Shown here in pieces: positions 1-64,000 of a stretch of 64,000 nt of DNA. The notes under the pieces are model-generated. The model was given only the letters and a program-made list of their open reading frames with translations, was not told where the DNA came from and did no database searches. How positions within the stretch are numbered: position 1 is the first letter of the stretch; each line of letters begins with the position of its first letter. Position numbers and translations under genes: made by a program. Location of the stretch: the NCBI RefSeq assembly GCF_024505045.1, contig NZ_JANIBM010000001.1:124001-188000 (forward strand). The letters run 5' to 3'. The DNA comes from Methylomonas aurea. GTDB lineage: Bacteria > Pseudomonadota > Gammaproteobacteria > Methylococcales > Methylomonadaceae.

Positions 1-2
1 GG

Positions 3-2054
3 CGCGCCACCTTCGTCTCAGCGGTGGCTTTACCGCTGTCGGTGGTGCCGGCCTTCATCGGTATGGACCTGTTCGGGTTTTCGTTGAACGTGATCACTTT
101 ACTGGCCTTGTCACTGGTGATCGGCATCCTGGTCGACGACGCCATCGTCGAGGTGGAAAACATCGTCCGCCATCTGCGAATGGGCAAGACGCCGTACCAG
201 GCGGCGATGGAGGCGGCCGACGAGATCGGCTTGGCCGTGGTCGCCACCACCTTTGCCTTGGTCGCGGTGTTTTTGCCGACCGCGTTCATGAGCGGCGTGG
301 CCGGCCGTTTTTTCAAACAGTTCGGCTGGACCGCGGCGCTGGCCGTGTTGGCGTCGCTGGTGGTGGCGCGGATGCTGACGCCGATGATGTCGGCCTATCT
401 GTTGCAAAGTACCGGCCACCGGGATAGCGCCGAAGGGCCGCTAATGCGCTGGTACATCCGGGCGGCTGCCTGGTGCCTGAGGCATCGCCTGCTTACCATG
501 GCCGGCGCGGCGGCGTTCTTCTTCGGCTCGTTGCTGTTGATTCCGCTGCTGCCGACCGGCTTCATTCCGGCCGACGACAATCCGCAAACCCAAGTTTTCG
601 TCGAATTGCCGCCGGGCGCCAGTTTGAACCAGACCCAAACCGTGGCGGAAGCCGCGCGAGGTTTGGTGGCCGACATCCAATACGTGAAAACCGTGTACAC
701 CACGATAGGTGCCGGCTCGGCCGGCAGCGACCCGATGGCCGGAGCTCAGGGTGCCGGCGAAGTGCGTAAAGCCACGCTGACCGTCACGCTGGCCAGCCGT
801 CGCGACCGGCCGGTGCGCAAGCAGGTGATCGAACAGCAGATTCGCCAGGCTCTGGAAAAGCTGCCCGGCGTGCGCACCAAAGTAGGCTTGGGTGCATCCG
901 GCGAGAAATACGTGTTGGTGTTGAGCGGCGACGATCCACAAACTCTGGCTAGCGCCGCCCGCGCCGTCGAGCGCGATCTGCGGACGATCCCCGGCCTGGG
1001 CAGTATCGCCTCCAGCGCCGCTTTGGTAAGACCGGAGATTGCGGTGCGCCCCGATTTTGCCCGAGCCGCCGACTTAGGAGTGACCACCTCCGCGTTGGCC
1101 GAGACGCTGCGCATAGCCACGGTCGGCGATTACGACTGGTCGCTGTCGAAACTGAATCTGGCCCAGCGCCAGGTGCCGATGGTGGTAAAACTGGCTGCCG
1201 CAGGCCGCCGCGATCTGGCGGTGCTGGAACGGTTGGCGGTGCCGTCGGCGAAAAGCGGCAGCGGCACGGTCTTGGTCGGCCAGGTGGCGAAGCTGGAACT
1301 GTCCAGCGGCCCGGCCGTGATCGACCGTTACGACCGCTCGCGCAACGTCAATTTCGAGATCGAGCTGTCCGGCCAGCCGCTCGGGGAAGTCACCGCCGCG
1401 GTCGCCAATCTGCCCAGCATCCGCAATCTGCCGGCGGGCGTCAAACGCATCAGCATCGGCGACGCCGAGATGATGGAAGAGCTGTTTTCCAGCTTCGGTT
1501 TGGCGATGCTGACCGGCTTGCTCTGCATCCTGGTGGTCTTGATTCTGCTGTTCAAGGACTTCATCCAGCCGATCACGATCCTGGCCGCGCTGCCGTTATC
1601 GTTCGGCGGCGGTTTCGTGGCCTTGCTGTTGACCGGCAAGGCCTTCTCGATGCCGTCGTTGATCGGTTTGGTAATGTTGATGGGCATCGCCACCAAAAAC
1701 TCGATTCTGCTGGTCGAATACGCCATTGTCGCTCGTCGCGACCACGGCATGAGCCGCTTCGATGCCTTGCTCGACGCCTGCCGCAAACGGGCGCGGCCGA
1801 TCGTGATGACCACCATCGCGATGGGCGCCGGGATGTTGCCGATTGCGCTGGGCACCGGCGATGCCGATGCCTCGTTTCGCAGCCCGATGGCGATCGCCGT
1901 GATCGGCGGTCTGATCACCTCGACCTTGCTCAGTTTGTTGGTGATTCCGGTGGCGTTTACCTATTTGGACGACGGCAAGCAATGGGCGCTGGCGCTGTGG
2001 CGGCGTTGCTTCGGCGACAAAACCGCCGCGATCCAGAAGCCGCTTTCGCATTGA
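3..2054 (+). CDS. RND (HAE1-type) efflux transporter, 3' part
   Basis: C-terminal about 683 residues of an inner-membrane resistance-nodulation-division pump, which exports hydrophobic or amphiphilic compounds using proton motive force together with a periplasmic adaptor and an outer-membrane channel. The frame is already open at the window edge and reads RATFVSAVALPLS, matching the TM2-TM3 region of the family, so the start lies upstream. Seen: the TM4 proton-relay motif GILVDDAIVEVEN (around base 135), a large periplasmic loop, and the TM10 motif ATKNSILLVEYA whose Lys corresponds to AcrB K940. The protein ends after the last helix with a short polar tail. Family length is about 1030 residues, so roughly a third is missing only because of the window edge. 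The substrate cannot be read from this part. Confidence 0.93.
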   Translation, partial: RATFVSAVALPLSVVPAFIGMDLFGFSLNVITLLALSLVIGILVDDAIVEVENIVRHLRMGKTPYQAAMEAADEIGLAVVATTFALVAVFLPTAFMSGVAGRFFKQFGWTAALAVLASLVVARMLTPMMSAYLLQSTGHRDSAEGPLMRWYIRAAAWCLRHRLLTMAGAAAFFFGSLLLIPLLPTGFIPADDNPQTQVFVELPPGASLNQTQTVAEAARGLVADIQYVKTVYTTIGAGSAGSDPMAGAQGAGEVRKATLTVTLASRRDRPVRKQVIEQQIRQALEKLPGVRTKVGLGASGEKYVLVLSGDDPQTLASAARAVERDLRTIPGLGSIASSAALVRPEIAVRPDFARAADLGVTTSALAETLRIATVGDYDWSLSKLNLAQRQVPMVVKLAAAGRRDLAVLERLAVPSAKSGSGTVLVGQVAKLELSSGPAVIDRYDRSRNVNFEIELSGQPLGEVTAAVANLPSIRNLPAGVKRISIGDAEMMEELFSSFGLAMLTGLLCILVVLILLFKDFIQPITILAALPLSFGGGFVALLLTGKAFSMPSLIGLVMLMGIATKNSILLVEYAIVARRDHGMSRFDALLDACRKRARPIVMTTIAMGAGMLPIALGTGDADASFRSPMAIAVIGGLITSTLLSLLVIPVAFTYLDDGKQWALALWRRCFGDKTAAIQKPLSH

Positions 2055-2064
2055 CCGCCAAGCA

Positions 2065-2083
2065 GGACCGGCGAGCCCGGTCC
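2065..2083 (+). terminator. GC-rich hairpin after the RND gene
   Basis: Perfect 7-bp inverted repeat GGACCGG / CCGGTCC with a 5-base loop, 10 bases after the RND stop. There is no T-run, so it may be a weak terminator or an mRNA 3' stabilising hairpin. Confidence 0.4.
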
Positions 2084-2237
2084 CGCGACTCCAAATGGTG
2101 CATAGTTGAGCGGTAGTTCGGCTAAACGTTCCAAATCGGTGCAGGACTTGGCGCAGGCCAGCAGTATTTTCGACTCGATAAGATTGGCGAGAAATTTGCT
2201 GGGCAGAAAGCCAAGGTCCACTTTCGACGAGTACGCC

Positions 2238-3410
2238 ATGCCCGCTTCGTTGCTCTCTGCCGTTCTCGGCAATTACCGGCTTCGCTATCAATTCCTGATC
2301 CTGTCCGGCTTGGTCGCGCTACCGACAGTGGTTAGTGCGGCCCTGGCCGCCAACTGCAACCCCGGCCTGTCGCCTGGGTTGTGGTTGGCGGTCGCTGCCA
2401 GTCAACTACCCTGCATGATCGCGCTGTACGTTGTGTACGCCGGATTGCGCAACGGTTTGCAAAGCCTGCTCGTGGCACAGCGCCAACTCGCGAGCGGCGA
2501 TTTCGGCGTGCGCTTGCAAGTCGCCGGCCACGACGAGTTGGCCGAGCTGGGCGTCGGTTTTAACGATACGGTGCGCGAGCTGGGCCGGCGGATGAACAAG
2601 GTGCAGGCTTCGATCCAGGAGGTGACCTACGCCGCCGATCAATTGCACCAAGGCTCCGGCCAGGTTGCCGACCAGCTCGACCTGCAACGCAAAAGCACGA
2701 CGATGATGGCCGCGGCCATCGAGCAAATGTCGGCCAGCATTCTCGGCGTGGCCGGGCAATGCCGGGAAACCGAAAAGATTTCTTCGACCACGCAACAACT
2801 GTCGCTGCAAGGCCAGCATTCGATCGATAGTTTTATTGCCGATATCAAGCAACTGTTCCTGGAAATAGAGGAATTGGCGGGTTTGATGCGCAACCTGGAG
2901 CAGCATTCCCAGCAAGTCTCGCAAATCTCGGAGATGATCAAGGCCATTTCCGAACAAACCAATTTGCTGGCGCTGAACGCCGCGATCGAGGCGGCGCGGG
3001 CCGGCGAATACGGCCGCGGTTTCGCCGTCGTGGCCGACGAAGTGCGGACGTTGGCACAACGGGTCCGGCTGTCGGCCGAGGAAATCACCGGCACCACCGA
3101 GGCGGTGCGCGAGCAAATCGATCGCGCCGTGCGTTCGATCGACGCCACGCAGCAACGCACCGAACAGGGCATGGACAAAGCTTACAGCGTCGAACGCGTG
3201 CTGGCCGGCATCAAGGAACATGCCGACAGCGCCTTGGACAACGTGTCGATGATCGCCGCCAGCACCGAACAGCAAAGTCAGGTCAGTCTGGAGATCGGCC
3301 GCAACGTGGAAAGCATCGCCCAGCATGTCGAGGAAAACAGCAAAGCCGCCCAGGAATCGGCGGCGATCGCCCGCCATTTGTCGAAACTGGCGCAAGTCGT
3401 AGCCCATTAA
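2238..3410 (+). CDS. methyl-accepting chemotaxis protein without a periplasmic sensor domain
   Basis: Chemoreceptor signalling to CheA/CheW. With the ATG at 2238 it has 390 residues: two membrane segments at about 17-40 and 48-72, joined by a loop of only about ten residues (CNPGLSPGL), then a HAMP-like segment ([20 protein letters not shown]) and a long coiled-coil domain. The domain carries the conserved hairpin tip ([20 protein letters not shown], then [14 protein letters not shown]). No C-terminal CheR/CheB-binding pentapeptide is visible. The frame stays open upstream to a TTG at 2106, which would add 44 polar residues; neither start has a strong ribosome site, so the N-terminus is uncertain. 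The receptor has no obvious ligand domain of its own, and the next gene, 20 bases on, may supply sensing. Confidence 0.88.
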
Positions 3411-3430
3411 CCCGCACAGCAGGCTTTTCG

Positions 3431-4402
3431 ATGTCCGATACCTTAGTCTTGTTATGCGCAGCAGCCGGCTCGGTCGGTTCCGTATTCGCCGCGATCTGGC
3501 ACTGCCGCAATCGAACCCGGCTCGCCCAATTGGCCAGCCAACAGACCGGCATCGCCATCAACCGCGAGCTAAAGCAACTGCTCGGCAAGCTTCAGCAGCA
3601 TCGAGGAATGGCCAGCGGCTATCTGAACGGCGACGCCAGCTTCAAATATAAAATTTCGGCATTGCAGGCCGAAATCGACCGCGAAACGGAACAAATCGCC
3701 GCGCGCTTGCTGGCGTTACCCGCCCATCGCGCCGGATTCGAGTCGATTCAATCCCATTGGCGCAAATTGAGTCCGACCGTGCTGCACGGTACCCGCGAGC
3801 AGAGCTTCGATAACCACTGCCAGCTGATCTCGGCCGTATTGGATTTGATACGCGACATCGCCGAACGCAGCCTATTGCACCGCGATAGCGCCTGTCCGTT
3901 CGGTTTTATCGAGATCGTCTGGCATTTGTTGCCGGACACCGCCGAAGCGATCGGCCAAACCCGGGCGATCGGCACCGGTATCGCCGCCGCCGGCCGCAGC
4001 CTCAGCACCGAACGCATCAAACTGGGCTACTTGCTGACCCGCATCCGTAATGCCGCAGGGCGCCTCGAGTCGGGCATCGCCCGGACGCCGTCGGCAATGG
4101 CGGGTGCCGAGTTCCGGCGCAGCTTCGGCGAGGTGCAGCAGCGCATCGTCAGTCTGGTCGGCGATATCGAACAACAATTGTTGGCGACCGAACGCCCCGA
4201 AATCGACTCGGCCGGCTTTTTCGCCCACGCCACGCAGACACTGAACGGCGTGTTCGATCTGTACGACCGGGCCGAGGCGGTCGCCAACCGGGAGTTGCAA
4301 ACGCTGCTGGCCGGCGCCACCCGACTGGGCCGCCAATCGCTGGCGGCGCTGCTACTGGCGTTGGCTACCGCCGCTGCCGGCATCGTGCCGCTGGCGCTGT
4401 AA
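3431..4402 (+). CDS. membrane protein with NIT-like (nitrate/nitrite sensing type) helical domain
   Basis: 323 residues. An N-terminal hydrophobic segment (about 4-22) is followed by Arg-rich sequence. A helical domain then carries LLGKLQQHRGMASGYLNG at 50-67, which resembles the conserved LQxERGxSAGxL signature of NIT domains, and one hydrophobic segment closes the protein (about 302-323). Most of the protein is predicted helical and polar. By the positive-inside rule the domain after the first segment could be cytoplasmic, unusual for a NIT sensor, so topology is open. It begins 20 bases after the chemoreceptor stop and is probably cotranscribed. I infer an accessory sensor for that receptor; the family match is by eye and moderate. 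Confidence 0.6.
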   Translation: MSDTLVLLCAAAGSVGSVFAAIWHCRNRTRLAQLASQQTGIAINRELKQLLGKLQQHRGMASGYLNGDASFKYKISALQAEIDRETEQIAARLLALPAHRAGFESIQSHWRKLSPTVLHGTREQSFDNHCQLISAVLDLIRDIAERSLLHRDSACPFGFIEIVWHLLPDTAEAIGQTRAIGTGIAAAGRSLSTERIKLGYLLTRIRNAAGRLESGIARTPSAMAGAEFRRSFGEVQQRIVSLVGDIEQQLLATERPEIDSAGFFAHATQTLNGVFDLYDRAEAVANRELQTLLAGATRLGRQSLAALLLALATAAAGIVPLAL

Positions 4403-4519
4403 AACGGCGTCCGGCCGGAACGGCTTGTGTAACGGCGGGGTAAACCGTTACAGTGCCGCCGTTTGCCGCCCGACCTGCCCCATGGCAACGGCGGCTACCG
4501 GACCCGTTCGCGAATTTCG

Positions 4520-5878
4520 ATGCCCAACGCCAAACCCATACCGCAAGCCAAAGCCGATTTCCTGATCGGCAATTTGAGACCGCTCGCCGCCGATCCGTTT
4601 CGGACCTTATCCGCCTGGTGGCGCGACTACGGCGATGCGGTCGGTTTTCGAGTACTAACCCGGCAATTCTATATGTTCAGCCATCCGAGCATGGCGGAAC
4701 AAGCCTTGGTCCGCCAGGCCGATACATTCGCCAAAATGTACGATCCGCAAAAACCCAAGGGCCTGGAATTGGTGCTCGGTCAGGGTTTAGTCACCAGCCG
4801 CGGCGAATTGTGGCGCAATCAGCGGCGTTTGATGCAGCCGGTGTTTCAACGCGGCAACCTGAGCGCGTTGCAGCCGCAAATCGTCGCCGCCGGCCGCGAA
4901 ATGCTGCTGCGCTGGCAACGCTTGGGTGACGGCGTCCAAGTCAATCTGTGCGACGAAATGATGCGGCTTACGCTGGAAGTCATCACCCAAACCATGTTCG
5001 GCACCAGCGTGCTGGACCGGATCGACGCCATCGCTCCGGCGCTGGATACGGCATTGCGCCACGCCGCCGCATCGCTGCTGAATCCGTTATCCTTGCCGCC
5101 ATCGGTGCCGACGCCGCGCAATCGCGCCTTCAACCGGGCCATGGCGACGCTGGACGGCGTGGTTTACGGCATCATCGAACAGCGCCGCGCCCATCCGGCG
5201 CCGGCCGGCCGCGATTTGCTGGGCATGCTGTTGCAGGCGCGCGACGAGGACAGCGGGACCGGTATGAGCGACCGCCAACTGCGCGACGAAGTGTTGACCA
5301 TTTTCAGCGCCGGCCATGAGACTACTTCGAATTTACTGAGCTGGACCTTGTATTTGTTGGCCCGGCATCCGGACGTGCTCGGTCGTTTGCGGCGGGAGTT
5401 GCAGGCTTTGCCGGCCGAGGAAGACTGGCAGTTTGCCGATCTGCAAAGCCTCGAATACTGCAAGGCGGTCCTGAACGAATCGCTGCGGCTGCGACCGCCG
5501 GTCGGTGTGATCATGCGCAAAATCCAGCGCGACGCCGAAGTCGAAGGCTACCGGCTCGCAGCCGGAAGCTTGGCGTTGTTCAATATTTTCAACCTGCACC
5601 ACCATCCGCAATTCTGGAGCGATTCGGAGCGTTTCGATCCGGAGCGCTTTCTCGGCAACCGCAGCCACCGCTTTGCCTTCATGCCGTTCGGCGCCGGCGA
5701 ACGGATTTGTATCGGCAACCATTTCGCCTTGCTGGAGAGCCAGTTGCTGTTGAGCCTGATCGTGCGCCATTACGATATCGAATTGCTCGATCCGGGCGAG
5801 GCGGAGATCGAAATGATGGTGAGCCTGCGGCCGAAAGGCGGTTTGCAGGTACGGCTGCAGCGGTTGGCAAAACCTTAA
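4520..5878 (+). CDS. cytochrome P450
   Basis: Soluble haem-thiolate monooxygenase of 452 residues. Seen: I-helix oxygen-activation motif AGHETT at 264-269, K-helix ExxR as ESLR at 320-323, and the haem loop FGAGERICIG with the ligand Cys397. The N-terminal half (QGLVTSRGELWRNQRRLM) resembles the CYP4/CYP110-like bacterial P450s that often hydroxylate fatty acyl or terpenoid compounds; it does not look like CYP51. The ATG at 4520 is chosen because the sequence from there is typical of the family; an in-frame TTG at 4463 adds 19 unconvincing residues. No ferredoxin or reductase gene is adjacent, so redox partners must be encoded elsewhere. Substrate unknown. Confidence 0.93.
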   Translation: MPNAKPIPQAKADFLIGNLRPLAADPFRTLSAWWRDYGDAVGFRVLTRQFYMFSHPSMAEQALVRQADTFAKMYDPQKPKGLELVLGQGLVTSRGELWRNQRRLMQPVFQRGNLSALQPQIVAAGREMLLRWQRLGDGVQVNLCDEMMRLTLEVITQTMFGTSVLDRIDAIAPALDTALRHAAASLLNPLSLPPSVPTPRNRAFNRAMATLDGVVYGIIEQRRAHPAPAGRDLLGMLLQARDEDSGTGMSDRQLRDEVLTIFSAGHETTSNLLSWTLYLLARHPDVLGRLRRELQALPAEEDWQFADLQSLEYCKAVLNESLRLRPPVGVIMRKIQRDAEVEGYRLAAGSLALFNIFNLHHHPQFWSDSERFDPERFLGNRSHRFAFMPFGAGERICIGNHFALLESQLLLSLIVRHYDIELLDPGEAEIEMMVSLRPKGGLQVRLQRLAKP

Positions 5879-5932
5879 CCGATTTTCCCTAGGGGGGTCG
5901 TTTGCCGCTGCCGTGTCCGGCCGGAAGTTGCG

Positions 5933-7000
5933 TTAACCGCCCGCGTCCTTAAGGTCCTGGTTTTCGTTGCTGATCAGCCAATCCAGCACCAGGGCGTAAC
6001 TGGTCGCCAGCAGGGTCGGGCCGATGAATACGCCGATGAAGCCGAACGCCAGCAGGCCGCCGAAGATGCCGAATACGATCAGGACGAACGGCAATTCGAC
6101 TTCGCGGCTGATCAGGACCGGCCGCAACCAATTGTCTATCGTGCCGACGAACAGCAAGAACCACAGTGCGATAAAAATCGCCCGGCCGGTTTCGCCGTCC
6201 ACCAGCAGCCATAACGCAACCGGCAGCCAGACCACGGTGCCGGCGGCCGGAATCAGCATCAAAAAGAAAGCGACGACGCCCAGCACGAAGGCGTAGGGCA
6301 CGTCGGCAAGTACGAAGCCGAGCATCGAAGCCAACGCTTGAACCAGCGCGGTACCGATGATGCCGTATACCACGGCGCGCAAGCTGGAGCGGACGATGTG
6401 CAGAATGCGTTGGCTGCGTTCGCCGGCCAGGCGCCGAACCGCAATCACCACGTGTTCGGCAACCCGTTCGCCGTCGCGGTAGAAAAAAAACAACACCAGA
6501 ATGCTCAGGCCCATATGCATCAACTGGCCGCCGAGCTTGATGCCTTGCTGCAAAATCCAGGTGCCGGCCCCGAGGGCGTAGGGGCGGGCCAGTTTCACCA
6601 GCCGGCTGGTATCTTCGCCTATGCTTTGCCAAACCGATTTGGCCTTTTCGCCAATCCATGGCAGCCGCTCCAGCCATTCCGGGGCCGGCGGCCACGTGTG
6701 CACACTTTGGTTGAGCCATTGCAGCAGGCGGTTGATGTCTTCGGTGAAGCTGAATCCGGCGGTGGCGAACGGCGTCAACAACAGGATGCCGATCGGCAGC
6801 ACCATGGTTGCCGCGGCGCGATTGGCGCTGAAATGCCATTCCCGCAAGCGGGAATAGAGCGGCCAGGTGACGAAACATAAGATTGCCGCCCACAGCAAAT
6901 CGAACACAAACGGCTGCAACACCTGGTAACAGGCAAACAATAACAGGCCCAACGCGGCCAGACTGGCGGCTTTTTCGTAACGCGTGTTTTGCATGCTCAT
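5933..7000 (-). CDS. AI-2E family transporter (YdiK/PerM-like)
   Basis: Polytopic inner-membrane protein of 355 residues from the ATG at 7000 (MSMQNTRYEKAASLAALG). It has hydrophobic segments near the N-terminus (about 15-32 and 34-50), a central polar stretch, and a C-terminal bundle including VLGVVAFFLMLIPAAGTVVW and IVFGIFGGLLAFGFIGVFIGP. The GxxGxFIGP signature and overall architecture are those of the AI-2E exporter/PerM superfamily; the substrate of most members is not known. It is transcribed toward the P450 gene and separated from divergent moaB by about 150 bases. An upstream in-frame ATG at 7024 would add eight residues. Confidence 0.88.
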   Translation of the reverse strand: MSMQNTRYEKAASLAALGLLLFACYQVLQPFVFDLLWAAILCFVTWPLYSRLREWHFSANRAAATMVLPIGILLLTPFATAGFSFTEDINRLLQWLNQSVHTWPPAPEWLERLPWIGEKAKSVWQSIGEDTSRLVKLARPYALGAGTWILQQGIKLGGQLMHMGLSILVLFFFYRDGERVAEHVVIAVRRLAGERSQRILHIVRSSLRAVVYGIIGTALVQALASMLGFVLADVPYAFVLGVVAFFLMLIPAAGTVVWLPVALWLLVDGETGRAIFIALWFLLFVGTIDNWLRPVLISREVELPFVLIVFGIFGGLLAFGFIGVFIGPTLLATSYALVLDWLISNENQDLKDAGG

Positions 7001-7148
7001 TGGCGGCCTGCACCGGTTTAACAATACTGGTCCGGAGTTTACGGCATTATCGAGTGGGCCGGTATCGCCGCTTGCGGCTTAATCAGCGCTTGCTTGGCCG
7101 GCGACGCATTCACTAGAATGCGGCAGCGACATTTTGGAGGCCCTTGCC

Positions 7149-7670
7149 GTGAACGAATCCCGTGAATTCATTCCGATCAATATCGCGGTATTGACCGTAT
7201 CCGACACCCGCAGCGAAGCCGACGATACTTCCGGCCGCGTGCTCGCCGATGGCCTGCTCGCGGCCGGGCATATGTTGGCCGACAAAAAAATCGTCCGCGA
7301 CGATATTTACCAGATCCGCGCTGCCGTCAGCCAATGGATCGCCGATCCGGGCGTAAATGCGGTAATCACCACCGGCGGCACCGGGGTAACCGGGCGCGAT
7401 GGCACCCCGGAAGCGGTGCTGCCGTTACTGGACAAGGTGCTGGACGGTTTCGGCGAAGTGTTCCGGATGCTGTCCTACCAGGACATCAAAAGTTCGACGA
7501 TGCAGTCGCGAGCGCTGGCCGGCGTTGCCAATGCCACCTATATATTCTGCGTGCCGGGTTCGTCCGGCGCCTGCCGCACGGCTTGGGAGGCGCTGATCAA
7601 GGATCAATTGGATTACCGTACCCGGCCTTGCAACCTGGTGCAACTGATGCCGCGTTTGCTGGAGAAATGA
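7149..7670 (+). CDS. moaB: molybdenum cofactor biosynthesis protein B
   Basis: 173-residue MogA/MoaB-fold protein acting on molybdopterin. The nucleotide/pterin-binding signature TGGTGVTGRDGTPEAV is present, followed by FGEVFRMLSYQDIKSSTMQSR and CVPGSSGAC, all in the family order. The GTG at 7149 is selected because a GGAGG at 7136-7140 lies eight bases ahead; longer starts would overlap that ribosome site. The stop overlaps the next gene in an ATGA arrangement, so translation is likely coupled. Other moa/mog genes are not in the window. Confidence 0.93.
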   Translation: MNESREFIPINIAVLTVSDTRSEADDTSGRVLADGLLAAGHMLADKKIVRDDIYQIRAAVSQWIADPGVNAVITTGGTGVTGRDGTPEAVLPLLDKVLDGFGEVFRMLSYQDIKSSTMQSRALAGVANATYIFCVPGSSGACRTAWEALIKDQLDYRTRPCNLVQLMPRLLEK

Positions 7671-8029
7671 TGCGCCGGACTTGTTTATTGTTGGCCGCCC
7701 TCGGCGGTTTTTGCGGAGTGGCGCTGGGCGCGTTCGGCGCCCACGGCTTGAAACATCTGCTAAGCGACTACCAATTGGACATCTATAAAACCGCGGTAAA
7801 TTACCAGATGTGGCACAGCTTGGCGCTGGGGCTGGTGGCGCTGTTGCCCGAGAGGGCGGCTCTGCGTTGGGCGGGATGGCTGCTGGCGCTGGGCATCCTG
7901 CTGTTTTCGGGCAGTCTATACTTGCTGGCGATATTCGATATCAAATGGCTGGGTATGGTCACGCCGCTGGGCGGCCTGGCGTTTCTGGCGGCCTGGGGCC
8001 TGATGGCCTACGCCGCGCTTCGAGAATAA
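7667..8029 (+). CDS. DUF423 small membrane protein (YgdD-like)
   Basis: 120 residues with about four hydrophobic helices. The glycine-rich N-terminus (LLLAALGGFCGVALGAFGAHGLK) and the middle YQMWHSLALGLVAL are characteristic of DUF423. The function of the family is not established. Start ATG at 7667 overlaps the moaB stop (ATGATG, giving MMRRT); the second ATG is also possible. Confidence 0.88.
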   Translation: MMRRTCLLLAALGGFCGVALGAFGAHGLKHLLSDYQLDIYKTAVNYQMWHSLALGLVALLPERAALRWAGWLLALGILLFSGSLYLLAIFDIKWLGMVTPLGGLAFLAAWGLMAYAALRE

Positions 8030-8042
8030 GCAGGAGTCACCG

Positions 8043-8588
8043 ATGGAGTCCAAACCGCCCGTTAGACCGTCCGCCCCGCCACCGGCTGCCAGCCGGCCCG
8101 GCGCCAGCCGCAACGTGCGCGACGACACGCACGACGTCAAAGTGCCTCAAGTGCCGGAAGATGCCATGCTCAAGGCGTTAAACGCGGTGATCCATTTCGC
8201 CGTCCGCATCCTGGCGGTACTGATGGTACTGGTGATTTTATGGGGCGTTGCCGACGTGGTGTATGTGATCTATCAACGCCTGGTCGCGGAACCGTTTATG
8301 ATGTTGACGGTCTCGGACATATTATTGATTTTCGGTTCGTTCATGGCCGTGCTGATCGCGATCGAGATTTTCATCAACATCACGTTGTACATTAAGCACG
8401 ACACGCTACCGATTAAAATGGTCATCGCCACGGCGTTAATGGCCGTAGCCCGAAAAGTGATCATGTTGGATTTCAAGGACCTGGACCCGGCTTACATCGT
8501 CGCGATCGCCGCGGTGATCGTGTCTTTGGGCCTGACTTATTGGCTGATTTCCTATAAACCGCAACCCGTCAAAACAGAAGAGCGATAA
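8043..8588 (+). CDS. PsiE-family (phosphate-starvation-inducible E) membrane protein
   Basis: 181 residues: a Pro/Arg-rich cytoplasmic N-terminus of about 45 residues, then four membrane segments (about 55-78, 92-112, 118-137, 148-168). The segment DILLIFGSFMAVLIAIEIF and the following INITLYIKHDTLPIKMVIAT match the PsiE superfamily. AGGAG at 8031-8035 precedes the ATG. It sits between the DUF423 gene (13 bases upstream) and pepN (3 bases downstream), so these genes probably form one transcript. Physiological role of PsiE is poorly defined; no Pho box was recognised here. Confidence 0.85.
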   Translation: MESKPPVRPSAPPPAASRPGASRNVRDDTHDVKVPQVPEDAMLKALNAVIHFAVRILAVLMVLVILWGVADVVYVIYQRLVAEPFMMLTVSDILLIFGSFMAVLIAIEIFINITLYIKHDTLPIKMVIATALMAVARKVIMLDFKDLDPAYIVAIAAVIVSLGLTYWLISYKPQPVKTEER

Positions 8589-8591
8589 GCC

Positions 8592-11234
8592 ATGCGCGAT
8601 GCCAGCCCGCAAACCGTCTACCTGAAAGACTACACGCCGCCGGAATATTTGATCGACCAAATCGAATTGGATTTCGATTTGGACGAGCAACGTACCAGGG
8701 TGCGTGCCAAAATGAACGTCAGGCGCAATCCGCAGAGTGCGGCCGACAGTGTCGCACTGAGTTTATGGGGCGAGGAGTTGCAATTACTGAGCATCGCCGT
8801 CGACGGCCGGCCGCTGCGAGACAGCGAATATCTGGTCGGCGACGAAGCACTGATCATCCACGAAGCGCCGCAGGACAGACCTTTCGAGATACTGATCGAA
8901 AATCTGATCAACCCGCAAGCCAACACCGCGCTGGAAGGTTTGTATCTGTCGAGCAGCATGCTCTGCACCCAGTGTGAGGCGCAGGGCTTCCGCAAAATCA
9001 CCTGGTTTCTGGACCGGCCGGACGTGATGAGCCGTTTCAAAACCACGCTGGTCGCCGACAAGGCCAAATATCCGGTATTACTGTCCAACGGTAACAAAAC
9101 CGGCAGCGGCGAACTCGACAACAATCGGCATTGGGTGAGTTGGGAGGATCCGTTCGCCAAACCGTGCTACCTGTTCGCATTGGTGGCCGGGCAATTGGAA
9201 TGTGTCGCCGACGAGTTCGTGACGATGAGTGGCCGGCGCATTGCGTTGGAGATTTTCGTCGAGCAACACAACGTCGATAAATGCAGTCATGCGATGCAAT
9301 CGCTGAAAAACGCGATGCGCTGGGACGAGGAGACCTACGGCCTGGAGTACGATCTGGATTTGTACATGATCGTCGCCGTCGACCATTTCAATATGGGGGC
9401 GATGGAAAACAAGGGCTTGAACGTATTCAACACCAAATTTGTGCTGGCCCGGCCCGATACCGCCACCGACAGCGATTACGAACACATCGAAGGCGTGATC
9501 GGCCATGAATACTTCCACAACTGGTCCGGCAACCGGGTGACCTGCCGCGACTGGTTCCAGTTGAGCCTAAAAGAAGGCTTTACCGTATTCCGCGACCAGC
9601 AATTCAGCGGCGACATGACCTCGCCGGCCGTCAAGCGCATCGAAGACGTCAACGCCTTGCGTACACGCCAGTTTGCCGAGGATGCAGGTCCTCTGGCGCA
9701 CCCGGTGCGTCCCGAAGCCTATATCGAGATCAACAATTTTTATACGCTGACCGTCTACGAAAAAGGCGCGGAAGTGGTGCGGATGCTGCACACTTTGCTC
9801 GGCGCGGAAGGTTTTCGCAAAGGCTGCGATTTGTATTTCCAACGCCACGACGGTCAGGCTGTGACCTGCGAGGATTTTGTCAAAGCACTGGAGGACGCCA
9901 ACGGCGTCGAGTTTAAGCAATTCCGGCGCTGGTACTCGCAGGCCGGTACACCGCTGCTGACGGTGGAACAGGATTACGATGCGGCCAGCGGCCGCTTGCA
10001 ACTGACGCTGCGGCAAAGCTGTCCGCCGACGCCGAACCAGCCGGTCAAACAACCGTTACATATCCCGGTAAAACTGGGACTATTGAACCCGGACGGGACG
10101 CCGGCTACCTTCGAGTTCGCCGGCGAACGGCACAACGAAGTCACGCTGAATCTGACCGAGGCCGAACAACGTTTCAGCTTCGGCAATTTGGCCGGGCAAC
10201 CCGTGGTTTCGTTGCTGCGCGGGTTTTCCGCGCCGGTGACGTTGAAAATGCCGCGTAGCCTGGACGAGCTGGCCTTTTTGCTCAGCCACGACAGCGACAC
10301 CTTCAACCGCTGGGAGGCTGGTCAGCAATTGGCGACGCAGGCCATTTTCCAGTTGATCGACAGCATCGAACTAGGCCGGCCTTTGCAACTGGAGCCAATC
10401 GTCGTCGAGGCCTACCGCAAGGTGCTGGCCGATACCGGCGGCGATTTGTCCTATCAGGCCTTGTTGTTGGCGTTACCGGAAGAGAGTTACCTGTCCGGAC
10501 AAATGGCGGTCATCGACGTCGAGGCCGTGCACCAAGCCCGCGAGTTCGTCAAGAAAACCCTGGCAATTAGTCTGGCCGATCAATTTCTGGAACTTTACCG
10601 GCAATACCACCGCGACGAATCCGGTTGCTTCGATGCCGGTGCCGTGGGCCGGCGCCGCCTGAAAAACACCTGTTTGAGCTACCTGAGTAAATTGGAAACG
10701 CCAGACAGTCACCGTCTGGCCGAGCAGCAATTCCGCGGTGCCCGCAATATGACCGACCAAATTTCAGCATTGGCCGCCATCGTCAACAGCCACCATCCCG
10801 ACAAGGCCGATTGCCTGGACAGTTTCTACCGGCAATGGCAGCAGGAAGCGCTGGTCATCGACAAATGGTTCACGTTGCAGGCGACCAGCAGCATGCCGAA
10901 TACCTTTGCCAATGTGCAGAACTTGATGCGGCACCCGGCTTTCGATATGAAAACGCCGAACCGGGTCCGGGCCTTGGTCGGCGCCTTCAGCCAGTCCAAT
11001 CCGCTGCATTTCCATGCTGCGAATGGCGAAGGCTACCGCTTTTTGGCCGACCGCGTGATCGAATTGAACGCGCTGAATCCGCAAATCGCCTCGCGCATGG
11101 TCAGCGGTCTGGCGCAATGGCGGCGGTACGACGCCAACCGGCAAAGCTTGATGAAACAGGAATTACAGCGTATTGTCGCTACCGAACAGTTGTCGAAAGA
11201 TGTCTATGAGATTGCCAGCAAGAGTTTGGCGTAG
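8592..11234 (+). CDS. pepN: aminopeptidase N (M1 family)
   Basis: Zinc metallo-aminopeptidase of 880 residues, the usual length for the gammaproteobacterial PepN, releasing N-terminal residues from peptides in the cytoplasm (no signal peptide). Seen: exopeptidase motif GAMEN at 269-273, zinc site HEYFH at 305-309, and the third ligand Glu328 in KEGFTVF, 19 residues after the second His. The C-terminal half shows the helical domain with sequence typical of PepN to the end. It begins three bases after the psiE-like gene. Confidence 0.97.
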   Translation: MRDASPQTVYLKDYTPPEYLIDQIELDFDLDEQRTRVRAKMNVRRNPQSAADSVALSLWGEELQLLSIAVDGRPLRDSEYLVGDEALIIHEAPQDRPFEILIENLINPQANTALEGLYLSSSMLCTQCEAQGFRKITWFLDRPDVMSRFKTTLVADKAKYPVLLSNGNKTGSGELDNNRHWVSWEDPFAKPCYLFALVAGQLECVADEFVTMSGRRIALEIFVEQHNVDKCSHAMQSLKNAMRWDEETYGLEYDLDLYMIVAVDHFNMGAMENKGLNVFNTKFVLARPDTATDSDYEHIEGVIGHEYFHNWSGNRVTCRDWFQLSLKEGFTVFRDQQFSGDMTSPAVKRIEDVNALRTRQFAEDAGPLAHPVRPEAYIEINNFYTLTVYEKGAEVVRMLHTLLGAEGFRKGCDLYFQRHDGQAVTCEDFVKALEDANGVEFKQFRRWYSQAGTPLLTVEQDYDAASGRLQLTLRQSCPPTPNQPVKQPLHIPVKLGLLNPDGTPATFEFAGERHNEVTLNLTEAEQRFSFGNLAGQPVVSLLRGFSAPVTLKMPRSLDELAFLLSHDSDTFNRWEAGQQLATQAIFQLIDSIELGRPLQLEPIVVEAYRKVLADTGGDLSYQALLLALPEESYLSGQMAVIDVEAVHQAREFVKKTLAISLADQFLELYRQYHRDESGCFDAGAVGRRRLKNTCLSYLSKLETPDSHRLAEQQFRGARNMTDQISALAAIVNSHHPDKADCLDSFYRQWQQEALVIDKWFTLQATSSMPNTFANVQNLMRHPAFDMKTPNRVRALVGAFSQSNPLHFHAANGEGYRFLADRVIELNALNPQIASRMVSGLAQWRRYDANRQSLMKQELQRIVATEQLSKDVYEIASKSLA

Positions 11235-11282
11235 CCGTCACAATCACGTAAACTAGCGCCGGACCCAGTTACCCGCATTAGC

Positions 11283-11876
11283 ATGAACCCACGCACCGCT
11301 CAGGTTGAACGCAACACCCTCGAAACCCAGATCAAGATATCGGTCAATCTCGACGGCACCGGCTCAGCCGCGTTCACTACCGGCCTGCCGTTTTTGGACC
11401 ACATGCTGGACCAGGTGGCCCGGCACGGCTTGATCGACATGGAGATCGTGTCGCACGGCGATCTGCATATCGACGCTCACCACAGTGTCGAAGACATCGG
11501 TATCACGTTGGGCCAGGCGGTTGCCAAAGCGCTCGGCGATAAAAAAGGCATCTACCGCTACGGCCACGCCTATTGCCCGCTGGACGAATCGTTGTCGCGG
11601 GTGGTGGTGGATTTTTCCGGCCGCCCCGGCTTGTTTTACAACGTGGAATTCAAAAGGGCGTTGATCGGCAATTTCGACGTCGATCTGTTCAAGGAATTTT
11701 TTCAGGGTTTCGTCAACCACGCCGGCGTGACCTTGCATATCGACAATCTGAAAGGCGGCAACGCCCACCACATTGCCGAAACCGTTTTCAAGGCATTCGG
11801 CCGGGCGGTACGGATGGCGATCAGCCCCGACCCGCGCATGGCCGGCATCATGCCGTCCACCAAAGGCACTCTGTAA
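11283..11876 (+). CDS. hisB: imidazoleglycerol-phosphate dehydratase
   Basis: Monofunctional HisB of 197 residues catalysing step six of histidine synthesis; it lacks the phosphatase domain of the enterobacterial fusion. Manganese-binding His clusters are seen as [25 protein letters not shown] and, near the C-terminus, [16 protein letters not shown]. First gene of a his cluster (hisB-H-A-F-I) lying 48 bases downstream of pepN and 48 bases before hisH. Confidence 0.97.
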
Positions 11877-11924
11877 ACCGCTTCTTATCCGCTGCGAACC
11901 CTTGACCCGAAAATTCTAACTGCT

Positions 11925-12566
11925 ATGCCATCAGTTGCCGTCATCGATTACGGAATGGGTAATCTGCATTCCATTGCCAAAGCGCTTCAACATGCCGACA
12001 GCCGCAGCCAAGTGCTGGTCAGCTCCGAGCCGGACGTGATTCGCCGGGCGGACCGGGTGGTATTTCCCGGCGTCGGGGCGATCCGCGATTGCATGAGCGC
12101 TTTGCACGCCAGCGGTCTGGCCCAGGTCATCACGGACGTGGCAAGGGATAAACCATTGTTGGGCGTTTGTCTGGGTATGCAGGCCCTGCTAACCGACAGT
12201 GAGGAAAACGGCGGCGTCGCCTGTCTCGGTTTATTACCCGGCCATGTCCGACGTTTCGCCGACGATCTGCGCGACGACGACGGCAACGTACTGAAAATTC
12301 CGCATATGGGCTGGAATCAAGTCGAGCAGAAGCCGCATCCGCTATGGAAAAACATTCCGGATCGTAGCCGTTTCTATTTCGTGCACAGCTATTATGCGGT
12401 GCCGGACGACGCGCGCCATACCGCCGCAACCGCGGATTATCCGCAAACCTTCACCTGTGCATTGGCGGATGGCAATCTGTTTGCCGTGCAATTTCATCCC
12501 GAAAAAAGCCAGACGGTGGGATTGCAGTTGTTGCAAAACTTCCTGGCCTGGGACGGGACGGTGTAA
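11925..12566 (+). CDS. hisH: imidazole glycerol phosphate synthase, glutaminase subunit
   Basis: Class I amidotransferase subunit (213 residues) that makes ammonia for HisF. Catalytic triad seen: Cys82 in GVCLGMQ, His191 and Glu193 in VQFHPEKSQ. The oxyanion region PGVGAI and N-terminal [14 protein letters not shown] are typical. Its partner hisF follows after hisA, as usual in this operon. Confidence 0.97.
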
Positions 12567-12632
12567 CCGCCGACATTCCGTGTTGGCTTTACTAACCCTT
12601 TGAAATAGTGATTTAACTGTCGAGATTTAGAT

Positions 12633-13376
12633 ATGTTGCTGATACCCGCAATTGACTTGAAGGAAGGAAAATGTGTCCGCTTGCGTCAGGGTCGTATGGA
12701 AGACGATACCGTGTTCTCCGACGATCCGGTAGCGGTTGCGGGGCGCTGGGTCGATGCCGGGGCAAAGCGATTGCATCTGGTCGATTTGGACGGCGCCTTT
12801 GCCGGCAAGCCGAAAAACGCCGACGTGATCCATGCCATCGTCGAAGCTTATCCGCATGTGCCGATTCAGATCGGCGGCGGCATCCGCGACGAGGATACCA
12901 TCCAGGCCTATCTGGAAGCCGGTGTGCAATACGTGATCATCGGCACCAAGGCGGTCAGCGAGCCGCATTTCGTCCGCGACGCGTCGATCGAATTTCCCGG
13001 CCACATCATCATCGGCTTGGACGCCCGCGACGGCAAGGTTGCGATCGACGGTTGGTCCAAACTATCTCGCCACGACGTGATCGATATGGCGCAAAAATTC
13101 GAATCCAACGGCGTCGCCGCGATTATCTACACCGACATCTCCCGCGACGGCATGATGCAAGGCGTTAATGTCGAAGCCACCGCCAAGTTGGCCAGTTCGG
13201 TACACATTCCGGTCATCGCCTCCGGCGGTATCACCAACCTGGACGATATCCGCGCATTGGGCGCCGTGGCCCACGAAGGCATCATGGGCGCGATTACCGG
13301 CCGCGCGATTTACGAAGGCACGCTGGATTTCGCCGAAGGCGCCAAACTGGCCGAATCCTTCGGCGGCGAGGACTGA
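12633..13376 (+). CDS. hisA: ProFAR isomerase (phosphoribosylformimino-5-aminoimidazole carboxamide ribotide isomerase)
   Basis: (beta-alpha)8 barrel of 247 residues. Start [19 protein letters not shown] carries the catalytic Asp; the second acidic residue is in [13 protein letters not shown]. Both phosphate-binding loops are present (QIGGGIRDE and IASGGITN). The hisF start follows after 13 bases. Confidence 0.97.
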
Positions 13377-13389
13377 GCCGCAACCCGCC

Positions 13390-14163
13390 ATGAGCCTAGC
13401 CAAACGCATCATTCCCTGCCTGGACGTCGATAACGGCCGCGTCGTCAAAGGCGTCAAATTCGTCGATATCCGCGACGCCGGCGATCCGGTGGAAATCGCC
13501 CGCCGCTACGACCGCGAGGGTGCCGACGAAATCACTTTTCTCGATATTACCGCCACCCACGATAACCGGGCGACGATGGTCCATGTGGTCGAGCAGGTCG
13601 CCGGCGAGGTGTTCATTCCGTTGACCGTCGGCGGCGGCATCCGCAGCTCGGATGATATTCGCCGTATGCTGAATGCCGGCGCCGATAAGGTCGGCATCAA
13701 CAGCGCCGCGGTGTTCCGCCCCGAATTCGTCAAGGAAGCCGCCGACAAATTCGGCTCGCAGTGCATCGTCGTCGCGATCGACGCCAAAAAAGTCAGCCAG
13801 GACGGCGAGGCCGAGCGCTGGGAAATTTTTACTCACGGCGGCCGGAAACCGACCGGCATCGATGCCGTGGCATGGGCGGTACGGATGAAGGATTACGGTG
13901 CCGGCGAAATTCTGTTGACCAGTATGGACCGCGACGGCACCAAGTCCGGTTTCGATTTGGCCTTGACCCGTGCCATCAGCGAAGCGGTCAGCATTCCGGT
14001 GATCGCCTCCGGCGGCGTCGGCAACCTCGACCATTTGGCCGACGGCATTATCGAAGGCAAGGCCGATGCGGTGTTGGCGGCCAGTATTTTCCATTTCGCC
14101 GAATATACGATAGAACAGGCCAAACGCCATATGCAGTCGCGCGGTATCGAGGTGCGGTTATGA
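13390..14163 (+). CDS. hisF: imidazole glycerol phosphate synthase, cyclase subunit
   Basis: 257-residue barrel that closes the imidazole ring with ammonia from HisH. Seen: [15 protein letters not shown] with the catalytic Asp, phosphate loops TVGGGIRS and IASGGVGN, and the second catalytic Asp in [12 protein letters not shown]. The ATG at 13390 gives the family length; the frame is open further upstream inside hisA but that is not a credible start. The last four bases overlap hisI. Confidence 0.97.
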
Positions 14164-14546
14164 GCACCGCCTGGCTGGAGCAAATCGAATGGACCGAGGA
14201 CGGATTGGTGCCGGCTATCGCCCAGGACCACAGCAGCGGCCGAGTATTGATGTTTGCCTGGATGAACCGGGAATCGCTGGCCCTGACTGTCGCCGAAGGC
14301 TACGCCGTGTATTGGTCGCGCTCCCGCAAGCGTTTGTGGCGCAAAGGCGAAGAATCGGGCCATCGCCAAAAAATCCTCGATCTGCAGTTGGATTGCGACG
14401 GCGACGTGATTTTATTGAAGGTGGAACAGGAAGGCGGCATCGCCTGCCATACCGGCCGGGAAAGCTGTTTCTTCCGCAGCTTTAAAGACGGCGATTGGCA
14501 AGTCAGCGAAGCCGTGTTGAAAGATCCGCAGGCAATATACAAATAA
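14160..14546 (+). CDS. hisI: phosphoribosyl-AMP cyclohydrolase
   Basis: Stand-alone HisI of 128 residues, overlapping hisF by ATGA. Seen: FAWMNRESL, the stretch [18 protein letters not shown], the Asp-rich metal site LDCDGD, and [11 protein letters not shown] with the zinc cysteines. No hisE domain or gene follows: the next 207 bases are non-coding and the next gene is unrelated. Phosphoribosyl-ATP pyrophosphatase must therefore be encoded elsewhere. Confidence 0.96.
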
Positions 14547-14753
14547 GCGCTTATTGATTCAGCCCGCTCCGGCAGGCCGGTTCTACAGCTTGTCGCTTTG
14601 ATTGCGCCGGGAATTATTTGCCGTGGCCGCAAGTCCGAGGTAAGGTTAAAGTAATCCAGCGGATTGAGGCTATATAACGGACTATCACCTTTCAGCAGTT
14701 GCGCTCAACGGCTGCATACGCCGGTCGGGCGCGAAGAATCGCGGTATTTGCTT

Positions 14754-15218
14754 ATGATACTGATCGTAAAAAATATTCCTTCGGCTTCCCAGGAAGACGA
14801 ATTGGCCGATTTCGTCGCGCCGGCATTGCGGTTTTGTTTTTGGTTGCCGTTCAAAATAGGCCGTATTCTGAAGACCGATATTTTTTGTCTGAAAAACCTG
14901 AAAACCAATGTGCTGTCGTTTCACGGCCGAGTCTTTATCGACGACGATAAAGCCGGGCGCCAGGCGATCAAGAAATTGCACGGCAAGCGCTTCAAAAACA
15001 AAATCGTCGAAGTGCGCGAGTATTTCATTCGATCCGGAAAAAACGACCGCCGCGCTGGGCAACAGATCGTCACAGTGGAAATTCTGGACAAACGCAAGGG
15101 CGACCGCCGCTGCAACGTCAAGCATGCCAACGAAACGCCAATCCACACCAACGTATTCGATACCCGCAACGTATACCAAGTCAGTCGGCGGGCTCGAAAC
15201 GAGTTTTACGACGAATGA
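14754..15218 (+). CDS. small basic protein with RRM-like fold
   Basis: 154 residues from the ATG at 14754. The first strand LIVKNIPSASQ looks like an RNP2 motif of an RNA recognition domain, followed by a helix DELADFVAP. Later sequence GRVFIDDDKAGRQAIKKLHG and KNKIVEVREYF fits strands and helix of the second half of an RRM. An unusually long hydrophobic and basic insertion (FCFWLPFKIGRILK) lies between. The C-terminal 60 residues are rich in Arg/Lys/Asn, as in RNA-binding tails. Probably an RNA-binding or ribosome-associated protein; partner RNA unknown. Earlier in-frame starts exist but the homology-like sequence begins here. Confidence 0.6.
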   Translation: MILIVKNIPSASQEDELADFVAPALRFCFWLPFKIGRILKTDIFCLKNLKTNVLSFHGRVFIDDDKAGRQAIKKLHGKRFKNKIVEVREYFIRSGKNDRRAGQQIVTVEILDKRKGDRRCNVKHANETPIHTNVFDTRNVYQVSRRARNEFYDE

Positions 15219-15282
15219 TTGCTTAGTCCGTCGGGACGGGTCGCGCCGTTTTCATGACCTGATTGCTGCACCGAATGCGGAT

Positions 15283-15675
15283 TCAAATCCGGCAATCTGC
15301 CTTACAAGCCTTGCCCGCCAGCCACGCCCCCAGCGGCAAACGGTAGCGGGCGAAATACGCATAGAGTTTGGCAAACAGCGGCCGGGTCAACGGCCAACGC
15401 AACGGCGCAGCCAACCACCCCAAACCCAGTAAGCTATAGGTCGCGTGGAAGGCATCGATGCCTTTCACCAGCGAGCCATCGGCCCGCACGCCGTGAATTT
15501 CCGCCATCAGCTCGGCCTCGGTACAACCCAAATGTTCCGGTACGAAATCGTTTGCGTGGATATCCTGAAACGCGACACGGCCGGCGGCGTTTCTGGATTG
15601 CAGCCAAGCCACCTCTCGCCGGCAAATCGGACAGTGGCCATCGTAAAGTAGAGTAAATTCGGCGCTGGCATTCAT
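15283..15675 (-). CDS. DCC-family thiol-disulfide oxidoreductase-like protein (DUF393)
   Basis: 130 residues. The N-terminal YDGHCPICRREVAWLQ contains the DxxCxxC signature of the DCC family, with Cys residues arranged like a thioredoxin-type active site. The C-terminal half is hydrophobic and basic (LGWLAAPLRWPLTRPLFAKLYAYFARYRL), as usual for the family. Thiol chemistry is predicted, not demonstrated for most members. Convergent with the RRM-like gene. Confidence 0.87.
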   Translation of the reverse strand: MNASAEFTLLYDGHCPICRREVAWLQSRNAAGRVAFQDIHANDFVPEHLGCTEAELMAEIHGVRADGSLVKGIDAFHATYSLLGLGWLAAPLRWPLTRPLFAKLYAYFARYRLPLGAWLAGKACKADCRI

Positions 15676-15766
15676 GAGGGTACCTGAACTGCATCATAGG
15701 ACCGGGTCCTGTTGTCGAAGACGATCGATACCCGATAAGCTACCGGAAGAAACGCATTCGGCAAGT

Positions 15767-18700
15767 TCAATTCCTTGATCGATCGCTGACGCCGAAACCG
15801 CCGCCTCCCGGCGTTGCAATTACGATGCTGTCGCCGGCTTCGACTCGAATGTCCGCGCAGCCGGCTAATTCGACCGTTTCGCCGCCGGCTTTGAGCAAAC
15901 GGTTGACACCCGGCGCGCCAGGCCAACCGCCGCGCATACCGAACGGCGGCTGGCGCCGGTGGCTGGAGAGAATGGCTACCGTCATCGGCCGGCAAAATTC
16001 GATCCGGCGTAGCACGCCATCGCCGCCGCGATAACGCCCGTCACCGCCGCTGCCCTCGCGTAGCGAAAACTCGCGCAATAGCACCGGAAACCGTTGCTCC
16101 AGAATTTCCGGATCGGTGATGCGCGAGTTGGTCATGTGGGTATGCACACCGCTGGTGCCGGCGAAACCGTCCCCGGCTCCGGCGCCGCCGCAGATGGTTT
16201 CGTAGTACTGGTAATCCCGGTCGCCGAAGGTCAGATTGTTCATCGTGCCTTGGGATGCGGCCTGAACGCCCAACGCGCCGTACAAGGCGTCGACGATGTA
16301 TTGTGATGTCTCGACGTTACCGGCCACCACGGCCGCCGGATATTGCGGATTCAACAAACAACCTTCCGGAATCACGATATCCAGCGGTTTCAGGCAGCCG
16401 GCGTTTAACGGAATGTCGTCCTGCACCAGCGTCCGCATTACGTACAGCACGGCAGCCTTGCATACGGCCGCCGGCGCGTTGAAATTGTCCGCCAACTGTG
16501 GCGAGGTGGCGGAAAAATCGATCCGTGCACTGCCCGTATCCCGATCTATCGAGACGCTGACGGCAATGGTGCCGCCTTGATCCAATGGGTAGGCGAAGCT
16601 GCCGCCGTCCAGCGTTTTCAATAAGCGGCGGACGCAGGCTTCGGCGTGGTCCTGCACGTGTTGCATATAGGTCTGTACCACCGCTAACGAATAATCGCCG
16701 ACCATGGCCAATAACTCCTGAGTGCCTTTTAGATTGGCGGCGATTTGTGCCTGCAGATCGGCCAGATTTTGCTGCGGATTGCGCGCCGGGTGGCGGTTGC
16801 CGGCCAGCCATTCCAGAATCGCCGCTTCCCGAAACCGGCCGCCGTCCAGAATTTTCAGTCCGGCGCTGATCACGCCTTCATCGTCGATATGCCGGCTGGC
16901 GGCCGGCATCGATCCCGGCGAAATGCCGCCGACATCGGCATGGTGACCGCGCGAGGCGACGAAAAACAGCAGTTGCCGCTCGGCGTCGAATACCGGCGTC
17001 ACCACGGTGATATCGGGTAGATGGGTGCCGCCGGCGTAAGGCGAATTCAGCAGGTAGGCGTCGCCGGGTGCCAGGTCTTTACCATGGCTCAGCACCAAGG
17101 CTTTGACGCTTTCGCCCATCGATCCCAGATGTACCGGGATGTGCGGGGCATTAGCGATCAAATTGCCGCCGGCATCGAACACTGCGCAGGAAAAATCCAG
17201 CCGCTCCTTGATATTGACCGAATGCGCGGTGTTTTGCAGTACGAAACCCATCTGCTCGGCCACCGACATGAAGCGCTTGTTGAAGATCTCCAGCATGACC
17301 GGATCGGGGCCCGCAGCGAGGGACAGGGCGGCGATCGAGCACTTGTTTCCGCTCAGCAGCAGATCGCCGTTATGCTGCATAAGGGCTTGCCAGCCGGGCT
17401 CGACCACGATGGTCGAAGTCGGCTCCAATATCACTGCCGGCCCCGCCACTGTTTGCCCGCAGCCCAGTCGTTCCCGGCGGTAGACCGGCGCATCGTGCCA
17501 ACGGCCGCGGCTGAACAGGCGCGTGCTGCCTTGCGCCTCGCCATCGTGGCGATCTGCAACGGTTGGCGCTATCTCGCTAAAGCGCGAGTCGCAAGCGATG
17601 CTTTCGACCTGCAAGCTGGCAATCACCACCGGCCGCGCGTAGCAAAAGCCGAATTGGCGCCGGTATGCCGCGGCAAAATCCTGCAGTATTGCCTCAGGTT
17701 CGGCGTAGTCGACCGTCAAGGCGGTATCGCTGCCTTGATAACGCAGTGCCAGGCGCCAGCGGCTAATGGACTGGTCCGGGTCCAGGCCTTGAGCGGCCAG
17801 CTCGCGCCGCGCCGCTTGTTCCAAGTCTGAGAAACGCCGCCGCAACTCGGTCGCATCCACCTCCTGCCATAAACCTTCCAACGCCGCTTGCTTTAGCACC
17901 CGAAACTCGGCCAGGCCGATGCCGTACGCCGACAGCACGCCGGCCAACGGATGTAGCAATACCTTGCGCATGCCCAGGCGTTCGGCCAGCAGGCAGGCGT
18001 GTTGCGCGCCGGCGGCGCCGTAACAGCACAAGGCGTAGTCGGCGAGCGGGTAGCCCTTTTGCACCGAGATTTTTTTGATGGCCTCGGCCATATGCTCGAC
18101 GGCGATCTCCAAAAAGCCCTCGGCGACTTGTTCCGGGCTGCGGCGTTCGCCGCTGGCGGCGGAAACTTCGGCCGCCAGTGCGGAAAATAGTGCCGTTACC
18201 CGCTCGCGGTCCGGCGGCAAGTTACCCTTCGGGCCAAACACCGCCGGAAAATCCGGTAACTTGCCCAGCAGTAGATTGGCGTCGGTCACTGTCAACGGCC
18301 CGCCGCGCCGGTAACAAGCCGGACCGGGATTGGCGCCGGCCGAGTCCGGCCCCACCCGGCAGCGTAAGCCGTCGAAATGCAAAATTGAGCCGCCGCCAGC
18401 AGCGACGGTATGAATCGCCATCATTGGCGTCCGCATGCGGACGCCGGCGACTTCGTTGTCGAAACTGCGCTCCAGCTCGCCGGCGTAATGGGCGACATCG
18501 GTGGAGGTGCCGCCCATATCGAAGGCGATAATCTTGGCCAACCCGGCGCCTTTGGCTGCCGCAATCGCGCCAACCACGCCGCCGGCCGGGCCGGATAGGA
18601 TGCTGTCCTTGCCGTGGAAGGCGTCCGCCCGCACCAGACCGCCGTTCGATTGCATGAACAACAGGCTTGGGGTCGAGTCGCCAGTTGGCAAGCCGCGTTC

Positions 18701-19372
18701 GACCTGCGCGACGTAACGGCGTAACACCGGCGACAGATAGGCATCGACCACCGTAGTATCGCCGCGGGCGACGAATTTCGGCAGCGGACTGGCGAGATGC
18801 GACAAGGAAATATATTCAAAGCCGATGTCGGCGGCCAACTCGGCTAGCATCAATTCGTGTTGCGGGTAGCGCCAGGCATGCAGCAACACGACGGCGAGAT
18901 TGCGAATGCCCAGGTCGTAAATCCGCCGCAATTCGGCGTTGGCTTGGTCCTCAGTCAGCTCCTGCAATACGCGGCCGTCGGCGTCGACGCGGACGTCGAT
19001 TTCGGCCACCGCCTGATAGAGGGGCTCCGGCCGGCGAATCCGCAGCGCGAAAATGTCCGGTCGGTTTTGGTAGCCGATACGCAGACAATCGCGGAAGCCG
19101 CGGTTGGTGACCAACGCAATGGCGGCGCCCTTGCGTTCCAGCAAGGCGTTGGTGCCGACCGTGGTGCCCATTTTGACGGCGGCTATCCGATCCTTCCTGC
19201 CGGTGCCGGACTCCCGCAGAATCTGGCTTATGCCGTGCAGTGCGGCGTCCGGATAAAGTTCCGGATTTTCCGAAAGCCACTTGCGAACAGCCACCTTTCC
19301 GTCCGGGGCCAGCGCCACGATATCGGTAAAAGTGCCGCCCCTGTCGATCCAAAACTGCCAGCCCGCCGCCAT
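15767..19372 (-). CDS. 5-oxoprolinase / hydantoinase A-B fusion
   Basis: 1201-residue fused enzyme of the ATP-dependent 5-oxoprolinase type, which opens 5-oxoproline (pyroglutamate) to glutamate. The HyuA-like half (about 1-690) shows the N-terminal phosphate loop [12 protein letters not shown], the [10 protein letters not shown] motif and [12 protein letters not shown]. The HyuB-like half (about 700-1195) begins near [17 protein letters not shown] and includes [13 protein letters not shown] and the closing TPGGGGFG. Length and domain order match eukaryotic-type OPLAH proteins. It stands alone, with no transporter or glutathione gene beside it. Related hydantoinases act on N-methylhydantoin, so the exact substrate is inference. 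Confidence 0.9.
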
Positions 19373-19525
19373 CGAAAAAAACCTACTAGAAATTACTAAT
19401 CAAATTTTTGCTAACTTTATGTAATGATAGCCATTCTTCGACAATGGCATTTTAATTGATGCCGGCCCGGATACCGCGGTTGCCGGGCCATTGCGCGGCA
19501 ATAATAATCACATAGGGGGAAATGC

Positions 19526-20239
19526 GTGGAAACTTTGTTCGATTTGGTTTTGGTGGCGGCGGCCTTGTATGGTGCCAAAGCTTATTTGACCGCGCCGGAA
19601 GTCGTCTCCGACAGGGAAGTTTTTTCCAGCCGCGGTTCGATGTTCGTGAAAAGGCTGGTCAGCGAGCAGGTCGGCCAAGGCCGGCAAAGCCAACCGGCTA
19701 CGCCTATTCCGCGATCGGAACCGCCGCTAGCCCAACCCGAACCAAGCCAAGGCATTATTGCCGAAGCCGAACCAACGCTGCCAGCCGAATCGGATATACC
19801 GGCAGCCGTAACCGTGTCGCCGGCAGAACAGGATGCCGACCTATTGCCGGTAGCAGTGGAATTGCAGGTGCCGCAGGATTCGGTATTGAATCGGCATTAT
19901 TGGGCGCAACGCGCCGCCGAACGCACCGCGATCGAGCAACCCTACCCGACCGACTCGGTGTTACTGCGCCATTACCGGCAGAAGCAAGCGGCGGCACTAC
20001 AATTGGTAGCGCAGGAAGCGGTCGCAGCCAGCGTCACCGATCAAGCCGCCGTCGCGGTCAAGGTCGACGCTACGGTGGGCATTCCAGAAGATTCGGTGCT
20101 TAAACGCCATTTCCTGGCAAATGCCCGTAACCTGGTTGAGCAAAAATACGGCCCCCGGCCGAGCGACAGCGTTTTGCTTCGCCATCGCCGGCAATTGGTC
20201 GAGGCTGATTTGACAGATTATTTGGCGGGATTGGCGTAG
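19526..20239 (+). CDS. unknown protein with four DSVLxRH motifs
   Basis: 237 residues, function not recognised. An N-terminal hydrophobic segment (about 3-21) suggests a membrane anchor or uncleaved signal. A Pro/Glu/Ala-rich linker follows (about 55-115). Four copies of D-S-V-L-x-R-H follow at 118-124, 143-149, 189-195 and 214-220, each preceded by Pro and followed by a basic or aromatic helix-like stretch. The spacing is 25, 46 and 25 residues, so the second pair is displaced from the first by exactly 71 residues at both motifs, which indicates an internal duplication of a two-motif module. AGGGGGA at 19514-19520 positions the GTG start; an ATG four bases earlier is out of frame. No neighbour suggests a role. 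Confidence 0.75.
   Translation: METLFDLVLVAAALYGAKAYLTAPEVVSDREVFSSRGSMFVKRLVSEQVGQGRQSQPATPIPRSEPPLAQPEPSQGIIAEAEPTLPAESDIPAAVTVSPAEQDADLLPVAVELQVPQDSVLNRHYWAQRAAERTAIEQPYPTDSVLLRHYRQKQAAALQLVAQEAVAASVTDQAAVAVKVDATVGIPEDSVLKRHFLANARNLVEQKYGPRPSDSVLLRHRRQLVEADLTDYLAGLA
19877..20185 (+). repeat. coding repeat: two tandem pairs of DSVLxRH units
   Basis: Protein-level repeat described for the gene at 19526. The nucleotide sequences of the units have diverged while D, S, V, L, R and H are kept in all four, pointing to selection on the motif. Confidence 0.7.
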
Positions 20240-20435
20240 TCTGACTTCGCGTCGGCGGGCAATTGCGGTTATTATCGTTGGAATGCCGATTTCGTCTGTC
20301 TTCTGCCGGGAACTGGTTTAAAATTCAACCGTCTTCGAAAAAAAAGCAACATTAGCTGTCTGTAATGTTTTGGGCCGGGAACGGTGGCGCTCCCGCCTGC
20401 GGCAGTCTTAATTCAGGAACTCAATCCGCGTAATC

Positions 20436-22202
20436 ATGATAACTATACCCAATGCCTTGAAAGATTCGCGTCCGAGCCCCGCCTGGTTTGCGTTGGCGGC
20501 TTGCATCTCCTACGCGGGGGTGAAGCCGGTATTGGCGGCGGACATGCCGGCGACACTTCCCGAGGTTGCGACTCCTGCTCCGGCACTGGTAGAGGCAGCG
20601 CCTCCCGCTGCGAATTTCATTCCGGCCGACAACCCTATCGGCAGCCTGTTGCTCAGCCGGCAACATCCGTTGCTGGCGCGGACAGACTTCAGCCGGATCA
20701 GCGACTATGTCGTGCAGATTTACCAAGCCAATAATTTTCAACCGATTTGGTTTAACGCCAACCGTTCCGAAAAAAACCTGAACGATTTGTTCGGCATTCT
20801 CGAAAATGCGCCGATCAATGCCTTGAATCCGGCTGCTTACGATGTCGAACGCCTGAAACAACTTGCCGGCGCGCCGATTGGGGATAACGCCACCGCCGCC
20901 AGCTACGATGTGGCCTTGACCGTGTCGCTGGTGCGGTTTCTGCACGACTTACGTCAAGGCCGAGTCGATCCGCGCGATGTTCAATACCCGGTGCATATTG
21001 CTCCCAAGCCGGCGTTGGATATTGCCGGATTGTTGAAACAGCATCTGGAAGCGCAGACGCTGGGCGAGCTGGTGACCGTATTTGAACCCAAAGCCAGACA
21101 GTATCAGCAGTTGAAGCAGATTTGGAATCGGCTGCAGCTTTTAGCCGGCCAATCCGCGCCGCACGAATTCAAGCCCGGCAAGCAATTGCGCCCGGGAGAC
21201 AAGCATCCGCATATCGTCTTCTTGCGGCAAAATCTGCTGGCAATGGGCCTGATTGCCGATAACCTCAACCCGGAAAGCAAGGTTTACGATGCCGATCTGG
21301 CCGAAGCCATAAAGAAGGTGCAGCAGCAACAAGGCCTGAAAGCCGACGGCGTGATCGGCGCCGCTACTGCCGCATTGTTCAATCGGCCGCCGCAGGAAAA
21401 ATTGGCGCAGCTGGAATTGGCAATGGAACGCTCGCGCTGGATTCCGGATCCGAGCGACGGCCCGATGATTTTGGTGAATATCCCGGCCTTCGAATTGTGG
21501 GCGTTCAATTCTCCCGACGATGCCAATCCGTTGAATATGAAGGTGATCGTCGGTAAATCCCCCGACAAACAAACTCCGGTGTTGTGGGAGGAAATGAAGT
21601 ACCTGGAATTCATGCCCTACTGGAATATTCCGAAAAACATTTTCGAAAAGGAAATCCTGCCGAAAGCGGCCAATAACCAGGGTTATCTCGCCAGCCAGGA
21701 CATCGAACTGGTGCGGCATCAAAACAGCGAGGAAAAAGGCGGCGGCAGTTATTTGCGCGCGCGGCAGCGGCCCGGCAAGAAAAATCCGTTGGGCCGGGTC
21801 AAGTTCGTGTTTCCGAATACCGCCGACGTTTATTTGCACGACACACCCAGCCGGGCAGCGTTTAACCGGCCGCGGCGCGACCTGAGCCACGGTTGCGTCA
21901 GGGTTGCCGACCCCAAACGTTTGGCCGAATTTGTGCTGGGCGACCAGCAGGGTTGGGACAAGGATACGATTGAACAAGCCATGTCGGCGCCGAAAACCCG
22001 CCATGTCACGTTAAAACGTTCGGTGCCGGTATTGTTCTACTACGCGACGACCTTTGTCGACCATGCCAACCAGTTGCATGTCTATCCGGATATCTACGGC
22101 CAAGACGAACTGTTGCAGAAAGCCCTGAGCAAATTGCAGGCCCCCAATGCCGGTGCCAACCAGTTGGCCGCGAGCGGCAAAGCCGCGACCAGCAGTCAGT
22201 AG
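20436..22202 (+). CDS. L,D-transpeptidase, YcbB/LdtD-like
   Basis: 588-residue periplasmic enzyme forming 3-3 cross-links in peptidoglycan. After an N-terminal hydrophobic stretch (about 15-33) there is a scaffold domain. A peptidoglycan-binding domain follows (about 245-320; LRPGDKHPHIVFLRQNL through GVIGAATAALFN), then the YkuD catalytic domain. The active-site signature is HDTPSRAAFN ... DLSHGCVRV with Cys487 after His485-Gly486. A long insertion inside the catalytic domain, near LRARQRPGKKNPLG, resembles the capping loop of the YcbB type. Faces the YcbK-like gene across a shared terminator; in E. coli ycbB and ycbK are also neighbours. Confidence 0.92.
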   Translation: MITIPNALKDSRPSPAWFALAACISYAGVKPVLAADMPATLPEVATPAPALVEAAPPAANFIPADNPIGSLLLSRQHPLLARTDFSRISDYVVQIYQANNFQPIWFNANRSEKNLNDLFGILENAPINALNPAAYDVERLKQLAGAPIGDNATAASYDVALTVSLVRFLHDLRQGRVDPRDVQYPVHIAPKPALDIAGLLKQHLEAQTLGELVTVFEPKARQYQQLKQIWNRLQLLAGQSAPHEFKPGKQLRPGDKHPHIVFLRQNLLAMGLIADNLNPESKVYDADLAEAIKKVQQQQGLKADGVIGAATAALFNRPPQEKLAQLELAMERSRWIPDPSDGPMILVNIPAFELWAFNSPDDANPLNMKVIVGKSPDKQTPVLWEEMKYLEFMPYWNIPKNIFEKEILPKAANNQGYLASQDIELVRHQNSEEKGGGSYLRARQRPGKKNPLGRVKFVFPNTADVYLHDTPSRAAFNRPRRDLSHGCVRVADPKRLAEFVLGDQQGWDKDTIEQAMSAPKTRHVTLKRSVPVLFYYATTFVDHANQLHVYPDIYGQDELLQKALSKLQAPNAGANQLAASGKAATSSQ

Positions 22203-22221
22203 CGACCGGAAAATGCATCAG

Positions 22222-22257
22222 GCATAAAAAAGCGCCGAAAACGGCGCTTTTTTATGC
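22222..22257. terminator. bidirectional rho-independent terminator
   Basis: Perfect 16-bp palindrome stem GCATAAAAAAGCGCCG with an AAAA loop. The A-run and T-run on either side make it a terminator in both directions, serving the L,D-transpeptidase (+) and the YcbK-like gene (-), which converge here. Confidence 0.95.
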
Positions 22258-22274
22258 GGCTAGGCGCGAACCAG

Positions 22275-23240
22275 CTATAACGTCCAAGTGCGGAAAGTGC
22301 CGGTATCCAGGTGAATGAAATTCGATTCCGGATAGTAACCGACGCCGCCGCGATGCATCGCCAAAGCGGCGTTGTGGATCCGGCGCAGATCGAAACGTTC
22401 GACGCGGATGTCCACCGCCCGGCCGTGCATGTGGAAGCTGTTGTTGGCGACGCCGGTATGCTCGGCATGCAGTTTGGCGTTGGTCAGCGGGGAACGGTAA
22501 CCGCAAATCACGCCGAAAGGTTGTTGTAAGCCCAGCATTTGCTTCAGGTCGTGCAATTGGTCGAGCAACTCGGGGTCGATCGGGTGCACGTCGTCGGTGC
22601 GATAGTCGCGCAGCAGGAAACTGATTTCCTCCAACGCATCGGTCAGATAACGGCCTTTCTCGAAATAAGTCAGATTCAACTTATCGCCGGTGTGCGGATT
22701 TTGAAAGGCCAGCGAACGGTGGGAGGTTATTCTGCCACGGTCGGCGACGAACATCGGTTGCTGGTCCAGCGTGATGATCGGCTCGCGTTGGCCGGGGCGG
22801 ATCACCGAATGTACTCTGCCGCCGCTTTCATGGCTATGGCTGATATGGGCCGTGCTGTATCCGTGCTTCTTGCCGTGGTAAACATCACGGACTCGCGCGT
22901 TGTATTGGGCATGATGGTCGGCGTGTGCCAACTGTATCCGGTCGTGGTGAGCCAGCGTCGGTTTATGACGGTTATGGCCGGCCAGAGCTTTTTCGCCATG
23001 CCGCGCGGATTTCCCGGCTTGAATGGCCTCGTGTTTGGGCAGGCGCGCCGCACTTTTTGCCGCTTTGCCGGTTCTATGGTTCTTGTCGGCTTTGACGGCC
23101 GCACTTTTGGCAGCATGAACCACGCCGGGCATTGCGATAGATAAAACGGCACCTAGCGCCAAGCGACCGAAAAAGCTGCGTCGCGACAGCTCCACTTCGC
23201 CCTGCGTATTGCCATCATTCTCTAAGTTGTGTCTCAGCAT
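22275..23240 (-). CDS. YcbK-like DUF882 (M15-type) protein, Tat-exported
   Basis: 321 residues from the ATG at 23240, which has an AGGAG seven bases ahead; an upstream in-frame ATG at 23276 lacks one. The N-terminus carries a twin-arginine signal (SRRSFFGRLALGAVLS ... PGVVHA), so it is exported folded. A His/Lys-rich linker of about 110 residues follows. The C-terminal DUF882 domain shows the M15-like zinc residues in NNSFHMHGRAVDIRV and the terminal SNFIHLDTG. The family is related to D-Ala-D-Ala carboxypeptidases; a role in peptidoglycan trimming next to an L,D-transpeptidase is likely but inferred. Confidence 0.9.
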   Translation of the reverse strand: MLRHNLENDGNTQGEVELSRRSFFGRLALGAVLSIAMPGVVHAAKSAAVKADKNHRTGKAAKSAARLPKHEAIQAGKSARHGEKALAGHNRHKPTLAHHDRIQLAHADHHAQYNARVRDVYHGKKHGYSTAHISHSHESGGRVHSVIRPGQREPIITLDQQPMFVADRGRITSHRSLAFQNPHTGDKLNLTYFEKGRYLTDALEEISFLLRDYRTDDVHPIDPELLDQLHDLKQMLGLQQPFGVICGYRSPLTNAKLHAEHTGVANNSFHMHGRAVDIRVERFDLRRIHNAALAMHRGGVGYYPESNFIHLDTGTFRTWTL

Positions 23241-23434
23241 CCATAATCTCCTGTTTAACATCTTACGGATAATCATTGATTCCGAAGGTTAAAATCCAAA
23301 AGCAGTAGTTCCGATTATAGCAGTCTATCACATAGAAGCGACTGTAAAGCCAAAAACGGCTGCCGATTGTCGGTAATATTACAATTGCCTGAAAGTGCAG
23401 ATTCGGCTTTCAACGCATGCACGGCGGCTCGATT

Positions 23435-24334
23435 TCAACGCGTGGCCAGCCTCCGATAAAGCTCGATCATGGCTTCCGCCAACGCTTGATTCGCGCAATA
23501 CAGCACGCCGCAATGGTTCATGAGAGTCGATCCGGCAGGATTTAAAGCCAACGCCCGGCCGAACATGTCGCAAGCGATGGCGCCGGCCTCGCGGAACAGA
23601 CAGACCGTCGCCGCATAGTCCCAGACACTACCGCCTCCGAGTTGCGGCTTCGGAAATTTGAAGTAACAGGCCGGCGCATCGGTCAGAACCTGGCAAGCAT
23701 TCAGTGCAGCCCCCCCCTGCAAGGTCAGAGTCGCACCGGCATAACCCAATGCGACGGCGAGCCGTTCCAGTTCTGCCAAGGTCTTTGGGTAGAGCGGGTC
23801 GGCGGCAAAGCTCTTGTCGGTGATGAATTTCAGGATGTTGTGGCGCTCTACCGCAGCCGGCAGATGCAAAGGTTGCGAATCGCGCCAGGCGCCGCCGTTT
23901 CGCACGGCCCGATACAAGGTTCGCGCCAGCGGGTCGTAGACCACTCCGATCAGCGCGGTTCCGCCGCGCTCGACCAGCGCGATCGATACCGAGTAACCCG
24001 GCACGCCTTGGACGAACGGTAAGGTGCCGTCCAACGGATCGATGCACCAGAAGTGGTCTTTTCGCAGCCGGCTGCCGTCGTCGGCCTGTTCTTCCGCCAG
24101 TACGGCCAGATCGAACATCTCGCAGGCGGAGCGTAAGGCCTGCAAGATCGTTTGCTGGCTCAGATGGTCGACTTCGGTGACCATTTGCGCCGCCAGACTG
24201 CTGCCCCCGGTTTTGTTGCCGACCGCAATCCGGCGGCCGGCATGGCTTTCGATGATGTGTCCGGCCTGGTATGCCGCGGCAATGGCGCCCTGACAGAGTA
24301 AGTCGAGTTCGGTTACTGACAGCGGCATGTTCAC
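23435..24334 (-). CDS. inositol monophosphatase family protein (CysQ/SuhB-like)
   Basis: 299-residue magnesium-dependent sugar- or nucleotide-phosphate phosphatase. Metal site motifs are seen: the first acidic ligand in AEEQADDG, then [15 protein letters not shown], and late in the chain [18 protein letters not shown]. Substrates in the family range from inositol phosphate to 3',5'-bisphosphate nucleotides, so specificity is open. The GTG at 24334 overlaps the stop of the upstream kinase gene by four bases (GTGA); an ATG two codons later is an alternative. The overlap implies coupled translation and a shared pathway. Confidence 0.9.
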
Positions 24335-25305
24335 GGTTCCGGACTATTGGCCAATTCCGCTATCACTTGCCGCGCCAGCCGTTCGCTATAACTGTCGGCC
24401 GGCCAATGCTGAGGGCTCCAGCCTTTCAGAAAACGATGGAAATCGGTCCAGGCAACCGGATACAACATCCGCCATTCGTGTTCCAGCGCATCCGCATCGA
24501 CGCAACGGCCTTTGGTTTGCAGAGCTTTCCTCAACGCTTGAAAATAGAAGTCCAGCAACTCGGCTTCTCGGCGTTCCGCCGCACGGCCGTCCAGGCAACT
24601 ATCGATAAAATAGGCCACGTCCTTGATTCCGCAGCCGCCGCCGACGTACTGAAAATCCACCGCGGCGACCCGTTCGCCATCCGTAGAGAAACAGAAATTC
24701 GCCAGTTTGGCGTCGCCGTGGACCAGGGTTTGATGCGCGCTGGCGCCCAGTTTGCGGTCTATCGCCGCAGCGGCGCGCTTTAACGCGGAATCGGCCAAGG
24801 CCTGCAATTCGTCGGGTCGGGTTGCCAAATGCCAGTAGCTACCGGTTTGCCACAGGCCATCCGGTTTTACGCCGAGGAAAGTGGCGTGAAAATGGGCCAG
24901 CCAATTCAGGCAGGCGCGGAGTTCCGTATCGCTCAAGCGGGCGCGCCGCGCTGAAAATCCAGCCGCGTCCAAGTCTTCCAGCACGATCAAGATCTCGTCG
25001 CCGAACGACTCCGCCGCCAGACAGGCCGGAACCCGGCACTGCGCATCGCAGCGGCGGCTCCATTGATCGTACCAGGCGGTTTCGACCCGGTAGGAACGCA
25101 GTTTGCGCTGATGGGATATGTCCGTTTCGTTGCGCCGCGCCGGCAATTTCACGTGTTTGACTACCACGCTGGCGCGTTTACCGCCGGCCAAGCGGTAGCG
25201 GACGATCTGGCCGTAGCCGCTCCATAGCCTTTGCACCGGTTCGGCTCCGCTGATATCGGTCGCCTCGGCGACGCGCAGAATCAAATCGCGAATAGGGTGG
25301 TCCAT
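24331..25305 (-). CDS. small-molecule kinase of the APH/ecdysteroid-kinase-like group
   Basis: 324 residues, protein-kinase-like fold of phosphotransferases. Catalytic loop [13 protein letters not shown] (HGDxxxxN) and metal motif [18 protein letters not shown] are clear; the N-terminal lobe has the hydrophobic strand [12 protein letters not shown] with a candidate ATP-binding Lys. The GGGxxxDVAYF context is that of the CHK/EcKL kinases (formerly DUF1679-like), which phosphorylate small hydroxylated molecules. It overlaps a phosphatase gene, an unusual kinase-phosphatase pair. Substrate unknown. Confidence 0.82.
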
Positions 25306-25323
25306 CGTATTCTGGGTGAAGAA

Positions 25324-25344
25324 GCCGGGCCGGTTCGGCCCGGC
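25324..25344 (-). terminator. strong GC hairpin between trpC and the kinase gene
   Basis: Perfect 9-bp stem GCCGGGCCG / CGGCCCGGC with a 3-base loop. No T-run follows, so it may attenuate or stabilise rather than fully terminate. Confidence 0.5.
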
Positions 25345-25346
25345 GG

Positions 25347-25358
25347 CCCCCCCCCCCC
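25347..25358. repeat. homopolymer of twelve C (G on the trpC strand)
   Basis: Twelve consecutive C on the plus strand, beginning with the last base of the trpC stop codon and ending three bases before the GC hairpin. A tract this long is unusual in this sequence and prone to slippage, though it lies outside both reading frames. Confidence 0.9.
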
Positions 25359-26158
25359 TAAAAGAACAGTTCCCGCATTTTCTGCCCCGGCGACGGTGCG
25401 CGCATGAAGGCTTCGCCGACCAGGAAGGTGTAGATGCCGTTATCCTGCATCAGTTTGACGTCGGCCGGAGTGTGGATGCCGCTTTCGGTAACCACCAGCT
25501 TGTCGGCCGGTATCGTGTTTTTCAAATCCAGCGTGGTTTGCAGCGAGACTTCGAAGGTACGCAGGTTGCGGTTATTAATGCCGATCATATTGGTGTTCAG
25601 CCGCAATGCCCGCTCCAGTTCCGCGGCATCGTGCACTTCCACCAGTACGTCCATGCCCAGTCCGGTCGCGGTATCGGCCAATTCCTGCAGCATCGCGTCG
25701 TCCAATGCAGCGACGATCAGCAACACGCAATCGGCGCCCAATGCCCGCGACTCGTGGATTTGGTACGGGTCGATCATGAAATCCTTGCGGATCGCCGGCA
25801 GCGGGCATCTTTCGCGCACCATCTGCAGATTCGCTTCCGAGCCCTGAAAAAACTCTTTGTCGGTCAGCACCGACAAACAAGTTGCGCCGTTGAAAGCGTA
25901 ATCGACCGCGATTTCGACCGGCTTGAAATCCTCCCGGATCACGCCCTGGCTGGGCGAAGCCTTCTTGATCTCGGCGATGATCGCCGGCTTTTGCTGGTCG
26001 GCCTTGCTGCGCAAAGCCTGATAAAAACCGCGCGGACCTTGCACGCCGGTCGCAATTTCCTGCAACACTGAAATCGGCGTGTTGTTCTTGCGGCGGGCGA
26101 CTTCTTCGGTTTTTTTGGCGAGGATGATTTTTAGGATGTCGGGGGTGTTGTCAGTCAT
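25358..26158 (-). CDS. trpC: indole-3-glycerol phosphate synthase
   Basis: Monofunctional InGPS, 266 residues, a barrel enzyme closing the indole ring in tryptophan synthesis. Seen: [55 protein letters not shown] and [12 protein letters not shown], all family landmarks with catalytic Lys and Glu. The start has no recognisable ribosome-binding site (bases ahead read CAAAACCAAACA), and a repeat begins 20 bases upstream, so normal trp-operon context has been lost. trpD lies about 2.8 kb upstream beyond an accessory island. Confidence 0.96.
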
Positions 26159-26177
26159 TGTTTGGTTTTGTGTATGG

Positions 26178-26215
26178 TGTCGCTATCGCGACTAATTATA
26201 TTTGAAGTCGGGTCT
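26178..26215 (+). repeat. left arm of island-bracketing inverted repeat
   Basis: TGTCGCTATCGCGAC, a 9-base spacer, then TTGAAGTCGGGTCT. Both blocks recur perfectly in reverse complement at 28264-28299 with a 7-base spacer. The arm lies 20 bases upstream of the trpC start codon and its inner end runs into the MITE-like element. Confidence 0.85.
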
Positions 26216-26350
26216 AGCAGGTTGGTGAAAAACTCATTTTTGACCCTAACTCAGTCTGTATTTAGTTGAGGCATGATGCTGCAGACACTATATATTGATT
26301 AAGCTGGCCAAAATTAGCGTCTGAAATATGGTTTTTCACCAACCTGCTAG
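26214..26350. mobile_element. MITE-like element with CTAG target duplication
   Basis: A 129-base core (26218-26346) has perfect 16-bp terminal inverted repeats CAGGTTGGTGAAAAAC / GTTTTTCACCAACCTG. It is bounded on both sides by CTAG (26214-26217 and 26347-26350), with GGT and ACC outside. Removing the core and one CTAG restores GGTCTAGACC, a perfect palindrome, as expected for a transposon that targets palindromic CTAG (IS5-type behaviour). The interior has no open frame of note. Family assignment is by analogy only. Confidence 0.7.
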
Positions 26351-26370
26351 ACCAGCCCCCTTTTTTCAGT

Positions 26371-26456
26371 AATTAGGCATCGGTTTTTACAATTTTGAGA
26401 TTATTAGTTTATACATGCGTCCGATTACGCTTCGCTAGTCGGACCTACGCGGGCTT
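26371..26456 (+). repeat. imperfect direct repeat, copy A
   Basis: About 85 bases beginning AATTAGGCATCGG and ending CTACGCGGGCTT. It contains a REP-like hairpin (GTCCGATTA, CGCTTCGC, TAGTCGGAC; one mismatch). Copy B is about 200 bases downstream. Confidence 0.65.
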
Positions 26457-26574
26457 GCCGCCCGCATGGATTAACGTATCAAATCGATTTCCCGAATCTG
26501 CAAGTCGTTGTTTTTACGTTCCAGTAAATTCACCGTAAAAATCCATGTGACACCGGGAACAACAGCGCGTCGGT

Positions 26575-26656
26575 AATTCGGCATAGATATTTATAATTTC
26601 GGGATTATGATTTTATCCGTATGTCCGATTACGCTGCGCTAATCCGACGCGGGCTT
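26575..26656 (+). repeat. imperfect direct repeat, copy B
   Basis: About 82 bases beginning AATTCGGCATAGA and ending GACGCGGGCTTA. It shares the central GTCCGATTACGCT block and the GCGGGCTT end with copy A, and is more diverged between. Its end touches the stop codon of the gene at 26655. The 118 bases between the copies hold nothing recognisable. Confidence 0.65.
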
Positions 26657-27089
26657 ATTCTTGAGAATAAATTGCGCGAACAATTGAGATTGCCCGATCG
26701 GTTTTAAGGATTTTTGTAATATAATCCACTAGCTCTGTTTCAGTTTTCGCAGAGACTCCAATTAATGGAAAGCCATTGAATTCATGATTGCCGAGGAGTT
26801 TTTCCAAGCCGGATTCGGCTAATATTAGTGACTCTGAAGAAATTATGCATGGGTATAGTAGTATAGTATAAAAAGTAGAGAATAAATTGTAGGAGTAGTT
26901 TGTATGGTTAGATTTAACTGCAAACCCAAATGCAAATGTACTGTCCATTTGGGTTTTTATTCTTCTTATTTCACCTGTTAGAACTCCTTTGCTTTCCTGT
27001 TCTAGTTTTTCTCCGAATTCATCCAAAACTATTTTTGGGGTTCTGATTTTTGGCATTTCAAATATATCGCCAAATAGTTTTTCATTCAT
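26655..27089 (-). CDS. unknown protein, second gene of an AT-rich pair
   Basis: 144 residues, not recognised. The N-terminal third is polar (KIVLDEFGEKLEQESKGVLTGE), the middle is hydrophobic and aromatic (YSYNLFSTFYTILLYPCIIS), and the C-terminus is helical with alternating charge. AAGGAG seven bases ahead of the ATG sits at the 3' end of the upstream EEP gene, only 10 bases away, so the two form an operon. The coding sequence is strikingly AT-rich and codon use differs from all neighbours outside the island, a sign of horizontal acquisition. It could be a partner or regulator of the EEP enzyme; that is inference. Confidence 0.65.
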   Translation of the reverse strand: MNEKLFGDIFEMPKIRTPKIVLDEFGEKLEQESKGVLTGEIRRIKTQMDSTFAFGFAVKSNHTNYSYNLFSTFYTILLYPCIISSESLILAESGLEKLLGNHEFNGFPLIGVSAKTETELVDYITKILKTDRAISIVRAIYSQE

Positions 27090-27099
27090 TATTATCTCC

Positions 27100-27885
27100 T
27101 TAGATATTTGAAGTCATTAGTATAGGAAGATGATCTGAATATCTCTTGTAATCAATGTTTCCGTCTTTTCTAACCAATTTATGTTTGTCTGCCTCAGTAA
27201 CGATATGAATGTCTTCATCGCTTATTGAGTCAAGTAATGATGCTGAAAATATAAACTGATCTAGTATGTTCCAGTTTACAACTACATGATCGCTCGATTT
27301 ATGAAAATAAGTACCATACGGCCTGCTCTTGGCGCCATAAAACCGCCACATTGGGTTGTAAAAATAACTGTATGTTGAGCCCAATACTTTGCGTTTCATT
27401 TTTGCTGCAACCAGTCTGTCCCCTGTTGCATTAAAGCAAGCTGCGGCAATAACGCCAGAATCATAAGGGTTCTGATTGAAGTCGCCACATAATATTATGT
27501 GATCCAAGTTTTCTCTTTCTCTTATAGCTAAAATATTTGACATCAATGTCTGAGACTCAATCACTCTGGCTTCATTCGACGAGTGCAGAGCTGAGATCAT
27601 ATGCACAAAACAAATCAGAATTCTTCCATTAACTGGGGTGGTAATTAAAACGGAACAATATCTAGCCCCATCATCTACCACTTTAATTATTGAGTTAGAA
27701 TATTTTGTATATAACACTATGTTGCTAAGACTTTTTAATCTCTTGTACGATTTTATTGAAAATAAGTTATGATCAAAATTTTGGCCTTCAGCAAAGGCGA
27801 AAATATCAACATCAAAATGCCTACAAAGATCGAGAGACACTGTCGTTAAATCTTTTCTTTGCAGGTTCCAAAAGAGTATTTTCAT
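27100..27885 (-). CDS. endonuclease/exonuclease/phosphatase (EEP) fold protein
   Basis: 261 residues of the DNase I/ExoIII-like superfamily of metal-dependent phosphodiesterases. Seen: first strand MKILFWNLQRKD with the Asn of the family start, IFAFAEGQ in the position of the metal-binding Glu, ILCGDFNQNPYDSG (GDFN motif), YFHKSSDHVVV, and the closing SDHLPI with the catalytic Asp-His. No signal peptide. AGGA precedes the start. AT-rich, unlike flanking genes, and followed by an unknown small gene in the same operon. Substrate could be DNA, RNA or a phospho-ester; an accessory or defence-type role is suggested only by context. Confidence 0.8.
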   Translation of the reverse strand: MKILFWNLQRKDLTTVSLDLCRHFDVDIFAFAEGQNFDHNLFSIKSYKRLKSLSNIVLYTKYSNSIIKVVDDGARYCSVLITTPVNGRILICFVHMISALHSSNEARVIESQTLMSNILAIRERENLDHIILCGDFNQNPYDSGVIAAACFNATGDRLVAAKMKRKVLGSTYSYFYNPMWRFYGAKSRPYGTYFHKSSDHVVVNWNILDQFIFSASLLDSISDEDIHIVTEADKHKLVRKDGNIDYKRYSDHLPILMTSNI

Positions 27886-28039
27886 TTCCTAATATTCGTC
27901 ATAGCACGTTGGATGTGCTGAACGAAGTGAAGCGCATCGCATCGGTCGCGATCGATGGCTCTCCTAACGTCGGCAGCATCCTAAAACACCCCATTAAACA
28001 CTGCTTTGAATTTCACAGGGTACCTTATGGGTAACTGAC

Positions 28040-28262
28040 GTGGTTAATCCCCTGATGCCGCGCCGAGCACCGGAGGGTTTGGACGGATTAGCCCGCAGGG
28101 GAAGCGGCAGGGATGCCGCTCGTTTTCGGAGGGCTATGGATAGCCCTTCCGAAAACCCCGTTCAAACCCTTCGGCGCGCAGGATACAAGCGGCATCGGGG
28201 TGGCTTTTTCTTTGGGTACTTTCTTTTGGCCAAGCAAAAGAAAGTACCTCGGCTGTCGGGCC
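28040..28262. repeat. hairpin-rich intergenic repeat element
   Basis: No gene; a chain of stem-loops. AGCGGCA/TGCCGCT lies near 28102. A long stem TTTTCGG-GGGCTAT/ATAGCCC-CCGAAAA follows near 28121-28162. A perfect 14-bp stem GGTACTTTCTTTTG/CAAAAGAAAGTACC spans 28215-28248, and CTCGGC/GCCGAG follows. This looks like a dispersed REP/BIME-type element; the right inverted-repeat arm is attached to its end. The stretch 27886-28039 upstream of the EEP gene also lacks a supported gene and should hold its promoter. Confidence 0.6.
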
Positions 28263-28263
28263 G

Positions 28264-28299
28264 AGACCCGACTTCAATCTATCCGTCGCGATAGCGACA
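28264..28299 (-). repeat. right arm of island-bracketing inverted repeat
   Basis: AGACCCGACTTCAA, 7-base spacer, GTCGCGATAGCGACA: exact reverse complements of the two blocks at 26178-26215. Confidence 0.85.
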
Positions 28300-28361
28300 C
28301 AAAACTTAAGAATACACCACTAACGCCTCAAAATTAGCCACTGTGCTCGCTCAGGCGAATA

Positions 28362-28667
28362 TCAAGCCGCTCTCGTCTGCACCGTCAACTTAACCCCAAG
28401 CGCCTTACAAACTTTGGCGATAGTCTCGAAGCGGGGTTGGGCGTCGGCACGCAAGGCTTTATACAAAGCCTCGCGGCTGATGCCGGCGGCATTGGCAATT
28501 TCGGTCATGCCTCGCGCTCTGGCGATGCTGCCGAGTGCATGAGCCAAGGCCGCCGGGTCATCTTCTTCCAGAACCACGGTCAGGTATTCGGCAATGGCTT
28601 GATCGCTATCCAGATGTTCGGTAATGTCAAACACGGGTAAGTCGGCGATTTTGATTTTTTCATTCAT
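28362..28667 (-). CDS. HigA-type antitoxin with HTH domain
   Basis: 101 residues. Contains the pattern of the 'probable addiction module antidote' family: FDITEHLDSDQAIAEYL at the start, then a helix-turn-helix ARARGMTEIANAAGISREALYKAL and FETIAKVCKALGVKL. It starts three bases after the toxin stop and should neutralise that toxin and repress the shared promoter through the palindrome at 28975-28994. Confidence 0.9.
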   Translation of the reverse strand: MNEKIKIADLPVFDITEHLDSDQAIAEYLTVVLEEDDPAALAHALGSIARARGMTEIANAAGISREALYKALRADAQPRFETIAKVCKALGVKLTVQTRAA

Positions 28668-28670
28668 GAT

Positions 28671-28967
28671 TCAGTCCTCCAACAACGCGGCTAGGCACTG
28701 AGCTTTGGCAATATCGGCAGCCTGACTGGATTTATCGCCGCCGCCCAGCATCACAATCAACACCTCGCCCCGCTGCACGTAGTACATTCGCCAGCCGGGA
28801 CCGAAATGTTCACGCATTTCAAAAACACCCTCGCCTACCGCTTTCACGTCGCCGAGATTGCCTTGTTGGGCTTTTTCCAGTCGGCGCGCCAACCGGCGGT
28901 GCGTCAATCCATCTTTCAAGCCAAACAGCCATTCGCTGAATGCGGGGAGTTGTTTGATTGTGTACAT
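28671..28967 (-). CDS. RelE/HigB-type addiction module killer protein
   Basis: 98 residues of the phage Gp49/HigB-like family: LARRLEKAQQGNLGDVKAVG, FEMREHFGPGWRMYYVQRG and LIVMLGGGDKSSQ are all diagnostic. Members are ribosome-dependent mRNA interferases. Toxin-first gene order, as in higBA. It lies directly downstream of the trpD stop (39 bases), at the edge of the island. Confidence 0.92.
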   Translation of the reverse strand: MYTIKQLPAFSEWLFGLKDGLTHRRLARRLEKAQQGNLGDVKAVGEGVFEMREHFGPGWRMYYVQRGEVLIVMLGGGDKSSQAADIAKAQCLAALLED

Positions 28968-28974
28968 GCAGAAA

Positions 28975-28994
28975 ATGTAATCGAACGATTACAT
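28975..28994 (-). promoter_or_regulatory. operator palindrome of the toxin-antitoxin module
   Basis: Perfect inverted repeat ATGTAATCG-AA-CGATTACAT ending eight bases before the toxin start codon, the expected place for autoregulation by the HTH antitoxin. It also lies only 12 bases beyond the trpD stop. Confidence 0.75.
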
Positions 28995-29006
28995 CACGTC
29001 AATACT

Positions 29007-30023
29007 TTAACCGGTTTCGGAATACCCAATCAAAGCCTCAAATTTCCTCAACGCACTCCCGTCCGCCAACACCTCATGTGCTCGGCAAATGCCGGCATCC
29101 AGCGAATCGGTCAGGTCGGCCGCGTAGATTGCCGCGCCGGCGTTCAGAGCGACGATGTCGCGGGCAGGGCCGGATTGGTTGTTCAGCACGGCACGGACAA
29201 TCGCCAAACTATCCGCCGCACAGCTAATCGACAATGCCGCTAGGCTTGCGCGAGCCAAACCGAATTGCTCCGGCGCGACGGTGTAATTGCTGATAACCCC
29301 ATGCTTTAATTCCGCGACGTCGGTCGGCGCGGCGATGCTGATTTCGTCGAGGCCGTCTTGGGCATGCACCACCAGCACGTGGCGACTGCCCAGGCGCTTC
29401 AAGACTTCGGCGACCGGCACCAGCCATTGTTTGTCGAACACGCCAATCAGCTGGTGCGGGGCGTTGGCCGGATTGGACAGCGGGCCGATCAGATTGAACA
29501 AGGTGCGCACGCCCATTTCCTTGCGGGCCTTGACGGTGTGGCGCACCGCGCTGTGGTGCTTGGCGGCAAATAGAAAGCCGACGCCGATGTCGTTGACGCA
29601 TTGCGCCACTTGCTCGGCCGGCAGCTCCAGATTGACCCCGGCCAGTTCCAGTAAATCGGCGCTGCCGCAGCAACTGGAGACCGAGCGGTTGCCGTGCTTG
29701 GCGACCTTGCCGCCGGCTGCCGCAACCACAAAGGCCGCCGTAGTCGAAATATTGAAGGTGTTGGCGCCGTCGCCGCCGGTGCCGCAAGTATCGATGACGT
29801 GCTCGCCGTCGATAGGCACTTTGCGCACCAGTTCGCGCAATACGCCGACCGCAGCGGCGATCTCGTCGACCGTTTCGCCTTTACAGCGCAAGGCGATCAA
29901 AAAGCCAGCGATTTGGGCGTCGGTCAGTTCGCCGTTCATCATCGCCCGCATCGCGGCGCTCATTTCTTCGGCGCTGAGATCCTGGCGGTCGAGCAGTTTT
30001 TGCAGCGTGGTTTGGATAGACAT
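29007..30023 (-). CDS. trpD: anthranilate phosphoribosyltransferase
   Basis: 338 residues from the ATG at 30023 ([16 protein letters not shown]); an earlier in-frame ATG would add 18 residues running through a hairpin repeat. PRPP and anthranilate site motifs: [55 protein letters not shown]. The enzyme works one step before TrpF and two before TrpC. No trpC follows directly; a toxin-antitoxin module and other accessory DNA intervene. Confidence 0.96.
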
Positions 30024-30040
30024 GATTGGCTTCGTGAGGC

Positions 30041-30065
30041 GTAGGGTACGCATTGCGTACCCTAC
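30041..30065. repeat. palindromic hairpin between fabV and trpD
   Basis: GTAGGGTACGCA-T-TGCGTACCCTAC, a perfect 12-bp inverted repeat. The sequence is of the dispersed palindromic type common between genes; it could also act as a terminator for fabV. Confidence 0.7.
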
Positions 30066-30084
30066 TGGGTGAGGCAAGGTCAGG

Positions 30085-31275
30085 TTAACCCATGTTTTCG
30101 ATCGGCATTTCCGGATTCACGTCGGCGTCGTAATCCACGCCTTCGACTTCGAAACCGAACAACTTCAGGAACTCGTGCTTGTAGCCGGCGAAGTCGCTGA
30201 GTTGGTTCAGGTTTTCGCTGGTGACTTGCGGCCACAATTGATTGACCTCGTCCTGCACTTTCGGATCGAGTTCCTTCAAATCGGCGCGCAGGCGGCCTTC
30301 GTTGTCCAGAATCGGCGCCTCGTTGTACAGGCTGTCGCGGAACAGGCCATCGACCTGTTCGATGCAACCTTCGTGGGTGCCTTGCGCCTTCATCACTTTG
30401 AACAGCAGCGCCAGATACAACGGCATCACCGGAATCGCCGCGCTGGCCTGGGTCACTACCGCCTTCAATACCGAGACGCGGGCATCGCCGCCGATGGCGG
30501 CCAATTTGGCGCGGATGTCGATCACGCGTTTATCCAGGTCCTTTTTCGCCGCGCCGATGGTGCCGTCCCAGTAAATGTCCCAGGTAACTTTTTCGCCCAG
30601 ATAGGTAAAGGCGGTGGTTTTGGCGCCGTCGGCCAGCACGCCGGCCTCGGCCAGTGCATCAATCCACATCTGCCAGTCTTCGCCGCCCATCACCGCCACG
30701 GTGTTGTCGATTTCTTCCTGGGTTGCCGCAGTCAAGGTGAATTCCTTGATGATTTCCTTGTCGGTATCGACGCCGTTTTGTACCAAATCCTTGCCGATCG
30801 GCTTCAAGGTCGAGTTATGCACCACGCCGGTTTTCGGGTGAGTTCGGCGCGGCGCGGCCAGGCTGTACACCACCAGATCGACTTTGCCCATATCTTGTTT
30901 GATGGCATCGATGACACGTTGTTTGATTTCGTCGGAAAAGGCATCGCCGTTGATGCTTTTCGCGTACAAGCCTTCGGCTTTGGCGAATTGGTGGAACGCC
31001 GCCGAGTTGTACCAGCCGGCGCTGCCGGGTTTGTCGGCCGTGCCTTCTTTTTCGAAGAATACGCCCAGCGTGTTGGCGCCGGAGCCGAACGCCGAGACGA
31101 TACGCGAGGCCAGACCGTAGCCGGTCGATGCTCCGAGCACCAGCACGTTCTTCGGGCCGCCCGCGACCGCGCCTTTGGCTTTGACGTAATCGATTTGCTG
31201 TTTGACGTTGGCGGCGCAGCCGGCCGGATGGGTGGTGACGCACATAAAGCCGCGTACGCGAGGTTTGATGATCAT
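30085..31275 (-). CDS. fabV: trans-2-enoyl-CoA/ACP reductase, FabV type
   Basis: 396-residue NADH-dependent enoyl reductase of the short-chain dehydrogenase superfamily, final step of fatty-acid elongation. Seen: N-terminal [17 protein letters not shown], nucleotide loop [30 protein letters not shown], and the active-site region with the enlarged Y-x8-K spacing of FabV ([12 protein letters not shown]). GAGGAG lies ahead of the ATG at 31275. FabV enzymes are typically insensitive to triclosan. Stands alone between trpD and a PEP-CTERM gene. Confidence 0.95.
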
Positions 31276-31583
31276 GGTGCTCCTCAAGTTTTAATTGTTG
31301 TTTTGCCGCGCCCGGTGCCGGAACACGTTTGCCGCCCATGATAACAAACCGGGCCGGGATTCGGCAGGTAAGGATTGAAAGTGATGAGGGGGGATTGGCT
31401 GGTCGATAGCTCCGATCGGCGCAGCGTAATCGGCGGAACGAAATTAGCGTCGGTACGGTTTCGCTCCGATAAAAGAATCCACGCGGCCTGGACTTCGGAA
31501 CAATACACTGGCCTTTGTGCTTTGAGAAGAATACCGGCCATAACCCGTTCGCTTTCAATTCGAAATATCTTGAGGAGTATTTG
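31276..31583. other. 308-base divergent intergenic region
   Basis: Lies between divergent fabV and the PEP-CTERM-like gene. Ribosome sites for both genes are at its edges (GAGGAG for fabV, TGAGGAG at 31571-31577 for the other). No RNA gene or convincing sigma-70 promoter was recognised. Confidence 0.5.
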
Positions 31584-32192
31584 ATGCCCAATAAAAACCT
31601 TTCATTGATGTTGGCAGCATTAGGTTTAACGCTTGCTGTCGATGTCAACGCTGCGCCTATCATTTCGCCGTTTGCTGCCGATTTGGCTAGCGGCCAGTAC
31701 AGTGCCGATTTAACCTATCCCGGTACTTCGGCACAGGCAGCGTTCAATGGAGGGGTGTGGAATGCAGGAACCTACGGCAAGCACTGGATCCAGGCGGACA
31801 TGGGGGCCAGTCAAACGCTGTCGAAAGTGGTTATCACTGCCGCGGTTGCTCCTGCCACTAACGCGCAGTACTGGATTTACCTGTCAAATTCGGCCATAGG
31901 CAACAGTTACAACAGCTTAACTCCGGTAGCGACGTTCTCGGACTGGATAGGTACGTCAGGGTTCGGACCGCATTTTGAAACCCACGAGATTGACTTCGCT
32001 GCCGCCTCCGGACGGTATTTACAGATAGTTGCCTATGGCGGTAGCAGTTGGACCGCGCTAGGCGACCAGAAACCAAGAGTCGACTGGGTCGAACCGATCT
32101 CCCAAGTTCCACTGCCTCCCGCATCGCTGCTGATGTTATCCGGTTTGCTCTATACCCTGAGACGTCGCTTGTTTGTTTCGGCCAAGGTGTAA
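31584..32192 (+). CDS. exported PEP-CTERM-like protein with discoidin-like domain
   Basis: 202 residues. Signal peptide (about 1-23, ending VNA). The body resembles a small F5/8-type (discoidin-like) beta domain: NAGTYGKHWIQADMGASQTLSKVVI and HFETHEIDFAAASGRYLQIVAYGG. The C-terminus is a sorting signal of PEP-CTERM type in which the usual PEP box reads VPLP (VPLPPASLLMLSGLLYTLRRR), followed by a basic tail. Probably processed by an exosortase and associated with the cell surface or exopolymer. Confidence 0.8.
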   Translation: MPNKNLSLMLAALGLTLAVDVNAAPIISPFAADLASGQYSADLTYPGTSAQAAFNGGVWNAGTYGKHWIQADMGASQTLSKVVITAAVAPATNAQYWIYLSNSAIGNSYNSLTPVATFSDWIGTSGFGPHFETHEIDFAAASGRYLQIVAYGGSSWTALGDQKPRVDWVEPISQVPLPPASLLMLSGLLYTLRRRLFVSAKV

Positions 32193-32207
32193 AGCATAAA
32201 CCGTTCG

Positions 32208-32244
32208 AACCACGGACAAGGCCCTGCGGGGCTTTCCCGTGGTT
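32208..32244 (+). terminator. stem-loop after the PEP-CTERM-like gene
   Basis: AACCACGG ... CCGTGGTT with an inner GGCCC/GGGC stem, 15 bases after the stop codon. No long T-run. Confidence 0.5.
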
Positions 32245-32374
32245 AACCTGTAAGGAAGGTTTCTTTGCTAAATCAATAGCCTGTCGCGGGACCCGGCTCT
32301 TGGTAACAGTTTAGGCATTGGCTACCGGCTGCTTGAGGTTACATAAGACCAGGTCGGTAAGCAATATCTTCCGG

Positions 32375-33607
32375 TCACGCCCGCAACCATTCGACTACCC
32401 CAATACCAGTCGACCTTCCACTAGCAAAACAAGCCGTCAGCAAATACCCCCCGGTCGGCGCTTCCCAATCCAGCATTTCGCCGGCGCAGAACGCGCCGGG
32501 CAGTTTGCTTAGCATCAGGTTTTGATCCAGTTCGGCGAATTCGACGCCGCCGGCGCTGCTGATGGCTTCTGCGATCGGGCGCGGGCTGCGCAATTGAATG
32601 GGCAGGGCTTTGAGCGCGGCGGCCAATTGCGCCGGGTCATTCATTTCGTCGACGGTTAATAGTTCGCGAAGCAGCAGGGTTTTGACGCCGTCGATGCCGA
32701 GCCGTTTGCGCAGGTGGTTGCTCAGGCTGTCCTTGCCGCGCGGTTTTGCCAAGCGCTCGACGATGTTTTCCGGGCTGCGATCCGGCAGCAAATCCAGCCA
32801 CAGCGTCGCCGAACCGGCAGAGGCAATTGCGTCGCGCAGCAGCGCCGACAGCGCGTAGATCAAGCCGCCTTCCAGGCCATAGTCGGCGACGGTCAGTTCG
32901 CCTTGCTGGCTGAAAGCTTCGCCGCTTTCGTTGCGAAAAGTTGCGACCACCGATTTGAGCGGTTGGCCGGCGCAGCGTTGGCGGAACACGTCGCTCCAGC
33001 GGGTTTCGAAGCCGCAGTTGGCCGGGCGGAGCGGCGACAAGCCGATGCCACGTTCGGCCAGAATTTCGGTCCAGGCCCCGGTCGAGCCCAGTTGCGGCCA
33101 ACTGCCGCCGCCCAGTGCCAAGACTGTTGCGTCGGCCTGGATCAAACGTTCGCCGTCCGGCGTGGCGAAGCGCAACGCGCCGTCCGCCCAGCCCAGCCAA
33201 CGGTGGCGCATTTTGAATTGCACGCCATCGCTTCGCAGCCGATGCAGCCAGGCGCGCAGTAACGGCGCGGCTTTCATTTCGGTCGGAAACACGCGGCCGG
33301 AACTGCCGACGAAGGTATCGATACCAAGCTGGTTGATCCAGGCCCGCAAATCGTCCGGGGTAAAGGCTTTGAGTATCGGTTCCAGTTCGGCGCGGCGCGC
33401 GGCGTAGCGCGACACAAAGGTGTCGAAGGCTTCGGCGTGGGTGATGTTCATGCCGCCTTTGCCGGCCATCAGGAATTTGCGTCCGGCCGACGGCATCGCG
33501 TCGTAGACGCTGACCTTGATTCCGGCCTGGCTTAGTACCTCGGCAGCCATCAGGCCGGCAGGGCCGGCACCGACAATGGCGACGCTTGCGCTAGGACCGT
33601 CTAACAT
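32375..33607 (-). CDS. FAD-dependent oxidoreductase, HI0933-like family
   Basis: 410 residues. Dinucleotide-binding VAIVGAGPAGLMAAEVL, then SAGRKFLMAGKGGMNITHAE (typical of the HI0933/YhiN and TIGR03862 flavoproteins), VLALGGGSWPQLG, and the C-terminal GAFCAGEMLDWEAPTGGYLL. Substrate unknown for the family. The ATG at 33607 is chosen; a TTG ten codons upstream is possible. It begins 40 bases after ybiB on the same strand. Confidence 0.88.
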   Translation of the reverse strand: MLDGPSASVAIVGAGPAGLMAAEVLSQAGIKVSVYDAMPSAGRKFLMAGKGGMNITHAEAFDTFVSRYAARRAELEPILKAFTPDDLRAWINQLGIDTFVGSSGRVFPTEMKAAPLLRAWLHRLRSDGVQFKMRHRWLGWADGALRFATPDGERLIQADATVLALGGGSWPQLGSTGAWTEILAERGIGLSPLRPANCGFETRWSDVFRQRCAGQPLKSVVATFRNESGEAFSQQGELTVADYGLEGGLIYALSALLRDAIASAGSATLWLDLLPDRSPENIVERLAKPRGKDSLSNHLRKRLGIDGVKTLLLRELLTVDEMNDPAQLAAALKALPIQLRSPRPIAEAISSAGGVEFAELDQNLMLSKLPGAFCAGEMLDWEAPTGGYLLTACFASGRSTGIGVVEWLRA

Positions 33608-33647
33608 GTTCAGTTGCGGATTGCGCGTGGGGCGCAAGGGTGGGGTC

Positions 33648-34646
33648 TTAAAACCGGTTGCGGTCGCGCGCGGCCCAGAATTGGGCGGCCAAGGCTTCGG
33701 TCTGCGCTTGATCGTCGGCCTTGCCCAATAATTTCAAGGCGATGGCGGCGGTGCCGATCACGGTGGCCTGGCCGAATTCGTCATCCAGTTCGCCGCGCCA
33801 GACTTGGGCCAATAGCTGCGGCTCCAGCGATTCGGCTTTCATGTGGCGGCGTTCGAACAACGCCGGCCAGGTTTCGTCGCTGAGTTCGCCGCCGTGCACG
33901 CTTTGCACCAGACACTCGACGTCGGGGTTGCGTTCGGTTTCGCCGCCCTCGCCTTTCAACACCGCCATGTGTTGTTGATCGAGCAGCAGCGCGGCTTTCT
34001 GGTGCACCTGGCGGTAGCTGGGATGGAAAATGCCTTGAATGCTGGCGGTGGCGTCGAACGGATTCAATAATCTGACCAAAGTATGTACCGGCGAGCGTAG
34101 GCCCATGACCGGCCGCAGATTGATCATGTCGTACAGTTTCGGGCAGATGTGCTCCAGCGACAGGTAGCTGAAGTTGGTGCGTTCGATTTGTTGGCCGGCT
34201 TCGGCAATCGACTGGGCGGCGTCGATGCCCAGTGCCCGCAGCACGTTCTCGGTGTACAGCCGGCCCTGAGTATGGCCGCCGGCACCGTGCATGAACACTT
34301 TGACGCCGTTTTCGGCCAGCAGCAAGGTGGACAGCAAAAACCACGGCAGGTGTCGGCGTTTGCCGGCATAAGACGACCAGTCCAGGTCCACGGCGACTTT
34401 GTTGTCGAAAGCGAAACTTTCCCGCGCCGCCGCAACGAAACCGGCCAATTCCTCGCAGGTTTCTTCCTTGACCCGCATCAGCATCAGGAACGCGCCAAGC
34501 TGGATCGGCTCGACCTGGCCGTCGGCCAGGATCATTTTCATGGCCCGGTAGGCTTCGTCCTGCGTGAGCGGCCGGGCGCCTTTTTTGCCCTTGCCGAGAA
34601 TTTTGATGAATTCGGCGAACGGATGTTCTTCGGTAATCAGCGTCAT
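33648..34646 (-). CDS. ybiB: TrpD2/YbiB-like glycosyltransferase-family protein
   Basis: 332 residues related to anthranilate phosphoribosyltransferase but lacking its GTGGD loop: the corresponding region reads [18 protein letters not shown], then [21 protein letters not shown]. YbiB/TrpD2 proteins bind nucleic acid rather than anthranilate (knowledge of the E. coli protein). [22 protein letters not shown] is typical of this subgroup. Its ATG overlaps the ctaB stop. Distinct from true trpD at 29007. Confidence 0.85.
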
Positions 34647-35533
34647 GAGATGGACAGCGGGAAGTAATGGTCGATTAGCAAGGCGGCGAAGATCAGCATC
34701 AAATAGACGATGGAGTAGCCGAAGGTGCGCATCGCGGTTTTATTGTCTTTTTTGCGCATCATCTGGATCGCGTAATAGATGAAGCCCAGACCCAGCAATA
34801 ACGCGGTGGCCAGGTAAATCAGGCCGCTCATGCCGGTCAGGTAAGGCAGCAGCGTCGAAATCAGCAGCAGAATGGTATAAAGCAAAATTTGCAGGCGGGT
34901 GAATTCGACGCCGTGGGTGACCGGCAGCATCGGAATCGATACCTTGGCGTATTCGTCGCGTTTGGCGATGGCCAGCGCCCAGAAATGCGGCGGGGTCCAG
35001 ACGAAGATGATCAAGAACAGCAACAGGGCGTGCGGATGCACTTCGCCGGTGATCGCCGCCCAGCCCAATACCGGCGGTGCCGCGCCGGCCGCGCCGCCGA
35101 TGACGATGTTTTGCGGCGTCGCCCGCTTCAGGTAAACCGTGTAGATCAAGGCATAGCCGATCAAGGACAGAAAGGTCAGGAACGCGGTCAGCAAGTTGAT
35201 TTTGATGGTCAGAATCGCCATCGCGATAAAACCGATCAGGCTGGCGAACACCAGCACTTGCCGGGGTTGCAAATGCCCGGTCGGCAGCGGCCGGTTCTTG
35301 GTGCGAGCCATTTCGGCATCGGCTTTCTGATCCAGGAAGTGGTTGATCGCCGCCGCTGACGATGCGGCCAGGCCGATGCCGGCAGTACCGTACAGAAAGT
35401 TGGCTAACGGCGGCATGCCGGGGACGGCCAACAGCATACCGACGATGGCGGTAAACACGATCAACGCAACCACTCTGGGCTTGCAGAGCTCGTAGTAGTC
35501 TTTCCAGGAAAGCGGGGCGGTGGTGTCTGGCAT
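34643..35533 (-). CDS. ctaB: protohaem IX farnesyltransferase (haem O synthase)
   Basis: 296-residue inner-membrane UbiA-superfamily prenyltransferase making haem O for terminal oxidases. First Asp-rich motif [20 protein letters not shown], conserved [17 protein letters not shown], and [15 protein letters not shown] with the second motif region; about nine membrane helices. Start [20 protein letters not shown] at 35533. Oxidase subunits are not adjacent. Confidence 0.95.
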
Positions 35534-35640
35534 CGAGTGGCAAATGGATTGGAACGCGTTCAAACATATAGAATAACAGTGAACCAATGATTATTAAAAC
35601 AATCACAGGCGCTCACCATCTTTTAGTCAACGAGGGATTT

Positions 35641-37011
35641 ATGAAACACAGGCTTGCAGCGCTGGCGCTGCTTTGTCCGGTTGTGCTGGCGCACGCCGAG
35701 GACAGTAAGGTGTACGAACATGTTTTCGCTAACGGCTTGAAACTGCTGGTGAAGGAAGACCACCGCTCGCCGGTGGTGGTGTCCCAGGTCTGGTACAAAG
35801 TCGGTTCCAGTTACGAGCCGGGCGGCATCACCGGCATCTCGCACATGCTGGAACACATGATGTTCAAAGGCACCGAAAAATATCCGGCCGGCGAGTTCTC
35901 CCGCATCATCGCCGAGAACGGCGGCAGCGAAAACGCCTTCACCGGCCAGGATTACACGGCTTATTTCCAGACTCTGGAAAAATCGCGGCTGGAAATCAGC
36001 TTCAAGCTGGAAAGCGACCGGATGCGCAACCTGAATCTGAAAGCCGAGGAATTGAAGAAAGAACTGGAAGTAGTGACCGAGGAACGGCGGATGCGCACCG
36101 ACGACCAACCGCGCGCCAAAGTCCACGAACAATTCATGGCCGCGGCCTTTACCAATAGCCCGTACCAGAATCCGGTGATCGGCTGGCCGTCCGATATCGC
36201 CAACTACCAGATAGAAGACCTGCAAGCCTGGTACCAGAAGTGGTACGCGCCGAATAACGCCACGCTGGTCGTAGTCGGCGACGTCGACGCCAAACAGGTC
36301 GAAAAGCTGGCCGAACAGTATTTTGCGCCACTGCAACCCAGCACGATCAAGCCGGTGAAACCGCAAGCCGAATCCGAGCAGCGCGGCGTGCGCCGCATCA
36401 CGGTCAAGGCGCCGGCCAAACTGCCTTACCTGATGATGGGCTACAAAGTGCCGGTGTTGAATAGCGCCAAGCCGGAATGGGAGGCTTATGCCCTGGAAGT
36501 GCTGGCCGGCGTGTTGGACGGCGGCGACAGCGCCCGCCTGCCGGCGCGGCTGATTCGCGGCAAGCAAATCGCGGTGTCCGCCGGTGCCGGTTACGATCTG
36601 ACTTCGCGCTTACCCGAGTTGTTTTTGTTGGAAGGCACGCCGGCCGACGGCAAAACCGTGTTCGACCTCGAATACGCCTTGCTCGACGAGGTGTACCAGT
36701 TGAAAAACGAGCTGATCGGCAAGGACGAGTTGCAGCGGATCAAAGCTCAGGTGCTGGCCAGTTCGGTTTACCAAAAGGATTCCAACTTCTACCAAGCCAT
36801 GCAACTGGGTACGCTGGAAACGGTCGGTTTAGGCTGGCAGCGAGCGGACGAATATGTCGCCAAAATCAATCAGGTTACGGCCGAGCAAGTGCGCGAAGTG
36901 GCGCGTAAATATCTGATCGAAGACACACTGACCGTCGCCTATCTCGACCCGCAACCGATCACCGAAGCCGCGAAACCGAAAAAACTGACAGGAGTTCATC
37001 ATGCGTTTTAA
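35641..37011 (+). CDS. periplasmic M16 zinc peptidase, catalytic subunit
   Basis: 456 residues with signal peptide (MKHRLAALALLCPVVLAHA). Inverted zinc motif HxxEH is intact: His68, Glu71, His72 in SHMLEHMMFKGT, with the third ligand Glu148 76 residues later in TEERRMR, the spacing expected for the pitrilysin/MPP family. GAGGGA lies just ahead of the ATG. Overlaps the next gene by 11 bases; together they probably form an active/inactive pair. Confidence 0.93.
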   Translation: MKHRLAALALLCPVVLAHAEDSKVYEHVFANGLKLLVKEDHRSPVVVSQVWYKVGSSYEPGGITGISHMLEHMMFKGTEKYPAGEFSRIIAENGGSENAFTGQDYTAYFQTLEKSRLEISFKLESDRMRNLNLKAEELKKELEVVTEERRMRTDDQPRAKVHEQFMAAAFTNSPYQNPVIGWPSDIANYQIEDLQAWYQKWYAPNNATLVVVGDVDAKQVEKLAEQYFAPLQPSTIKPVKPQAESEQRGVRRITVKAPAKLPYLMMGYKVPVLNSAKPEWEAYALEVLAGVLDGGDSARLPARLIRGKQIAVSAGAGYDLTSRLPELFLLEGTPADGKTVFDLEYALLDEVYQLKNELIGKDELQRIKAQVLASSVYQKDSNFYQAMQLGTLETVGLGWQRADEYVAKINQVTAEQVREVARKYLIEDTLTVAYLDPQPITEAAKPKKLTGVHHAF

Positions 37012-38299
37012 TTTAATCGGCTTATTGTTGCTGGCATTCAGCCAATTGGCCTGGCCGGCGGCCAAGATCGAACATTGGCAGACCGCGCAAGGCAGCCGGG
37101 TTTACTATGTGCGTACCGCCGGCTTGCCGATGGTCGACGTGCGGGTCGTGTTCGATGCCGGCAGCGCCCGCGACGGCAGCCAGTTCGGCGTCGCAGCTTT
37201 GACATCGGCCTTGCTGGACAGCGGCGCCGGCGATTGGAGCGCCGACGATATCGCCCAACGTTTCGAGTCGGTCGGCGCCCAATATTCGGCCGGCGTCAGC
37301 GAGGATATGGCTTGGCTATCGATCCGCTCCCTGACCGAGAAGCCGTTGCTTGAAAAGGCGTTGGCCACCTTCGAAACCGTGCTGAGCCGGCCAGCTTTTC
37401 GCGAGGACGATTTCCAGCGCGAGAAGGCTCGCACTCTGGCCGGCTTGAAGCACCGGGAAGAATCACCCGGCGAACTGGCCAGCATCGCCTTCGGCAAAGC
37501 ATTGTACGGCGAACATCCCTACGCCCACCCCGAGACCGGCATCGTCCAGACCGTCGCCGGCTTTAGCGCCGACGATCTGAAAACGTTCTATCAAACTTAT
37601 TACGTCGCCGCCAACGCCATCGTCGTCATCGTCGGCGACGTCAGCCGGGAACAGGCCGAACAGACTGCCAACCAAGTGCTGGGTAAATTGCCGGTCGGCA
37701 GCAAACCGGCGGACATTCCGCCGGTGACGATGCCGAGCCAGGCCAGCACTCAGCATATCGAGTTCCCGTCCACTCAAACCCACGTGCTGGTCGGTTTGCC
37801 CGGCACCTACCGCAAGGACCCGGATTATTTTGCCTTGTATGTCGGCAACCATATTCTCGGCGGCGGCAGCATGGTTTCGCGCTTGTTCGAGGAAGTTCGG
37901 GAAAAGCGCGGCCTGGCCTACGGCGCGTATAGCGTGTTTGCGCCGCTGTACCGGCAAGGGCCGTTCATGATGAGCTTGCAGACCCGTAACGACCAGACCG
38001 AGCAAGCGCTCGGCGTGTTGCGTAAAACCTTCGCCGATTTCCTGGCACAAGGCCCGACCGAGCAGGAATTGACTGCGGCAAAACGGAATATCACCGGCGG
38101 TTTTGCGATGCGTTTCGATACCAACAGCAAGTTGAGCGACTACGTGGCGATGATCGGCTTTTACCAGCAGCCTTTGGACTATCTGGATACCTTCCAAACT
38201 AACGTGGAAGCGGTCACGATCGAGCAGATCAAGGATGCGTTCAAGCGTCGGGTCAAACCGGAATTGCTGCAAACCGTCACGGTCGGCCAGAAGTCCTGA
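37001..38299 (+). CDS. M16 peptidase-like, non-catalytic subunit
   Basis: 432 residues, signal peptide MRFNLIGLLLLAFSQLAWPA. Same fold as its neighbour but the HxxEH site is replaced by VAALTSALLDSG, so it cannot bind catalytic zinc. Retains the C-terminal domain, including GLAYGAYSVFAPLY with the Arg/Tyr-type substrate-binding region. Family knowledge: such partners provide substrate binding in the heterodimer. Its stop overlaps the rsmD start (TGATG). Confidence 0.92.
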   Translation: MRFNLIGLLLLAFSQLAWPAAKIEHWQTAQGSRVYYVRTAGLPMVDVRVVFDAGSARDGSQFGVAALTSALLDSGAGDWSADDIAQRFESVGAQYSAGVSEDMAWLSIRSLTEKPLLEKALATFETVLSRPAFREDDFQREKARTLAGLKHREESPGELASIAFGKALYGEHPYAHPETGIVQTVAGFSADDLKTFYQTYYVAANAIVVIVGDVSREQAEQTANQVLGKLPVGSKPADIPPVTMPSQASTQHIEFPSTQTHVLVGLPGTYRKDPDYFALYVGNHILGGGSMVSRLFEEVREKRGLAYGAYSVFAPLYRQGPFMMSLQTRNDQTEQALGVLRKTFADFLAQGPTEQELTAAKRNITGGFAMRFDTNSKLSDYVAMIGFYQQPLDYLDTFQTNVEAVTIEQIKDAFKRRVKPELLQTVTVGQKS

Positions 38300-38865
38300 T
38301 GGCAAATCAAATCCGCATCATCGGCGGCGAATGGCGTAGCCGGCAAATCGTATTCGACGATGCCCCCGGTTTGCGGCCGACGCCGGCGCGGGTGCGGGAG
38401 ACCCTGTTCAATTGGCTGCAGGCCGATGTCTACGGCAGCCGCTGCCTGGATTTGTTTGCCGGCAGCGGCGCGTTAGGGTTCGAAGCCGCCTCGCGTGGCG
38501 CGAAAGCGGTGGTGCAGGTCGAGGATAACGCCGGCAATTGCAAACGCTTGCGGGAAAATATCGCGCGTCTGGCGACGGACCGGGTTCAGGTGGTGCAGCA
38601 GGATGCGGCCCGCTATCTGGCCGGACCGGCGCAGCAATTCGATCTGGTGTTTCTGGACCCGCCGTTCGGCCAAGGTTTATTGGAATCGGCTTGCCGCTTG
38701 CTGGAAAGCGGAGGCTGGCTCGGCGCTTACGCAAAAATTTATCTGGAAAGTGAAAAAAACTGGCAAGCCGCAGATTTGCCGGCAAACTGGCACTTGTTGA
38801 AGGAAAAGGTGGCCGGCGAAGTGTGTTACCGGCTGCTGCAGCGTCAAGCCGCTGCTTTTGGTTAG
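38299..38865 (+). CDS. rsmD: 16S rRNA (guanine-966-N2) methyltransferase
   Basis: 188 residues; SAM-binding CLDLFAGSGALGFEAASRGA, catalytic VFLDPPFGQG (DPPF), N-terminal IRIIGGEWRSRQIVF and RPTPARVRETLFNWL are all diagnostic. Start overlaps the stop of the preceding M16 gene. The order M16-M16-rsmD-coaD-ferredoxin is common in gammaproteobacteria. Confidence 0.96.
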   Translation: MANQIRIIGGEWRSRQIVFDDAPGLRPTPARVRETLFNWLQADVYGSRCLDLFAGSGALGFEAASRGAKAVVQVEDNAGNCKRLRENIARLATDRVQVVQQDAARYLAGPAQQFDLVFLDPPFGQGLLESACRLLESGGWLGAYAKIYLESEKNWQAADLPANWHLLKEKVAGEVCYRLLQRQAAAFG

Positions 38866-38884
38866 GCTAATGGTTTAGAATTAA

Positions 38885-39642
<758 letters not shown>

Positions 39643-39671
39643 GCCTATTCTGCCGGTGCGGCTGCGATGTT

Positions 39672-40118
39672 CTATGGCAACAGCAGTCGCATCGGCCGCA
39701 TCGGCGATATTGCAAAGCCGTAGCGCCGGTAAAAACGTTGTCCGGCGCTGTTGTCGGCGTCCGTCAGCAACGTAATGCGCCGGCAACCCTGTTGCTTGGC
39801 GAACTCCACGGCATGTTGCAGCAGCGCAGAGCCGATCGCGCCGCCGCGCTGATTGCGATCCACCACCATATCTTCCAGCCAGGCCACGCGCGCGCCCAGC
39901 GCCGTCGATACGCTGAACAGCAGATTGACCATGCCCAGAATTTCGCCGTCGCGACGCGCCACGAAAATCCGCCCCAGTGCCGGTTCGGCAATGATTTGAC
40001 TCAAGCCGCGGCGTTGCGCAGTTTCATCCGCGACAAATTCGGCTTCCTGTTCGAATAATTGCGCCAACAGGCGGCACATTGCCGGAATATCGGCCTCGGT
40101 GGCGGTAACGATTTGCAT
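39672..40118 (-). CDS. GNAT-family acetyltransferase
   Basis: 148 residues. Acetyl-CoA loop NQRGGAIGSALLQHAVEFA (variant of RxxGxG/A), preceded by strand AWLEDMVVDR, and a closing SAGQRFYRRYGF. Substrate unknown. AGGAG precedes the ATG. Convergent with the ferredoxin gene and divergent from the cobalamin locus. Confidence 0.9.
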   Translation of the reverse strand: MQIVTATEADIPAMCRLLAQLFEQEAEFVADETAQRRGLSQIIAEPALGRIFVARRDGEILGMVNLLFSVSTALGARVAWLEDMVVDRNQRGGAIGSALLQHAVEFAKQQGCRRITLLTDADNSAGQRFYRRYGFAISPMRPMRLLLP

Positions 40119-40228
40119 ACTCTGATCTCCTGCTTAAACCCATAGTCTTGTCGAGTCTAATCCAGGCCGTCGCCCGACGGTACTGTTGGCTGATCGCTGT
40201 TCGGTCTATGCCGTTTCGGCGGTTTGCC

Positions 40229-40257
40229 TTGCCGGCCCAATCCCAATCAACTACAAT
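40229..40257 (+). promoter_or_regulatory. sigma-70-like promoter for the cobalamin locus
   Basis: -35 TTGCCG (40229-40234), 17-base spacer, -10 TACAAT (40252-40257). Predicted transcription start around 40264, just ahead of the riboswitch. Confidence 0.6.
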
Positions 40258-40267
40258 CCCCGACCTT

Positions 40268-40475
40268 CTTTCAGGTGTTGGTGCCGAATCTCGGCCTAAC
40301 TTAAACAGGAAGTCGGTGCGGCAAATTTCGTTTTGCCCATGCCGACGCTGCCCCCGCAACGGTAGATAAGTAAAGATCCGCGCTTTTTGCCACTGTGCGT
40401 TTGCATGGGAAGGTGCGCGGTTCAGGCCATCAAGCCGCTTATGAGCCCGGAGACTGGCCCGGAAGATCATTCGAG
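40268..40475 (+). promoter_or_regulatory. cobalamin (adenosylcobalamin-type) riboswitch
   Basis: Classical B12 box arrangement: the 5' side near TCAGGTGTTGGTGCCG, the core GCCGACGCTGCCCCCGCAAC at 40341-40360, the CACTG and GGGAAGG elements at 40391-40412, and GAGCCCGGAGACTGGCC at 40443-40459. The remaining 120 bases to btuB can form the expression platform. It should shut off btuB and following genes when cobalamin is plentiful. Confidence 0.95.
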
Positions 40476-40595
40476 ACAGCGGAGGGCTGTTACGGAATGG
40501 TCAGAGCCTGCGCCTAGCCCCAACTCCGCCTATTCTCTCGCCGATATCTCCTCTGTCGTTTTTTACCCGGATGCGCGGTGGGCGCAGAGGACATT

Positions 40596-42419
40596 ATGCA
40601 AAAAAAATTGATCATGGCTTTGCCGCTGGCCGGCATGAGCGCGTTTGTACCCGGCTTCGCCGACGACCAAGCCGCCAATTTAGCCGAGACCGTGGTGACG
40701 GCGACGCGGTCGGAACGCAACCAAACCGAACTGGCGACCGCGACAACGATTTATACCCGGCAGGATATCGAACGCTTGCAGGTCAGAACTTTGCCGGAGC
40801 TACTGAAGGGCTCGACCGGCATCGACATGGTGCAGAGCGGCGGTTACGGTAAGGACACTAACGTGTTCATGCGCGGTACCAATTCCGATCACGTGCTGGT
40901 ATTGGTCGACGGTATCAAGGTCGGTTCGGTGACGACGGGCACCACGCCGTTTCAATTTATTCCGGTGGATCAGATCGAACGGGTCGAGATCATTCGCGGG
41001 CCGCAATCCAGTTTGTACGGTTCGGAAGCCATTGGCGGCGTAATTCAGATTTTTACCCGTAAAGGCGGCAATAGCGAGCGGCCGAATATCGCGCTGGAAG
41101 CCGGTGGCGGTTCTTACGATAGCTACAAAGGGTCCGCGGCAATCAACGGCAAGTGGGGGCAGGCCTGGTATAGCTTGGGCGCGTCCCAGTTCGGCAGCCA
41201 GGGCATCAACGCTCAGAGCCGCACCACAATTGCCAACGGCTTCAACCCGGATCGCGACGGCTACAACAACACAGGCTTGAATGCCAAGGCCGGCTATCGC
41301 TTCGCTAACGGCGCCGAGGTCGAGGCATTCTTGCTGCGCGCCGAGGGCGAAACCGAAATCGATAACTCGACTAGCAGCACGACGCTGTTCGTCAACCAAA
41401 CGCTCGGAGCCTCGGCCAGCGCAGACATCAACGACGTCTGGCGTTCGACTTTGCGGGTCGGCCAAAGCGTGGACGATGCCGACCAGTTCCGCCATTCCGG
41501 AGCATTCGCCAGTAACTTCGATACCACCCGTTGGAATGCAAGCTGGCTGAACCAGCTCAATCTGCATAAAGACCAGCAACTGACCTTGGGAGCGGATTAC
41601 CGGCTGGACGAAGTCCAAAGCACGACGCGTTATGCGGAAAATTCGCGCTACGATGTCGGCGGTTTTATCGAATTGCATAGCCGCTGGTTCGAGCGGCATT
41701 TCACCAATGCCTCGTTACGCTGGGACGAAAACCAAGCCTTCGGCAGCAGTCTGACCGGCAATTTCGGCTGGCGCTTCAACTGGGACCACGGCTTGAGCGC
41801 TTTCGCCAGCTTCGGCAACGGATTCAAGGCCCCGACCTTCAACCAGTTGTATTTTCCCGGCTTCGGCAATCCCAATCTGCAGGCGGAGCAATCGACCAAT
41901 TTCGAAGGCGGCTTCGCCGGCAACCATGGCTGGATGCAATGGGAAATTCGCGCTTACCACAGCAACATCGATAATTTGATCGTATTTAGCGGCCGGCCGT
42001 TGACGGCGCAAAACATCGGCAAGGCGCAGATTGATGGCATCGAGGCGGAAATCTCCGGCGACTTACTCGGTTGGCATAACAAGTTGAGCATGAATCTGCT
42101 GACGCCGAAGGATCGGGCCAATAATTTGCGGTTGCCGCGGCGGGCCACGCAGACGCTGTCTTATGACATTTCGCGCAGTTTCGCTGCGTTCGACGTCGGT
42201 GCTGCGGTGCTGGCGCAGGGCGAGCGCTTCGACAATACCGCCAATACCGTCCGCCTGGGGGCTTTCATGACGATCGATCTTCGTGCCGCTTACCACGTCG
42301 ATAAAAATTGGATGTTGAGCGCCAAACTCAATAATATGCTCGACCAGCAATATCAAACCGTCAACACTTACAACAATTTCGGTAGAAATTTCTTTTTCTC
42401 TATCCATTACAATTACTGA
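40596..42419 (+). CDS. btuB: TonB-dependent vitamin B12 outer-membrane receptor
   Basis: 607 residues. Signal peptide (MQKKLIMALPLAGMSAFVPGFA), TonB box region AETVVTATRS, plug domain with GIDMVQSGGYGKDTNVFMRG and VEIIRGPQSSLYGSEAIGG, then a 22-strand barrel ending in the aromatic NFGRNFFFSIHYNY. ATG at 40596 has AGAGGA directly ahead; a GTG at 40578 is not supported. Controlled by the upstream cobalamin riboswitch and followed by btuM-cbiB-cobC, which fixes its ligand as a corrinoid with good confidence. Confidence 0.95.
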   Translation: MQKKLIMALPLAGMSAFVPGFADDQAANLAETVVTATRSERNQTELATATTIYTRQDIERLQVRTLPELLKGSTGIDMVQSGGYGKDTNVFMRGTNSDHVLVLVDGIKVGSVTTGTTPFQFIPVDQIERVEIIRGPQSSLYGSEAIGGVIQIFTRKGGNSERPNIALEAGGGSYDSYKGSAAINGKWGQAWYSLGASQFGSQGINAQSRTTIANGFNPDRDGYNNTGLNAKAGYRFANGAEVEAFLLRAEGETEIDNSTSSTTLFVNQTLGASASADINDVWRSTLRVGQSVDDADQFRHSGAFASNFDTTRWNASWLNQLNLHKDQQLTLGADYRLDEVQSTTRYAENSRYDVGGFIELHSRWFERHFTNASLRWDENQAFGSSLTGNFGWRFNWDHGLSAFASFGNGFKAPTFNQLYFPGFGNPNLQAEQSTNFEGGFAGNHGWMQWEIRAYHSNIDNLIVFSGRPLTAQNIGKAQIDGIEAEISGDLLGWHNKLSMNLLTPKDRANNLRLPRRATQTLSYDISRSFAAFDVGAAVLAQGERFDNTANTVRLGAFMTIDLRAAYHVDKNWMLSAKLNNMLDQQYQTVNTYNNFGRNFFFSIHYNY

Positions 42420-42439
42420 CCTTTTTTTCGGAGAACATT

Positions 42440-43015
42440 ATGAACTCGAATCGATTTTTGGCCGTGAAACCCGGCGCCGTGGCGTTGATGGCGTTGATGG
42501 CCGCGACCCGTTTTCACCACTTCGGTACTCCGTTTGCGCTGCCCGACGCATCGCTGGCGGTGTTCTTCTTTGCCGGCCTGTGGCTGGGCGGCCGTTATTT
42601 GTTTGCGCTGCTGCTGTTGGAAGCCGGTTTGATCGATTATCTGGCGATTACCAAATTGGGCGTCAGCGATTTTTGCGTTTCCAACGCCTACGGTTTTTTG
42701 GTCGGCTCTTACGCGGCGATGTGGTTGGGCGGCCGTTGGTGCCGTAAATTCACGGCGCTGACCGCGGTATCGGCGACGCAACAGTTCGCCGCGTTGTGGG
42801 CGGCCGCCACGCTGGCGTTTCTGATTTCCAACGGTAGCTTTTACTGGCTGTCCGGGCGTTATCCCGAGCCGTCGTTCGGCCAATATCTGGAGCGGGCGGC
42901 GATGTACTATCTGCCGCACTTGTCGTCGACCTTGATTTACGGCGTGGTAATCTTCGGCTTGGTTAGGGCCGGCAAAGCTTTACTCGCCGGTAAAGCCGCG
43001 CGGCAGGCGGTTTAA
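42440..43015 (+). CDS. btuM: BtuM-like solitary cobalamin transporter (ECF S-component type)
   Basis: 191 residues with about six membrane helices. Begins 20 bases after btuB with a GGAGA ribosome site. TRFHHFGTPFALPDASLAVFFFAG resembles the N-terminus of the BtuM family, and Cys79 in VSDFCVSNAYG falls almost where Thiobacillus denitrificans BtuM has its cobalt-coordinating Cys80 (family knowledge recalled, not searched). BtuM would move cobalamin across the inner membrane without an ATPase of its own. No btuCD genes are in the window, consistent with this role. Confidence 0.75.
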   Translation: MNSNRFLAVKPGAVALMALMAATRFHHFGTPFALPDASLAVFFFAGLWLGGRYLFALLLLEAGLIDYLAITKLGVSDFCVSNAYGFLVGSYAAMWLGGRWCRKFTALTAVSATQQFAALWAAATLAFLISNGSFYWLSGRYPEPSFGQYLERAAMYYLPHLSSTLIYGVVIFGLVRAGKALLAGKAARQAV

Positions 43016-43106
43016 TTTCGTTCGGGGCGGCTCGGTCCGCCCTGTCTCCCGTCCCGATAGTCCGCACGCCGAATAGGCGCTGTGGCTCCCGTCTTTGCAT
43101 TATTGA

Positions 43107-44024
43107 ATGGCGCTGTTCCCTATTGTGCTGCTGGCTGTCGCCCTGGATTACGTTCTGGGCGAACCGGACAATACTTACCATCCGCTAGCCGTATTCGGTC
43201 GTTGGGCTGCTTCGGTCGAGCGGACTCTGCTCAAGCCCGAGCAGAGTCCAACCCGGCAAAAGATGGCCGGCGTTTGCGCCTTGGCGCTGGCTTTATTGCC
43301 GTGCGCGGCGGCGTTGCCGATATTGCTGCTTGCGGATGAATGGCAAACATTGTTCGGTATAGCGCTGCTGTATTTCTGTATCGCACCGCGCAGCCTGCAA
43401 CAGCATGCTGAAGCCGTGCGGGCAGCCTTGGCGGTGGACGATCTGGAGCTGGCTCGCTGCCGGGTGGGCTACATGGTCAGTCGCGACACTGCGGGGTTGG
43501 ATCAAGCGGCGGTCAGGCGGGCGGCAATCGAGTCGGTATTGGAAAACGGCGCCGATGCGGTGTTCGCGCCGATTTTCTGGTTCGTTATCGCCGGTCCTTT
43601 TGGCGCCTTGCTCTACCGTTTCAGCAACACGCTGGATGCGATGTGGGGTTACCGTAACAGCCGTTACCAATATTTCGGCTGGGCCGCCGCCCGGTTGGAC
43701 GATGTTCTGAATTGGGCGCCGGCCCGGTTAACGGCGCTCGGCTATGCGTTGCTGGGCCGCACCGGTACGGCGTTACAGGCCTGGCGCGAGCAGGGCGGGT
43801 TGTTGGAAAGCCCGAATGCCGGTCCGGTCATGGCGGCGGGGGGCGCTGCGCTGAATCTGCAATTGGGCGGCCCCGCGGTATACCACGGCGAAGTCAAACT
43901 CAAGCCTTGGTTCGGCGGCGAGCGGGTGCCGGAAAATGGTGACATTGCTCGAGCCAGCGGTCTGGTCTACCGAACGCTCAGTTTATGGTTGTTGTTGATC
44001 GCATTGGGAGGCGGGTTTGCTTGA
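43107..44024 (+). CDS. cbiB: adenosylcobinamide-phosphate synthase
   Basis: 305-residue inner-membrane enzyme attaching aminopropanol phosphate to the corrin ring. Seen: LDYVLGEPDNTYHPLAVFGRW at the N-terminus (DxxxGDPxxxxHP pattern with Glu for Asp), SRDTAGLDQAAVRRAAIES, FWFVIAGPFGALLYR, and the C-terminal MAAGGAALNLQLGGPAVYHG. Also called CobD in the aerobic nomenclature. Its stop overlaps the cobC start by eight bases. Confidence 0.95.
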   Translation: MALFPIVLLAVALDYVLGEPDNTYHPLAVFGRWAASVERTLLKPEQSPTRQKMAGVCALALALLPCAAALPILLLADEWQTLFGIALLYFCIAPRSLQQHAEAVRAALAVDDLELARCRVGYMVSRDTAGLDQAAVRRAAIESVLENGADAVFAPIFWFVIAGPFGALLYRFSNTLDAMWGYRNSRYQYFGWAAARLDDVLNWAPARLTALGYALLGRTGTALQAWREQGGLLESPNAGPVMAAGGAALNLQLGGPAVYHGEVKLKPWFGGERVPENGDIARASGLVYRTLSLWLLLIALGGGFA

Positions 44025-45021
44025 GCATGGCGGCCGCTTGCGGCAGGCGGCGAGCCGTTACGGCATTCCGTTGGCGGAATGGCTGGACTTGTCGACCGGC
44101 GTCAATCCGAACGGCTGGCCGGTGCCGGCAGTGCCCGCCGAGTGTTGGCAACGTTTGCCGGAAGACGACGACGCATTAATGCCGGCGGCGCAGGCCTATT
44201 ATGGAAATTCGTCGATAATGGCTGTGGCCGGTTCGCAGGCGGCGATTCAAACGCTACCGTTGTTACGCGGTAGGTCGCGGGTCGGCGTATTGGCTCCGGC
44301 CTACGCCGAACACGCCGCGAATTGGCAGCAAGCCGGGCACCAATTGATTGAATTAGCAATTCATGCCGAAGCGATCGAGCGGGCACTGGAGGATTTGGAT
44401 GTGTTGATTATCATCAATCCGAACAACCCGACCGGCACGTTGTGGGAACCGGACCGCTTATTGAATTGGCATCGGCGCTTGAGCCGGCACGGCGGCTGGT
44501 TGCTTGTCGACGAAGCGTTCACGGATAGCATGCCGGAACACAGTTTGGCGGCGTTGCCGGTGCGTCCGGGCTTGATCGTGCTGCGTTCTATCGGCAAGTT
44601 TTTCGGCTTGGCCGGGATCCGCTGCGGATTTGTAATCGCCGAAGCCGTGCTGCTCGCGCGGCTGGCCGAAGCTTTGGGGCCTTGGCCGATCAGCTATCCC
44701 AGCCGTTACGTGGCGGCGGCGGCGTTGGCGGATCGTGAATGGCAGCAGAAGAATGCGGTCGAGCTGAAGCAGCAGGGCCAACGCTTGCAGCAGTTGCTGG
44801 ATTCTACCGGTTTCACGCCGGCCGGAGGCTGCGATTTATTTCAGTGGGTGGCCAATGAAAAGGCAGCTTTGCTGCACGATGCACTGGCCAGACAAGGGAT
44901 TCTGACCCGCTTGTTTGATTCCCCAGCCAGCTTGCGCTTTGGATTGCCGAAAGACGAAGCCAGCTGGTTGCAGTTGTTGCGTACGATGCAGGAATTAGGC
45001 TGCAAGAAGCGGGTCGTTTAG
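44017..45021 (+). CDS. cobC: threonine-phosphate decarboxylase-like aminotransferase of cobalamin synthesis
   Basis: 334-residue PLP enzyme of fold type I giving aminopropanol phosphate for the nucleotide loop. Seen: opening LEHGGRLRQAASRYG, IIINPNNPTG, LLVDEAFTD, and the PLP-lysine site SIGKFFGLAGIRCG. A TTG at 44017 is chosen because the family opens with this sequence and GGGAGG lies ahead. Translation probably couples to cbiB. The 3' end overlaps a convergent gene by 27 bases. Confidence 0.93.
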   Translation: MLEHGGRLRQAASRYGIPLAEWLDLSTGVNPNGWPVPAVPAECWQRLPEDDDALMPAAQAYYGNSSIMAVAGSQAAIQTLPLLRGRSRVGVLAPAYAEHAANWQQAGHQLIELAIHAEAIERALEDLDVLIIINPNNPTGTLWEPDRLLNWHRRLSRHGGWLLVDEAFTDSMPEHSLAALPVRPGLIVLRSIGKFFGLAGIRCGFVIAEAVLLARLAEALGPWPISYPSRYVAAAALADREWQQKNAVELKQQGQRLQQLLDSTGFTPAGGCDLFQWVANEKAALLHDALARQGILTRLFDSPASLRFGLPKDEASWLQLLRTMQELGCKKRVV

Positions 45022-45714
45022 CGGTTTGCGGGTTTTGGAAATAGCCCATGCCAGCGCCGAACCGAACAGCCAGATTGTTCCCGGTAGCGGTACTTGCGAT
45101 ACCTGCGTAATGTCGGAGTTAGAAATAGTTCCCACGCCGCTGATATCTTGGCTGTCGCCTAGTTTGCGGTTGAATTCGAAGACCAAGTACTGCGGGTTCG
45201 GCAAGTTGTAAAGATCTTGGAAATTCGGGTTGGTCAGGATGTTGTTGTCGAACAGGCTGGCATCGAAGAAGGCGGTAATCGCCAACTCTAGTCCCGAAAC
45301 CAATCCGTTGGCGTCATAGATATTGCTAGCCGGTTCGATACGCAGCATCAGAGTGTCGTAAGTACCGGGTGTGACCAATCCGGTCATGCCCAGAGAGGCA
45401 AGTTGGTCGGCGGTGATTTCCCGGCCGTTATCCGCCAATAAAACGATTTCGTCCCTGCCGGAAAACAACGGCAAGCCGTTTACCAATAACGAAGACGTGA
45501 CGTTTTGCGAATATAACAGGCGTAATTCGCCGGTATCGATCGTGGGGCCGGCAAAAAAGTCGGCTTGATCCGGGGTTTGCGGATCGAACGTGTGTCTGCC
45601 GGAAAAGCTGGTTCCGGCCAAGTCCGCAAAATTGCCGTGGTAATCGAATTGCAGCACGGCGCTGGCGCTGGTAGAGAACAGCAGTAATGTCAAAAGGCTG
45701 TATAGTGTCTTCAT
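44995..45714 (-). CDS. exported PEP-CTERM-like protein
   Basis: 239 residues. Signal peptide MKTLYSLLTLLLFSTSASA; the body has no named domain but is rich in beta-type sequence with repeated Leu/Gly/Asp. The C-terminus VPLPGTIWLFGSALAWAISKTRK is a PEP-CTERM-type sorting signal with VPLP in place of PEP. AAGGA precedes the ATG. Antisense to the last 27 bases of cobC, so the two transcripts can overlap. Confidence 0.8.
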   Translation of the reverse strand: MKTLYSLLTLLLFSTSASAVLQFDYHGNFADLAGTSFSGRHTFDPQTPDQADFFAGPTIDTGELRLLYSQNVTSSLLVNGLPLFSGRDEIVLLADNGREITADQLASLGMTGLVTPGTYDTLMLRIEPASNIYDANGLVSGLELAITAFFDASLFDNNILTNPNFQDLYNLPNPQYLVFEFNRKLGDSQDISGVGTISNSDITQVSQVPLPGTIWLFGSALAWAISKTRKPLNDPLLAA

Positions 45715-45887
45715 GATTTTTCCTTAAATTTCGAAATATTTCGGTTTTGTTGCTACTGGATCAACATTCCTTAATAAAGTTAGAAGCGTGCTACTTGACT
45801 CCTGGCGAGATAATTGGTAATGCGATTATCCTCTCGCTCAGCAGTGTGCGTCAACCCTTAAGGTTTGCGGTAAAGCGAGCGCTGTAG

Positions 45888-45915
45888 AACTAGCGGGCTG
45901 CCGAGTCCGCTAGTT
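45888..45915. terminator. hairpin between the PEP-CTERM and RMD1 genes
   Basis: Perfect 9-bp stem AACTAGCGG / CCGCTAGTT with a 10-base loop, about 27 bases past the RMD1-family stop on the minus strand. Likely its terminator. The rest of 45715-45941 shows no gene. Confidence 0.55.
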
Positions 45916-45941
45916 TGTCGGTAGCGGTTATCCCGGCTAAA

Positions 45942-46736
45942 TCAAAACAGCTTATCCAAAACCGACATCACGATTTCCACGGCAATCAGCCAAATGATGA
46001 TCCATTCCAAGGTCGACGAATGCTGGTGTTTCTGCTCGTCGGCCAGCATCTCCAGCAGCTCGTGGATTGTCTCCAGCTTTTTTGACAATACGTCGGTGCG
46101 GGGTTGGATTTCCAGATAATTCGCCGCCATCGAATAAATGCCTTGGTATTCCGGGTGTTCCCAGAAAAATTCCGGCGTATCGAGCAAGTCGTAGTTGAGG
46201 ATGATGTCGCTCTTGGTCAAAAACAATTTGCCGCGAATTTTGGCCATGGCCTTGCGGTTCAGTTTGATCGTGCCTTCGCGGGCCAACGACTGCGGCAAAT
46301 GGGCCGTAGCCCGGATCGTATCGATGGCGTGGCCTTCGAAGGCGGCCAATTTGATCGACTGCGCCATCGCATGCGACAAAGCCAGCAGCACTTTGACATC
46401 CGCGGATTGCAATTCGATATGGTCGTGTTGAAACCGGTCCTGCTCGCAACCGACTTCATAGCTGAAGTTGTCTTCCTGCGGTTCGTCGTCCGGCTTGACG
46501 GCGTAATCCAGTAACAATTCGTGCAAACTGCGGCGGTCGTCCAGATTCAGATTCCAGCACACCATCACACCGTAAGCGAACACGATCGCATAGCCGGTTT
46601 TGTAATCGATGATCAATGCATTGCGGAACAATTGGGCGCGGGTGGTTTCCAGCAGTTTTTCCCGTAGCGCCGAAAAACGGAACGATTGCGCCAAACAAAC
46701 CGTCAAGCAGCGTTTAATGGCTCTTTCTTCTGTCAT
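45942..46736 (-). CDS. RMD1/YagE family (DUF155) protein
   Basis: 264 residues from the ATG at 46736. Seen: NALIIDYKTGYAIVFAYGVMVCWNL and the DUF155 core LLALSHAMAQSIKLAAFEGH, IRGKLFLTKSDIILNYDLLDTPEFFWEHPEYQGIY. A C-terminal membrane segment follows (LEWIIIWLIAVEIVMSVLDKLF), as in mitochondrial RMD1-type proteins. The biochemical function of bacterial members is unknown; eukaryotic relatives act in mitochondria. Divergent from aroG with a 105-base gap. Confidence 0.87.
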   Translation of the reverse strand: MTEERAIKRCLTVCLAQSFRFSALREKLLETTRAQLFRNALIIDYKTGYAIVFAYGVMVCWNLNLDDRRSLHELLLDYAVKPDDEPQEDNFSYEVGCEQDRFQHDHIELQSADVKVLLALSHAMAQSIKLAAFEGHAIDTIRATAHLPQSLAREGTIKLNRKAMAKIRGKLFLTKSDIILNYDLLDTPEFFWEHPEYQGIYSMAANYLEIQPRTDVLSKKLETIHELLEMLADEQKHQHSSTLEWIIIWLIAVEIVMSVLDKLF

Positions 46737-46841
46737 GGTTGTGGTCCCGGGTCGGATCGAGCTTAGTTTGCAACATCGTGGCGGCAAAATGGTTAAAATA
46801 ACCGTTTAAATTCACCTACCGAAAGCTCATTGCTAAGCGTC

Positions 46842-47921
46842 ATGTCTACCAACTATAACACCGATGATTTGAGAATTTGCGAAACCAAGGACGTGGTAGC
46901 GCCGATTCAGGTTCATGAAGAAATTCCGATGACGGAATTGGCGGCAACCAATATCCTGAAAACGCGGGCGGCAATTCATAACATTCTGACCGGTGAAGAC
47001 GACAGGCTACTGGTCATCATCGGTCCCTGCTCGATACACGATCCCAAGGCCGCGGTGGAGTATGCGCAGCGTTTGAAGCAGGAAATGGATGCGCTGCAAA
47101 ACGATTTGGTGATCGTGATGCGGGTCTATTTCGAAAAGCCGCGCACCACGGTCGGTTGGAAAGGCTTGATCAACGATCCCGATTTGAACTCCAGTTTCAA
47201 CATTAATAAAGGATTGCGACTGGCGCGCCAGGTCTTGCTCGACGTCAATAATCTAGGGGTGCCGGCGGCGACCGAATATCTGGATTTAATCACGCCGCAA
47301 TACGTTTCCGACCTGATTTCCTGGGGTGCGATCGGTGCCCGCACCACCGAGAGCCAGGTACACCGGGAGCTGGCTTCCGGCTTGTCCTGCCCGGTCGGCT
47401 TCAAAAACGCGACCGACGGCGGGATCAAGATTGCGATCGATGCGATTAACGCGGCGATGAGCCCGCACCATTTTCTGTCCTTGACCAAGGAAGGCCGCTC
47501 GGCAATTTTTTCCACCCGCGGCAACGAAGACGCCCACATCATCCTGCGCGGCGGCAACAATCGGCCGAATTACGACGAAGTCAGTGTCGAGCAAGTCGCC
47601 GAAGGTTTGGTCGCGGCCGGTTTGCGGCCGAATATCATGATCGACTTCAGCCACGCCAACAGCTCGAAAAAATACGAGCGGCAAATCTTGGTCGGCCAGG
47701 ATGTGGCCGATCAAATCCGCGGCGGCGACAAACGCATCATCGGCGCGATGGTGGAAAGCCACCTGGTCGGCGGCCGCCAGGATGTCGAAGAGGGCAAACC
47801 GCTGGTCTACGGCCAAAGCATCACCGACGCCTGCCTGTGCTGGGAGGACAGCGCCGAATTGTTACACCATCTGGCCGGTGCCGTGCAACGCCGCCGCACC
47901 GCCCATACTCATAAGGCTTAA
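46842..47921 (+). CDS. 3-deoxy-7-phosphoheptulonate (DAHP) synthase, class I
   Basis: 359 residues, AroF/AroG/AroH type, first step of the shikimate pathway. Seen: [75 protein letters not shown] and [13 protein letters not shown]. The subgroup (Phe-, Tyr- or Trp-regulated) cannot be settled by eye. The ATG at 46842 ([12 protein letters not shown]) is the usual start. Followed after four bases by the thiSG fusion. Confidence 0.95.
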
Positions 47922-47925
47922 ATTC

Positions 47926-48903
47926 ATGAAAATACTGGTAAACGGCGATAGCCGGGAAATCGGCGAAAACGCCACCGTTGCCGATCTGATTGCCGAGCTG
48001 GGCTTGGCCGGCAAACGCATCGCGGTCGAATTGAACAAGGAAATCCTGCCTTACACCCAGCATGCGACGCAGCGCCTGCAAAACGACGACAGGCTGGAGA
48101 TCGTCCAAGCCATCGGCGGCGGCCAGGACGATTTTTTCACGCTGGCCGGCAAACAATACCGCTCGCGCTTGCTGGTCGGCACCGGCAAATACAAAGACCT
48201 GGAAGAGACCCGGCTGGCGACCGAAGCCAGCGGCGCCGAGATCGTTACCGTAGCGATTCGCCGCACCAACATCGGCCAGAATCCCGGCGAGCCCAACTTG
48301 CTGGACGTGATTTCGCCGGACAAATACACCATCCTGCCCAATACCGCCGGCTGCTACACTGCCGACGACGCGGTCCGCACCTGCCGTTTGGCGCGGGAAC
48401 TGCTGGGCGGTCATAAGCTGGTCAAACTGGAAGTGTTGGCCGACCAATTGACTTTGTTTCCCGACGTCGCCGAAACCTACGTCGCCGCCGAATTGCTGGT
48501 CAAGGACGGTTTCGACGTGATGGTGTATACCAACGACGACCCGATCGCCGCCAAACGTCTGGAAGAAATCGGCTGCGTGGCGGTGATGCCTCTGGCCGCG
48601 CCGATCGGCTCCGGCTTGGGCATCCGCAACCCATACAACATTTTGACCATCGTCGAAAACGCCAAGGTGCCGATTCTGGTCGACGCCGGCGTCGGCACCG
48701 CCTCAGATGCGGCGATTGCGATGGAACTGGGCTGCGACGGCGTGTTGATGAATACCGCGATTGCCGCTGCGAAGAATCCGGTGCTGATGGCCTCGGCGAT
48801 GAAAAAAGGCATCGAAGCCGGCCGCGAAGCCTTCCTAGCCGGCCGCATGCCGCGCAAACGCTTTGCCTCGGCGTCGTCGCCGATTGATGGGTTGTTTTTG
48901 TAG
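47926..48903 (+). CDS. thiSG: ThiS-ThiG fusion: sulfur carrier and thiazole synthase
   Basis: 325 residues. Residues 1-66 are a ThiS beta-grasp carrier ([20 protein letters not shown] ... EIVQAIGGG). From about 70 onward it is full Thi[27 protein letters not shown] with the active-site Lys region nearby, [31 protein letters not shown], and a normal C-terminus. The carrier's reactive Gly-Gly, normally a free C-terminus, is buried in the junction (IGGGQDDFF). Such fusions are annotated in other methanotrophs as a bifunctional sulfur carrier/thiazole synthase. No TPP riboswitch was recognised upstream. Confidence 0.95.
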
Positions 48904-48912
48904 CGCCGACTG

Positions 48913-49137
48913 GTGTTCGAAGCCGCATCGATCATTCTGGATCTATTGATCTCGCTGGTCGAGTTCGTCGGGTTATGCCTGAAATTCATTTTAAGGAAAG
49001 CGGGCTGTTCCGAACAGAGTGCGTCGAAGCTGGTGAATGCTTTGGGGTGGTTTCTGCTGGCAGTTTTCCTGTTGAGCTTGGCCGCTTTACTGATTAAGAA
49101 ATTCGTGACGGCCAAGGCCGCCTTGGTTCGGGCGTGA
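48913..49137 (+). CDS. small hydrophobic protein, unknown
   Basis: 74 residues starting at a GTG nine bases after thiSG. Two membrane helices (about 5-27 and 44-62) separated by a basic/polar stretch FILRKAGCSEQSASK. No family recognised. Length and clean amphipathic pattern make it a plausible gene, but support is limited. Confidence 0.5.
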   Translation: MFEAASIILDLLISLVEFVGLCLKFILRKAGCSEQSASKLVNALGWFLLAVFLLSLAALLIKKFVTAKAALVRA

Positions 49138-49208
49138 TCCCTTGAAAGAGATAGGATATGCCTCAAAAATTCGGGCCGAACTTGTCGGTTTGGGCTGTGT
49201 CAACCCGA

Positions 49209-49238
49209 CCTACCGTTGAGCCGAGGAAGCACGGTAGG
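49209..49238 (+). promoter_or_regulatory. inverted repeat upstream of hicAB
   Basis: CCTACCGT / ACGGTAGG, 8-bp stem with a 14-base loop, 32 bases before the hicA start. It may be a regulatory hairpin or a dispersed palindrome. Confidence 0.4.
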
Positions 49239-49270
49239 ATGTAAGCCGACAATCGTTGCTAAGGTGTCCG

Positions 49271-49459
49271 ATGAAAGTCAGCGAAATTTTGAACCGATTG
49301 CAAGTCGACGGTTGGGTTCTGATAGCTACCCGTGGCAGCCATCGCCAGTTTAAGCATCCCAGTAAAATCGGCCGCGTTACCGTCGCGGGAAAACCAAGCG
49401 ATGACTTGGCGCCTGGAACGTTAAACAGTATTCTGAAGCAAGCAGGATTAAAGGAGTAA
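49271..49459 (+). CDS. hicA: HicA-type mRNA interferase toxin
   Basis: 62 residues with the dsRBD-like HicA fold: MKVSEILNRLQVDGWVLIATRGSHRQFKHP contains the conserved Gly-Ser-His with catalytic His24, followed by RVTVAGKPSDDLAPGTLNSILKQAG. The stop is four bases before hicB. Confidence 0.93.
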   Translation: MKVSEILNRLQVDGWVLIATRGSHRQFKHPSKIGRVTVAGKPSDDLAPGTLNSILKQAGLKE

Positions 49460-49463
49460 AACG

Positions 49464-49676
49464 ATGCGTTATGCCGTTGTCGTTGAAAAAGTCGAGCAGA
49501 ACTACTCGGCCTATGTCCCCGATTTACCGGGCTGTGTCGCTACCGGGCAGAGTGTGGAAGAAGTTGAACGCGAAATTCGCTTAGCGATCGCATTCCATAT
49601 CCAGGGCCTCAGGGAAGACGGTTTATCGATTCCGTTGCCGACCAGTATTGTCGAGTATCTCGAAGTTGCAGCCTGA
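49464..49676 (+). CDS. hicB: HicB-type antitoxin
   Basis: 70 residues: YSAYVPDLPGCVATGQSVEEVEREIRLAIAFHIQGLREDG is the partial RNase H-like HicB core. No C-terminal DNA-binding domain is present, so promoter control by HicB alone is doubtful. Partner of the preceding toxin. Confidence 0.93.
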   Translation: MRYAVVVEKVEQNYSAYVPDLPGCVATGQSVEEVEREIRLAIAFHIQGLREDGLSIPLPTSIVEYLEVAA

Positions 49677-49690
49677 TCAAGTCCCGCTCC

Positions 49691-49891
49691 ATGTCCGATA
49701 AACAAGCCGACGTAATAGACGACGTAATCTGCTACTGCAGCGGCACCACCGCTCAACAAATCAAGCAACTGCTCGACGACGGCATTACCGATCCGGAACG
49801 CATCTCCCGCATCACCGGCGCCGCGTCGGGGTGCGGCGGCTGCGAGTTCGAGTTTCAGCAATTGATCGCCGCGTATAGCCAAGGGGGCTGA
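49691..49891 (+). CDS. Bfd-like [2Fe-2S] protein
   Basis: 66 residues. Cluster cysteines Cys14-x-Cys16 and Cys48-x2-Cys51 (VICYCSGTT ... ASGCGGCEF) match the bacterioferritin-associated ferredoxin fold, including the helix IKQLLDDGITDPERIS between them. Family roles include iron release from bacterioferritin or an iron-sulfur module of larger reductases; no bacterioferritin is adjacent. Confidence 0.85.
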   Translation: MSDKQADVIDDVICYCSGTTAQQIKQLLDDGITDPERISRITGAASGCGGCEFEFQQLIAAYSQGG

Positions 49892-49896
49892 TTCGG

Positions 49897-50217
49897 ATGG
49901 CCTGCTGCGACGATCCCACCGAACCGAAGAAACTTGATCGTCGGGAACTGATTCGCTTGCAGGAGCAATACGGCGAATTGGTGCGCGACCTGCTTACCGA
50001 AGACCCGGAACGGGTGATTCTGAAATTATTGAACGGCACCAGTCCTTATCTGACCGAATTGGCTGCGTTGAATGCGCATCATGCCTCGGCTAGGCTCAAG
50101 GCGATCGAGTTGCTTGACCATAACAGTGCCGCCGTGCTGCGCCAGATCGTCGATAAACAAGCCGGCAGCGAATTTGCCGCTGCCGCCCAAGCCCGCTTGG
50201 CTCAGTTACAACTCTAA
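49897..50217 (+). CDS. small HEAT-like helical protein, unknown
   Basis: 106 residues starting six bases after the Bfd-like gene. Opens with a Cys pair (MACCDDPTEPKK), then helical repeats (LVRDLLTEDPERVILKLLNG, ARLKAIELLDHNSAAVLRQIVD, EFAAAAQARLAQL) reminiscent of one or two HEAT units. Probably cotranscribed with the [2Fe-2S] protein, suggesting a shared metal-related role; not recognised as a named family. Confidence 0.6.
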   Translation: MACCDDPTEPKKLDRRELIRLQEQYGELVRDLLTEDPERVILKLLNGTSPYLTELAALNAHHASARLKAIELLDHNSAAVLRQIVDKQAGSEFAAAAQARLAQLQL

Positions 50218-50324
50218 ACCACCATTCTTTCCTCCCCGCGCCGCTCTGACGGGGCCCGGCACGATAGCCGGTAAATTCCTTGCTACAATGCCGCGCAATT
50301 GAATCCGGTACAGGTGGACGACTC

Positions 50325-50984
50325 ATGCGATTGTTATTGGTAGAAGACGATGCCATTTTAGGCGACGGCCTTAAGGCCGGCCTGACCTTGGAAGGCTACG
50401 CGGTCGACTGGCTGACCGACGGCGCCCAGGCCGACGAGGCATTGAAGCTGAACCATTACGACCTGATCGTGTTGGATCTAAATCTGCCGCGAATGGACGG
50501 CATGACGGTTCTGAAAAACCTGCGCCGGCGCAAGGACAGCACGCCGGTATTGGTGTTGACCGCCCGCGACGGCATTGCCGAACGGGTGGCGCTGTTGGAT
50601 AGCGGTGCCGACGATTTCGTCGCCAAACCCTTCGACTTGGCCGAGATTTGCGCCCGCTTGCGCGCGCTGGCCCGCCGCCACGAAGGCCATAGCCTGCCGT
50701 TGCTGGAGCACAAGGGCGTCACCGTCGATCCGGCCGCGCACCAGGTGTTCTACCACGGCCAGCCGGTCGATCTGGCGCAAAAAGAGTTCGAAGTGCTCAG
50801 TTATCTGATCAGCCACGTCGGCCAGGTGATTTCCCGCGCCCGACTGGAAGAAGCGATTTACGCCTGGGGTTCGGAGGTGGAAAGCAACGCGGTCGAGGTA
50901 CATATCCACCATTTGCGGAAAAAACTCGATACCAATTTGATCCGTACCATCCGCGGCGTCGGTTACATCATCGACGACAACTGA
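50325..50984 (+). CDS. OmpR-family response regulator (QseB/PmrA-like)
   Basis: 219 residues: receiver domain with acidic pocket EDD at 7-9, phospho-acceptor Asp51 (IVLDLNLP) and KPFD Lys; then a winged-helix DNA-binding domain ending in RTIRGVGYIIDD. ATG at 50325 begins MRLLLVEDDAILGDG. The stop overlaps the histidine kinase start (TGATG). Confidence 0.94.
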   Translation: MRLLLVEDDAILGDGLKAGLTLEGYAVDWLTDGAQADEALKLNHYDLIVLDLNLPRMDGMTVLKNLRRRKDSTPVLVLTARDGIAERVALLDSGADDFVAKPFDLAEICARLRALARRHEGHSLPLLEHKGVTVDPAAHQVFYHGQPVDLAQKEFEVLSYLISHVGQVISRARLEEAIYAWGSEVESNAVEVHIHHLRKKLDTNLIRTIRGVGYIIDDN

Positions 50985-52387
50985 TGGCCAAACGCCTGCG
51001 GTTGGCGCCGCGTTCGTTGAAAAAGCAGCTCTTGCTGTCGCTGCTGTCCTCTCTGCTGCTGGTCTGGGGCGCCACCGCGTATATCAATTACCGGCAAACC
51101 CGCGACGAAATCGCTGAACTGTTCAATGCCGAACTGGCGCAATCGGCGCGGGTGGTGCATGCCTTCGTCGAAAATATGCTGCGCCAGCGGGCGTTGACCA
51201 AACTGTGGGAGCGCGAGAAAACCCCGGAACTGTTCGACACGCCGATTCTCGGCCATAAGTACGAACGCAAGATCGCCTTCCAGTTACGTTCGGTTAAGGA
51301 CGGCGTGATCCTGCGCTCGGAGAGCGCGCCGGAATTTGCCTTGTCGCTGACCCGTAACGGCTACAGCGAAACGCTGATCAACGAACAGCTCTGGCACGTC
51401 TTCAGCTTGAGCAGCGAAAACGGCGAGTACGTAATCCACGTCGGCCAGCGCGAGGATATCCGCCGGCAATTGGTGGAGAGCATCGCCGGCCAGCAAATCG
51501 TCGGGGTCTTGATTGCTCTGCCGATCTTGGGCTTGGTGATCTGGTGGATCGTCAGCCGCACGCTGTCGCCGGTCAACCGCTTGCAGCAAGAGCTGGCCAG
51601 CCGCGAGGCCGGTTACCTACAGCCTTTGTCGGAACAGGGCTTGCCGGACGAGATGCGGCCGGTGGTGCAGCAAATCAACAGCCTGTTCGCGATGCTGGAA
51701 CAAGCCTTCGCCAACGAACGCAATTTTACTTCCGACGCCTCGCACGAACTGCGTACGCCGCTGGCCGGCTTGCAAACCCAATTGCAGGTGGCGCAAAAAG
51801 CCGCCGATCCCGCCATGCGCAGCCAGGCCATCGCCAAGGCGCAGCAGGCGGTGGTCAGAATGACGCATCTGGTACAGCAACTGTTGACCTTATCCCGCGT
51901 GCAACACCAGGCCGGCATCGCGATGCAGCCAGTCGATATCTATCAGGTTTTGGCCGATACCCTGGCCGATCTGGACCATCTGGCTCACGCCAAGCATATC
52001 GAGCTTGAACTGCACGGCCAGGCCGGCCTGGCGGTGGAGGCCAATCCGCAATTGCTGCAAATTCTGCTGCGCAATCTATTGGATAACGCCATCAAATACA
52101 CTCCCGCAGGCGGTGCGGTGCGGGCCGGTTGCGGCCGCGAGGAGGGATGGGTTTTGATTACGGTAGACGACGATGGGCCGGGGGTGGCCGACGGCGAATA
52201 CGAACGCCTGAGCCAGCGCTTTTACCGTTGTGTGGAAACGGCGCATACCGCCGAGGGCAGCGGCTTGGGCTTGTCGATCGCGCAGCGCATCGTCGCGTTG
52301 CACGGCGCCGAGATCGGCTTTGCCAAATCGGCGATGGGCGGTTTACAAGCCCGGCTGCGCTTGCTTGCTAAGGCCAGTCCCGGTTAG
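50984..52387 (+). CDS. sensor histidine kinase (QseC-like)
   Basis: 467 residues. Two membrane segments (about 15-34 and 167-190) bracket a periplasmic domain of some 130 residues. Next come a HAMP-type linker, the phospho-acceptor box SDASHELRTPLAGLQ, N-box LLDNAIKYTP, G1 VDDDGPGVADGE and G2 GSGLGLSIAQRI. Pairs with the preceding regulator. A lipoprotein-CopC operon begins 108 bases downstream, so copper or envelope stress is a possible stimulus (inference). Confidence 0.94.
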   Translation: MAKRLRLAPRSLKKQLLLSLLSSLLLVWGATAYINYRQTRDEIAELFNAELAQSARVVHAFVENMLRQRALTKLWEREKTPELFDTPILGHKYERKIAFQLRSVKDGVILRSESAPEFALSLTRNGYSETLINEQLWHVFSLSSENGEYVIHVGQREDIRRQLVESIAGQQIVGVLIALPILGLVIWWIVSRTLSPVNRLQQELASREAGYLQPLSEQGLPDEMRPVVQQINSLFAMLEQAFANERNFTSDASHELRTPLAGLQTQLQVAQKAADPAMRSQAIAKAQQAVVRMTHLVQQLLTLSRVQHQAGIAMQPVDIYQVLADTLADLDHLAHAKHIELELHGQAGLAVEANPQLLQILLRNLLDNAIKYTPAGGAVRAGCGREEGWVLITVDDDGPGVADGEYERLSQRFYRCVETAHTAEGSGLGLSIAQRIVALHGAEIGFAKSAMGGLQARLRLLAKASPG

Positions 52388-52495
52388 CGTGATCTGGACC
52401 GCTTGGCTATGGTTGGAAAAGCAGCGCTTTGCCGATTCTGCTTTCGGTCGCGATATGGTGTAATCGGCGCTTTTCGATCAACCCATTACCAGGCC

Positions 52496-53716
52496 ATGCC
52501 GAATTCCAGGACCGCTCATTGTTGGATTGCGTTATTTACCGTTTCGGTATTGTCCGGTTGCGGCGATATCCCCGGCCTTGGCCAACCGGCCGCCAAGCCG
52601 CTGGCTGCGACGCTAACGGCGCCGGTCGATCTGTCGGCGTTGCATTTGCAAAATGTCGCCAGTTTCGATGTATATCCAGACCGGAACCGGCTGCATGCCG
52701 TTTTCCTGGCCACTGCCACCGATACTAAAACGCCTTACGCCGCCTACCTGCATTCCGACGACGGCGGCTGGCACTGGTCGGCGCCGCAAGCTATCGCGCC
52801 AAGCGCCGACCGGCCGATCGAATCGAAAGCCGGCAACGATATCCAGATCGCGGCCAGCGGCGAAAATCTGCTGGCGGTTTGGCAAGCCACCGGCGAATTG
52901 CCCGGCATGGGGCCGTTGGCCGCCGCCTATTCCACCGACGGCGGGCAAACCTGGGTGGCCGGCGCCAAGCCGACCGGCAGCGATGCCGACCAGTCCCACC
53001 CCGATTTGCTGGCGGACACCGACAGCCGCTTTCATGCCGTCTGGCTGGACGACAGAGACGAGAACGGTTACCAAGGCTTGCGTTATGCCCGCAGCAGCGA
53101 CGCCGGCCAACATTGGGAGCTGGCGCAAACCATAGACGACACCAGTTGTTCCTGTTGCTGGAACCGCCTGGCGACCGGTGCGGACGGCGGGATCAATGTC
53201 TTGTATCGGGATATGGTGCCGCGCGACATGGCACTGGCACAGTCGGCGGACTTTGGTGCAACGTGGCGCCGGGCCGGCAGCGTCGGCGCCTTCGGCTGGC
53301 AGTTCGACGGTTGCCCGCACAACGGCGGCGGTTTGGCGCTGGCCGGCGACCGATCGTTGCACAGCGTGGTCTGGACCGGCGCGGAAAACCGGGTTGGGTT
53401 GTATCATATGCAATCCAACGATAACGGCGCCAGTTGGACGCCGCCGCAACGTCTGGGCGAAGGCCCGGCGTTCCATGCCGATATCGCCGCCGGCTCCGGC
53501 CGATTGGTGGCAGTGTGGGATGCATTGGGGCCGGAGGGTTCGCGGGTCTATTTCAGCGAATCGGCCGATAGCGGCCGCAGCTGGTTACCGGCTCGGCAAA
53601 TATCGCCCGCCGCGGCATCCTTTCCGCGCATCGTGGCGACGCCGAAGGGGTTTTTGGCGATGTGGCTCGAGCAATCGCCGGCCGGCAAGGTATGGTCGGC
53701 AGCCGTTTTACAATGA
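52496..53716 (+). CDS. sialidase-fold (BNR) lipoprotein with Cys cluster
   Basis: 406 residues. Lipoprotein signal with lipobox LSGC, lipidated Cys22. The body has about six Asp-box repeats of the S-x-D-x-G-x-x-W type (SDDGGWHW, STDGGQTW, SSDAGQHW, SADFGATW, SNDNGASW, SADSGRSW), indicating a six-bladed beta propeller. The Arg triad and other catalytic residues of true sialidases were not identified. Unusual: a CxCC group at 218-221 (TSCSCCWNR) and Cys273-Pro-His275 (FDGCPHNGG), which could bind metal or form disulfides. It heads a tight operon with copC 23 bases downstream. Probably not a glycosidase. Confidence 0.8.
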   Translation: MPNSRTAHCWIALFTVSVLSGCGDIPGLGQPAAKPLAATLTAPVDLSALHLQNVASFDVYPDRNRLHAVFLATATDTKTPYAAYLHSDDGGWHWSAPQAIAPSADRPIESKAGNDIQIAASGENLLAVWQATGELPGMGPLAAAYSTDGGQTWVAGAKPTGSDADQSHPDLLADTDSRFHAVWLDDRDENGYQGLRYARSSDAGQHWELAQTIDDTSCSCCWNRLATGADGGINVLYRDMVPRDMALAQSADFGATWRRAGSVGAFGWQFDGCPHNGGGLALAGDRSLHSVVWTGAENRVGLYHMQSNDNGASWTPPQRLGEGPAFHADIAAGSGRLVAVWDALGPEGSRVYFSESADSGRSWLPARQISPAAASFPRIVATPKGFLAMWLEQSPAGKVWSAAVLQ

Positions 53717-53739
53717 GTTTACGAATTTAAGAGGTGGTC

Positions 53740-54117
53740 ATGCCCAAGTTAGACATAACAACAATAATAAGACCCGGCTTGCTGGCGCTCGCGCTATTGA
53801 GTCCGTTACCGGTTTTTGCCCATGCGATTCTGGTGAAGTCGCAACCGGCCAAGGACGAGACGCTGACCGAATCGCCGAAGCAAATCGATTTGTGGTTTAA
53901 CGACGCGGTGCGCAGCGAGTACAAGGCGCTGGCCGTGATCGACAGCACCGGCAAACGGGTCGACAACCACGACGTCGAGCAAAGCCTGACTAATGGCGCC
54001 AATATCCACGCTACCGTGCCGACGCTGGCGCCGGGCGTCTATACCGTGCGTTACCGGGTGGTTTCCGAAGATACCCATATCGTTACCGGCAAGTTCGAAT
54101 TCACCATCAAACCTTAA
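53740..54117 (+). CDS. copC: CopC-domain periplasmic copper-binding protein
   Basis: 125 residues. Signal peptide ends at PVFA, giving a mature N-terminal His28 (HAILVKSQPAKDE). Together with Asp111 and His113 (SEDTHIVTG) this forms the Cu(II) histidine-brace site known in CopC. Beta-barrel core QIDLWFNDAVRSEYKAL is typical. Methionine-rich Cu(I) sites are absent. GAGG lies ahead of the ATG. Other genes in the operon encode a lipoprotein, a membrane lipoprotein and a HupE-like protein; CopD is not seen. Confidence 0.93.
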   Translation: MPKLDITTIIRPGLLALALLSPLPVFAHAILVKSQPAKDETLTESPKQIDLWFNDAVRSEYKALAVIDSTGKRVDNHDVEQSLTNGANIHATVPTLAPGVYTVRYRVVSEDTHIVTGKFEFTIKP

Positions 54118-54129
54118 TGGGCTTCAGTC

Positions 54130-54783
54130 ATGACAATTCAAAGATTTTCCGCGTTTTGGGCGCTAGCCCTGCTGGGCGCCCTGTTACTGAGCGGTTGCGA
54201 CAAACTCGATTTCGGCGCCAAACAATCCAACGCCCTGGGCAATCGGCCCGACCTCGATTGCATTATCGCCAACGACTTTTACGCGGTGCATTTCAGCGCC
54301 TATCTGCAGCCAGACAAGAACGACAAAACCGTCGACGCCAAAACCGCCTTCGTGCCGTTTTGCCAGCAAATCCCGCGCGCCGGCAAGATGTTTTTCACCG
54401 CCGATTTGATCGATCGCGACATCCGCAGTACGCCAATCGGGATCCGCTTGGTGGAAGTCGAAAAAACCGGCCAAAAAGCGCCGGATGACATCCGCGAAAT
54501 TCGCACCGTAACCGAAATTCCGGCCAAACTCTATCCGAAAGGCGCCGTCGAAGCCCAAGCCGATGTCGATAAAATCGGCGATTACGTCTTGTATCTGCTG
54601 ATCGGTGATGCGATTGAGGAAGACGATAAATTCCGCGTCGCCTTGCAAGTCGGCGTCGCACCGGGCGGGTCGCAATTCCCGTGGCTGGTAATCGGCGGCG
54701 TCGCTGCAGCGATTGCGGTGGTGGCAGGCTTTCTGGTCTATTTGATCCGCCGCAAACGCAAAGCCGCCGCAGAGCAGGAATAA
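54130..54783 (+). CDS. membrane-anchored lipoprotein, unknown
   Basis: 217 residues, 12 bases after copC. Lipobox LLSGC near residue 23, a beta-rich extracytoplasmic domain of about 150 residues containing three further Cys, and a second membrane segment near the C-terminus (about 180-205) followed by a basic tail RRKRKAAAEQE. Having both a lipid anchor and a membrane helix is unusual; alternatively the N-terminus is a plain signal peptide. No named family recognised. Its place in the operon suggests work with CopC and the HupE-like protein. Confidence 0.65.
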   Translation: MTIQRFSAFWALALLGALLLSGCDKLDFGAKQSNALGNRPDLDCIIANDFYAVHFSAYLQPDKNDKTVDAKTAFVPFCQQIPRAGKMFFTADLIDRDIRSTPIGIRLVEVEKTGQKAPDDIREIRTVTEIPAKLYPKGAVEAQADVDKIGDYVLYLLIGDAIEEDDKFRVALQVGVAPGGSQFPWLVIGGVAAAIAVVAGFLVYLIRRKRKAAAEQE

Positions 54784-54788
54784 AGCCG

Positions 54789-55901
54789 ATGGCCAGAATC
54801 TGGGACATGCCGGCGTCGGCCGGCTGCAGGTATGTTTTGGCGGTGGTTTTGCTTTCGGTTTCGAACTGGGCCGCGGCGCACGCGCCGGGTTTGAGTTCGA
54901 TAGAGCTGACGATGCAGGCCGACCGCGTCGTCGCCAAAATGACCTTTGCTTTGCAGGACATCGAAGCCTTTTCGCCGATGGATACCGACCTGGATGCCGA
55001 GGTCAGCGCCGCCGAACGCGAAGCGGCCAAACCGGCCGTTGCCCAACTCCTGGCCGAGCAGACCCGGGTCAACATCGACGGTGCCGACGTTCTGCCGGTC
55101 GTGCCGGGTAGCGTGAATTACGACGACCAGAACAATGCCCATGTCGAATTCAGTTTCCAGCCGGCGCCGAAACGACAATTGCTGATGCAGTCCAAGTTTC
55201 TGGCCTGGTTGCAGGACGGCCACCAGCAGCACTTGACCGTGCGCGATGCCGGCGGTAAACAGATCGCCGAGAAAATGCTGCGTCGCGACGACGACCAATT
55301 GCAGCTCGATCTCACGGCAGCCACTGGCGCCGAGGCCGGCCATGCCGGTTCGACCTTTCTGGATTTTCTGAAGCTGGGCGTCGAGCATATCCTGACCGGT
55401 TACGACCACTTGCTGTTTCTGTTCGCGCTGCTGGCGGTCACCCACAGCTTCTGGCCGGCGATCAAAATCGTCACCTTTTTCACGATTGCCCATTCCATCA
55501 CGCTGGCCTGCGCCGGCTTGAATCTGGTGGATTTGCCGAGCAGTTTCGTCGAACCGTTCATTGCCGCGACGATTGTCTACGTCGCTATCGAAAACCTGAT
55601 CCGCGGCGACCACCCCAAAGGCCGGCAATGGCTGACCTTCGGTTTCGGCTTGATCCACGGCTTCGGCTTTGCCAGCGTGTTGCGCGAGCTGGATATCAGT
55701 TCCGGCGATAGCGGTATCCTGATGCCGTTGCTGTCGTTCAATCTCGGTATCGAGACCGGCCAAATCGCAGTCGCATCCGTCGTCTTGCCGCTGATTTGGT
55801 GGCTGAACCACAAGCCCTATGCCGACAAGTTTTTGAAAGGCTGTTCGGCGCTGGTTTGTCTGGTCGGAGCATACTGGTTCGTCGAGCGTACTCTGCTCTA
55901 A
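54789..55901 (+). CDS. HupE/UreJ-family membrane protein
   Basis: 370 residues. Signal peptide (about 1-30), a large extracytoplasmic N-terminal domain (HAPGLSSIELTMQADRVVAK onward, to about 185), then about six membrane helices. The helices contain GVEHILTGYDHLLFLFALLAV, HSITLACAG and GLIHGFGFASVLREL, the His-rich signature of the HupE/UreJ_2 group. Relatives are implicated in nickel or cobalt transport; here CopC linkage raises copper as an option. Starts five bases after the previous gene. Confidence 0.87.
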   Translation: MARIWDMPASAGCRYVLAVVLLSVSNWAAAHAPGLSSIELTMQADRVVAKMTFALQDIEAFSPMDTDLDAEVSAAEREAAKPAVAQLLAEQTRVNIDGADVLPVVPGSVNYDDQNNAHVEFSFQPAPKRQLLMQSKFLAWLQDGHQQHLTVRDAGGKQIAEKMLRRDDDQLQLDLTAATGAEAGHAGSTFLDFLKLGVEHILTGYDHLLFLFALLAVTHSFWPAIKIVTFFTIAHSITLACAGLNLVDLPSSFVEPFIAATIVYVAIENLIRGDHPKGRQWLTFGFGLIHGFGFASVLRELDISSGDSGILMPLLSFNLGIETGQIAVASVVLPLIWWLNHKPYADKFLKGCSALVCLVGAYWFVERTLL

Positions 55902-56014
55902 AGGGCCACGGTTCGGCAGCGATGCGGCAATTGGCCGCAGGCCGCGCGTCTGGTTAATTGATTGCATTTATCGGACAATTTTTGCAATTCTCTTAAATTT
56001 CGCCTCGCAGTTGC

Positions 56015-56791
56015 GTGCTATTTCCCAAAGCTGGCCAACATGGATTTGTAAGTGCTCGACATCGGCCGGAGCGGTTCGCCATCGGTCCGGTGGGTGCGTC
56101 AGGCATTGCACATCGAAAGGAACGCTGGTCCAACCTTTCGGTTTTGACTACGATTTCGGCGGCCGTTGCCGCGCTGCATTTGTTCGGGGTCCGCTGTTTG
56201 TTTTGCCCCGATATCACGCAGGCCGCCGCACAACCTTTGCCCATCCAAGTTTCCACCATCACAATCCGGACCACGCAGACCGTGCCGGCCCGGCCCACGC
56301 CGCCGGAAGCGGCAAAACCGGCGCAGAAAAAACCGCAACCCAAGCCCAAACTGAAGCGCGTTATCCCCCAGGCGCCGGCATCCGATTTCTCGGTATTGGA
56401 CCAGGTTCTCGATCAAGCCCCGAAACCAGAAATTCGGACCAACCGGCCCGAGATTGCCCAGGATGTGGTGGCTGGCGGCGAAAAACCGGCGTTTACCGAG
56501 GCCTACCTGAGTGCGGAGTACCAGCACAACCCGAAGCCGGACTATCCGAGCATTGCCCGTAGCCGGGGCTGGCAGGGTAAGGTCTTGCTGCGGGTGCAAG
56601 TGGACGCCGAAGGCCGCGCCGAAACCGTGGCGCTCGAGCAAAGCTGCGGCCACGACATGCTCGACGAGTCGGCGCTGGAGGCCGTCAAACAATGGCGCTT
56701 CGTGCCGGCCAAGCGCGACGATGTCGCCGTCGCCAGCTCGGTATTGGTGCCGATCATATTTTCGTTACAAGACGAGCAGCCGATTTCCTAG
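56015..56791 (+). CDS. TonB-type energy transducer
   Basis: About 258 residues as drawn. One membrane helix (about 42-60), a Pro/Lys linker (KPAQKKPQPKPKLKR), then the C-terminal TonB domain with YPSIARSRGWQGKVLLRVQV and ESALEAVKQWRFVPA. It would couple ExbBD to receptors such as BtuB; exbB and exbD are not in the window. The start is uncertain: the first in-frame codon here is a GTG at 56015, and a later GTG at 56090 leaves a shorter cytoplasmic end. Confidence 0.87.
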   Translation: MLFPKAGQHGFVSARHRPERFAIGPVGASGIAHRKERWSNLSVLTTISAAVAALHLFGVRCLFCPDITQAAAQPLPIQVSTITIRTTQTVPARPTPPEAAKPAQKKPQPKPKLKRVIPQAPASDFSVLDQVLDQAPKPEIRTNRPEIAQDVVAGGEKPAFTEAYLSAEYQHNPKPDYPSIARSRGWQGKVLLRVQVDAEGRAETVALEQSCGHDMLDESALEAVKQWRFVPAKRDDVAVASSVLVPIIFSLQDEQPIS

Positions 56792-56997
56792 GCACCGTTT
56801 CATTCCACGCCAAATCCCCCTTGTTGCCAGTCGGACCGTTTTCGCGGCCGCGGCGCAAGCGCGTGTGACAAAAAAAATATAATTCATATTTATGTTAAGA
56901 TCGCCACTCTGCCGGATGGGCGGGAGACAGCGCGGATCGCCGATTCGCGCCCGTTATTTGATTTCGGATTGGCTGGCGATGGCCGGTTGGGGGCGTT

Positions 56998-57435
56998 GTG
57001 AATATAGTGAAATTGGGATTCGGACTGGTGTTATTGGCGTTGCTAACGGCCGGCTGCGGTGCGCCGGACCAAATCAACGCCAGGAATTTGCAATCCGCCC
57101 ATAAATCGATGAACCGCATCAAACAGCACTTGCCGTCGGACAGCCAGTTACCGTTCGAAGTGGCCTACTGGTTGGTGCGGGAGCAGATCAAGAACGAAGC
57201 CGACTTTCTGAAAACGATAGACGGCAAGACCCCGTCGCAGTTGATCGAACTGGGGCAGGCCGCGTTCGGCGCGCGCAAATCCGCCGGCGACCCGAAATAT
57301 GCGAGTTATCAAAATTGGGAGCAACTGCTTACCGAATCCGGCAAACAGCGCGCCGAGCTTGGCGATACCGAACAGGCCGATCCGCGCGACAAGAAGGGCT
57401 ATCCGCGAGTCGACTACAAAATGCACGCGATGTAA
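56998..57435 (+). CDS. small lipoprotein upstream of a two-component pair
   Basis: 145 residues. GTG start, lipobox LTAGC, then a charged helical body (AHKSMNRIKQHLPSDSQ, LVREQIKNEADFLKTIDG) and a polar end. Unknown function. Lies 13 bases before the response regulator, so probably part of its operon and perhaps a stimulus-related envelope protein. Confidence 0.7.
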   Translation: MNIVKLGFGLVLLALLTAGCGAPDQINARNLQSAHKSMNRIKQHLPSDSQLPFEVAYWLVREQIKNEADFLKTIDGKTPSQLIELGQAAFGARKSAGDPKYASYQNWEQLLTESGKQRAELGDTEQADPRDKKGYPRVDYKMHAM

Positions 57436-57448
57436 TCGGTCCGCTGAT

Positions 57449-58114
57449 ATGCGCGTGTTATTGATCGAGGACGACCCCGCCTTCTCCGTGCCACTGGCCG
57501 CCGATTTGCGCGGCGCCGGCTACATCGTCGATACCGCCGCCGACGGCGAGCAAGGCGAGTTCCTCGGCGCCGTCGAACAATACGATGCTGCGATCCTGGA
57601 CCTTGGTTTGCCCAAACTCGCCGGCCTGGACGTGCTGAAATGCTGGCGCGACGCCGGTAACGCCATGCCGGTGATTGTGTTGACGGCCCGCGATGCTTGG
57701 CACGAAAAAGTCGACGGCTTTAAAACCGGCGCCGACGATTACGTTTGCAAGCCGTTCCATACTCAAGAATTGCTGGCTCGCTTGCAGGCGGTTTTGAAGC
57801 GGGTACACCATTTGAACCAGACTAAATTAAACGTATTCGGAGTGGAACTCGACGAAGACGAACAAACGGCGACAGTCGCCGGCGGCGAGGCCCAGCCGCT
57901 GACCGCAATCGAATTCAGACTGTTGCGCTACTTCATGCTCAATGCCGGTAAGGTATTGAGCAAGGCGCAACTGGGCGAACACGTCTACAGCGAGTCGGCC
58001 GAGCCCGACAGCAACGTGCTGGAAGTCTACGTCAAGCGTTTGCGCAAGATCGTCGGCAACGATTTGATCCATACCCGGCGCGGCCAGGGCTATCTGTTCG
58101 GCGTTAAACCATGA
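57449..58114 (+). CDS. OmpR-family response regulator (PhoP-like)
   Basis: 221 residues: acidic pocket EDD, phospho-acceptor Asp51 (AILDLGLP), Lys in VCKPFH, and a winged-helix domain ending in HTRRGQGYLFG. The stop overlaps the kinase start. Confidence 0.93.
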   Translation: MRVLLIEDDPAFSVPLAADLRGAGYIVDTAADGEQGEFLGAVEQYDAAILDLGLPKLAGLDVLKCWRDAGNAMPVIVLTARDAWHEKVDGFKTGADDYVCKPFHTQELLARLQAVLKRVHHLNQTKLNVFGVELDEDEQTATVAGGEAQPLTAIEFRLLRYFMLNAGKVLSKAQLGEHVYSESAEPDSNVLEVYVKRLRKIVGNDLIHTRRGQGYLFGVKP

Positions 58115-59439
58115 TGTCGTTGCGCCAGCGCCTGGGCCGCGGTCTGATGGCGGTGCTGTGCGCGATTTTCATCCTGCATTGGCTGGCCGCCGACTGGATC
58201 ATCCGCAGCGCCGCCGAAAAACAGATGGCCAACCGCCTGGCCGACGACGGTTACTCGTTGCTGGAGACCCTGGCCTATCGCGACGACGACCAAGTCACCT
58301 TCGACAGCTTCCATATCAGTTCGGTGTACAACCGTCGCCTGTCCGGCCATTACTACCTGGTTAAGGTCGACGCCCAGGCTTATCCTTCGCCGTCCTTGCT
58401 GGATTTTCCGCTGGCCGTCACAGCCGTCGGGCCCGAGCAATCGATGCTGTACCATGCGGCCGGCCCCAACCACACCCCGTTGCTGGTGCTGAGCCTGGGC
58501 GCGGTGAAATTCGGGCACAGAATCAGCATCAGCATTGCCGAAGACCTGTCGGCGGTGGATCACGACATCACGGCTATCCGGGTGGCTTACTTTGGCCTGA
58601 CCTTGCTGATTTTGCTCAGCGCGATCGGCTTGTTGCGCTGGGACATCCGCCGCGCGCTGCGACCCTTGTACGCGGTGGGCGGCGAACTGGAGCAGGTCGC
58701 CAACGGCGGCCGGCAAAAAATCGACGCGGAGGTGCCGGACGAAGTCAAACCGCTGGTCATGGAAATCAACCACCTGCTGGCGGTCGTGGTACGGCGTCTG
58801 CAACAGTCGCGCACGGCGATGGGCAATCTGGCGCACGCGCTGAAATCGCCGATGGCGTTGCTGCTGCGGATAACTGAAGATCCGCTGTTCGATAGCCGCC
58901 CGGACTTGAGGCTGCAAGTCAGCGCTCAGGCCGAAACCATCCAGCGCTATATCGAGCGCGAACTGAAACGGGCTCGGATTGCAGGCGACCAACAGGCCGC
59001 GCCGGCCTGCAACCCGCATCGGGAAATAATCGCCCTGAAAAAAACCCTGCGGGCGATTTACGCCGACAAGCCGCTGGACATTCAAGTGACCGCGCCCAAT
59101 CAAGCGCTGCATTTCGACCGGGAAGACTTGATGGAAATCCTTGGCAACCTGTTGGATAACGCCTGCAAATGGGCAAGACAGAGGATCGACGTGGAGCTGG
59201 AGCTGGCCGAGCAGTTGCTGATCCGCGTCGCCGACGACGGCCCCGGTTGTGCAGTCCAAGGCCTGGAGCATTTGACCCGACGCGGCCGGCGTCTGGACGA
59301 ATCGGTGCAGGGCCACGGCTTGGGACTCGGCATCGTGGCGGACATCGTTACCACTTACCATGGCAGGATGGAATTCGGTCGCAGTAAAGCGTTGGGCGGT
59401 TTCTTGGCGACGGTGAGTTTGCCGTTGCATTGCCATTGA
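58111..59439 (+). CDS. sensor histidine kinase (PhoQ-like)
   Basis: 442 residues. Two membrane helices (about 12-30 and 160-180) enclosing a periplasmic domain, a HAMP linker, and the PhoQ-type acceptor box NLAHALKSPMALLLR. N-box LLDNACKWARQ, G1 ADDGPGCAV and G2 GHGLGLGIVADI follow. The acidic membrane-facing patch of true PhoQ was not identified, so the signal is open. Confidence 0.92.
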   Translation: MMSLRQRLGRGLMAVLCAIFILHWLAADWIIRSAAEKQMANRLADDGYSLLETLAYRDDDQVTFDSFHISSVYNRRLSGHYYLVKVDAQAYPSPSLLDFPLAVTAVGPEQSMLYHAAGPNHTPLLVLSLGAVKFGHRISISIAEDLSAVDHDITAIRVAYFGLTLLILLSAIGLLRWDIRRALRPLYAVGGELEQVANGGRQKIDAEVPDEVKPLVMEINHLLAVVVRRLQQSRTAMGNLAHALKSPMALLLRITEDPLFDSRPDLRLQVSAQAETIQRYIERELKRARIAGDQQAAPACNPHREIIALKKTLRAIYADKPLDIQVTAPNQALHFDREDLMEILGNLLDNACKWARQRIDVELELAEQLLIRVADDGPGCAVQGLEHLTRRGRRLDESVQGHGLGLGIVADIVTTYHGRMEFGRSKALGGFLATVSLPLHCH

Positions 59440-59737
59440 CCCGGCCCTTAAATACCGTTCTCCGCCCACAAGGTACTGAGCCATTCGAAGTGCTTCCCAC
59501 ATCGGGCTTCGACAGGCTTGTATGGTAAGACTCGAGAGAAGCGGGGAGACTTTGGGTGGCAGGATGGAGGGACGTCGACAGGTATCGGCCAAGACAGACC
59601 TCGCTGAGAATTCATCCCATCGCGTCTTCCGGAGACAATGAAAAATCTAACGGTTAAACCGCCGATTGCGCACAAGCTAACTCGGCAGACGCGCCGCCCC
59701 GACGCTCTCAACCCCAACGCTCTCATTCTCAATAGTC

Positions 59738-60125
59738 AGGGGTTTATCACAAGCGAATTGTTGATTGGCATTGATGTTTCGAAGGACGAGTTAGCAATCG
59801 ATTCGGAACAGGGATTATTTACACTTGCCAATACACTGGCGGCCATTGATGCCTGGCTGAAGCATGTCGATCAACAATTGGATGACCTATTGGAATTGCA
59901 GCTCCCCCCTGAAAACTCAATCCCGACGTCTTGAAAGTATTCCGGGTATAGGCCGGCAGACCTCAATACAGCTTGCGGTCCTGTTTGACCGAATCCCGCT
60001 ATAGCTGCGGTGGCAGCCGACCGCCAATGCCGATGCTACGGGCAACAGCGGCAAATGCGTACCGATACGCACGCTGATGGTTAAAATTGCGGGCAATCCA
60101 GCTAAATCAAGGCGTTACTTTTGCT
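59738..60125 (+). pseudogene. IS110-family transposase remnant
   Basis: Broken transposase. The 5' part encodes LLIGIDVSKDELAIDSEQG, the start of the DEDD domain of IS110 enzymes, then ALAAIDAWLKH. After a C6 run at 59904-59909 the matching sequence continues in another frame: LKTQSRRLESIPGIGRQTS, the start of the C-terminal Transposase_20 domain. An in-frame stop follows, then a degraded NSGKCVPIRTLMVKIAGNP. About half the middle of the protein is missing. The 200 bases before it (59440-59640) include the dispersed-type sequence GGGCTTCGACAGGCT and no gene. Confidence 0.75.
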
Positions 60126-60186
60126 AGCGACACTATTTCAGGCTTATTATCACTTACAAACCACCTGGGATTTTAGATAGCGCTAC

Positions 60187-61401
60187 ATGACCGATTCCGC
60201 AATCACCGAACAAGACATATTGGCCGGGCTGGATGCCGGCGAATTCGTTTACTACTACCAACCTAAAGTCTCGCTGATAACCGGCAAAGTGATCGGCGCC
60301 GAAGCGCTGATCCGCTGGCAGCGGCAGGACGGCCAAACCATTCTGCCCAACGCTTTCATCCCGCTCGCCGAGCAGACCGGCCTGATCAAACAGATCACTT
60401 ACCGGATGTTCGGCAAACTGGCGCGGGATTTACTGATATTCAGCGACATCGACAGCCGCTTGGTGACTTCGGTCAACGCTTCCGCCCAGGATTTCGCCGA
60501 CAGCCGGTTTTGCACCATGGTGCTGGAAACCTTGGAGCAATTGTGTATTCCGACCAAGAACCTGCAAATCGAAATCACCGAAACCACGGTATTGAACGCA
60601 GACCCATCGGTCAGAAAAAACATACAAACCCTGTGCGATGCCGGCGTCGGCCTGGCGATGGACGATTACGGCACCGGTTATTCGACGCTGGAAACCTTGA
60701 GCCAGTGGCCGTTCACCACGATCAAACTGGACCGCAGTATCGTCAGCCGGATGCTGGACAATCCCAAGAACCAGACCATCGCCGAATCGTCGATCCGCAT
60801 GGCGCACGAACTCGATATCGGCATCGTCGCCGAAGGTGTCGAATCCGATCTGCAATACCAAATGTTGCTGGAATCCGGCTGCACCAAAGTGCAAGGCTAC
60901 TGGTTGAGCCGGCCGCTGCCGTTGAGCGATTTCCTTTACTTCGTGCAGCAGGACATCCGCTGGTCCGGCCTGCCGATCGGGCTGATTCACATGGCCATCG
61001 TCGACCACATCCAGTGGCGGAAGAAACTGGTCAGCGACGTGGTTCGCATCGCCACCAACCCAGGCCAGACCGGCGAGCGCAACCATTACCAGCTGCCGTT
61101 GGACTACAGGAGTTGCCGACTGGGCAAATGGTATTACGGCGCCGGCCGCCAATTCGTCGGATGTGCCGATTTCGATGCGATAGAACTGCCGCACCAAAAA
61201 TTCCACAGCCTGGGCAGCGAACTAATAAACACGGTCAACGCCGGCGGCAATATCGCCGACCTGACGCCGATTCTGACCGAGTTTTCCGACTTGTCGGCAG
61301 TCATTCTGGATTGCCTGCAGCGCCTGGAGCATAAAGGCTTGATGGACATGCACCTGGCTCACCGCAGTTGGGAAGGGCACCACCTGTTTCCGACGGCGTA
61401 G
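60187..61401 (+). CDS. c-di-GMP phosphodiesterase (EAL) with C-terminal CZB zinc-binding domain
   Basis: 404 residues, no membrane segment. EAL domain at about 8-255 with intact motifs: E39 in AEALIRW, NASAQ, E131ITET, D159-D160 in DDYGTG, K180 in IKLDRS and EGVES, so hydrolysis of c-di-GMP is expected. The C-terminal part has the signature of the chemoreceptor zinc-binding domain: His274 in DHIQWRKKL, Cys310 in SCRLGKWYYG, and His336/His340 in PHQKFH. C-H and H-H spacings (26 and 4) equal those of known CZB domains within one residue. Zinc would act as an input controlling c-di-GMP breakdown. Confidence 0.87.
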   Translation: MTDSAITEQDILAGLDAGEFVYYYQPKVSLITGKVIGAEALIRWQRQDGQTILPNAFIPLAEQTGLIKQITYRMFGKLARDLLIFSDIDSRLVTSVNASAQDFADSRFCTMVLETLEQLCIPTKNLQIEITETTVLNADPSVRKNIQTLCDAGVGLAMDDYGTGYSTLETLSQWPFTTIKLDRSIVSRMLDNPKNQTIAESSIRMAHELDIGIVAEGVESDLQYQMLLESGCTKVQGYWLSRPLPLSDFLYFVQQDIRWSGLPIGLIHMAIVDHIQWRKKLVSDVVRIATNPGQTGERNHYQLPLDYRSCRLGKWYYGAGRQFVGCADFDAIELPHQKFHSLGSELINTVNAGGNIADLTPILTEFSDLSAVILDCLQRLEHKGLMDMHLAHRSWEGHHLFPTA

Positions 61402-61435
61402 GCGCCCTTCAACTCCTTGGCAAACCGGCCGCCGC

Positions 61436-62017
61436 TCATCGGTAGGCAAACTCGCCCCGATAGCGGTAACTGACGCCCCACCATGGATGGCGGATTTCGA
61501 AATCCAGATAAAACCGGTCAGTAGCCAGCGCGTGCTCCCTGATCGTCGCCGAACCTAACAACAACCAATCCGGGATCGGCACGACCCAGTTACCGCATTG
61601 CCAGAAGTGGCCCAGGCTGCGGTAAAACAAATCGCCGTTCTCGACCGTAACCCGCAAGCGCAGGCCGAAACCGAAGCCGATGTGTTCGGCCAATTCGTTT
61701 TCGGCGACATAAACCATCCGCGAATTGAAGCAATCGCTGCGGCCGTCCGGATAATCCAGTCTGCGCCGCCACGCCAACCCGGCGGCATCGGCGGTTTTGT
61801 CAACTTCGGCATGCGCCGCCGGCGCCCGCCACAACAATAAGCCGCCGAACAAATGGATCAGCCAGATCAACGGATATAAATAAGCCGGATAGTCGATCTG
61901 CATCGTGCCGACCAAACGGCTTTGCTCGCCGTCGCCGATCCGATAATGGCGTTGAATCGCTTTCGGCAATTGTTGCCAATCGTTAGCCAATACTTGTTGC
62001 ATCAGTGGTTTAGACAT
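61436..62017 (-). CDS. DUF4166 protein
   Basis: 193 residues. LPKAIQRHYRIGDGEQSRLVGTMQI and the C-terminal RDLDFEIRHPWWG-like end (FYLDFEIRHPWWGVSYRYRGEFAY) are landmarks of DUF4166, which often accompanies NAD-dependent epimerases. One hydrophobic stretch at about 44-63. Function unknown. Three bases downstream of the DUF2269 gene in the same operon. Confidence 0.82.
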   Translation of the reverse strand: MSKPLMQQVLANDWQQLPKAIQRHYRIGDGEQSRLVGTMQIDYPAYLYPLIWLIHLFGGLLLWRAPAAHAEVDKTADAAGLAWRRRLDYPDGRSDCFNSRMVYVAENELAEHIGFGFGLRLRVTVENGDLFYRSLGHFWQCGNWVVPIPDWLLLGSATIREHALATDRFYLDFEIRHPWWGVSYRYRGEFAYR

Positions 62018-62020
62018 GGT

Positions 62021-62494
62021 TCAGCTCCACAGCGAATTGTGAAATACCATCAGTGTGGTGATGCCGATCATGCCGAAAAACGCCGGCACCCCCAGCCATA
62101 ACCAGATTTTGCCGTAATAGTGGTAAATCGACGGCAACGGTCGGCCTTGGGCCAGCGAATCGGCGGCGATATCGCGCATCCGGATTTGCAACACCACGAC
62201 CGGCAGCCAGCACAAGCCGGTGAGCAAATACAGCAACACTGTCCACCACAACCAGCCGTCGCCGAACGAGGCCGATAACTGCTCGGCCAGCAACACGCCG
62301 GTCAGCGGCTGAATGATTACAGTCGGGGTGGTAAACCACCAATCGGCCAGCACCACGTGCTTGCTGGTAGCGGCAATCGCCGCATGATCTCCGGTTTTGT
62401 CGGCCATTACTTTGTAGAACACCGTGCCGGAACCCAGACCGAACAACACGATTGCGCTCAAGATATGAATCAATTTCAAGGTCAAATAAGTCAT
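62021..62494 (-). CDS. DUF2269 membrane protein
   Basis: 157 residues with four membrane helices. Opening LTLKLIHILSAIVLFGLGSG and DWWFTTPTVIIQPLTGV are typical of DUF2269. A GGAG element lies ahead of the ATG at 62494, which overlaps the stop of the epimerase gene. Function unknown. Confidence 0.87.
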   Translation of the reverse strand: MTYLTLKLIHILSAIVLFGLGSGTVFYKVMADKTGDHAAIAATSKHVVLADWWFTTPTVIIQPLTGVLLAEQLSASFGDGWLWWTVLLYLLTGLCWLPVVVLQIRMRDIAADSLAQGRPLPSIYHYYGKIWLWLGVPAFFGMIGITTLMVFHNSLWS

Positions 62495-63777
62495 GGCCGC
62501 TCTCCTTCCACTATCCGGTAAACCAGCAAACACAACAAAAAAGGCAGATTTTTCAATAACGGCCCGAACGGGTGAAACACGAACTCCGGTAGCCGGCAGG
62601 CCACCACCAGGCTATATCCCAGCACGATATAAAACTGGCACAGCAGCAGTGCGGGTAAGCGTATCCGCGCCAGGGTCGCCAGACCCATTGCGATGTCCAG
62701 CGCCGCCAACCCGTAAAGCGTCAGCGGCGCGGCGATGCCGTTGATGCCGGTCGCCGCCAGCAAGGCGTAGCTGGCCTGGTGCGGATAGAAAAACAGCGAG
62801 GTGATGCCGCTCCACAGCCAGACCAAGGCGATGCTCCAGCCCAGCAATGGCCGCAGGAAATACAGATGGGCGTGCCAGCGCTCCGCCTGAGACGCATCGT
62901 CGGCGAACATCCGCTTTGCACTCCGCGGCGGCCGGCCCAATAGCTCGATCAGCGGCGCCGGATCGGCAGCGCTACCGCGTCGCAACATCGCCAGATTGTC
63001 CCGGCTCAGTATCGGTTCGGCCAATGCGCGGCCACAGCCGGCGACAATCGCCGCGTAGCGTTGTGGCAGGCGCCATGCGCTGGCTCGGGATTTCCCCAGA
63101 CGCAGTCTGAGGCCTTGCAGCCAATCGGCATAACTGATGGGCTCCGGGCCGACCAACGCGATCGTTCGCCGCCCGGCGCAGCCCGGTTGCAGGCAGCGGC
63201 ATACCGCGGCGGCGACATCGTCGACGTGTATCGGTTGCAACATCTGCTTACCGCCTTCCGGTAATAGATGCACCGGTAGGGCCGCCAAGGCCTGGAATAA
63301 GGCATGGCTGCGGCCGCCAGGTCCGTAAACCAGCGACGGTTGCAACACGAACCAATCCAAGGACAGTTCGCGCAATGCATCGTCAGCGGCTTTCTTGCTC
63401 ACGTGGTACGCCGAGGCGGCCTGATCGTCGGCACCTAACGCCGAGAGTTGCACGATCTTGCGAACGCCGGCCATGGCGCCGGCCCGAAACAGTGCAATGG
63501 GACTTTGGCTATGCAATTGCTGAAAACTTTGCCGCGGACCGGGGGCGATGATGCCGACACAATTGACGATCGCATCGATACCTTGCAAATGCGGTAACCA
63601 GTTTTCGATTTGGTCAGCCTCGGCAAAATCCAGCGCCAGCGGCGTCAGCAGCGGACTTTCAAGCCGCAAACACTGCGGCCGCCGGCTGCACGCCGTGACG
63701 CGGTGCCCCTGCTCCAATAACGCCAGCGCAATCGCACGGCCGATAAAGCCGGTCGCGCCGGTTAACAGGATGTTCAT
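62491..63777 (-). CDS. NAD-dependent epimerase fused to a DoxX-like membrane domain
   Basis: 428 residues. N-terminal Rossmann domain (1-295) with LLTGATGFIGRAIALALLEQG, IVNCVGIIAPG and the Tyr-Lys pair in AYHVSKKAADD; then a C-terminal four-helix DoxX-like region (about 310-425). GGAGG precedes the ATG at 63777; longer in-frame starts are not needed. It heads the operon with DUF2269 and DUF4166, a recurrent set in bacteria. The substrate is unknown; the membrane tail suggests a lipid or quinone-like partner (inference). Confidence 0.9.
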   Translation of the reverse strand: MNILLTGATGFIGRAIALALLEQGHRVTACSRRPQCLRLESPLLTPLALDFAEADQIENWLPHLQGIDAIVNCVGIIAPGPRQSFQQLHSQSPIALFRAGAMAGVRKIVQLSALGADDQAASAYHVSKKAADDALRELSLDWFVLQPSLVYGPGGRSHALFQALAALPVHLLPEGGKQMLQPIHVDDVAAAVCRCLQPGCAGRRTIALVGPEPISYADWLQGLRLRLGKSRASAWRLPQRYAAIVAGCGRALAEPILSRDNLAMLRRGSAADPAPLIELLGRPPRSAKRMFADDASQAERWHAHLYFLRPLLGWSIALVWLWSGITSLFFYPHQASYALLAATGINGIAAPLTLYGLAALDIAMGLATLARIRLPALLLCQFYIVLGYSLVVACRLPEFVFHPFGPLLKNLPFLLCLLVYRIVEGERP

Positions 63778-63888
63778 AACCGCCTCCCGCGCATCGGTTC
63801 CGAAATTGGCGGACAGGTCCGCCGCACGCGAGGTAAACACAAATTCGTCAGTGGAAAATTCATGGCTTTGCTCCAAAAGTTAAAGGCG

Positions 63889-63908
63889 GGCTCAGCTTAA
63901 GCCGAGCC
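63889..63908. promoter_or_regulatory. 20-base near-perfect palindrome upstream of the epimerase operon
   Basis: GGCTcaGCTTAAGCcgAGCC, about 110 bases before the epimerase start. Size and symmetry fit an operator, but no regulator is adjacent. The sequence beyond it to the window end is AT-rich and could hold the promoter. Confidence 0.35.
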
Positions 63909-64000
63909 AAAGGCCGTAACTTCCGGAGTGATAGGACTGGAATAAAAAATTCCGCGTTAAAATTAAACCTATCAATTACAACAGGTTATCATTTTACAAA

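Follow-up and report, generated by a model that had tools for sequence, protein, structure and literature searches.

The window, the whole stretch of 64,000 nucleotides of Methylomonas aurea DNA that was analysed, carries four co-directional open reading frames at positions 52496-55901, separated by gaps of 23, 12 and 5 bases. This is the four-gene operon that a sequence-only reading had proposed. The two-component system that it placed upstream is also present as a response regulator and a histidine kinase, ending 108 bases before gene 1. The features of the locus are:

50325..50984, forward strand: response regulator, OmpR type (QseB/PmrA-like); Pfam Response_reg and Trans_reg_C
50984..52387, forward strand: sensor histidine kinase; Pfam 2CSK_N, HAMP, HisKA and HATPase
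52454..52465, forward strand: promoter-like element TATGGT[GC]TAATC, upstream of gene 1
52496..53716, forward strand: gene 1, Cys-cluster propeller, first of the four ORFs
53147..53158, forward strand: CxCC motif of gene 1 (Cys218, Cys220, Cys221), predicted loop preceding strand A of blade 4
53312..53320, forward strand: CPH motif of gene 1 (Cys273, Pro274, His275), predicted loop preceding strand A of blade 5
53740..54117, forward strand: gene 2, CopC; Pfam CopC
54130..54783, forward strand: gene 3, PmoD homologue, by profile and fold
54259..54363, forward strand: Cx9HxnC motif of PmoD (Cys44, His54, Cys78), 16/16 invariant in alignment A1
54789..55901, forward strand: gene 4, HupE/UreJ-2 permease; Pfam HupE_UreJ_2
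56015..56791, forward strand: TonB-family protein (TonB_C, E 3.5e-22), start codon uncertain

Gene 1 encodes a protein with a Pfam BNR_2 domain (E 6.1e-17), six Asp-boxes and a lipobox (LSGC, Cys22). Its AlphaFold model (pLDDT 83.5) has a propeller fold with its best match to CylK 7roo (Z 31.9), and the strand pattern, from which the blades were counted, suggests a seven-bladed-type beta-propeller. The placement of CxCC and CPH in loops of adjacent blades was taken from the secondary-structure string of the model. Cys218/220/221 and Cys273/His275, which the sequence-only reading had picked out, are indeed found in gene 1. CxCC was invariant in 67/67 orthologue rows (a redundant set) and in 28/28 other family members. 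CPH occurred in 67/67 orthologue rows, and the 28 other members had CP in every case and the following His in 22. That reading had been ready to give way if the cysteines proved not to be conserved in orthologues; since no sialidase can be recognised in the propeller, whose cysteine cluster is deeply conserved, it stands on this point. Gene 1 has the CxCC and CP motifs on adjacent blades by which we define the family here, and its sequence is better read as that of a putative member of a widespread copper-linked family with an invariant cysteine cluster than as that of a sialidase.

Gene 2 is a single-domain CopC (Pfam CopC, E 1.7e-25; nearest solved structure 5icu) that scored 72.2 bits, under the NCBIfam CopC equivalog cut-off of 95. 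The histidine brace was complete, as previously noted, and conserved: the ligands His1, Asp and His correspond to His28 (65/67 sequences), which is the expected mature N-terminus, Asp111 (67/67) and His113 (65/67). CopD had been reported missing, and none was found among the operon ORFs. A separate CopC-CopD pair lies elsewhere in the genome (L090).

Gene 3 had been described only as a lipoprotein. The lipobox (LSGCD) is there, but the identity was incomplete: gene 3 is a homologue of PmoD, a known copper protein. Pfam and NCBIfam returned nothing useful, and an assignment to an unknown lipoprotein family was abandoned when a profile search of the PDB gave the PmoD soluble domain (6cpd) as the sole match (E 3.1e-13). 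The model aligned with 6cpd_B at Z 11.7 (rmsd 2.8, 119 aligned; next-best Z 8.1), and Foldseek matched 6cpd with E 9.9e-8. The lipobox is followed by a periplasmic domain and a C-terminal transmembrane helix (183-216 in the model). The motif Cx9HxnC lacks the Met ligand and so differs from the CuA-forming PmoD set, Cx7MxHxnC. In the available portion of Fisher et al. 2018 (PMC6189053), PmoDs of the Cx9HxnC class did not form a CuA site and were often near copC and copper-binding. Residue +2 of the lipobox cysteine is Gly in gene 1 and Asp in gene 3. Under the E. coli +2 rule, Gly would fit the outer membrane and Asp the inner; we dropped membrane sorting by this residue because a simple lipobox pattern matched only 28/73 propellers and 25/55 PmoDs.

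Gene 4 was assigned to PF13795 (HupE_UreJ_2) with E 2.9e-47 and 160.7 bits against a cut-off of 24.5. It has a periplasmic N-terminal domain, and with the cleavage site placed by eye its predicted mature N-terminus is His31, which follows the signal peptide and stands ahead of PF13795. His31, His200, His207 and His235 were kept in 43/43 sequences. Anglerase (Ang-1) HupE/UreJ-2 proteins (PMC12537917) are also built from a signal peptide, a His at the mature N-terminus, a periplasmic domain and a HupE_UreJ_2 membrane part; on homology of the periplasmic domain to RbAng-1a, one sequence search with gene 4 (P0004) matched no solved Ang domain. The TonB-family gene begins 113 bases downstream of gene 4. 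Of the loci compared, only L064 and L091, the nearest relatives, carry it at this position. It is a possible member of the operon, and not a conserved one.

The response regulator-histidine kinase pair was directly upstream in 13/18 Methylomonas-type loci, and the kinase alone in 2 further loci, both cut by contig ends; in the other 3/18 the pair was not seen in the 0.4-3 kb of upstream sequence examined. The two-component system likely regulates the operon. The element TATGGT[GC]TAATC occurs once in the whole window, and by eye it or a one-base variant precedes gene 1 in L064, L065, L066, L067, L068, L070, L072, L075, L079 and L091. L077 had only a weaker match, and no match was found by eye in the 35 bases between the kinase and gene 1 of L074. 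The element may have a promoter-like function.

The grouping of propeller, CopC and PmoD genes exceeds chance. The three were adjacent in 30/30 loci of one Methylomonas set and 18/18 of a second, Methylomonas-type set, which share species and are not independent, and in 34/48 loci of other Methylococcales. The last two counts accept CopC in L092, L099 and L154, which a strict distance rule misses because the mechanically called ORF begins well upstream in these loci. In this gene-neighbourhood check the Methylococcales propeller stood ahead of CopC-PmoD. The inner-membrane slot after CopC-PmoD was filled by HupE in 29 of 52 Methylococcales cassettes and by an ABC/ZnuA-type set in 14, and the two never occurred together (0/52). 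Methylococcaceae loci had the order propeller-CopC-PmoD-unknown-ABC-ZnuA. HupE was degraded or absent in two Methylomonas (L075, L079).

For 8 of 66 loci, the sequence retrieved around the cassette also contained a pmoCAB or pmo-like operon (~0.5 expected). In L100, CopC-PmoD is just downstream of pmoCAB, PmoA being identified by Pfam and PmoC and PmoB by their position and their resemblance to L228, a locus for which PmoC and PmoA had themselves been scanned. Outside Methylococcales, a TonB-dependent receptor or thioredoxin-like gene was beside the propeller in 21/24 loci and the copper chaperone PCuAC was near it in 5/24; one locus (L223) combines receptor, propeller, Trx, PCuAC, DUF1775 and CopC/CopD. 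Receptor or thioredoxin genes were near the propeller in only 2/18 Methylomonas-type loci. The window operon is not itself an importer operon with a receptor, as no TonB-dependent receptor gene stands among the ORFs of 48000-61000. The receptors neighbouring propellers scored below every NCBIfam equivalog cut-off listed and were therefore assigned no ligand.

Several described systems resemble the operon in part. The PmoD/AmoD-CopC(-CopD-PCuAC) modules of Fisher et al. 2018, so far as the accessible text of PMC6189053 goes, likewise have copC beside pmoD, a link to pMMO and two invariant PmoD cysteines, as in gene 3 (Cys44, Cys78), and the copC-adjacent pmoD of M. trichosporium is copper-repressed. 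Unlike those modules, the window operon has no CopD or PCuAC, its PmoD is of the Cx9HxnC class, and it has a propeller in front and HupE behind. Cluster 3 of M. capsulatus Bath (MCA2168-2179), which we equated with the cassette by gene content and not by sequence, has copC, a copC-adjacent pmoD (MCA2170b) and hypotheticals, as here, with an ABC/ZnuA-type transporter where the window operon has HupE (partial texts of PMC4831470 and PMC6688271); the examined text of these two papers does not name a propeller for the cluster. The copC/hypotheticals/ZnuABC-like cluster is induced under copper limitation (PMC4831470) and the copC-adjacent pmoD rises without copper (PMC6688271), as stated in the same portions. 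The copper-starvation operon pcuABCDE of Bradyrhizobium, in the excerpts of PMC8424229 and PMC12617631 that cite it, comprises a receptor, PCuAC, DUF1775 and CopC/CopD; L223 shares these gene types, adds the propeller and Trx, and has no PmoD. CrtA/BfrG, a copper-repressed TonB-dependent copper uptake system, has a DUF2946 gene first, as in L225; its partner is a PepSY_TM protein, and the part of PMC12914433 that we had mentions no propeller. The route had been suggested to be not yet described. Because gene 3 is PmoD, and earlier publications already report the pairing of copC with pmoD and its response to copper (PMC6189053, PMC6688271, PMC4831470), this can hold only for the propeller, for its linkage to receptor and thioredoxin genes and for the alternation of HupE with ABC sets. 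Our literature search did not find in print the linkage of the propeller or the HupE/ABC swap.

What was directly observed is the identity of the genes, the conservation of their motifs, their order, their context outside methanotrophs and their proximity to pmoCAB. From this we infer that the operon probably encodes the periplasmic section of a route by which copper is acquired for pMMO; the metal itself, its direction of travel, the individual transfers and the regulation belong to this inference. Copper would cross the outer membrane via a TonB-dependent receptor encoded elsewhere in the genome. The lipid-anchored propeller would take it up, probably in the Cu(I) form. CxCC and CPH, which lie on adjacent blades, would together build the receiving thiolate site; alternatively, the propeller may strip copper from an imported chelate. 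Copper could pass onward to the histidine brace of CopC, as Cu(II), and also to the membrane-anchored PmoD, which would supply or assist particulate methane monooxygenase. The HupE-type permease would catch metal at its N-terminal histidine and move a share over the inner membrane, with the upstream two-component system as the likely regulator of the operon. Acquisition and export had first been put side by side; acquisition is well supported by CopC, PmoD, the receptors and PCuAC near relatives, pmoCAB and the M. capsulatus data, and export is not favoured. Strong PmoD and the propeller co-occurred in 90 of 251 genomes, with PmoD alone in 11 and neither in 134, which also speaks for acquisition; the 16 genomes with a propeller and no strong PmoD count against it. 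So do two genomes outside Methylococcales that had the propeller and no pmoA, the degraded or absent HupE of L075 and L079, and the scarcity of receptor or thioredoxin genes near Methylomonas-type propellers.

The copper reading has to be weighed for the permease separately, as HupE/UreJ proteins are known nickel permeases (PMC12537917) and gene 4 might import nickel for hydrogenase or urease, merely sharing a transcript with three copper proteins. The M. lenta cassette (L072) is followed by a NikR gene and a receptor, and a HupE-2 paralogue in the window genome runs with NikR, HupE (PF04955) and a receptor (L088). However, NikR was beside the cassette in just one of the loci compared, the ABC/ZnuA-type set occupies the HupE slot in Methylococcaceae, where the matching cluster is copper-regulated, and the characterised Ang-1 domain binds copper (73.6 nM) more tightly than nickel (220 nM; PMC12537917). 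We consider this mixed-metal arrangement unlikely. Sequestration or detoxification of periplasmic copper with no import is less likely still: the operon has no CopA, CopB, efflux ATPase or RND genes, the usual partners of the propeller elsewhere are TonB-dependent receptors, and published copC-adjacent pmoD genes rise at copper limitation, not excess. Tolerance would nonetheless fit the classical naming of CopC for resistance, the propeller relatives that plasmids of Sulfitobacter and Pseudosulfitobacter carry in copper-resistance clusters with genes for CusA/CusB, a P-type ATPase and copper oxidase, and the RND pump gene adjoining the propeller in L170 and L171.

We regard as very improbable the reading of gene 1 as a conventional sialidase or lectin, a propeller that acts on carbohydrates and whose cysteines form structural disulfides with no metal role. 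BNR_2 and the Asp-boxes, the database label of its relatives ('sialidase family protein') and a fold near PLL lectins (Z up to 29.2), with sialidases less near (Z about 22), speak for such a protein. Against this, CxCC and CP(H) are invariant while most other positions vary, and the neighbours of the propeller are metal-related across unrelated lineages. The [FYL]RIP motif, which marks sialidases, was found in 0/19 aligned orthologues, which speaks against a GH33 sialidase and fits the observation that gene 1 has CxCC and CPH in place of a recognisable sialidase active site. Profile matches to sialidases were real, though weak and partial, and together with this absence they leave a sialidase identity as an alternative of low probability.

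More tentatively than for the acquisition route itself, we suggest that this unnamed lipid-anchored family may be the general periplasmic acceptor of TonB-imported copper, with CxCC and CP(H) of two adjacent blades as a Cu(I)-thiolate site that a dedicated thioredoxin-like partner keeps reduced. In most proteobacteria PCuAC/CopC would then receive the copper, destined for respiratory oxidases; in gammaproteobacterial methanotrophs it would be passed to CopC/PmoD to supply methane monooxygenase. The pMMO requires copper, and its path from outside the cell to the enzyme is poorly known in methanotrophs such as Methylomonas; the M. capsulatus authors state, in the part of PMC4831470 at hand, that nothing is known about copper movement from MopE inward. 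The cassette is a short list of genes that can be deleted singly in genetically tractable organisms, and the present name 'sialidase' misdirects workers on the propeller family. If the proposal is true, gammaproteobacterial methanotrophs would gain a copper route independent of methanobactin, and in many other bacteria the propeller family would be the acceptor so far missing from the path that leads from TonB-dependent copper receptors to periplasmic chaperones.

Open reading frames at positions 52496–55901 of the window (forward strand) bear out the four-gene operon of the sequence-only reading: four consecutive genes separated by intergenic gaps of 23, 12 and 5 bases, with a two-component system upstream, whose QseBC/PmrAB-like response regulator and kinase genes end 108 bases before the set. 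A promoter-like conserved element, found again in most relatives, lies 31 bases 5' of gene 1. The TonB-family gene 113 bases 3' of gene 4 is confined to the window genome and its closest relatives. A separate CopC-CopD pair was found elsewhere in the genome (L090, G000:C63:1-9000, at 486-2483), where the neighbours resemble squalene/hopene synthesis genes.

Gene 1, 94% identical to its M. koyamae SM2 counterpart, encodes a beta-propeller bearing a lipobox and six Asp-boxes. Its AlphaFold model (pLDDT 83.5) matched CylK (Z 31.9, rmsd 3.1, 336 aligned), PLL lectins (Z up to 29.2) and sialidases (Z about 22). These matches are to propellers in general, and such a common fold is uninformative on function. 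A sialidase active site had been judged unrecognisable, and the sialidase RIP motif was indeed absent from 19/19 aligned orthologues. The importance given to the CxCC and CPH groups hinged on their conservation, which held: Cys218, Cys220, Cys221, Cys273 and His275 are kept in 67/67 orthologue rows of a redundant set. Among 28 further family members, many at ~30% identity, CxCC and CP are present in all 28 and the His in 22. Read from the strand pattern, the two motifs appear to occupy equivalent loops of neighbouring blades on the same face.

Gene 2 is a CopC, with 5icu as its closest solved structure; its score does not reach the NCBIfam CopC equivalog cut-off. The complete histidine brace proposed earlier is conserved across 67 sequences (His28 in 65, Asp111 in 67, His113 in 65). 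For gene 3, described earlier as a lipoprotein, the lipobox-class call stands and the identity is narrower. Searched against all PDB sequences, its family profile matched PmoD 6cpd (E 3.1e-13) and nothing else, and its model aligned with 6cpd_B at Z 11.7 (rmsd 2.8, 119 aligned; runner-up Z 8.1). Gene 3 is thus a member of the PmoD family. Judged by its motif, it lacks a defining feature of CuA-forming PmoDs, because it belongs to the Cx9HxnC class, which is reported to make up 22.2% of PmoDs, to lie often near copC and to bind copper without a CuA site (PMC6189053).

We examined conservation of the set in a sample of 251 Methylococcales genomes, taking E at most 1e-50 as orthologue level for the propeller; a clear gap (7e-56 against 9e-41) separates orthologues from paralogues. 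An orthologue-level propeller occurs in 106 genomes and, under the same E limit, a strong PmoD in 101; 90 have both, 16 the propeller only, 11 PmoD only and 134 neither, a tally inflated by relatedness. The gene-neighbourhood check confirmed co-occurrence of the gene 1, CopC and gene 3 families, with CopC and PmoD adjoining the propeller in 30/30 Methylomonas loci with short flanks, 18/18 named Methylomonas-type loci and 34/48 loci from other Methylococcales. At L170 and L171, a propeller orthologue stands beside a large RND-pump gene in place of receptor or CopC. In many Methylococcales genera an FGE-sulfatase-like (formylglycine-generating-enzyme) gene is divergent to the propeller (L141, L143, L144, L146, L147, L150, L155 and others); FGE is a copper enzyme.

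The 52 cassettes of the latter two groups (18 Methylomonas-type, 34 other) include 29 with HupE and 14 with a protein of 520-580 residues and/or ABC-ZnuA genes; none combines the two types, and in the remaining 9 the covered stretch shows neither one. The swap suggests a single role, the inner-membrane step, for HupE and the ABC set alike. The 520-580-residue protein, conserved in Methylococcaceae between PmoD and the ABC genes (L168:9621-11357, L095:9040-10626 and equivalents), has no Pfam or NCBIfam match. Frames at L140:2861-5677 and L149:8289-11048 apparently join a TonB-dependent receptor to a membrane region resembling HupE.

Gene 4 encodes a HupE/UreJ-2 permease with a periplasmic domain and His31 as its predicted first mature residue; His31, His200, His207 and His235 are present in 43/43 relatives. 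An EF-hand-like loop, DxDxDxxVxxxE (window 54981-55016, residues 65-76), is nearly invariant in the periplasmic domain. Proteins of this architecture are reported to bind copper through the N-terminal mature His, and nickel less tightly (PMC12537917). What gene 4 shares with them is the architecture; one sequence search of its periplasmic domain found no link to the solved Ang domain. The permease may instead carry nickel, as NikR lies downstream of the cassette in M. lenta and adjoins a HupE/UreJ-2 paralogue in the window genome. At the latter locus (L088, G000:C1:4000-22000, at 1130-8524), NikR, HupE (PF04955), a TonB-dependent receptor and the paralogue run co-directionally, and a second CopC-PmoD-like pair is divergent from the NikR/HupE/receptor run; the receptor, CopC and PmoD pairing recurs at L105 and L094.

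Proximity to methane monooxygenase genes was counted over 66 loci (821 kb). A gene with a true-pmoA-like score was found in 6 and a more distant pxmA-like gene in 2, compared to about 0.5 expected by chance for a maximum of two such genes per 3.5 Mb; each Methylococcales genome searched has one or two pmoA-like genes. Since three of the 6 loci fall in one genus and the 2 pxmA-like loci share a second, the independent events number about five. In Methylomonas sp. WSC-6 (L228) the order is response regulator, kinase, propeller, CopC, PmoD, HupE remnant and pmoCAB; the remnant (107 residues, L075:7602-7925) has PmoD on one side and pmoCAB on the other. In a genome without a propeller orthologue (L100), CopC-PmoD directly follows pmoCAB. 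Methylomagnum ishizawai RS11D-Pr (L238, NZ_AP019784.1) carries the cassette on a 274-kb plasmid, a few kb from genes annotated amoABC.

Two orthologue-level cases outside Methylococcales occur in genomes without pmoA, so the occurrence of the propeller does not depend on methanotrophy. A receptor or thioredoxin-like gene adjoins the propeller in 21 of 24 non-Methylococcales loci (receptor 20, thioredoxin 17, PCuAC 5). One of these, L223, reads receptor-propeller-thioredoxin-PCuAC-DUF1775-CopC/CopD, the last three each Pfam-confirmed, and resembles in gene content the Bradyrhizobium copper-starvation operon pcuABCDE, in which PcuD is described as a DUF1775 protein and PcuB as a TonB-dependent receptor (PMC8424229, PMC12617631). 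A CxCC/CP propeller relative also lies in copper-resistance clusters of Sulfitobacter-type plasmids; those at L239 and L240 (Sulfitobacter and Pseudosulfitobacter) are labelled sialidase.

In M. capsulatus Bath, MCA2168-2179 is reported as the third of three clusters responding strongly to copper limitation, with hypotheticals, a ZnuABC-like transporter and copC (PMC4831470). Matched by content rather than sequence alignment, it fits the Methylococcaceae form of the cassette. The copC-neighbouring pmoD MCA2170b is described as up without copper (PMC6688271), and the copC-adjacent pmoD of M. trichosporium as down-regulated by copper (PMC6189053). Published work already covers the pairing of copC with pmoD, the response of this pair to copper and TonB-dependent uptake of copper; the supplement of Fisher et al. 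(PMC6189053) lists 20 groups of PmoD neighbourhoods. Full-text searches of the open-access literature did not turn up a Cys-cluster propeller in such a copper role, a thioredoxin partner for it or the alternation of HupE with the ABC set, which does not prove their absence.

Alongside the observed identities, motifs, gene order and contexts, we infer the metal, direction, transfer steps and regulator of the following route. Copper would most likely enter the cell through a TonB-dependent receptor; the window operon contains neither a receptor nor a thioredoxin gene. The cysteine site of the propeller would then most likely take up copper and hand it on to CopC and PmoD, with a share probably imported by HupE. 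Across the contexts in which the propeller occurs copper is the shared theme, and its direction may vary.
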